Shown in pieces: positions 1 to 26,135 of a stretch of DNA of 26,135 nucleotides. This DNA is from a virus. The translations under genes and the position numbers were made by a program. Under the pieces are notes generated by a model. The model did not search any database. It was not told the DNA's origin and saw only the letters and a program-made list of their open reading frames with translations. The DNA is taken from positions 1 through 26,135 of IMG/VR virus record IMGVR_UViG_3300034375_012321, one strand, 5' to 3'. Position 1 is the first letter of the stretch. The number at the start of each line of letters is the position of its first letter.

Positions 1-60
1 TAATCGGCAGCCTACCATATATCTTTCCCCATAATGGGACAATTTTGGGCAATCCCCAAG

Positions 61-120
61 CGCCCGCCGCCCGCCGCCGCGCCTATGGGAAGCGCCGCCC
101 GCCGCCGCGCCCGCCGCCCG
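61..120. repeat. C/G-rich low-complexity block with an 18-bp direct repeat
   Basis: Almost every base from 61 to 83 and from 92 to 120 is C or G, in CCG/CCCG steps. The 18-mer GCCGCCCGCCGCCGCGCC occurs at 66-83 and again at 94-111, a 28-bp offset, separated by a short TATGGGAAGC-type spacer. The block directly abuts the 35-bp tandem repeats. Its role is unknown; slippage-prone sequence, a structural element or part of an origin are all possible. Confidence 0.7.
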
Positions 121-225
121 CATATATGAACCGCCCGCTTCATCGGTGAATCTTTCATATATGAACCGCCCGCTTCATATGTGAACCTTTCATATATGAA
201 CCGCCCGCTTCATCGGTGAACCGCC
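121..225. repeat. Three tandem 35-bp repeats carrying TTCA-N4-TGAA dyads
   Basis: The 23-mer beginning CATATATGAACCGCCCGC starts at 121, 156 and 191, giving an exact 35-bp period. Copies differ only in their last third (CATCGGTGAATC, CATATGTGAACC and CATCGGTGAACC). The array contains dyads of the form TTCA-N4-TGAA at 139-150, 154-165, 174-185, 189-200 and 209-220. Those at 154 and 189 are the perfect 12-bp palindrome TTCATATATGAA. Dyad centres alternate 15 and 20 bp apart. Such regularly phased dyads look like operator or iteron sites for a dimeric DNA-binding protein. There are no unique spacers, so this is not a CRISPR array. Confidence 0.9.
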
Positions 226-236
226 GCCCGGCTGCT

Positions 237-255
237 GATAATGAGACTCATTCTC
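237..255. promoter_or_regulatory. Fur-box-like palindrome
   Basis: GATAATGAGACTCATTCTC matches the classical 19-bp Fur box (GATAATGATAATCATTATC) at 16 of 19 positions by hand count. It is centred on A246 with AATGAG/CTCATT arms; extending outward, nine of ten base pairs of the dyad 236-256 are complementary. It sits about 117 bp upstream of the fibre start and just after the tandem repeats. The similarity is directly visible. Binding by a host iron regulator is inference, and a phage-encoded repressor with a similar half-site is equally possible. Confidence 0.45.
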
Positions 256-372
256 AACAAGGGGGATGGGGGCTGGCCCCACGCCGCCCACCCCCCGGCC
301 CAAGACCAGTCGCCGAGGATCTCTTAGGTGCAGCGTACTAGAACTAACCCCAACATATGCTACGATTGAGGG

Positions 373-2865
373 ATGCCCGCCAGTCCAGGCTCCAGTTCGT
401 TCTTCAACCTGATTGTTGACCATGGTGGCATCCAGGGTCTCACCGATGACGATCACACCCAGTACCCCTACTTCACCACGGGTACGGGCACTCCCGTAGG
501 CGCGGTCACACCCCAGCGCGTCGGCCACATCTACATCGACACCAGCGGGGAGAACGCCTGGATCGCCACGAACACGACCAACGCGGACTGGGAGCAAATC
601 GATGCGTCTGGCGGCGGCGCTTCGGTCAGCACTGGCTCGGGTGCGCCGACCAGCACCCCCAGTGCCGAGGGCGACATCTACATCGACACGACCAACGACC
701 AGAGCTACATGGCGGTGGGCACTGCCAGCAGCAGCGACTGGAAGCAGACGAGCAACCTCCCCCAGGGCATCACCTCGGTCAGCGATGACACCTCCCCCAC
801 CCTCGGCGGCGACCTGGATGGCGGCGGCTTCGCAATCACGAACATCGGTGATGTCGATGGTGTGGACATCAGTGCCCTCGTCTCGCTGACCATCGCCAAC
901 CTTCGCTCCGTAATCGGCGGTTTGACGGACACGCAGGGCGCGACGGCTGACCGCTTCGTCTATTGGGACGCGGACGGAACTCTCCAGCAATGCTCCCATG
1001 AGGACATCGTCACTCAGGCTCACAGCGATATGGGGATTGTGCCGCAGAAGAGGATCTCAACCACGGTGGATCCTACCGTGAACGATGATTCCGCTAGTGG
1101 CTATGCGGTTAACGACCTGTGGACCAACACCACGACCGACAACTCCTGGATCTGTCAAGACATTACGACGGGCGCGGCTGTCTGGACGCAGATTGATGGT
1201 GGTGGTGGTGGCGTGTCTGACCATGGAGCGTTGACTGGACTAGCCGACGATGACCACACTCAGTATTTCCGACACGACGGCACTCGACTGATGACTGCTG
1301 CCCTGAACATGGGCGGCTTCGACATCACCAATGTCGGGGATGTCGATGGTGTCGATGTGAGTGCGCTGGTGTCGCTCACCATCGCCAACCTTCGCAGCCT
1401 GATCGGTGGCCTGACTGACGCTCAGGGAGCTACTGCTGACCGTTTCCTGTATTGGGACAGTGACGGAACTCTTCAACAATGCTCGCACGAGGACATCGTT
1501 ACTCAGGGCTTCAGCGACCTGGGCATCGTCCCGCAAAAGCGTATCGCAACTACGGTTGATCCTACCGTTAACGATGACTCTGCCAGCGGTTATGCGGTCA
1601 ACGACCTCTGGACGAACACCACAGATGACACCTCCTGGATCTGTGTAGACGCGACTGCGACCGCCGCAGTCTGGAAGCCCATCGCCCTCACCAAGACGGG
1701 AACGGCGGCCCCTGCCGTCGCCCCGGACTTCGTGGGCCAACTCTTCCTCGACACGACCAACGAGAACATCTACATCGGCATCGACACGGTCAACGCTGCT
1801 GACTTCCTGCAAGTCAATGGCGGCGGTGGCGACCTCTGGAGCGATGTGGTAGACGCTGACATCGTGCCCGACGCGGACGGAACCCGCGACCTTGGTGCTG
1901 ACGCGACCCGCTTTGCTCAGGCTTACATCGACGAACTGCACAGCACGGGTGGACTCCTCGTCACCGAGTCAGCCGACCACACGAACACCCCTGCCGCTGG
2001 CAAGGGCGAGTTCTGGGTCCGCAACGACACGCCCTGCGTTCCTGTCTTCACGGACGATGCTGGTACGGACCATGTACTCAACGCGGCGGGAGGCGGCACT
2101 GATGTCAGTGTCCTCAGTGTCGAGAAAAACACCGCTGGCACGATCAACAAGGGTCAGGTGGTCTATGTCGCTGGCTACGACACGGACAAGCCGACTGTCG
2201 AGCTTGCGGACGCAGACGCGAGTGCGGCACTGCCGCCCATCGGTGTCGCCAACGCTTCCATCACGGACTCGACTGCGGGGGATGTCGTGATGAGCGGCAT
2301 CGTTGACGGCATGGACACCTCAGCCTTTACTGCTGGCGACAATGTTTACCTCGACACGACTGCTGGCGCACTAGTTGCAACGCGACCCGACGAGGAGTTC
2401 GTCTACCGCATCGGTCAGGTGATCTACAGCCATGCCTCTAACGGCGTACTGCGGGTCAACATCGAGCGCGTTCAAGGGCGTTACTGGATCTACGGCGTAG
2501 TCTGGGGCCTGTCCAACTCACAACGACTTGACAACTGGTTCGTTGGTCAAGCCACCGGAACGGTCGAGTCTGTCGAGTTCAGCGCTGCAAAGTATCTGTC
2601 AGGATCGGACGCTTCGAACTACTGGACCTTCGATATTCAGAATGCCTCTGAGTCCGACCGATCTATCCTCGCAGCCCCCTACGACATGACGACCGACCCA
2701 ACCTGGAAGACTTGGGTAGACCTCGGCGCAGTAAACGGCACGGCAGCCAACCTAGAAGTGACAAGGGGCGACCTCATCAACCTAGAAGTTCGCGAAACTG
2801 GCAACCCTCCATCACTCGGGACTCACTCGATCTCGATTCGCATTAAAGTCAAACCTGCTAACTAA
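373..2865 (+). CDS. Repeat-containing tail fibre / appendage protein
   Basis: An 830-residue protein predicted to be a host-contact fibre of the virion. The fibre motif DHGxxxGLxDDDHTQY occurs twice (residues 16-31 and 283-298). A block of about 125 residues starting near residue 152 recurs 163 residues later, beginning 'GF-ITN-GDVDGVD'. Several copies of a short module of the form G-x-P...G-x-YIDT...W are spread over residues 35-480. A 'DLGADATRFAQAYIDELHST' segment follows, then a domain around residues 575-700 with KGQVVYV..GD.VYLDT spacing that is common in phage fibres, and a beta-rich C-terminus. No chaperone or protease motif is seen. The ATG at 373 directly follows GAGGG, too close for a normal ribosome site. 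The stop overlaps the next start as TAATG, implying coupled translation. Confidence 0.8.
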   Translation: MPASPGSSSFFNLIVDHGGIQGLTDDDHTQYPYFTTGTGTPVGAVTPQRVGHIYIDTSGENAWIATNTTNADWEQIDASGGGASVSTGSGAPTSTPSAEGDIYIDTTNDQSYMAVGTASSSDWKQTSNLPQGITSVSDDTSPTLGGDLDGGGFAITNIGDVDGVDISALVSLTIANLRSVIGGLTDTQGATADRFVYWDADGTLQQCSHEDIVTQAHSDMGIVPQKRISTTVDPTVNDDSASGYAVNDLWTNTTTDNSWICQDITTGAAVWTQIDGGGGGVSDHGALTGLADDDHTQYFRHDGTRLMTAALNMGGFDITNVGDVDGVDVSALVSLTIANLRSLIGGLTDAQGATADRFLYWDSDGTLQQCSHEDIVTQGFSDLGIVPQKRIATTVDPTVNDDSASGYAVNDLWTNTTDDTSWICVDATATAAVWKPIALTKTGTAAPAVAPDFVGQLFLDTTNENIYIGIDTVNAADFLQVNGGGGDLWSDVVDADIVPDADGTRDLGADATRFAQAYIDELHSTGGLLVTESADHTNTPAAGKGEFWVRNDTPCVPVFTDDAGTDHVLNAAGGGTDVSVLSVEKNTAGTINKGQVVYVAGYDTDKPTVELADADASAALPPIGVANASITDSTAGDVVMSGIVDGMDTSAFTAGDNVYLDTTAGALVATRPDEEFVYRIGQVIYSHASNGVLRVNIERVQGRYWIYGVVWGLSNSQRLDNWFVGQATGTVESVEFSAAKYLSGSDASNYWTFDIQNASESDRSILAAPYDMTTDPTWKTWVDLGAVNGTAANLEVTRGDLINLEVRETGNPPSLGTHSISIRIKVKPAN

Positions 2866-4955
2866 TGGCACTCATCCCTTTCGGAAAAAGTGACCTTCGC
2901 AAGGGTGGCCTTGCGGCGGACGGTATCAACACAACCTCTACTAACTACTGGACCCGAGGGAACCCGTACTGGAACTTGATGTACCAGTCCGAGGACAACA
3001 TCCGTACAGACGGGTCTACCAGCCCGTTCGCCGGAACCCTCAACTCGGACGGCTACCCCCTGGACTACGGCACGGCGACGAACTGGATTGAATGGTATTG
3101 CTGGTCTGAAATCCAAGATGAATTCCCGTGGGGCATTGATTGGGTACTGACCTGGGAAGGTGGCGGCAACGGCACGGTCAAACCGAAGATAAATGGAATG
3201 ACCCCGACCGTCGATGAGGCGCAGCGGCGCGTGTACGCGGTAACGGAGTCCGACTTCACAATCGCCAGACCCCTCCGAATCGATGTGGCTGATATCGACG
3301 CATGGGGAACGGCCAACTACGCGGCAGACCCGATTGTCAATGTGCGCTTTGAGCCATTGTCGATGGAGGGGACTTGCGGATACGGCGAAGCGAACTTCAT
3401 CCGGCAGGATTACATCGACGCTTACTCTGAGTTCGATTACCTCCGCATGATGAACTTCCAGGCGACGAATCAGCAAGCGACGAATAGCTCGTGGGCAGAC
3501 CGTAAGCCGACCACCTACCGCACCTTCGCGCACGGTGCGTATAACGGCGGTGCTGGTCGTCACGCCCCGGCGGGTGCGCCTCTAACGGTCTGTCTTGAGA
3601 TCGCAAAACAGGTCGGCATCCGCCCCTGGGTGTGCATCCCCCATGAGTACGACGATGCCTCCATCACCGCGTTCTTCGAATACATCCGAGACAACTGGGA
3701 CTGGTCTTACGGCCACCCGATGATCGAGTGGACAAACGAGTTCTGGAACACAGGCTTCCAGCAGGGTCAATGGTGTCAGGCCCAAGGGCTGCTGCACGAC
3801 GCATCCACGCGCTATGTCACGCTCGGCAGCATGGCCGACTCGAACTTCAACGGGGATTACTTCCAGTCGAACAACGGTGAAGTCGCACCGGGCGGGTTTG
3901 ATACGACCAACGCTGCCTTCCATGTGTTCAAGCGCGAGAGCGGGGGCACGACCTATGTGCTGTACCACAACCAGACCTCTGGAAACTGGGAGGTCGCAAC
4001 CTCCACGAGTGACCCGGACACCTGGACTAACTCGCAGTCGGTGACGCTCGGCTTGCCGGAGACGGTCACGGCGGTAGATGACACCTGGGAAGACAGCACG
4101 ATTGGGCCGGACGAGGGTGATGCCAATGTCACCTATACCAGCCGCTTCTTCCGTGACCCATACCCGCTCTGGTATTACGGCGCGTTCCGTTCGACCCAAG
4201 CCATGAAGATCGGAAAAGCAATCATGGATGCTGCTGGCCTCGACTGGTCGGCGGTGGTCGAAGTCCAAACCGGGGGTAATGCAGCGCAGAACGATATCCT
4301 CAACTGCAATGTCTCGGAGCCGTTCGACAGCACCAGCACGGAGCGTGTTAAGGATCACCACACCTCAATCGGTGTGACCTTCTATGTTGGCGTTCAGCCT
4401 ACTGCAGAGCCGCTCTGGTCGAGCAACGGCGCGAAGGATGATTCCAACCCCGTTCCTGGCACAACTCAGAACGCGATCAACTGGGATCCCGACATCTCAA
4501 AGCTGTACGACTACCTGTACTACTACATCGACACCTACCACACCAACGCGGCGGAGAACGATTCGTGGACAGCGTGCTACAACCGCATTCACGCGGCGTG
4601 GCCGGACAGCGAGATCATCGGCTACGAGGGGAACCACCACTTCGTCCGCCACTTCGGCGGCGGCGAAACGGCAGACGGCCTAGCGTGGTTCCGCACCATG
4701 ATTCAGGAGTACACCGCCCCTGAGTGGCAAGAGTGGTATCGCCGGATGTTCTGGCGATGGACTCAGATCTTCTCTCAAGGTGGTCGAACGCCGTCCAAGT
4801 GTCACTTCGTCTTGGTGAACCCCGACGATGAGGACGGGCATTGGGCACTCTACTTCACGCTGGCCGATGCAAAGGCGCAAGTTGCTGACGGAACCTACAA
4901 GATGGCCGAGATCATGCGACTCGACACCGGGCACTCAACCAAGCTGACGGTCTAA
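2865..4955 (+). CDS. Virion-associated protein with clan GH-A-like glycoside hydrolase core
   Basis: A 696-residue protein translated from the TAATG junction with the fibre. Residues about 190-310 read as the first half of a TIM-barrel hydrolase: FDYLRMMNFQATN, a W..RK, then RPWVCIPHEYDD and IEWTNEFWN. In clan GH-A the Asn-Glu pair (here N291-E292) ends strand 4 and supplies the acid/base. A later IIGYEGNHH (E588) is well placed to be the nucleophile. These motifs resemble bacterial secreted proteins with 'SNEVWN' and 'YEGGQH' signatures. A beta-rich stretch at residues about 330-410 looks like an insertion. There is no signal peptide, and the position beside the fibre suggests a tail-borne depolymerase acting on host surface polysaccharide. 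The substrate is unknown and activity is unproven; the catalytic assignment is inference from motif order. Confidence 0.62.
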   Translation: MALIPFGKSDLRKGGLAADGINTTSTNYWTRGNPYWNLMYQSEDNIRTDGSTSPFAGTLNSDGYPLDYGTATNWIEWYCWSEIQDEFPWGIDWVLTWEGGGNGTVKPKINGMTPTVDEAQRRVYAVTESDFTIARPLRIDVADIDAWGTANYAADPIVNVRFEPLSMEGTCGYGEANFIRQDYIDAYSEFDYLRMMNFQATNQQATNSSWADRKPTTYRTFAHGAYNGGAGRHAPAGAPLTVCLEIAKQVGIRPWVCIPHEYDDASITAFFEYIRDNWDWSYGHPMIEWTNEFWNTGFQQGQWCQAQGLLHDASTRYVTLGSMADSNFNGDYFQSNNGEVAPGGFDTTNAAFHVFKRESGGTTYVLYHNQTSGNWEVATSTSDPDTWTNSQSVTLGLPETVTAVDDTWEDSTIGPDEGDANVTYTSRFFRDPYPLWYYGAFRSTQAMKIGKAIMDAAGLDWSAVVEVQTGGNAAQNDILNCNVSEPFDSTSTERVKDHHTSIGVTFYVGVQPTAEPLWSSNGAKDDSNPVPGTTQNAINWDPDISKLYDYLYYYIDTYHTNAAENDSWTACYNRIHAAWPDSEIIGYEGNHHFVRHFGGGETADGLAWFRTMIQEYTAPEWQEWYRRMFWRWTQIFSQGGRTPSKCHFVLVNPDDEDGHWALYFTLADAKAQVADGTYKMAEIMRLDTGHSTKLTV

Positions 4956-4990
4956 TGAGCACTAAGACCCACCAGCGTCGTGGCATTTAA
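4955..4990 (+). other. 11-codon leader ORF overlapping the terL start
   Basis: The stop of the preceding gene forms TAATG with an ATG at 4955. That ATG opens MSTKTHQRRGI and stops at 4988-4990, past the GTG at 4980 that begins terL in another frame. The GTG lacks a Shine-Dalgarno sequence, so ribosomes finishing this mini-ORF could reinitiate on it. Alternatively a one-base indel in the sequence has split the true terL start. Both are inference. Confidence 0.3.
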
Positions 4991-6647
4991 CCGCCACGAC
5001 CTCGACCGCTCCCAGGAGCTACAGGATCGCATCCTCCAACTCTGGGAGTGCCCCGTCGAGTTCGGCTCAATGTGGCACAGGGGTGTCCTCCAGACGGACG
5101 GCACACGCAGGAAGCAGTATTCCCAGTTGCATCGGGATATTGCGGCCCACGCCCTCAGCAGCAACCGCACCAGCACCGTCGTAAGCCGAAACCACGGCAA
5201 GACCACCATCTTCATGGACATCGCGCTGTGGTCCAAATGGCGGCACATGGACAAGCGCATCATGTACATGAGCGCCTCGACCCAGCTTGCTTGCGAAATC
5301 CTTGGCGAACTAAAGGCCATCACCGAGGGCGAGATCGAGCTTCTCCCAGGGCTGATGGTCCCGTTCCGCGAGTGCTTCCCCGAGCTTACGCCCGTCAAGG
5401 CAGCCGCCGGGTCTCCTCCCGCGTCGTTCAACCTCGCAGGGCGGACGGGCACTGGGCGCGAACCTTGCTTCTTCCCCTCGTCCATCGGCAGTAACAAGGC
5501 GGGCAAGCACCCCACGGACATCTTCGTGGATGACCCCAGCAACGAGAAGAACAGCACCACCCCCGTCCAAAGGGAGAAGGTCATCCATGCCATCAAACAA
5601 CTAGAGCCGATCCTCCGCGACCCCCAAGATGGCGCGATCCGGCACATCGGAACCCCCTGGGCCTTTGAGGATGTTGTAGCGTGGCTCGGGCGCAACCCGG
5701 AGTACAGCCAACTGCGCTTCGGTTGCTGGGACGGCGTAAACCAGGGCCACGGCCTTCTTGACGGCAAAGGACCAGGGCCGGAAGGGGCGTACCCCCTCTG
5801 CCCCAGCTACATGACTGCCCCCGAACTCCTTGAGGCGGAATCCCTCATCGATGACTACGAGTTCTGGGCGCAGCAGTACCTCTGCAAGCCCGTGGCCGCC
5901 GCAAATGCGTTGTTCACTGACGCAATGTTTCAGGTCGCGGAGCAAAAGGTCAGCAGCATCGACCAACTCCCCGAGGGCAAGCGCGTACTCCTCTGGGACC
6001 CCACCAGCCGCGCCGACGCGAAATCGGGCGACTGGAACGGCATCGTGGTTGTCCATGTCAGCACTGCGGGACACATCCTCAACGCTTGCGCCAGCAACCC
6101 CGCGCTCAAAATCCCAGGGCTGGCAGATGTCCCTCGGGACACCAACTACTTCTTCCCCATCGAGGCCCACGAAATCAAGGGGCCACCCGGCGAGTGCATG
6201 GATCTTGTCGAGGACATCCACCAGCGCCTTCGCCTCAATGCCATCTGGGTCGAGGACACGGGCAGCGCGGGGGCACTCATCCCGTGGTTCCACCAGAAAC
6301 ACTGGACGCGGGAAGACAAAGTAGCGATTGTCCCGGCCAAGATTGGCACAAAATCCAACAAGGCGCAACGACTCCAGGGAATCCAACTGGGTTTCAAGGA
6401 GGGGCGTATTAGAGTGCTGCGAGATTTTCCTGGCCGGGACATTCTTCTCAAAAGATTGGCCGAGTTCCCCAAGAGCGAATCCGATGACATCCCAGACGCT
6501 CTTGCGCTGCTGACCAACCACATCATGCGGCGCGGCGCGATTCCTGGGATTTCTCTGGAAAAAAGTGACGCGCCGTACTACAATCCGGCTGCCGATCCAT
6601 CGTCCGTCGCGTACCGGCAGCCCCGCACTAACTCGTCTTCGTGGTAA
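4980..6647 (+). CDS. terL: Terminase large subunit (packaging ATPase and nuclease)
   Basis: A 555-residue motor protein that docks on the portal, drives DNA into the capsid with ATP and cuts the concatemer. The ATPase half has a Walker A-like SRNHGKTT (residues 69-76), a Walker B TDIFVDD with D184/D185, and the coupling motif HIGTPWAFEDVV (around G224). The nuclease half has the three acidic clusters of the RNase H-like fold: LLWDPTSRAD (D340), IWVEDTGSAG (E425/D426) and SDDIPDALALL (D502, D503, D506). Length and motif order are normal for TerL. GTG at 4980 is the first start after an in-frame stop at 4956-4958. The 3' end overlaps the portal start by 7 bp. No small subunit was recognised nearby. 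Codon use is noticeably C-ending. Confidence 0.95.
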   Translation: MAFNRHDLDRSQELQDRILQLWECPVEFGSMWHRGVLQTDGTRRKQYSQLHRDIAAHALSSNRTSTVVSRNHGKTTIFMDIALWSKWRHMDKRIMYMSASTQLACEILGELKAITEGEIELLPGLMVPFRECFPELTPVKAAAGSPPASFNLAGRTGTGREPCFFPSSIGSNKAGKHPTDIFVDDPSNEKNSTTPVQREKVIHAIKQLEPILRDPQDGAIRHIGTPWAFEDVVAWLGRNPEYSQLRFGCWDGVNQGHGLLDGKGPGPEGAYPLCPSYMTAPELLEAESLIDDYEFWAQQYLCKPVAAANALFTDAMFQVAEQKVSSIDQLPEGKRVLLWDPTSRADAKSGDWNGIVVVHVSTAGHILNACASNPALKIPGLADVPRDTNYFFPIEAHEIKGPPGECMDLVEDIHQRLRLNAIWVEDTGSAGALIPWFHQKHWTREDKVAIVPAKIGTKSNKAQRLQGIQLGFKEGRIRVLRDFPGRDILLKRLAEFPKSESDDIPDALALLTNHIMRRGAIPGISLEKSDAPYYNPAADPSSVAYRQPRTNSSSW

Positions 6648-8617
6648 AACTCTCCCCAGAGCAGTCTAGCGCCCTTTCTCAGCTAGTGGTTGAGGCGCAG
6701 ACCTCGTTTGAAGGCGTTACCACAGGTACTGCGCGTCTCATTAACGATCTTTACACGGGTCGAGATCCCTCCTCTGGCGCACAACTTCCCCTTGAAGGTG
6801 CGCCGTTTATGCCAACTGTAGACCCTGAGCGGGTCTCCTCCAACTGGAACTACCCGCAGATCGGGGCCAACCTCTTCCAGTCCCGCGCTCGGCAGTTGGT
6901 CACAGAGCTTGTCCCGGCAGTTCCCTCGTTTCATTGTGAGCCTCTGGTAGCTGAAGCCGCGCACCTTGTCGAGCAGCAAAACAAGCTGATGGCATGGTCT
7001 ACGCGGAACGGCAACCTGAAGCAAGCATCGCGTGATGCGGCTCTCTATGGTCTTCTAGGCTCCCACCTCGGTATGAAGGTGGTCGTAGACAAGAACCATC
7101 CCCACCTAGAGAGTCGCATCAAGTGGCTGGCGATCCCCTCGTCGCACTGTGGTTACGAGCCGCAGCACAAGCGCTTCAAGTACCACACCTACCAGTGCCA
7201 GTGGAAGGACATCCCCAAGGAGATGTACCCGGAGAGCTACCGGGGCAACCTAAAGCCTTGGGACATCGTGACTAAGACCGAAGTATTCCACGAAGGTTTT
7301 GAGTACGAGGGCAAGGGCTGCCCCATGTCGGTGTTCATCAACATGGGCGAGGGTCGCAAAGATCCGCAAGCCTACTCGGTTGGTAACGCCCCAGAGCTAG
7401 AGAAGAAGCCTCTGGGCGAGTATTGCGGCACGGTGGATCTCCCCGCCTGTCCGCTGTACATCGACAGCTTCCTCGACCCCGCTCCAGGCGAATATATTGC
7501 ACCCCCCGAGTGCGCGTCGTGGATTCCCGTCATCCGCTCGATTCATGCCGACATCCGGCAGATCGAGAAGGAAGTTGGCCGGATCAACAACATCGTCCTC
7601 TACGACAAGGAGGCGTTCGACCCGGATCACATTGCGACCGTTGCCACGAACCCCTCGGGCAACGAACTCTACCTCGCTGTAGACACCTCCCAGGCCACCA
7701 ACTCGTTTGAACGGGACAACGGTGTCTCACACAAAATGCGCCCCGTCGAGCGCACCAGTGCCCTTGGTGAGCTTGTGACGGCCCTCCAGACGCACATGAT
7801 GCTGCTGGACGAGGTGGTTGGCGCATCGCGCATGAATCTTGGCTTGCAGCAAGGCCCGCGCAAGTCGGCGGCGGAAGCATCCATCCTGGCGCAAGCCGGG
7901 TCACGCCGTTCGCGGGACCGCTTGTCGGTGATGGCTGACCTCTTTAGCGCGGCTGCCTGTGCGTCGTTTGCCTTCCAGCGCGATGCCTACGGTAAGTCGG
8001 TCAAGTTCCCGACGCGCAGCGAACTCATCGAGGTCATCGAAGTGCCTGATGCAAAGGTCGCCCGGATGGCGTTCCGCGTCGAGGCCGTCGAGCTTGGCAA
8101 CCTCTCCAAGCAGGGGCAACTGGAAACCCACAGTGCCTCCCTCACTCTGCTCGCTAACTTGCGCCAACAAGCGCCGGACTTGATTACCCCGGAGATCATT
8201 GTTTCGGAGGCGCGGAAAGCGCTGATGGCTTACGGCAATGTCGAGGCTGCGGATCGTCTGAAGTTGCCGCCGGATCGTGGCGGCCCGCTGGAGCGCATTC
8301 GCAACTTCATCTACGGCATCACCATCGAAATCCCGGTCTACCCTGAAGATGATCACGAAACTTACATCAGTGCTTATCAGCGTGAAATCGCTATTGCCGC
8401 TACTAACGCGGTCGCTAGTGTCCCTGTGCAAGAAATCCAAGCCGCTCTTCAAAAGCATCAAGAGTTTGCTTCGCAGCGTCCCGCAATGGGTCAAGCGATT
8501 CCGCAATCGCCACTAAGCGGCTTCAACGCCAACGGTCAGCCGTCTAACGACATTCTTGCCGCTCTCCAGGGAGGGCAGACTCCTTTCTCTGATCCCTCTA
8601 CTTTGACTCAGTTTTAA
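6641..8617 (+). CDS. Portal protein
   Basis: A 658-residue protein immediately after terL, starting at GTG 6641 inside the terminase 3' end (GTGGTAA). Portals form the dodecameric ring at one capsid vertex through which DNA enters and leaves. Supporting features are the N-terminal region with an ANLFQSRARQLVTELVP helix, the long central alpha/beta part, and the segment around residues 390-440 (VVGASRMNLGLQQGPRKSAAEAS, then QAGSRRSRDRL). The latter resembles the 'G..........G....TA.EAS....A..R..R....' helix of podoviral portals. The C-terminus is Gln/Pro-rich (QSPLSGFNANGQPS). The assignment rests on this motif plus the terL-portal-scaffold-capsid order. Length agrees with short-tailed phage portals. 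There is no catalytic activity to check. Confidence 0.85.
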   Translation: MVKLSPEQSSALSQLVVEAQTSFEGVTTGTARLINDLYTGRDPSSGAQLPLEGAPFMPTVDPERVSSNWNYPQIGANLFQSRARQLVTELVPAVPSFHCEPLVAEAAHLVEQQNKLMAWSTRNGNLKQASRDAALYGLLGSHLGMKVVVDKNHPHLESRIKWLAIPSSHCGYEPQHKRFKYHTYQCQWKDIPKEMYPESYRGNLKPWDIVTKTEVFHEGFEYEGKGCPMSVFINMGEGRKDPQAYSVGNAPELEKKPLGEYCGTVDLPACPLYIDSFLDPAPGEYIAPPECASWIPVIRSIHADIRQIEKEVGRINNIVLYDKEAFDPDHIATVATNPSGNELYLAVDTSQATNSFERDNGVSHKMRPVERTSALGELVTALQTHMMLLDEVVGASRMNLGLQQGPRKSAAEASILAQAGSRRSRDRLSVMADLFSAAACASFAFQRDAYGKSVKFPTRSELIEVIEVPDAKVARMAFRVEAVELGNLSKQGQLETHSASLTLLANLRQQAPDLITPEIIVSEARKALMAYGNVEAADRLKLPPDRGGPLERIRNFIYGITIEIPVYPEDDHETYISAYQREIAIAATNAVASVPVQEIQAALQKHQEFASQRPAMGQAIPQSPLSGFNANGQPSNDILAALQGGQTPFSDPSTLTQF

Positions 8618-8633
8618 CCTTTTACTGTCCTCG

Positions 8634-8963
8634 ATGCCTAATAGCGAAGTCATTTACCGAACTAATGTCCTTGGCTGCACTAAGTGTGGCTCAGGAATAG
8701 GTGGCGGCAAAAGCACCGACTGGTGCTGCTATGACTGTGGCGAACCCATGCCGGAGCGCCGAAACTACACGAAGACAGGTACTGGGGACTGGGAGTCGTT
8801 TGAGATGTTCCAGTTGCACCCCAATGACCCCTTGCGTAAGGAGGTCAACTCGATGTCCGATTACAAGGCTGCTTGCCGTGCGCGACACCTTGACCCGGAC
8901 ACGCACCGTCCCACCGCTAGTAACCCTAAGTTCTACCAAGGGAATAACGGTAGCTGGGACTAA
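8634..8963 (+). CDS. Small zinc-finger-like protein
   Basis: A 109-residue protein of unknown role between portal and scaffold. The N-terminal third carries two cysteine knuckles, C15-x2-C18 and C32-x2-C35 (CTKCGSG... and CYDCGEP), with an extra C31, consistent with a single zinc-binding ribbon. The C-terminal half is polar, with SDYKAACRARHLDPDT, and has no recognised domain. It starts 16 bp after the portal stop, with no clear Shine-Dalgarno sequence upstream of ATG 8634. Small zinc proteins occur between structural genes in many phages, but I cannot name a family. A virion assembly factor or a DNA-binding protein would both fit. Confidence 0.75.
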   Translation: MPNSEVIYRTNVLGCTKCGSGIGGGKSTDWCCYDCGEPMPERRNYTKTGTGDWESFEMFQLHPNDPLRKEVNSMSDYKAACRARHLDPDTHRPTASNPKFYQGNNGSWD

Positions 8964-8970
8964 CAATCAC

Positions 8971-9001
8971 CCAGGGAGCCATCCCGGTAAGCCCTGGTTT
9001 T
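8971..9001 (+). terminator. Weak hairpin with T-tract between genes
   Basis: CCAGGG (8971-8976) can pair with CCCTGG (8992-8997), followed directly by TTTTAAAG. The loop is 15 nt, and an alternative small stem GGGA/TCCC lies inside it. This is short for an intrinsic terminator but is the only stem-plus-T-run noticed between the structural genes. It could attenuate transcription ahead of the scaffold and capsid genes, or simply be RNA structure. Confidence 0.25.
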
Positions 9002-9024
9002 AAAGTGGAGCCGAAAGGTAAGCC

Positions 9025-9687
9025 ATGACCGAAGAAAACAACACCCCCGCCGAGGCAGCGCCTGTTGCCGAAGCAGCCCCCCAGAACCAAGCCCCTGTCG
9101 AGGAGCCGCAAGCGGTAAGCCTCAAGGATGCAGTCGAGGAGGGTATTAAGGCAGCCCCTAAGAAGGCAGCCGAAATCACTCAAACGCTTTCAGAGCAACT
9201 CACGCCAGAGCAACTCAAGCAAGTCGAAGCACTTGCAGAATCTAAAGCATCCCGCGCTGTGAACGAAGCGCTTGCTGCCGAACGCGAACGCGCCAAATCC
9301 ACCCCAGTGCTTTCTCAAGACGATGTGAAAGCTCAGGTAGACGAGGCTATTCGCTTGGAGCGTCAAGTCGCTGAGGCCCAGCGGCAACTGGATCTCACCC
9401 TCGGAAGCCTTGGAGCGCCTGTTGGCTCCGAGAACTACAAGAAGGTGGAAGCCATCATTGCCGAAGGGCTACAGTCTGGGGCGATCTCTCACCAAGCACT
9501 CTTCAACGAGAACATGATTAAAGGTTTCGTTGCGGCGGCTGGTGTGGGAGAGGCTAAGGAGGAAGTTACTTTTCCTGGACTTGGTGTACACGGTCGAGCC
9601 GAGAAGGTTAATACCGAAGGTGTGACCCCATACAATGTCCGAGAGAAGATGGAGCAAGCGATGGCCGAGGCGATGCGAAAGCGCTAA
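9025..9687 (+). CDS. Scaffolding protein
   Basis: A 220-residue protein just before the major capsid gene, the standard place for a scaffold. Scaffolds fill the procapsid, direct shell curvature and leave before or during packaging. Composition fits: an acidic, Ala/Pro-rich disordered N-terminus (residues 1-35), a long charged helical middle with heptad-like Glu/Gln/Arg/Leu (about residues 45-135, including QLTPEQLKQVEALAESKASRAV), and a basic helical C-terminus (REKMEQAMAEAMRKR) that would bind capsid subunits. AAAGG at 9014-9018 sits 6 bp before ATG 9025. No protease motif is visible, so it is probably not autocatalytic. The call comes from position and composition rather than sequence similarity. 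Confidence 0.8.
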   Translation: MTEENNTPAEAAPVAEAAPQNQAPVEEPQAVSLKDAVEEGIKAAPKKAAEITQTLSEQLTPEQLKQVEALAESKASRAVNEALAAERERAKSTPVLSQDDVKAQVDEAIRLERQVAEAQRQLDLTLGSLGAPVGSENYKKVEAIIAEGLQSGAISHQALFNENMIKGFVAAAGVGEAKEEVTFPGLGVHGRAEKVNTEGVTPYNVREKMEQAMAEAMRKR

Positions 9688-9698
9688 CAACTCCCTGT

Positions 9699-9715
9699 AA
9701 TCCTTAAGGAGGATT
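9699..9715 (+). promoter_or_regulatory. Strong ribosome-binding site inside a small hairpin, upstream of the capsid gene
   Basis: AAGGAGG (9706-9712) lies 10 bp before the capsid ATG and is the best Shine-Dalgarno match in the window. The flanking bases form AATCCT (9699-9704) and AGGATT (9710-9715), a 6-bp stem with a TAAGG loop that buries the last three bases of the site. The arrangement is visible directly; any effect on translation or RNA stability is inference. Confidence 0.7.
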
Positions 9716-9722
9716 AAGACAA

Positions 9723-10910
9723 ATGGCTTTTCCTGTTTCTGACACCCGCGAACTGGACACTCTGGTCACCTCGGCCATTGATACCATCAGCGGTAACCCT
9801 GCCAACCTCGTCAACGAGGGCGGCGAAAAACTCCTGGGCAAGCTGGCAAAGCGTGGCCGCATTTTCCGCGTGAACGACGCAGAGCGCGTTGAACACCCGG
9901 TCATGTACAGCACGGATGCCTCCGCTTGGGAAGCTAACCTTGGCGACCAGTACAGTGGTACTCCGACTTCGGGTACTACTCTTACTGCCACCCAGAACGA
10001 GGTTCTGACCAAGGCGCTGTTCGACATCGTGACCAAGACGAAGAACTTCAATGTTCCTCAGTCGATCATCGGTCGCGATAGCCAACTCGCCATGAGTGAC
10101 ATTGCCTACCTTGCACAGCGCATGGCAATGGAAACTTACGCGGAAGAGGAAGCTCTGCTGCTGCTGGGTCAAACCGACCTGACTGCTGGTGGCGACCTGA
10201 ACCCGCTGGCTCCGTATCGCGGTGACAACGACTTCTTCAACCGTGGTGGCACTTCTACTTACGCAGACTTCGGCTCGATGTCGATGCTTGGTCTGTTCGA
10301 TAGTGGCCGGGATACTGGCAGTCGTGGCCAAACTTTCGCTGGCATTGCGCCCAACGATGATACTGATTGGGAAGCCCAGTTGTTTACCGCTTCGAACGCC
10401 GCACCCTCCACCTCAGCCGAACTCGATCAGTTCCTTGCGGATGTTCAAGAAGCGATTATTCGCACGGACTTTGGTGGTATGGAGCGTCCGACTGACATCC
10501 TCTCGACCATCGACTGGTACAGCAAGTTCCTTGAGGCTCTCCGCTCCAAGGGTACGATCAACGACACCCTGATCCGTGACATGGGCGTTGGCCCGAACAC
10601 TGAGATTCCGTTTGGCTCGGTGCTGGTTGACTACAGCCGTCACCTTGATGCGGATAACCAGTGGGATCTGACCGTTGGTAGCCCTGCTGCGGTTCACCCT
10701 GTCATGGGCCTGAACCTGAACTCCCTGCGTTGGAACCTTGTGGGTCAAACTACGGGCGTTGGTGCAGATGCGGGCTGGATTCAGCAGAAGTCGGAGATGG
10801 CTCCGCATCCGACGCTGACCAACTTCTTCAAGCGCCTGGAATACCGTAGCTGCTACTCGCTCGATAACGGTCGCCGCTCCCACTTCCTGATTAAGGGCTG
10901 GACTCTCTAA
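9723..10910 (+). CDS. Major capsid protein
   Basis: A 395-residue protein expected to form the icosahedral shell. Support: it follows the scaffold and portal, has the strongest ribosome-binding site in the window, is about the size of podoviral capsid proteins, and shows an HK97-fold-like plan. That plan comprises an N-terminal helical arm (residues 1-45), an extended strand-rich region ending near TLTATQNEVLTKALFDI, and a long spine-like helix around residues 115-155 (SQLAMSDIAYLAQRMAMETYAEEEALLLL). A mixed domain follows, with HPVMGLNLNSLRWNLVG near the end. No cleavage site or decoration insert was recognised. Codons favour GGT/CGT/CTG more than the flanking genes, as expected for a highly expressed product. 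The identification rests on context and fold-like pattern. Confidence 0.88.
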   Translation: MAFPVSDTRELDTLVTSAIDTISGNPANLVNEGGEKLLGKLAKRGRIFRVNDAERVEHPVMYSTDASAWEANLGDQYSGTPTSGTTLTATQNEVLTKALFDIVTKTKNFNVPQSIIGRDSQLAMSDIAYLAQRMAMETYAEEEALLLLGQTDLTAGGDLNPLAPYRGDNDFFNRGGTSTYADFGSMSMLGLFDSGRDTGSRGQTFAGIAPNDDTDWEAQLFTASNAAPSTSAELDQFLADVQEAIIRTDFGGMERPTDILSTIDWYSKFLEALRSKGTINDTLIRDMGVGPNTEIPFGSVLVDYSRHLDADNQWDLTVGSPAAVHPVMGLNLNSLRWNLVGQTTGVGADAGWIQQKSEMAPHPTLTNFFKRLEYRSCYSLDNGRRSHFLIKGWTL

Positions 10911-10912
10911 GC

Positions 10913-11749
10913 ATGGTACTTGTCTCTACGATTCGTGACAATCTCTACAAGCGTCTGGGGATCACTTCTCCTTCGCAGCGCGAGACGGAGCGCGTCGAAG
11001 AGGCACTGTACGCGGGCATCGCCAGGGCTGTCGCTGACGGCATCCCTGGCCTTGCCCACTCTCTTATCACTGCCGAAACCTACGGTCAAAGCAGTGATGC
11101 GGTAGCGGCTGCGGGCCATAGTGCCAACACCGCCACCATCACCCTGGACGCAATCCCCACAGGGACTCGCTCCGGGGATCTCCTGAAGATCGGTAGCGAC
11201 ATCTACACGGTGTTCTCCATCAGCGGCAGTGCCATTGATGTTGGAGCGCCCATCAAGGATCAGATTGCAGATGCTACTACCGTCACGGTCATCCACCGCA
11301 CGGTCGAGCTTCCCAACACCGGCCCAGTGCTTCGGGTCTTTGACCTGACCAACGATCACGCCCTTGCCCATGAGCCTAGCGGGTTTGCTCGTTATGGTTT
11401 CAACCAGGGCACTCCGAAGGGTTACGAGATCACCTACGACCGTGACAACTCGGAGCTAGTCGTTGGGTTGTGGCCCGCGCCCGACAGTGCCACCCGGTTG
11501 GCTGTGGTGCAGTCGTTCGCCTGGGACAGCCTGACTACTGAAACCGATCTTCCGTTCCCCGCCAGTGCCCTGGAAGCCATCATGGAGCGAGCAATCGCTT
11601 GTTGGCGTTCTTGGCAAGTTGGCGGAGTTAGTCCTGCCGAACTTGAGGCAAGCCGCCAGAGCGTCAAGGATGCTGAGACTGGCCTCAACCACGGCAGTAC
11701 CCAACCGATTGTCCGTGATTCGCTGAGGGGCCGTGGCCGGAGACACTAA
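10913..11749 (+). CDS. Head-tail adaptor (connector) protein
   Basis: A 278-residue protein two bases after the capsid stop. The adaptor ring binds under the portal and joins it to the tail nozzle (T7 gp11, P22 gp4 type). N-terminal helices (about residues 5-55, STIRDNLYKRLGITSPSQRETERVEEALYAGI) and C-terminal helices (about residues 210-260, SALEAIMERAIACWRSW... and ELEASRQSVKDAE) flank a beta-rich insert (residues 70-200) with TITLDAIPTGTRSGDLLKIGSD. This helical-beta-helical plan, followed by the tail genes, supports the call, but no diagnostic motif is known to me. The basic tail RGRGRRH could contact DNA. The gene runs 17 bp past the GTG start of the next gene. Confidence 0.68.
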   Translation: MVLVSTIRDNLYKRLGITSPSQRETERVEEALYAGIARAVADGIPGLAHSLITAETYGQSSDAVAAAGHSANTATITLDAIPTGTRSGDLLKIGSDIYTVFSISGSAIDVGAPIKDQIADATTVTVIHRTVELPNTGPVLRVFDLTNDHALAHEPSGFARYGFNQGTPKGYEITYDRDNSELVVGLWPAPDSATRLAVVQSFAWDSLTTETDLPFPASALEAIMERAIACWRSWQVGGVSPAELEASRQSVKDAETGLNHGSTQPIVRDSLRGRGRRH

Positions 11750-12305
11750 CTGCTGTTGCGATCTTACCCCGCATCCAGAGGACAAGCTCACCTGGACGGG
11801 AACAAGGGCTGCGGGTAAGCGTTACCAACTTATTCGTGACTCTTGTCATGTTGATTTCATAGAAGTCATGATCCACACTTCGACGGAAGTGGAGAGTGCT
11901 ACTGTTCGGTTCTTTACTAGCGCTGAACCTGATGCTGGTACTCCAGACGGAGACGCTGACGAGAATGTTTGGCAGTTAACAGTCGGAATGGCTGTTGGCA
12001 GCACGGCGTACACCCCGGAGTGCTTTGCTGGAATGTACTTCCGCAACGGTGTATTTGCTGAGATCGTATCCCCGGACAATAATGTCGAAGTAATCATCAA
12101 CATCGTTTACTACGACAGGGCAAAATACACCCCAGCATTTCCTGAGCGGCCTTACGAGCGTCGAGTTCGTCTGTGGAACTGCTACAACGACACGCCGTAT
12201 GGTGACAACTTTGATGGCGGGTATCAGGGCGACGAATACTCTGATACTTCTACTGGTAACACGACTCCTGGCGAGATGCCGTCCACGCCGATTGGTGACA
12301 TTTAA
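11733..12305 (+). CDS. Hypothetical structural protein between adaptor and nozzle
   Basis: A 190-residue protein not recognised by family. The GTG at 11733 overlaps the end of the adaptor gene. The N-terminus contains a CCC run (residues 7-9, TNCCCDL). The body is beta-rich (VDFIEVMIHTSTEVESATVRFFTS, then NNVEVIINIVYYDR), and the C-terminal 30 residues are Gly/Ser/Thr/Asp-rich and probably disordered (DGGYQGDEYSDTSTGNTTPG). Its position between adaptor and nozzle suggests a second connector, a stopper or a small tail protein. The stop forms TAATG with the nozzle start, suggesting coupled, perhaps stoichiometric, expression. Function is inferred from location only. Confidence 0.7.
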   Translation: MAGDTNCCCDLTPHPEDKLTWTGTRAAGKRYQLIRDSCHVDFIEVMIHTSTEVESATVRFFTSAEPDAGTPDGDADENVWQLTVGMAVGSTAYTPECFAGMYFRNGVFAEIVSPDNNVEVIINIVYYDRAKYTPAFPERPYERRVRLWNCYNDTPYGDNFDGGYQGDEYSDTSTGNTTPGEMPSTPIGDI

Positions 12306-15300
12306 TGCCTAACCCACGCCTCCGCATCGACCAACTCCCGATGCACCGCAGGGCATCGGCTCACGGGGCAGGGGAGGGTGTTGCCTACGAACGCCGAGAG
12401 GTTGACCCCGATGCAGAGGAACTTTCTCGCCGCACGGGATCGACTCGCCAAGCACGGTTTAGCACTGCGCTTGGCTTTGTCGCAGAGCAAGAGGGTGCGC
12501 GTGTAGTTATCGACAACGAGTTCGACCTGACGGGCAACTGGTCGATTGCCTTCAGTGCTAATGTCGGAGATATCCTCGACACGACCGCCAGCGAATACTG
12601 GACGCTTGTGTTTGCCGGTGCAACTTCTTCGGCTGACGCGGATAACTCCATCCATATCTACCTGGATCGTAGCGGTTCGGACTACCAGATCAACCTAGTT
12701 GTTACGGATAACAGCAGCGGTACCTACGCGGCGACCACCCCGTCTCAACTGACCGTCACTCCTGGAGATGATGTAGACTTTCTGATTACTCGGTCGGGCA
12801 ACACGATTACCCTGAATGTTGACACCTCCAGTGCTACGGTCGATGTGTCCGCTGCAACCCTGACGGGTATGGATGAGTGTCAGGTAGAACTGCTGGGTAG
12901 CCACAAGGCAACCAACAAGGGCAAGGGCACTGCGCCCGTCCTCGACAACTTCCACATCTTCGGATCGGTTGTCACTACTGCTGTCTACGGCGACCGAAGC
13001 CCTGGGTCGAGCTTTAGCATTCTCCCCTCTGACATTGGCGGCACGGCGTTCAGCCCCGCCAGCGCCAGTTACAATGTCTATCTCCACCCGTCGCCCCCGC
13101 AGCTACTCGGCAGCGCGGTAAACTTTAGCGGTTTTGGCGGCGCAGTTCGCGTACCGTTCCGCTCGATCTTTGAGCGTTACTTCCAGACGCAAACCGAGGA
13201 GGTTGGCTCAAAGACTTTTGCGTTCCGTGTAGCTGGAACGGTCGAGTTCCTCGGTCTCACCAGTACGATCATCGACTTTGGATCTGATACCCCGCTGGCC
13301 TACCTTCGGCTGGATGCTGGTGTTGCCAAGTTCAAGTACGGTGATGTGGAAGTCAACAGCGCCCAGACTCTCACCAAGGGCAGTAGCTACGAGATTTTCT
13401 GCGGGGTTGACGGCACGAATGTATTCATCTCGGTGGACGGCGAGGCTGTTGTCACCAGTGCCATCAGCGAGGTTCCGCGCCTTGAGCTTGAGCGCATCCC
13501 CGATCTGTACATTGGTAACGACGAAGATCCGACTGCGGACAAACACTACCACGGATCGCTGACCACCTTCCAGTTCTACGACTACGCGGCCAAAACTAGC
13601 TCTACTACGGCAGCCGCGCCTGTTGTTGACCTGGACTTTTCCGCAGACACGCTGCGGGACAAGGGGCCAAACCGCGTGGCGCTGGAGCAGATTTCCCATG
13701 CCACGACCGAAGGCCAGCCGCTTTACACGGATGGCCCTCTTGATGACCAAGACTTCCAAGCCGTGCAGCAGGAGGTCGTGCTTGGCCCCTCTGCGGTCGG
13801 ATACACGGGCAAGTACGCCGCCCCCATCACATCAGACGCATCGAGTGTCCGTGCTGGCGACAGGGCGTACATCCACAGCGGCGACTATGTTCATGTCCTG
13901 AACTCGGAGTTGTCGCAAATCCGACCGCTTGGCATCCCAGAGCCTGGGTCGGAAGTATCTTGTCGTAATGTTGGCGCTGGGGCGCTGGATGGTGTGTACC
14001 AATACGGCTACCGCTACCAGTCCCAAGATGGAACTTACGGGCCGATGAAGCGCCTGAAGCCCCTGACCGCATTTTCCAACACTGGAGTGCTGGTGGGTTC
14101 GGGCGATGCTGCCGACGAGAACCGAGAGCTTGGTGAGTCCTACGGTAAGACCGACGAGTCTAGCGGTAGCCAAGAGTACTTCTCCATCACCGACACGGCG
14201 GACGCAATCCATGGTGATATCGTCAGCGGCAGTAACGAGGATCTTAGTGTCGAGTCCTTCTTGGCCTTCCCCGACTTTGAAGACCTTGAGGAAACCGTAT
14301 TTGACCGAGGTGTAACTGGCGACTTTACGGATGTCAACAGCTTTGGCATCCAGAGCGACACGGAGATCGACATTGACCCCAACAGCGACTTCGCGCTGCA
14401 ATGCTCCTTTAAGCTCGACATTAGCAACCTCAACGAAAACACCCTTGGCGAAAACAACCAGGGCATCTTCTCCCTTGGAACGCAGTCAGGTGGAGGCAAG
14501 ACGCGCTCGTTCATGCTGTTCCTCAGCATCGACAGCGCCTACGCCACCAGTGCGCCTCGCATGGTTGCCGCTCGCGCAGTTGGGGATAAAGACAGTCGCT
14601 ACAAGTACCTCATCTTCAACAACTCTGGCACTGAGGGGGATGACAGTAGCCTTTGGGTAGATGGAACCGAGTACACGGTCACGGCAGTCCGCGACGGCGA
14701 CGATCTGATTGTCAATGTTTGGAACGGATCGACCTGGACGGAGTTTAGCGGCGGCGAGTTGGTCGGGTTCTTTGAAGGTTACAACGCACCTACCCGCGTG
14801 TATGCCTTTAACGCATTCGGTGTAAAGACCGACTTTGAGCAGATCGCGGCGCTTCCTGCCACGGGTTGGAGTAACGGAACCTACGGCACAAAAACTTATG
14901 GTACAGGGGCGTCTGGCAGAGAGGCCCGAAGAATCCACAACATGGACAGGGACGCTACCTTCTTCCACGCCCGTGCGTGGTCGAGGGCATGGCCCACCGC
15001 AACTCTGCAAGCGGAAGCCAACAAGCGTTTTGCTGCGGTAGACGGTGCGCTGACCGACCGAGTTAAGTCTGATGTCGGCGTATTTGACCAAGACCCGTCC
15101 GCAAATCCCAAGCAGTTCTTTGACAAGGCTGCTACGGTTTATTGGAAAACCTTTAAACAGGACGAGGATGATGGAAGTGGCACTGCTAGTGGGGACAAAA
15201 ACCCTCCCAGCGCTGCCACGACTCAGGTAAAGGGCAGCCCCACCGAATACGACGGTGTAGTAATGACTGACAGCGGTATCCAGGATGTCGAGGCCGCCCA

Positions 15301-17320
15301 GTACAGGATCTACGCATCTAGCGTAAACAACGGCTCGATCATCGTCAGTACCAACGACGCATCGTTCATCATCGCCAAGAAGCCCTGGGATGACACCTCT
15401 CCGGGTACGGTGACGCAGTTGCTTGGCCCTGGTGGTGTGGACATCGACCCGAAGAACTTTAACTGGTTCACTACGACGGTCAACTTCAGCGCCGTCAGCG
15501 CCAGTGCCTTGCGACTGACCGTGAATAACCTGTATGTGAACGGCAACAAGTTCTTTGATACGCCACTTAACAGGTACGACACTGACATCGTAATCAACAC
15601 GCAGAACCTTGTCTGCTACCTTGGCGGCTTTAACTACAGCCCTGCGGCTGTCAACGACGGCGAAGTAAACATCGGTGAGTTCCGCGTCTGGAAAACCGAC
15701 CGCTACGATGACACCCTGACTGAGGCGTTCGACTACCTGACAGGGCGTGTCGCGGAATCCGAAGTGAGCAATATGTACATCTATGCTCGCTTCCAGCCCT
15801 CGGATCTCGACAGCGGGAACAACTACAACTTGCACCCGCTCTGCTTCCTCAACAGCGAAGACTACATCAGCACTAACGCAGAGCTTATCGACACCCGCGC
15901 AGGGGAAGGCGGTTCCGAAACCGACCCTGCTCCGGCCATCGGCATCCCCAAGCCGCCGTACCCTTGGATCACCGCAGTGCAAGTCTTCCGCACCGAGGGG
16001 TTCATCGTTCAGGATCAAGACAGCAAGCTGGAGATCGAGCAAGCGCTGGAGTTGGTGCAGGGCCAACCCGCGTATTTCCTCGCTCGCATCCCTGCTGGGG
16101 ACACCTCCTACATCGACATCGTTCCCGACGATACCCTTGGTTACGAAGCCCCCGAGGGCGGCGAAGGGTTTACGGTAGAGAAGCCCAACGGCGTGTGCAT
16201 CTGGCAGAACCAACTGGCTCTGTTCCGGGGCAACACCCTCTACTTCTCTGAGCGCGGTCCCTACGGTTGGGAGTCGTTCCCGTCGTGGGCATCCTACGCA
16301 GTGCCGACCTCCGGCAGCGGCTCCGACATCGTTGGCGCTGTTGAAATCGGGTCGAGCTTGTTGGTCTGCGGCAAGTCGTGGGCGACCATGTTGAGCGGCG
16401 CACCGTCGCAGCCCCGCCCGTTCGACCTTGGCCCCGGCACTGGAGCGCAATCTGCCCGGTGCATTGCGGTTCACGGCGGCATCGCATACGCCCTGGGGAA
16501 CGGCAAACTGTGGCGCGTCGGCCAAGATGGTGGCTACGACGATCAGTTCAGCCAGCCCGTCCACGACATCCTGCCCACCCAGGGCCGTGTCGCGGTGGTC
16601 GGTGCGCTGTCGAGCCTGTTGGTCATTGACGAGCAGAGCGACCAAGTGCTGCGCTTCCACTTCCCGACCCAGGCGTGGTCAATCGAGGAGCGTGATGCCC
16701 TCGGTGTTGGCGACCAGGGTTCGGACTACTTAGTTGTCCACCAAGTCGGCTCGTACTCCAAGGGTAGCGCGGTTTACGGCGACGATGTTGCGGCCAACAC
16801 GGTGGCGACTTCCACTGGTACGAAGGCCAGCAACAGCACAATCACCCTTATCCCGGACGACACCAACCCGAACGCGGTGGCCGGAACCCGAGTGCTTGTT
16901 GTGGATGACAGTGGCAACGAGGCCGTTGGCGACTTCACTTCATACTCTAGCCCGACCGTCACCGTGACCGCTGACCTTTCAGGGCTGTCCGGTAACTGCA
17001 CCATCTACTACGGTGTTGGTCAAACGGGCATGATGGTGGACACCGGGTGGTTCGCGGTTGGCTCGCGCAACAGCGACCTGTCCCTGTTCACCGATGTAAC
17101 TTCCGGCAGCTTCGACTACTCGTTGGCCGGAACCGACACCCCTGGCGACCGTTCAAACCGCACAGGGCTGTCATTCACGGATCTCGGCACTGCCTACGAG
17201 TCTACGGGCACGGGCGGTCGGGGTCGATATGTTCGCGCTGTTGTGCGTAACCGTACTGCACAGAGCGCATCCCTTGGACACGCAGAGGTTGAGGTGAAAG
17301 TTGAGCAGCAAGCGTCATAG
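12305..17320 (+). CDS. Very large tail nozzle-like protein with multiple LamG/ConA-like modules
   Basis: A 1671-residue virion protein. The C-terminal third (about residues 1215-1500) resembles the nozzle/stabilisation proteins T7 gp12 and P22 gp10: PKPPYPWITAVQVFRTEGF, NGVCIWQNQLALFRGNTLYFSE..PYGWESFP (residues about 1300-1325), then repeated blade-like units such as GSSLLVCGKSWATMLSG and GGIAYALGNGKLWRVGQDGG. The first 1200 residues appear to contain about four concanavalin/LamG-like beta-sandwich modules: residues about 50-210, 255-450, 660-880 and 1000-1150, each with signatures like 'F.F....D..LDT' or 'LD.FHIFG'. T7 gp12 is only 794 residues, so this is about twice the usual size. The modules may bind carbohydrate, giving the tail tube a receptor-binding role. 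The nozzle call is moderate; the module boundaries are rough. Confidence 0.72.
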   Translation: MPNPRLRIDQLPMHRRASAHGAGEGVAYERREVDPDAEELSRRTGSTRQARFSTALGFVAEQEGARVVIDNEFDLTGNWSIAFSANVGDILDTTASEYWTLVFAGATSSADADNSIHIYLDRSGSDYQINLVVTDNSSGTYAATTPSQLTVTPGDDVDFLITRSGNTITLNVDTSSATVDVSAATLTGMDECQVELLGSHKATNKGKGTAPVLDNFHIFGSVVTTAVYGDRSPGSSFSILPSDIGGTAFSPASASYNVYLHPSPPQLLGSAVNFSGFGGAVRVPFRSIFERYFQTQTEEVGSKTFAFRVAGTVEFLGLTSTIIDFGSDTPLAYLRLDAGVAKFKYGDVEVNSAQTLTKGSSYEIFCGVDGTNVFISVDGEAVVTSAISEVPRLELERIPDLYIGNDEDPTADKHYHGSLTTFQFYDYAAKTSSTTAAAPVVDLDFSADTLRDKGPNRVALEQISHATTEGQPLYTDGPLDDQDFQAVQQEVVLGPSAVGYTGKYAAPITSDASSVRAGDRAYIHSGDYVHVLNSELSQIRPLGIPEPGSEVSCRNVGAGALDGVYQYGYRYQSQDGTYGPMKRLKPLTAFSNTGVLVGSGDAADENRELGESYGKTDESSGSQEYFSITDTADAIHGDIVSGSNEDLSVESFLAFPDFEDLEETVFDRGVTGDFTDVNSFGIQSDTEIDIDPNSDFALQCSFKLDISNLNENTLGENNQGIFSLGTQSGGGKTRSFMLFLSIDSAYATSAPRMVAARAVGDKDSRYKYLIFNNSGTEGDDSSLWVDGTEYTVTAVRDGDDLIVNVWNGSTWTEFSGGELVGFFEGYNAPTRVYAFNAFGVKTDFEQIAALPATGWSNGTYGTKTYGTGASGREARRIHNMDRDATFFHARAWSRAWPTATLQAEANKRFAAVDGALTDRVKSDVGVFDQDPSANPKQFFDKAATVYWKTFKQDEDDGSGTASGDKNPPSAATTQVKGSPTEYDGVVMTDSGIQDVEAAQYRIYASSVNNGSIIVSTNDASFIIAKKPWDDTSPGTVTQLLGPGGVDIDPKNFNWFTTTVNFSAVSASALRLTVNNLYVNGNKFFDTPLNRYDTDIVINTQNLVCYLGGFNYSPAAVNDGEVNIGEFRVWKTDRYDDTLTEAFDYLTGRVAESEVSNMYIYARFQPSDLDSGNNYNLHPLCFLNSEDYISTNAELIDTRAGEGGSETDPAPAIGIPKPPYPWITAVQVFRTEGFIVQDQDSKLEIEQALELVQGQPAYFLARIPAGDTSYIDIVPDDTLGYEAPEGGEGFTVEKPNGVCIWQNQLALFRGNTLYFSERGPYGWESFPSWASYAVPTSGSGSDIVGAVEIGSSLLVCGKSWATMLSGAPSQPRPFDLGPGTGAQSARCIAVHGGIAYALGNGKLWRVGQDGGYDDQFSQPVHDILPTQGRVAVVGALSSLLVIDEQSDQVLRFHFPTQAWSIEERDALGVGDQGSDYLVVHQVGSYSKGSAVYGDDVAANTVATSTGTKASNSTITLIPDDTNPNAVAGTRVLVVDDSGNEAVGDFTSYSSPTVTVTADLSGLSGNCTIYYGVGQTGMMVDTGWFAVGSRNSDLSLFTDVTSGSFDYSLAGTDTPGDRSNRTGLSFTDLGTAYESTGTGGRGRYVRAVVRNRTAQSASLGHAEVEVKVEQQAS

Positions 17321-17561
17321 TCCGCCCGACAAGCTCCGCGACGGTCTGCCCTACCACGGGTCGAGCGTCGATGAGGGCGTTGTCCTTCGTGCCCGCTCCA
17401 AGGGCGCAGGGGTTCCCGTCGAGGTTGCCCCACCGTTTGGCGGGCCGCCCCGCCGCGTTGTCTCGGGTTCCGGCGATGCTCGCTGGGCCGGGGGCAAGTT
17501 GTCCGTTACTCCCACCAGTGCTGCCAAGGGTGAGGAGTTCACTGTTGTTGTTGAGCCGTAA
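17301..17561 (+). CDS. Small hypothetical protein, TTG start
   Basis: An 86-residue product that begins at TTG 17301, 20 bp inside the nozzle gene; an in-frame stop (TGA 17295-17297) lies just upstream, so no earlier start is possible. The sequence is basic and Gly/Pro-rich (GVPVEVAPPFGGPPRRVVSG) with a short beta-like C-terminus (GEEFTVVVEP). No family recognised. It occupies the slot of T7 gene 13, which lies between nozzle and first ejection protein, but no similarity can be claimed. It ends two bases before the next ATG. Confidence 0.55.
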   Translation: MSSKRHSPPDKLRDGLPYHGSSVDEGVVLRARSKGAGVPVEVAPPFGGPPRRVVSGSGDARWAGGKLSVTPTSAAKGEEFTVVVEP

Positions 17562-17563
17562 AG

Positions 17564-18319
17564 ATGGTTAGAAAGATTCCTACGATGGCTACTAGCGCTG
17601 GGGCGATGCAACTCCAAGCGATGGCAGAGCGCCTAGAAACTCAGGGCGAACTGCGTAACCCGATCATCGAGCAAGCCTTGATGAAGGCTGCCCGCGAGCA
17701 GAGCCAAGCTGCCGTCGAAACCACAGAGCAAGCAGCCGGGATGACTGGCGCGGCTCAGGTTGGTATGACGGCGTTGGCCCAGCTTCAGGCGCTAGGGCAA
17801 GCCTCGATGCAAGCCCAGGCCCAACGAGTTGAGCGGATGCGGGCGACTATGGAGCTTCAAGCAAGTCTCCGAGGGCAAGTAGCCCAACTTGAAGAGCAGC
17901 GTTACCAGACCAACCTCCAACACCAGCAGTTCATGGAGCAACTTCGGATGCAAGAAGAGCAGCAGAAGGGCAATATGTTGGCGAGTGTTGCTGGCGGTGC
18001 GTTGGCAGCGTTTGCGGGTGGTCCTGGGTTGGCCGGGTTGCTTGGTGGTGCAGAAGCCGCAGCCACCGAGGGCGGGGAAGCAGCACTTACCGCAGGACAA
18101 ATGGCCGCTGGATCTGAGGTGCTGGGAGGCTTGAAGACGGCTGTTACAGGAGGCTTCATGGGCACTGAAGGGGTTAGCTCGTTCGCTCCGATGGGCGCGA
18201 TGCAGTCCCTCTTCATGGGCTTGCAGGGCCAAACTCCCGGCCCGCAAACGACAGACCCTCAACTTTTACGCCAGATGATGGGTAGTCTCCCATTTATGAA
18301 TCGCGGGGAGGTGTTCTAA
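17564..18319 (+). CDS. Internal virion (ejection) protein, small; T7 gp14-like by position
   Basis: A 251-residue protein, first of a three-gene block matching the T7 ejection set in order and size. Residues 10-145 are Met/Gln/Ala-rich and predicted coiled coil (AAREQSQAAVETTEQAAGM, QRVERMRATMELQASLRGQVA, EEQRYQTNLQHQQFMEQLRMQ). A hydrophobic Gly/Ala stretch at about residues 147-170 (SVAGGALAAFAGGPGLAGLL) could insert in a membrane, and the C-terminus is Met/Gly-rich. T7 gp14 is ejected first and forms a pore in the outer membrane; the same role here is inference. No sequence motif is diagnostic. ATG 17564 follows the preceding stop with little Shine-Dalgarno signal. Confidence 0.65.
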   Translation: MVRKIPTMATSAGAMQLQAMAERLETQGELRNPIIEQALMKAAREQSQAAVETTEQAAGMTGAAQVGMTALAQLQALGQASMQAQAQRVERMRATMELQASLRGQVAQLEEQRYQTNLQHQQFMEQLRMQEEQQKGNMLASVAGGALAAFAGGPGLAGLLGGAEAAATEGGEAALTAGQMAAGSEVLGGLKTAVTGGFMGTEGVSSFAPMGAMQSLFMGLQGQTPGPQTTDPQLLRQMMGSLPFMNRGEVF

Positions 18320-18322
18320 GTC

Positions 18323-20437
18323 ATGGCAAATAAAGACAACCTAATCCAGGGCATTGTTGACGCAATCGCTGGTGGCGCACTCGCAGGGCTTTCACTGGAA
18401 GCGCAGCAGGATTTCTTGTCGCCGTTCCTCAAGGCTCAACAGACTCGGGAGGCGCAGAAACTTGAAACCCAGCGCCGTGCCGAGGATCTTGCGATTCGGA
18501 AAGAGGAACGAGCAGAAGACAAGGCGTTCCAACTTGGGCGGGACGAAGCAACGCGAGAACACCAGCTTGAACTTGAGGGCATTCGTAAAAAGGAATCTAA
18601 CAGTACAAAGTCTCTAGATACCTTTATGAAGTCTGTGACTAGCCGAGCGCAGTTCGGAAGTGTAGCTGAATACGATGCGTTTGTTAAATCACTTCTTACA
18701 CAAGCTCAAGACGATCCTGACCTAACCTCAAAGGACTTTACCTTACTTAACAACCATATCGGCTCCAATCGAGAAGTTGCTTCCGCTCGCAACAAAGAGC
18801 AATCGATGACCCGATACAACGAGCGCCGTGCTGCTGGGGATTACGGTGATGCGTTTGTCGCAGACTTTAATGCTCAAGAAAACACCAATGTTCGTGGCGC
18901 AGTAAGTTACGAAATCCGAGAAGGTAAGGTTGGTAAGGCAGTAAGCGGGCTTTTGGAATCCACTAGAGCCGCGCAGAAGTTTGACGCTGAAAATGGTATT
19001 AACTACTCGATTAGTGATGCCGACTTTAACGCTTTGGAAAAAGCCTACGCAGCTTTTGAGGCAAACCCTACAGGAGAAACTGCTGCGGCTGCTATGACGC
19101 TGCTGAGGGATGTAGATATGCCCTCTATGCAAGCCAACATTGCCTCCGCTCGGCAAAAGGCTATGGCTGCTAAAACTGCGGCAGATGTCGCTGCCACGAT
19201 GCCAGCGGATTTTCAGGTTCCAGTTCCTACTAGGGGACTGTTGATGCCTGAACCTGAAGGGCTTGAGGCTATGTTTGTCCCTGAAGAAGGTCCGAGGGCA
19301 GATTTCGCTAGGCAGGAGTTGTTTGTCCCTAACGCGAACCCTAACGAGGTCAACCTGGGCATGACTATGATGATCGCTCCAGATCAACGAGCAATCCTAG
19401 CATCTCAACTTTACCAAGAGTTTGGATACGAGGGCGCAAAAGCTCAAGTACAGCGTTACCAAGAAGCTGGAGTAAAAGTTCCTGACAGTGTTCTTGATGA
19501 GGTTGCAGAGCAAGCTGTACGAGCTTTTGAAGTTACTTCGGAAGTCGAGCCTGTGGATGCCGCAGTAAAGTTTGAAGCGGCTAAATCGTCGGCCAATATC
19601 GCTCCGCTCCTTGCGAATAGAGCCACAGCGCGAACCGGCCTCATGGAACTTGTTAAGGCGGGCGCACAGCGTGACCCAGCAACCCTTAGAGCTGAGTTGA
19701 AAGAGGCTAGGAGAATCCTTGACATTGTTAATGAGCGGCCTGAGTCTGCTGATGACCTAGGTATAGATGTCGAAGACCTAGAACTAAGCATCAGTACTAT
19801 GGAGCTTATGCTCTCTGGGGAGGGTGAAGACTCTGCCACTAAAGATGCTGTCTACGGCTACGGAACTGATGTCCTTCAACTGTTGTTAGGTAGGGAAGGT
19901 ATGGGCGATCCTAGACTGCGTCTTGCGGATGATCTAGCTGCCCAATGGTTTGACGCGGATCAACTGATGGCTGATAAGATCCAAGGTATCCTAGATCGCA
20001 AAGGTACGGTAGAGAGTCAGTTTGCGGCTTTGATGCGACTAGGTAATGAAAGTTCTCTGATTGTGCAGCCAAATGCCTTGGCGCAGGAGAAGCAACTTGT
20101 GGGGTCGTTTGTTAGCTCGGTGACAAAGGACTTCGGTTTGCAGATTGATGACACCCAAGATCTGCCTACTTTCAGAAAGACTAGCTCGCTTAGAGGTATT
20201 GCTATGGCTGCTAAAGACTTTGAGCAGGATATAGCGCAGATGCCTTTGTCTGAGTCTGCGGATCTCGTTGAGGATCTTAGGCAGAAACTGATTGAGAATA
20301 GTCGTGTAAAAACTTTCGGGATGTCTCCCGAGGAGAAAGCCGCGTTGAAGGCAGAAAGAGTGCAGTTGCTGAAGGAGTTTAATGCTGCCGAAAAACGGCG
20401 TACCGAACTAAAACGAGAGGCAGAAAGAGGACGCTAG
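18323..20437 (+). CDS. Internal virion (ejection) protein, middle; T7 gp15-like by position
   Basis: A 704-residue, almost wholly helical protein. Residues about 35-95 are a highly charged coiled coil (QQTREAQKLETQRRAEDLAIRK and ERAEDKAFQLGRDE). The rest is alpha-helical with no membrane segment and no catalytic motif recognised; the C-terminus is again charged (EEKAALKAERVQLL, KRRTELKREAERGR). Size is close to T7 gp15 (747), a periplasmic conduit component, and it sits between the small and giant partners. GGGGAGG at 18305-18311 gives a good ribosome site 11 bp before ATG 18323. Codon use is mixed (many CTA, CTT, AAA, GTT), different from the C-ending style of terL, hinting at mosaic origin. 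Function is inferred from order and composition. Confidence 0.65.
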   Translation: MANKDNLIQGIVDAIAGGALAGLSLEAQQDFLSPFLKAQQTREAQKLETQRRAEDLAIRKEERAEDKAFQLGRDEATREHQLELEGIRKKESNSTKSLDTFMKSVTSRAQFGSVAEYDAFVKSLLTQAQDDPDLTSKDFTLLNNHIGSNREVASARNKEQSMTRYNERRAAGDYGDAFVADFNAQENTNVRGAVSYEIREGKVGKAVSGLLESTRAAQKFDAENGINYSISDADFNALEKAYAAFEANPTGETAAAAMTLLRDVDMPSMQANIASARQKAMAAKTAADVAATMPADFQVPVPTRGLLMPEPEGLEAMFVPEEGPRADFARQELFVPNANPNEVNLGMTMMIAPDQRAILASQLYQEFGYEGAKAQVQRYQEAGVKVPDSVLDEVAEQAVRAFEVTSEVEPVDAAVKFEAAKSSANIAPLLANRATARTGLMELVKAGAQRDPATLRAELKEARRILDIVNERPESADDLGIDVEDLELSISTMELMLSGEGEDSATKDAVYGYGTDVLQLLLGREGMGDPRLRLADDLAAQWFDADQLMADKIQGILDRKGTVESQFAALMRLGNESSLIVQPNALAQEKQLVGSFVSSVTKDFGLQIDDTQDLPTFRKTSSLRGIAMAAKDFEQDIAQMPLSESADLVEDLRQKLIENSRVKTFGMSPEEKAALKAERVQLLKEFNAAEKRRTELKREAERGR

Positions 20438-20441
20438 TAAA

Positions 20442-23400
20442 ATGTCAAACTGGCTAGAACGAGGAATCAACGCCACCATCGGCCTTCCGTACCAGCTAAT
20501 CACCAGGGCTTGGTACGCGATGGAAGATGAGGACACGGAGCTATTTAGTGCCCAAGGCATCCTGGCCCCGGAGCTTATCCCTGTGCTTGGCGCGTTCATG
20601 GGCGACCACTCCAGGGCTAAGTACGCCTCCGACATCGCTCTAGACATCTACGACAAGCGGCTTTCAGGAACTCAGGGATTTCTCCTTGATACCTTGCTAG
20701 ACCCAAGTACCTACCTGACCTTTGGTACGAGTGGTGCTTTCAAAGGGCTAGGTTCAGCGGCAAGAAACCTGAACCGCGCTGGTGGTAAAAGTGCGCGTGT
20801 GCGAAACCTTATGGTCAAGCACAAGGCCGCAGGGAGTACCTATGACGAGTTCGTTGAAGAACTGAAGACCTTGCCAGAGGCCAAGACCGACCGCAGGATC
20901 AAGAAGGTCATCAACATGAACCGTGGCGGTTTTGGTACTACGAAGCAAGCCGAGAAGATCCGCGCTAGGCGGTTGAAGGATGCTGGTAAAGAAGTTCCCA
21001 CGGATAAGAAGGTAACCCTGAAAGATGTTATCGAGCAGGGCGAAGTCGAAGAGCTTGCTCTCCAGTTCCCTTTCCTAGCATCCAGCCGAGTTGTTATTGG
21101 CGCTGGTAAGGTCGGTAAGTTTCTTGATGCCGCAACCCTGGGTCGGCTGAACAAGCAGCGCGGGTGGTTCTCAAACTTTGGCAGGGCTTCTTTGGCCCCT
21201 GCTAAGTTTGTGAACGACTACTTTGCCTCACCTATCTTGAAGTCCACAGTCATCCCGGCGATGGATGCCCTGTCGGGTAATCGGGCTTCGTGGATGGGTG
21301 CGTTTCTTTCAGGGCTTACCAAGAAGGTAGACCCTGCGGTCAAAACGACTCTACAAGGGGCATCCAAAGCCTACGAAAACTTTGTTTCCGAAAGTTCAAA
21401 GTTCTTCCAAGGCGATTTCACCTTCCAGCGGGCGGCAAAGGCGGCAAACGCTCTGCACCCCGAATCTCTAGTTCCTACTACAGTTCTATTTAGCCCTGGG
21501 AAAAAGAAGTACCAATCGAAGAAGTTAGCGGATCTCTTGCTTGTTGAAGAGTCCTTTATTCTTGAGGAACTAGCTAGCGGCAAAACTGTTGATGACATTC
21601 TAGAAGAGCAGTTTAGCTTTCGGTATGTTGACGAGACCGCGAAGTTCAGAATGCAAGCTAAGGCAGAAGGTGTTGATCTTACAGATCCAGATGCCGTAGC
21701 TAAGTTTGACCAAAAACTCCGTAAGATCTTCATTAACGACAGGGATCTAGGCAGTATTCCCGCTCTAGATTACGGAAATATGTCCCGAGTAGATGCCTAC
21801 ATTGCGGCTAGAAAGTCGGGAGTTAAGCCATCAGAGCTTCGCAAACTTGTCAAGAAGCACAACGGCAATATCCAAAGGGCGTTTGAAGATATCTATGGTG
21901 CGTTGAACCCGGCTATTGATGCCAACTCTGATATCTACAAGGCTTTTGAAAAAGGTCAGTTGGATATCGGTATTGCCGCACAACTTCCCAAATCTTACGA
22001 GAATGCCCCTGGCTCTGTGAGGTTGGGCTGGCTGAAAGGTAAGGAGATCCGAGATTACCTTACTAGGAAGTTTGATCCACTAGGCGGCAAGAGCGTCAAC
22101 AAGGCCATCAATGAGATGGAGTTTGAAGGTCAACGCCGGTTGGATTCTGCCTCCAGAGCCGTGTTCCAAGATACGCGAGAGATCCACCGGGACATGGAAT
22201 CTTTGGTGGCTGAGTTGGCTCGCATCGGTAACACTTCCGAAATCCGCACATTTGACGATCTCGACAAAGTGCTTGGTATGCACCAACAGGCTACTCCCCA
22301 GGTTGAGGAGGTGTTGGCCGTACTTCGTAGACTTGAAACTTCTGGAACGAAAGCCGCTAAAACTGAGCTAGCGAACCTTGAAGAGCTAGCCCAGCGCATG
22401 ACCGGCGCGGCGGAGTTGGCAAAGATCGCAAGCCCTAAGATGGAGGATGCTGCCAGAGAGCTTGCTGAACTAGCACAAGAACTTCGGACTGCAATCTACG
22501 ACAAGGATCTGGTTGCAGGAAAGATTAGACTTACAGACACTTTTGGTAGTCGCCTAGAGTCTGTTGGCGAGTTTATCCGTACTAGCAACCACGAAGCTCT
22601 GGAGAAGATGTTTGGTATTAGCGACCAGACACCGAAAGCCAAGCAGCTTCTAGATAAACTTCTGTCCCAGAACGCTAAGTTGGCTCGTTACGCCAGCGGG
22701 TTGGGCGCAGACGATCAACTTGCCTACTTCCCTCGACTGTTCGACAAGGATCTGCGAAAGTCCTTGAACCGACTCTTCGACAGGGCAGAGGCTGCGGGAA
22801 TGGACAACCAGCTAGTCAAAAGCCTGAAGCGTCGTGTTGAAGCTCGCAACCTCACAGTGCAAGAGTACAACGAACTTCTTATTGAGGCTCGTAAAGTAGG
22901 TGTTGGCGACGAGGCGTTTGAAGAGACTTCCAAGTTTCTCCGCATTCAGCGCCCTGTGGCTCCTGAAGCACTCAAGGCTGCAAAGTCCATCCTGGGTAGG
23001 AAGATCATGAACGATCAACCTTACCTGTCGGATCTTATGGAGGCAGCCAACAAAGCCCAAGATCCTAAGACTAAGAAGTTGTTGGAGAAAGCTGTGCGAG
23101 ATGCCGCAGCGCCAATGAATGAGTCTTGGCTCTCTGCCTTCGCACACCGATCCAACCTAGCGAAGCGACAGTTGGTAGCGGAAGACTACATCGACGGCAT
23201 TCTCCGTGAGGGCAACAAACACGCGGATTCCAGACTAACCCTAATGTCTGGCACGGTCAACAAGGTACACCGAGTTGGTGACGATACGGTCATCGAGCTT
23301 CAAGTTGCCGATGGGGATATGCGTCTGTTGAATGTCTCCGAGATGGGCCGCTCTGGGATGGGTGTCCGCAATATGGGTAAAGTCAGCAAGGGTAAAACCA

Positions 23401-24896
23401 TAGGCCAACAGGCTGTGCGACACCAAGTGCGCGGAACTTTCCCCAAGGGCAGCCAGAGCCTGGAGAACATCCGTAAGGGTGAGAGCATCATCCTGGGTGA
23501 CGCGGGTCTGACCAGCCGCCTGTTGGACAACACGATTCCAGCATCTCAGGAGATGTCGGAGTTCTGGAAGTTCTACGACCGAACGAACGCCCTCTACAAG
23601 TCTACGCAGACGGTGTTTAACCCTGCGTTCTTCATTCGTAACACCCTTACCAACTTCTTCCAAACCAGGGCAGCCGGGGGCAGTATTCGTAACTTCGGTG
23701 CAGCACAACTTGTCGCTGCTCGGATGCTTGGAAACCTCCCTGACAACACTGCAATCGACGGCTCTGGGGTTGTTGGATTCAAAGGTCGCACCAGGGCGTT
23801 GGAGAAGTTGAAGGCCGACGCTACTAACGAAGCCGTCGAAGCTCGCCTTGCCGCCCGTTTCGATGACGCAGATGACCTTGTCCCTATCTACCAAGTTGGG
23901 GACACCCCAATGGGGGAAGATGAACTCCTCAAGTTTTTCGCAGAGCGCGGTCTGTTCAACGACCTGAAGGTTACTGAAGAACTTCGCGTCGGAGCTATGA
24001 CTCCTGAAGAGTTTGTAGCTGGTTTGAAGCGAGGCGAGAAGTCGCGCATGGAGGATTTCCGCGACAGTGCATCTGCCGTCGAAATCCACAACCGTCTCTC
24101 GGCGGCGATGACCCTCATTCTGGATGGTAAGTCCCCAGAGCTTGCTTTGCAGAAAGCCCTGGATGTCCACGGCGATTACTCCAAGCTGTCGAAGTTTGAG
24201 CGTGATGTTGGCCGTCGAGTTGCGGCCTTCTATACCTTCTCCCGTCGAGTGCTTCCACAGATGGCAAAGTCCATCGATAAGGATCCAAGGATGTTGACGG
24301 CCATCAACCGCCTGTCCAACAACTCGGACTGGATTGGTGTTGACCAGTATGGCAACCTCAAGATCGAGCATGATGGTCTGGAGGCTAACCTTAGCTCGAT
24401 TGCACTGCCGGTCGAAGCTGCCGCACTGATCGTCGGAACTATTGACTCGGTTAATAGTTTTGCGGGCCTTGACGAGCAAGCGCCTAGAGGTTTAGGTCAA
24501 CCCAGAGGTGTCACCAAGTTGGCTGGCGGTGGTACTGCGGGCCTGTTGATGTCTCTCTTCGGTATGGACCCGAACCGAGAGCCTGGACTTGGCTCTGCGG
24601 CGGAGTACACAGTGCAAGCTAACACCTTTACTCGGATGGCGATGAAGTACGCCGATGCCGTCTACAACGACAAACCACTGGACGAGAACCTTTGGGCAGC
24701 CACTTTCCTCCCGGTCAAGATCCGTAAAGACCCAGCCTACCGCCGCAAACAGCGCGTAAAGATTGGCGATGCGCTGCTCCGAGAAATCAACTTTGAGATC
24801 GGTCAAACCAATAACCCCAACAAAATCCGCAAGCTCAAAGAAGAGCAAGCCCGAGTCCTAGAAGCCCGCAACTCGCTGTTGCAGGAACTCCGATGA
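20442..24896 (+). CDS. Giant internal virion (ejection) protein; T7 gp16-like by position
   Basis: A 1484-residue protein, the largest of the ejection trio (T7 gp16 is 1318). The N-terminus (MSNWLERGINATIGLPYQLI... GFLLDTLLDPSTYLTFG) has amphipathic helices. The middle (about residues 550-770) is long charged helix. Near residue 1059 is VFNPAFFIRNTLTNFFQT, a short motif I associate with large phage virion proteins, and AAFYTFSRRVLPQMAKSI follows near residue 1265. A hydrophobic stretch IALPVEAAALIVGTID (about 1317-1332) may contact membrane. No lytic transglycosylase signature (the N-terminal enzyme of T7 gp16) was recognised, so cell-wall opening may come from elsewhere. AAAGAGG at 20424-20430 precedes ATG 20442. 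The stop overlaps the next start as ATGA. The call rests on gene order, size and composition. Confidence 0.65.
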   Translation: MSNWLERGINATIGLPYQLITRAWYAMEDEDTELFSAQGILAPELIPVLGAFMGDHSRAKYASDIALDIYDKRLSGTQGFLLDTLLDPSTYLTFGTSGAFKGLGSAARNLNRAGGKSARVRNLMVKHKAAGSTYDEFVEELKTLPEAKTDRRIKKVINMNRGGFGTTKQAEKIRARRLKDAGKEVPTDKKVTLKDVIEQGEVEELALQFPFLASSRVVIGAGKVGKFLDAATLGRLNKQRGWFSNFGRASLAPAKFVNDYFASPILKSTVIPAMDALSGNRASWMGAFLSGLTKKVDPAVKTTLQGASKAYENFVSESSKFFQGDFTFQRAAKAANALHPESLVPTTVLFSPGKKKYQSKKLADLLLVEESFILEELASGKTVDDILEEQFSFRYVDETAKFRMQAKAEGVDLTDPDAVAKFDQKLRKIFINDRDLGSIPALDYGNMSRVDAYIAARKSGVKPSELRKLVKKHNGNIQRAFEDIYGALNPAIDANSDIYKAFEKGQLDIGIAAQLPKSYENAPGSVRLGWLKGKEIRDYLTRKFDPLGGKSVNKAINEMEFEGQRRLDSASRAVFQDTREIHRDMESLVAELARIGNTSEIRTFDDLDKVLGMHQQATPQVEEVLAVLRRLETSGTKAAKTELANLEELAQRMTGAAELAKIASPKMEDAARELAELAQELRTAIYDKDLVAGKIRLTDTFGSRLESVGEFIRTSNHEALEKMFGISDQTPKAKQLLDKLLSQNAKLARYASGLGADDQLAYFPRLFDKDLRKSLNRLFDRAEAAGMDNQLVKSLKRRVEARNLTVQEYNELLIEARKVGVGDEAFEETSKFLRIQRPVAPEALKAAKSILGRKIMNDQPYLSDLMEAANKAQDPKTKKLLEKAVRDAAAPMNESWLSAFAHRSNLAKRQLVAEDYIDGILREGNKHADSRLTLMSGTVNKVHRVGDDTVIELQVADGDMRLLNVSEMGRSGMGVRNMGKVSKGKTIGQQAVRHQVRGTFPKGSQSLENIRKGESIILGDAGLTSRLLDNTIPASQEMSEFWKFYDRTNALYKSTQTVFNPAFFIRNTLTNFFQTRAAGGSIRNFGAAQLVAARMLGNLPDNTAIDGSGVVGFKGRTRALEKLKADATNEAVEARLAARFDDADDLVPIYQVGDTPMGEDELLKFFAERGLFNDLKVTEELRVGAMTPEEFVAGLKRGEKSRMEDFRDSASAVEIHNRLSAAMTLILDGKSPELALQKALDVHGDYSKLSKFERDVGRRVAAFYTFSRRVLPQMAKSIDKDPRMLTAINRLSNNSDWIGVDQYGNLKIEHDGLEANLSSIALPVEAAALIVGTIDSVNSFAGLDEQAPRGLGQPRGVTKLAGGGTAGLLMSLFGMDPNREPGLGSAAEYTVQANTFTRMAMKYADAVYNDKPLDENLWAATFLPVKIRKDPAYRRKQRVKIGDALLREINFEIGQTNNPNKIRKLKEEQARVLEARNSLLQELR

Positions 24897-25057
24897 CCAT
24901 CCCCCTCACCGAAGCCCTCCTCGGCCTGATCGCCGCCATTCTCCTGTGGACAGTCACAGAGCTATGGAAAATCTCTAAGGTTGTCGCTGGTATGCAAGCG
25001 CACTCTGAGGACACCAACCGCCGTCTAGAACGCCTTGAAGATCGTACTGCTCTTTAG
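24893..25057 (+). CDS. 54-residue single-pass membrane protein, lysis candidate
   Basis: A short gene starting at ATG 24893, overlapping the ejection-protein stop (ATGA). It encodes MTIPLTEALLGLIAAILLW... with one clear membrane helix (about residues 6-25) and a polar, charged tail with heptad-like spacing (EDTNRRLERLEDRTAL). A small one-helix protein with a cytoplasmic or periplasmic coiled tail fits a pinholin, an antiholin or the inner-membrane half of a spanin, though it is short for the last. It overlaps the 94-residue gene by 23 bp in another frame, the kind of nesting seen in lysis cassettes. Expression is likely coupled to the upstream gene. Role inferred. Confidence 0.6.
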   Translation: MTIPLTEALLGLIAAILLWTVTELWKISKVVAGMQAHSEDTNRRLERLEDRTAL

Positions 25058-25319
25058 CCTAATCCTGGCATCATGCGGGCTGCTTCCAACCAACAGCGCC
25101 CCAGCAGAGTTGGGAAAGTCTCCGACCACCACCCAAGCCCTAGTGGCCGCAGTGCCGGAAGCGGTGACGGCATTGACGGGGTTGGTGGAGAGCCTGATCA
25201 TCACGGCAATCATCGCGTCCCTGATGTTCCGCTCAGTGAGGATGGCAGTAGCAGCGATGCTGGTCGCGTTCTACCAACGCATCGAGAACTTCTTCAAGCC
25301 CTCAAGTACATCATCCTAG
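25035..25319 (+). CDS. 94-residue lipoprotein with C-terminal membrane segment, candidate unimolecular spanin or holin
   Basis: Starts at TTG 25035. The N-terminus is a compact signal (MKIVLLFSLILASCG) with a lipobox L11-A12-S13-C14, predicting a lipid-anchored Cys14. A short polar linker rich in Pro/Thr (about residues 17-34) follows. Then come hydrophobic stretches at about residues 36-52 and 53-81, ending YQRIENFFKP. An N-terminal lipobox plus a C-terminal transmembrane helix is the layout of unimolecular spanins such as T1 gp11, which fuse outer and inner membranes. The linker here is far shorter than in T1 gp11, so a holin-like role or a different membrane protein is also possible. The lipobox is directly visible; function is inference. 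Confidence 0.5.
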   Translation: MKIVLLFSLILASCGLLPTNSAPAELGKSPTTTQALVAAVPEAVTALTGLVESLIITAIIASLMFRSVRMAVAAMLVAFYQRIENFFKPSSTSS

Positions 25320-25359
25320 TCCTGATTTTGGTGAGCCTCCTGGTACTATTGAGAGCGCG

Positions 25360-25548
25360 ATGGACTCCCTCTACGACAAACTGCTAGATGCCTGTGTCGA
25401 ATACGGACCCCTCATCATGGATCTTTGCGTCTGCCGCCAGTGCGGTGTCACCCAGTTTGTTGTCGTGCCCGTCGATCGTGGCTTTGAAGGCGGACTTTGC
25501 CCTGAGTGCGGCAAACCCGGACTCGATCAAGTAGAGGTAGAGCCTTGA
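25360..25548 (+). CDS. Zinc-ribbon miniprotein
   Basis: A 62-residue protein with paired cysteine knuckles C25-x2-C28 (VCRQCGV) and C47-x2-C50 (LCPECGK), separated by a beta-like stretch (TQFVVVPVDRGFEGG). This is a textbook single zinc ribbon with a helical N-terminus and acidic C-terminus (QVEVEP). Function unknown; such proteins often bind nucleic acid or protein partners. The stop TGA at 25546 overlaps the TTG start of the phosphoesterase gene (TTGA), so the two may be co-translated. A 40-bp gap before the ATG holds no clear ribosome site. Confidence 0.7.
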   Translation: MDSLYDKLLDACVEYGPLIMDLCVCRQCGVTQFVVVPVDRGFEGGLCPECGKPGLDQVEVEP

Positions 25549-26135
25549 AAACCCTGGTACTCAACGATGTCCATGTGCCTTTCCACAGTGCCAAGTGGCA
25601 GAGGAAGGTGGAGGAGTACATCACCAAAGATCAGCCCGACAAGATCGTCCTAGCCGGGGACATCGCTGACTACCACGCCCTGTCGCAGCACCGCCGCAAC
25701 CCCAAGTGGGAGGACAACCTTGAAGCCGAGGTGGCCGCGCACGGCAACTGGCTCGATGCCCTCCGCGTCCTAGCTAAGAAGGCCGAGATCGTCTACATCG
25801 AGGGCAACCACGAAGCGCGTTGGAACAGTTACATCCAGAACCGCGCCCCCGTGATCCGCAACCTTGGCGTTGACTGGCCTGAGTATGTGGGCATCGCGGA
25901 CTTCGACATCCGCATGGTCAGGTCAGGCCACAAGGTCGGATGCGGCCAAGGGCAAAAGGTCGCTATCTATCACGGCCACGAAGGGCGGCTCGGGTCGAGC
26001 AAGTTCGGTGGCGGGTTGGCCCTGCGGTTCGCGCTCAACCACGGCTGCAACGCGCACATCGGGCATACCCACAAACAGGGCACACTGTTCGGGCAGTGCG
26101 GTAAGAAGCTCGTCTACGGTCACGAAGGTGGCTTC
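25545..26135 (+). CDS. Calcineurin-like metallophosphoesterase (3' end beyond window)
   Basis: An open frame from TTG 25545 that runs to the window edge (197 codons, no stop), so the C-terminus is missing. The five metal-ligand motifs of the calcineurin-like superfamily are visible in order: D8-V-H10, G38-D39, G87-N88-H89-E90, H143-G-H145, and G173-H174-T-H176 (NDVH, GDIADYH, GNHEAR, HGHEG, GHTHK). These bind two metals and cleave phosphomono- or phosphodiesters. The substrate cannot be told from this; phage members may act on nucleotides or nucleic acids, and some are assembled into virions. It begins TTGA, overlapping the upstream zinc-ribbon stop. The strong motif set makes the family call firm even though partial. 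Confidence 0.92.
   Translation, partial: MKTLVLNDVHVPFHSAKWQRKVEEYITKDQPDKIVLAGDIADYHALSQHRRNPKWEDNLEAEVAAHGNWLDALRVLAKKAEIVYIEGNHEARWNSYIQNRAPVIRNLGVDWPEYVGIADFDIRMVRSGHKVGCGQGQKVAIYHGHEGRLGSSKFGGGLALRFALNHGCNAHIGHTHKQGTLFGQCGKKLVYGHEGGF

Follow-up and report, generated by a model that had tools for sequence, protein, structure and literature searches.

The 696-aa open reading frame (ORF) that starts with ATG immediately behind a fibre gene in the virus studied here likely encodes a retaining endo-glycosidase of clan GH-A, which would represent an unnamed family and act as a phage depolymerase together with the upstream fibre. Put simply, a virus of estuarine bacteria probably uses this predicted enzyme to open the slime coat of its host. 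The window, i.e. the whole stretch of DNA analysed, comprises the 26,135 bases of a virus record, and its relevant features are compiled in Table 1. Beyond what an earlier sequence-only reading of this DNA had proposed, our analysis adds a large unnamed family, an invariant arginine and tyrosine, the exchange of the gene as a cassette, and an insert that stays constant.

Table 1. Features of the window around the enzyme gene and within it (strand and positions refer to the window)
Feature	Position	Strand	Details
Fibre protein, partner of the enzyme; contains repeats and a Phage_cement_2-like domain	373..2865	+	830 aa
TAATG stop/start overlap of the fibre and enzyme genes	2863..2867	+	Read from the sequence; recurs in contigs L003, L004, L022 and L189 (in the last, from ORF coordinates)
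GH-A-like enzyme	2865..4955	+	696 aa; ORF call, family alignment, structure models, Foldseek
R194, end of strand beta-2	3444..3446	+	Invariant, 93/93
EWTNEFWN (residues 288-295)	3726..3749	+	Predicted acid/base is E292 (codon 3738-3740); located at the end of strand beta-4 (286-289)
Barrel insert (residues 315-427)	3807..4145	+	113 aa; low model confidence; conservation far above that of the barrel
Y507, just after strand beta-6	4383..4385	+	Invariant, 93/93
YEGNHH (residues 587-592)	4623..4640	+	Predicted nucleophile is E588 (codon 4626-4628); located at the end of strand beta-7 (583-589)
Large terminase, directly 3′ of the enzyme	4980..6647	+	phrog_38, E 5.9e-52
Major head protein	9723..10910	+	phrog_9953, E 1.6e-7
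Probable tail protein; its L004 homologue lies directly 5′ of the fibre-enzyme pair	12305..17320	+	1671 aa

The upstream partner is fairly called a fibre protein because it matches PF09956 (Phage_cement_2; Pfam, E 1.3e-5) and contains pieces similar to virion, tail and fibre proteins from phages of Dinoroseobacter, Roseobacter and Synechococcus. It carries repeated units of the 'gxxYiDTT...W' type, and its pieces are common to roseophages and cyanophages. The fibre stop codon TAA (2863-2865) shares a single nucleotide with the enzyme ATG (2865-2867), and the same TAATG is found at the enzyme start in the related contigs L003, L004 and L022, with the fibre stop likewise overlapping the enzyme start by 1 nt in L189. 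The coupling to the fibre that had been suggested from the window alone is thus retained across related contigs. The position of the major head protein gene further downstream places the enzyme in the late structural block. Elsewhere in the window, the left end (1-260), 5′ of the fibre gene, holds short repeats, GC-rich and 'CATATATGAACCGCCCGCTTCAT' units; from about 18 kb on, GC content is lower and GC skew changed, in a region that includes the gene (20442-24896) of a 1484-aa protein with no significant Pfam match; and a calcineurin-like metallophosphoesterase (25506-26135) is truncated by the contig end.

The proposal of a GH-A-type enzyme originally hinged on two motifs, WTNEFWN with E292 and YEGNHH with E588, and both are indeed present. 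Across 93 aligned family members, R194, Y507, Y587 and E588 are kept in every sequence, and so are E288, N291, E292, W294 and N295. The invariance of the E288-N295 segment is biased, since the profile-guided scan that supplied relatives required an NE-containing motif, whereas the conservation of R194, Y507 and E588 is free of this bias. An unbiased test of E292 is provided solely by a set of plasmid-borne relatives, most other loci having been fetched by an NE-containing pattern: in all 16 of these bacterial relatives, retrieved by tblastn with no motif demanded, glutamate occupies the positions of both E292 and E588, in the contexts E(Y/F)SNExW or QYANEVW, plus YEGG. As judged from these alignments, the pair exceeds what chance would produce. 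The predicted catalytic and supporting residues are also retained in every fast-diverging phage allele. No paper turned up in literature searches for the strings SNEVWN and YEGGQH.

The window protein is predicted to fold into a (beta/alpha)8 barrel (pTM 0.81; core pLDDT mostly >90), in which a strand at residues 18-22 is followed by a beta domain and by strands 190-194, 253-258, 286-289, 462-467, 501-505, 583-589 and 644-651, alternating with helices. R194 is placed at the end of strand 2, N291-E292 at that of strand 4, Y507 at that of strand 6 and E588 at that of strand 7. Arg, Asn-Glu, Tyr and Glu at these strand ends constitute the clan GH-A arrangement, and the Asn-Glu of strand 4 together with the Glu of strand 7, by which this clan is recognised, are found in the window model and in the plasmid set (16/16). 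The TIM barrel, on which the earlier proposal depended, is predicted, with the two glutamates at the ends of strands 4 and 7. Residues 317-433 have low pLDDT, and, probably on account of the disordered insert, a Foldseek search of this model in PDB and among viral structures returned nothing at E<=0.001; several of its top PDB hits, below that level of significance, were glycosidases. We therefore modelled in its place L141, a compact relative of 484 aa (pLDDT 96.7, pTM 0.94), to which 156 PDB entries were matched at E<=0.001. Clan GH-A accounts for every one of the best 50, with members of GH51 (leading), GH79, GH53, GH26, GH50, GH5, GH164, GH10 and GH1, all established families of this clan. 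Thus, the expected likeness to glycoside hydrolase structures emerged for the compact relative and not for the window model itself, on which account the clan match depends on L141. TM-scores of the L141 matches are modest (0.2-0.54), which argues for an enzyme of clan GH-A that stands outside the known families.

Neither Pfam, NCBIfam and PHROGs nor the PDB sequences contained anything matching the window enzyme. The 93 family members had no PHROG match and no glycosidase match in Pfam, where only two single-member, chance-level matches appeared, and the family profile had no relevant match among PDB sequences. Likewise, neither the window protein nor any of three relatives had a tblastn match in the 50,697 cultured-phage records of INPHARED. 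By these searches the family is unnamed in Pfam and, for the members scanned, in NCBIfam, and it might be equal to an existing CAZy family for which there is no Pfam model. The window enzyme itself occurs in four IMG/VR contigs (90-100% identity), and tblastn against plasmids, with no motif demanded, identified 24 records, nearly all from Rhodobacterales and Rhizobiaceae, with E down to 8e-11; 16 of them were fetched for the alignment. The profile-guided scan extended the family to 87 relatives in viral contigs, some of which may be misclassified bacterial DNA in IMG/VR, and to at least 502 relatives in bacterial genomes, those listed including alphaproteobacteria, Thiotrichaceae, cyanobacteria, Planctomycetota, Verrucomicrobiota and others. 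In the family tree, viral and bacterial rows are interleaved, requiring 12 changes, at least 8 of them across well-supported branches, so several transfers are likely, on whose direction the tree is silent, and a few of the viral contigs behind this count may be misclassified. Two members in viral contigs are fused to other enzymes, a PhoD-like phosphatase (L023) and a sulfatase domain (L079); tail-fibre fusions were looked for among the long viral family ORFs, and none was found.

The surroundings of the gene in related contigs reveal a cassette that moves and is exchanged. The pair of fibre and enzyme genes lies 5′ of the terminase in the window, 5′ of a T7-like terminase (PF22530) in L003, and 3′ of the tail protein in L004, a contig related to the window through its terminase (61%) and tail protein (53%). 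The window, L003 and L004 share 92-95% DNA identity that begins at the end of the fibre gene. L189 carries an L022-type allele in the slot of L004, and the same slot is thereby held by two alleles that are 44% identical overall. L022 has two tandem enzyme genes followed by a portal gene; within L022:1-2263, the end of one copy (92% identity to the window enzyme) is followed by a paralogue (44% identity), and the last 41 nt of the window fibre gene recur at the junction. In L004 (7135-8862) and L189 (5119-6831), the enzyme gene is immediately followed by an ORF of 570-575 aa. The C-terminus of the L004 version matches the end of the window tail protein; the remainder is unmatched in Pfam and PHROGs and could be another enzyme carried on the tail. 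More broadly, in packaging or structural blocks of several phage lineages, family members are found near genes for portal (L022, L028), major head protein (L054), head-tail adaptor (L026) and baseplate-like proteins (L031). Of 50 contigs, 19 have a terminase hit; in 16 of these the terminase shares the strand of the enzyme, and in 10 of the 16 it is within 11 kb. As looked for in a depolymerase, the gene is thus located in a structural block and linked to fibre or tail genes.

How the protein would reach its substrate is a separate matter. A tail of at least two RTX repeats is carried by 6 of 16 plasmid ORFs and by none of 81 viral ORFs, which fits delivery by the particle or by lysis rather than secretion. 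An active enzyme might act outside the virion, as a late product that is freed on lysis and strips slime or biofilm off neighbouring cells; it has no recognised virion-anchoring domain and no PHROG, Pfam or NCBIfam domain, and several phage relatives are compact proteins of about 500 aa with no obvious fibre parts. Nevertheless, the TAATG coupling to the fibre gene, kept in related contigs, and, in L004 and L189, a location flanked by fibre and tail genes suit a component of the particle better, and we consider the soluble enzyme unlikely in comparison with a depolymerase that works with the fibre.

As to the substrate of such a depolymerase, our best guess is host exopolysaccharide. The resemblance to large secreted bacterial proteins noticed at the outset is confirmed by relatives that include RTX-type proteins, presumably secreted; RTX repeats occur in some of the bacterial relatives, and another module, GH16, is fused to one. 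Genes for polysaccharide synthesis or export (glycosyltransferase etc.) occur near 9 of 12 annotated plasmid loci, but control stretches from the same plasmids also contain polysaccharide genes in 3 of 6 cases, so the link holds at least at the level of the plasmid and is weakly supported at the local scale of exopolysaccharide loci. Peptidoglycan or a lipopolysaccharide (LPS) sugar would be another conceivable target, considering that phage virions often bear cell-wall hydrolases and that several annotated bacterial relatives lie near genes labelled LPS or O-antigen biosynthesis. This is improbable in our estimation, as relatives are fused to RTX repeats or GH16 and adjoin exopolysaccharide genes, and clan GH-A folds of this type are unusual among muralytic enzymes. 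The roseophage-like pieces of the fibre and the GC content (50-61%) are compatible with a Rhodobacterales host.

The catalytic barrel of the phage enzyme is interrupted by an insert with a different evolutionary pattern. Between the window enzyme and the L022 paralogue, the insert is 87% identical, as compared with 33-41% for the flanking barrel. It is confined to six viral contigs among those searched, and when used alone as a query against phages, plasmids and PDB it found no match. Among the window, L003 and L004, dN/dS is about 0.3-0.8 in the barrel and 0.07-0.15 in the insert; on small counts, the minimum falls in the insert for every pair, and we read this consistency as a sign of constraint. 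For the window versus L022, dS is 0.69 in the insert and 1.3-1.7 in the barrel, so partial exchange is possible. Recent gene conversion was considered as the cause of insert conservation, but the consistently lowest dN/dS of the insert favours constraint; an intein was rejected for want of splicing-type ends. The insert may resemble small repeat domains of phage fibres. It is probably a docking or sugar-binding module that is held constant as the catalytic barrel around it diverges or is swapped between phages. The higher dN/dS of the barrel, combined with the allele swap in one slot, follows a host-range logic that would befit a depolymerase. Such fast divergence between related phages (dN/dS up to about 0.8) is also typical of receptor-binding parts, yet a catalytically dead barrel that only binds polysaccharide as a lectin-like receptor-binding protein is very improbable, given that the predicted catalytic and supporting residues are intact, invariant in the 93 members, and kept in the fast-diverging alleles.

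In the retaining depolymerase that we favour, the fibre would bring the particle to the extracellular polysaccharide of the host, where E588, positioned by R194 and Y507, would attack the anomeric carbon of a sugar unit. E292 would protonate the leaving group, and a covalent glycosyl-enzyme would form, from which the sugar would be released by water that E292 activates, and repeated cuts would open a path to the cell surface. We are evenly divided on a broader reading, according to which an unclassified clan GH-A family, spread across many bacterial phyla and present in exopolysaccharide loci, was acquired by phages several times and became an exchangeable depolymerase cassette, composed of a fast-changing barrel and a constant docking insert, with alleles swapped beside the fibre gene. 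If the enzyme assignment holds, it would name an enzyme class for exopolysaccharide breakdown, tie unannotated proteins of bacterial slime loci to a concrete activity, and offer a natural experiment in which phages swap a catalytic domain in one fixed slot. Phage depolymerases are nearly always sought as beta-helix or propeller proteins, and here is a family with hundreds of bacterial and dozens of uncultivated-phage members which is unmatched in Pfam and PHROGs and, for the members scanned, in NCBIfam.

The closest known systems include GH51 (arabinofuranosidases) and GH79 (heparanase/glucuronidase types), which are among the best Foldseek matches of the L141 model. In common with them, the family has a predicted (beta/alpha)8 barrel in which strand 2 bears the Arg, strand 4 the NE and strand 7 the Glu, with the Tyr placed after strand 6. 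Identity in the structural alignments is only 10-13%, with no Pfam, NCBIfam or PDB sequence match, and the window family adds a beta-domain after strand 1 and, in the phage proteins, the 113-aa insert after helix 4. The GH148 enzyme EngU, also of clan GH-A, similarly houses a foreign module in the barrel between the two catalytic glutamates, namely a CBM4 inserted after strand 4, with the motifs INNEN and VTEYN (PMC5725463). Membership in GH148 was considered because of the split barrel and ruled out by the motifs: the window has EWTNEFWN and GYEGNHH, its family E(Y/W/F)(S/T)NExWN and YEGG, and the insert, placed after helix 4, is unmatched.

Phage tailspikes with a right-handed beta-helix, which depolymerise capsule or exopolysaccharide, have the same proposed job on host surface polysaccharide and the same link to fibre genes but differ in fold. 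The sequence-only reading had remarked how seldom its proposed fold occurs in phage depolymerases, and this agrees with DepoScope, where 984 phage hits to polysaccharide-degrading folds comprise 85.8% beta-helices and 1.0% TIM barrels (PMC11326577); the predictor, trained on beta-helix and propeller folds, omitted TIM-barrel enzymes for want of examples (PMC11326577). Finally, the RTX 'calcium-binding' proteins of Rhodobacterales exopolysaccharide plasmids possess a homologous catalytic module (19-22% identity, both glutamates in 16/16). These bacterial proteins often add RTX, cadherin-like or GH16 modules, whereas the phage copy dispenses with all of them and carries, instead, an insert within the barrel.

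Follow-up and report, generated by a model that had tools for sequence, protein, structure and literature searches.

What is encoded by a patch of viral DNA in which three overlapping frames each look like a membrane protein? This question is raised by the 26,135-nucleotide stretch analysed here (hereafter the window), in which the initial annotation saw three separate small genes, one of them for a u-spanin-like lysis protein. The three frames are present as described on the plus strand—a 54-residue ORF (ORF1, 24893–25057), a 94-residue lipobox ORF (25035–25319) and a third frame (25073–25387)—and it was correctly observed that several membrane frames are layered in this one patch. They do not, however, appear to be three genes, as the second and third are better read as a single gene with a programmed −1 frameshift. 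Our preferred explanation, which we consider probable, is that this gene would give two lipoproteins, one of them by ribosomal slippage, and that the slipped form is most likely a unimolecular spanin.

The lipobox gene opens with a TTG codon and specifies a 94-residue zero-frame lipoprotein, whose signal sequence and lipobox (codons 1–14, 25035–25076; LASC, with Cys14 at 25074–25076) would be common to both predicted products. This protein is conserved beyond chance, being 64–67% identical to relatives from two further lineages, and the lipobox recurs at Cys14 (LASC, LASC and AASC in the three lineages, a [LA]ASC pattern followed by S or G). The AlphaFold2 model consists of a single long hydrophobic helix (residues 32–87, mean pLDDT 68), within which lie the 18 most hydrophobic residues, AVTALTGLVESLIITAII (25161–25214), and the linker ahead of this helix is short, at 28–33 residues. 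The best lysis-type match of the protein was to a holin, weak and sub-threshold (E 0.83).

The third frame, which can be read from an ATG at 25073 as a 104-residue protein, has a hydrophobic C terminus, ALKYIILVLILVSLLVLLRARW, and the emphasis that the initial annotation placed on it was well founded, since its 3′ part is beyond chance. Beyond the lipobox stop codon, the hydropathy of this frame peaks at 2.97 over 17 residues, while not one of 570 control ORF ends attained 2.8 in the corresponding frame; the control set was not deduplicated and includes records with the lipobox gene, so the five ends at a cut-off of 2.5 and the 18 at 2.3 may include copies of that gene. A hydrophobic end in this relative frame is preserved in each of the three lineages found when relatives were sought in viral_contigs, in genome_contigs and, by tblastn, in the phage collection. 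These lineages, the only ones to result, have unrelated phage backgrounds: the window and G001, G002 and G003 (with a T4-like terminase), and L012 (T7-like). Two frames, not just one, are thus conserved in relatives, which leaves the idea of a lysis patch standing. Other candidate relatives were discarded: L118 matched out of frame in a capsid-type gene, L099 was a pattern match within an unrelated gene, and nine of 13 pattern matches (L105–L113) lay in unrelated reading frames.

How might the hydrophobic end be translated? One answer is that two separate genes overlap: the lipobox gene and, in the −1 frame, a tiny holin-like transmembrane (TM) gene that has a start codon of its own and is coupled to the gene after it. 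In L004, a 29-residue TM protein would result from initiation at TTG 8258, which is preceded by AGGA at a distance of 7 nt, and T7-like relatives often have a small TM gene overlapping the small-terminase start, such as the gene annotated as a holin in Xanthomonas phage f20-Xaj (a comparison covering two named phages and 51 of 80 small-terminase loci, hand-picked so as to avoid near-duplicates). However, the −1 frame of L012 has no ATG, GTG or TTG at all, and in the window the usual starts comprise only the ATG at 25073, far upstream, and TTG/GTG codons inside the TM segment. That ATG is not kept as a start, as L004 has just the TTG, which adjoins the TM segment, and L012 none; no non-standard start is common to the lineages either. 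Since separate genes would also leave unexplained a heptamer whose position is common to the three lineages, we regard this arrangement as quite unlikely.

The heptamer is the slippery sequence G_GGA_AAG (25112–25118, plus strand), which is in phase with the lipobox ORF and falls on the invariant codons Gly27-Lys28. It occupies identical Gly-Lys codons in L004 (GGGAAAG, 8078–8084) and L012 (GGGAAAA, 4237–4243) and is the sole in-phase XXXYYYZ motif of the ORF, save for an overlapping TTTGGGA in L012. G_GGA_AAG is rated as highly shift-prone in E. coli in one study (PMC5009743), and another names it as the signal for capsid frameshifting in phage Privateer (PMC7881722). In all three lineages, the −1 frame is open from before the heptamer to beyond the ORF stop, and in synonymous-codon simulations the probability of a heptamer plus an open −1 frame arising by chance was 0.005, 0.0004 and 0.005 per lineage. 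Heptamers of this type are common in themselves (138 of 513 deduplicated control genes), but only two of the 513, both of them copies of the lipobox gene, combine a heptamer placed 50 or more codons ahead of the stop with a −1 frame that stays open beyond that stop; the G001 copy is absent from these hits, most probably because greedy ORF selection retained the longer 104-residue −1 ORF in its place. Similarly, a heptamer leading to a TM segment was found in only three of 32 lipoprotein-like ORFs in the loci examined, all of the lipobox-gene family. As for stimulators, no downstream RNA structure was consistent over the three lineages (z −2.2, −1.7 and −0.5), and a Shine-Dalgarno-like GGAGGA lies 8 nt upstream of the heptamer in L004 only. 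A shift site close to the ORF end was also considered; reading the sequences by eye gave no conserved slippery sequence there. X_XXN tetramers occur in L012 at codons 87 and 90 and in L004 at codon 90, and the window has neither. Heptamer, open frame and conservation can all be read directly from the DNA, and together they make −1 frameshifting in the lipobox gene a well supported prediction.

Slippage at this site predicts a 117-residue lipoprotein (115 residues in each of the other two lineages) that ends at 25387. The −1 extension (25118–25387), which overlaps the parent frame for 67–70 codons, would supply the rest of a 74-residue hydrophilic linker, a C-terminal TM helix and a basic tail. 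The TM segment, ALKYIILVLILVSLLVLL (25298–25351), is followed by RAR; its hydropathy is 2.91 over 18 residues in the window and 2.4–2.9 across the three lineages, and AlphaFold2 models it as a helix with a pLDDT of about 90. For the linker, the model, built from three sequences only, contains no strands and has low pLDDT. In all three lineages the fused linkers are 72–74 residues long and devoid of Cys, and the tails are basic. The earlier proposal of a u-spanin-like protein is plausible, whereas the unusually short linker attributed to it fits only the unshifted product.

The −1 frame could also be an accident and the zero-frame lipoprotein the only functional product, acting as a short u-spanin or in some other membrane-lipoprotein role, for example superinfection exclusion. 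This would agree with identity between lineages of only 33–43% in the −1 frame, below that of the zero frame, and hydrophobic codons read at −1 probably tend to give hydrophilic residues, so that a hydrophilic linker would come free. Counting against the frameshift explanation, the linker of the −1 protein shows no excess conservation over a codon null (p 0.15–0.40), and a plain substitution test on the post-stop stretch alone was not significant (p 0.18; p 0.028 with the overlap). At the 3′ end, on the other hand, codons are unusually conserved where the overlap of frames is tightest: between L004 and L012, 22 of 26 conserved residues there have identical codons, versus 14 of 39 before (Fisher p 1.2e-4), although comparisons with the window lineage show weaker constraint (p 0.26 and 0.05). 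The −1 protein similarity at this end also exceeds the codon null (p 0.0017 to 0.04), the L004/L012 DNA alignment has no gaps down to the −1 stop, and openness, heptamer and hydrophobic end all recur in three lineages, which makes an accidental −1 frame distinctly unlikely.

Are the products lysis proteins? Frameshifting might be real and the products envelope lipoproteins that serve in exclusion or alter the surface of the infected cell, in line with the fact that no endolysin, holin or spanin was recognised among the proteins scanned, every record being a fragment. In G003, the gene sits outside any evident lysis cassette, amid unrelated small genes, and precedes a GH10 enzyme and a basic protein that we take to be DUF6321-like. 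Arguing against this reading, which we hold to be unlikely, the L012 gene lies beside a T7 gp18-type small terminase (PF11123), with virion-type genes on its other side, and a lipobox, a cysteine-free linker and a C-terminal TM segment match the layout of u-spanins, none of 58 of which has a cysteine in its periplasmic part according to PMC6139136. In L012, a 161-residue membrane protein is encoded upstream of the gene, and the small terminase downstream. Neither the zero-frame nor the fused product has a spanin match in PHROGs; PMC6139136 describes 13 u-spanin families, six of them singletons, so similarity to a known u-spanin is not required. From the lipobox and hydrophobic segments seen in the sequence and, in L012, the position beside the small terminase, we infer a spanin role for the slipped product. 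In the window, ORF1, which has an N-terminal TM segment and a charged tail and overlaps the lipobox ORF by 23 nt, has no PHROGs or Pfam match and is absent beside the lipobox gene in the L004 and L012 lineages; it may be a small lysis protein, or a membrane protein, confined to this genome. Downstream on the same strand, a 62-residue zinc-ribbon-like protein with two CxxC pairs (25360–25548; Pfam Zn-ribbon matches all sub-threshold), whose 5′ end overlaps the 3′ end of the −1 frame, is followed by a calcineurin-like metallophosphoesterase gene (25545–26135; PF00149, E 1.8e-11; phrog_221, E 4e-28) that has a TTG start and runs off the record.

Under the frameshifted-spanin explanation, ribosomes would initiate at the TTG at 25035 and produce the lipoprotein signal. 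A majority would stay in frame and make the 94-residue lipoprotein with its long hydrophobic helix, while a minority would slip by −1 at the heptamer and make the 117-residue form, with its lipid anchor predicted in the outer membrane and its TM helix in the inner membrane, where it would fuse or disrupt the membranes after the cell wall is cut. Extended at 0.34 nm per residue, its 74-residue linker would span about 25 nm, so the periplasm could be crossed; the in-frame form has about 10 nm before its helix, too short to act in the same way, and might serve as a partner or a brake, present in constant excess. Less probably, this could be a lysis gene with a dual function, the proportion of active long-linker spanin to short-linker brake or partner being set by frameshifting, as a compact module carried between unrelated phages (T7-like, with a T4-like terminase, and of a third type).

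Comparison with known systems highlights both similarities and differences. Like u-spanins of the T1 gp11 type, the slipped product would have an N-terminal lipobox, a Cys-free periplasmic linker and a single C-terminal TM segment with an expected N-out/C-in topology. It has no sequence match to them, its linker is modelled as disordered whereas the T1 family has a β-rich periplasmic domain, and its predicted source is a −1 frameshift in a gene that specifies a different lipoprotein in the zero frame. With lambda Rz/Rz1 and P2 LysB/LysC it shares the encoding of two membrane proteins in two frames of one DNA stretch, but those pairs have separate starts and an N-terminal-TM partner, while the products here would share a start and lipoprotein signal and diverge at the C terminus; an embedded two-component spanin would have its own second start and such a partner, and the second frame of L012 lacks any usual start. 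The XXXYYYZ heptamer and two products with a common N terminus recall T7 gene 10A/10B, tail chaperones and genes with GGGAAAG sites. Unlike T7 gene 10A/10B and tail chaperones, this gene encodes a membrane lipoprotein and its extension overlaps the parent frame at length. To our knowledge, the phage genes with programmed −1 frameshifts are virion assembly or structural genes, and no frameshifted spanin was found in the literature searched.

As a class of membrane-fusing proteins, spanins are poorly understood, and overlapped ones are often missed by gene callers, as stated in PMC6139136, which also speculates that u-spanins arise from lipoproteins that gained a C-terminal TM segment. The frameshift proposed here suggests screening phage lipoprotein genes for slippery sites. 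If the dual-function reading is true, the gene would be a spanin counterpart to holin/antiholin dual-start control. If the slipped product is indeed a u-spanin, frameshifting would give concrete form to that idea of u-spanin origin and would be a new route for the origin and dosing of such proteins.

The initial annotation described three membrane-protein frames layered within 500 bp as a possible lysis cassette, and all three are indeed real open frames in the window. At the right end of this record, which is the entire 26,135-base virus record and breaks off inside genes, a 1,484-aa gene is followed by ORF1, the 54-aa membrane ORF (24893-25057), by the lipobox ORF (TTG start, 25035-25319), by the hydrophobic reading frame ending at 25387, by a protein of 62 aa that carries two CxxC pairs (25360-25548), and by a metallophosphoesterase starting with TTG at 25545. 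Elsewhere in the window, a 696-aa protein (2865-4955) looks glycoside hydrolase-like by eye and matches nothing in Pfam or PHROGs at E 0.01.

In the searches made, relatives of the lipobox protein are confined to three lineages, which are different kinds of phage. In the window's own lineage, the 36.5-kb genome G001 is identical to the window over 25035-25387. In the second, genomes G002 and G003 carry an identical gene (347/347 bases), whose protein shows 67% identity to that of the window. The third is a 6.7-kb record, L012, with a relative at 64% identity. The large terminase of L012 shows up to 57% identity to those of T7-like phages of Mesorhizobium and Roseobacter, that of G003 has T4-like gp17 proteins among its top matches (32-35%), and that of the window has weak matches only (23-27%). 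ORF1 does not adjoin the lipobox gene in the G002/G003 or L012 lineages. Just 3' of the module in the G003 locus L004 lies a gene for a GH10 glycoside hydrolase (PF00331, E 5.5e-54; L004 8667-9740, corresponding to 37010-38083 of this T4-like-terminase record), an enzyme that might act either on the cell wall or on polysaccharide. Small proteins of the same lineage begin with M[DK]NLYTL[IL]TE (L004 8340; G003 38731-38994), loosely echoed by MDSLYDKLLDAC at window position 25360, and these starts are possibly a common N-terminal targeting tag. In G001, two neighboring minus-strand genes (locus L014, 32866-34085) resemble by eye QueE and QueC of 7-deazaguanine synthesis.

In L012, the lipobox gene is directly followed by a T7 gp18-type small terminase (PF11123; phrog_891), and in T7-like relatives a small membrane gene often occupies the slot before the small terminase; in Xanthomonas phage f20-Xaj, for instance, it is annotated as a holin. 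At this slot, 8 of the 51 loci examined (L022, L023, L024, L026, L032, L038, L059, and L062) encode a coiled-coil protein with a C-terminal TM that ends at or near the small-terminase start, likely an uncharacterized holin-type family. A further u-spanin (unimolecular spanin) candidate is found in L020 and L021 (2577-3065), namely a distinct lipoprotein of 162 aa that has two hydrophobic stretches and overlaps a small-terminase start.

The lipobox gene has a second, -1 frame. In all three lineages, this frame extends beyond the lipobox ORF stop, encodes a hydrophobic segment and a short tail, and ends where the next gene begins or inside that gene. The segments have hydropathy peaks of 2.97, 2.55, and 2.35; among 570 control ORF ends, a set that contains records carrying the lipobox gene itself, values of at least 2.8, 2.5, and 2.3 were reached by 0, 5, and 18, respectively. 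The frame has no common start, because L012 contains no ATG, GTG, or TTG anywhere in it, L004 has a single TTG immediately 5' of the hydrophobic segment, and the window has an ATG far upstream, at 25073. A listing of in-phase XXXYYYZ heptamers gave GGGAAAG for both the window (25112-25118) and L004 and GGGAAAA for L012, on the same invariant Gly-Lys pair in each lineage; the only other such heptamer in the three is an overlapping TTTGGGA in L012. The -1 frame opens just 3 nt (L004) or 6 nt (L012) 5' of the heptamer, and the fused products would be 117, 115, and 115 aa long. G_GGA_AAG is also the lambda G/GT site. In E. coli, this sequence has been called highly prone to shifting (PMC5009743), and it is named as the signal for frameshifting in the capsid gene of Privateer, for which two bands and the longer protein are reported (PMC7881722).

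With zero-frame proteins fixed and codons sampled from each genome's usage, a heptamer with an open -1 frame arose with probabilities of 0.005, 0.0004, and 0.005 per lineage, values that are not to be simply multiplied because the lineages share descent. Among 513 deduplicated control genes from the loci examined, 138 contain an XXXYYYZ heptamer and only two have one at least 50 codons 5' of the stop with a -1 frame open past it; both are the lipobox gene itself (in G003 and in L019, the L012 record). Likewise, among 32 lipoprotein-like ORFs, a heptamer leads to a TM only in the three lineages of this gene. Between L004 and L012, conserved residues use the same codon at 14/39 positions before alignment column 69 and 22/26 after it (p 1.2e-4), rising from 4/16 pre-slip through 10/22 across the linker and 12/16 beside the membrane to 10/11 in the TM overlap; comparisons with the window lineage trend in the same direction more weakly (p 0.26 and 0.05). 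Similarity of the -1 protein exceeds the codon null only in its TM and juxtamembrane part, where p ranges from 0.0017 to 0.04 with the codon identity that is assumed, and not in the linker (p 0.15-0.40). In a simpler test of substitutions, p was 0.028 when the overlap was included and 0.18 for the post-stop stretch alone. Overall, selection seems to leave the linker free and to hold the membrane part.

The two predicted products differ in reach. In the shifted product, Cys14 of the lipobox is followed by 72-74 cysteine-free residues (mean hydropathy -0.8 to -1.0), an 18-residue stretch whose hydropathy peaks at 2.4-2.9, and a basic tail; for the -1 part, AlphaFold2 run with three sequences predicts a linker without order and a helix with good confidence. 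In the unshifted product, a spacer of 28-33 residues leads into a single long helix (residues 32-87). At 0.34 nm per residue, the extended spacers would reach ~25 nm and ~10 nm, respectively, and only the shifted form would therefore span the periplasm, whose width is ~20-25 nm. A lipobox and a C-terminal TM are the described features of u-spanins, and none of the 58 reported from 677 genomes has a periplasmic cysteine (PMC6139136). The same survey speculates that u-spanins could have evolved when lipoproteins were lengthened and acquired a TM, and its passages on embedded o-spanin genes mention +1 and -1 registers and not programmed frameshifting. Among open-licence papers found by searching for spanins together with programmed or translational frameshifting, we recognized none that describes a frameshifted spanin; the frameshifts in passages of PMC3556154, PMC4283147, PMC9915841, and PMC7881722 affect split genes, capsids, or chaperones of the tail.

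For the lipobox gene, we regard frameshifting as the best interpretation and, judged from sequence, a quite probable one. Given frameshifting, we reason that the shifted product would act as a u-spanin, a role we favor only slightly, and it is best called a putative, not a proven, spanin. The unshifted product might be a brake or a partner, which is a guess. Taken whole, a two-product gene whose shifted form is a membrane-spanning lipoprotein is a reasonably likely picture.
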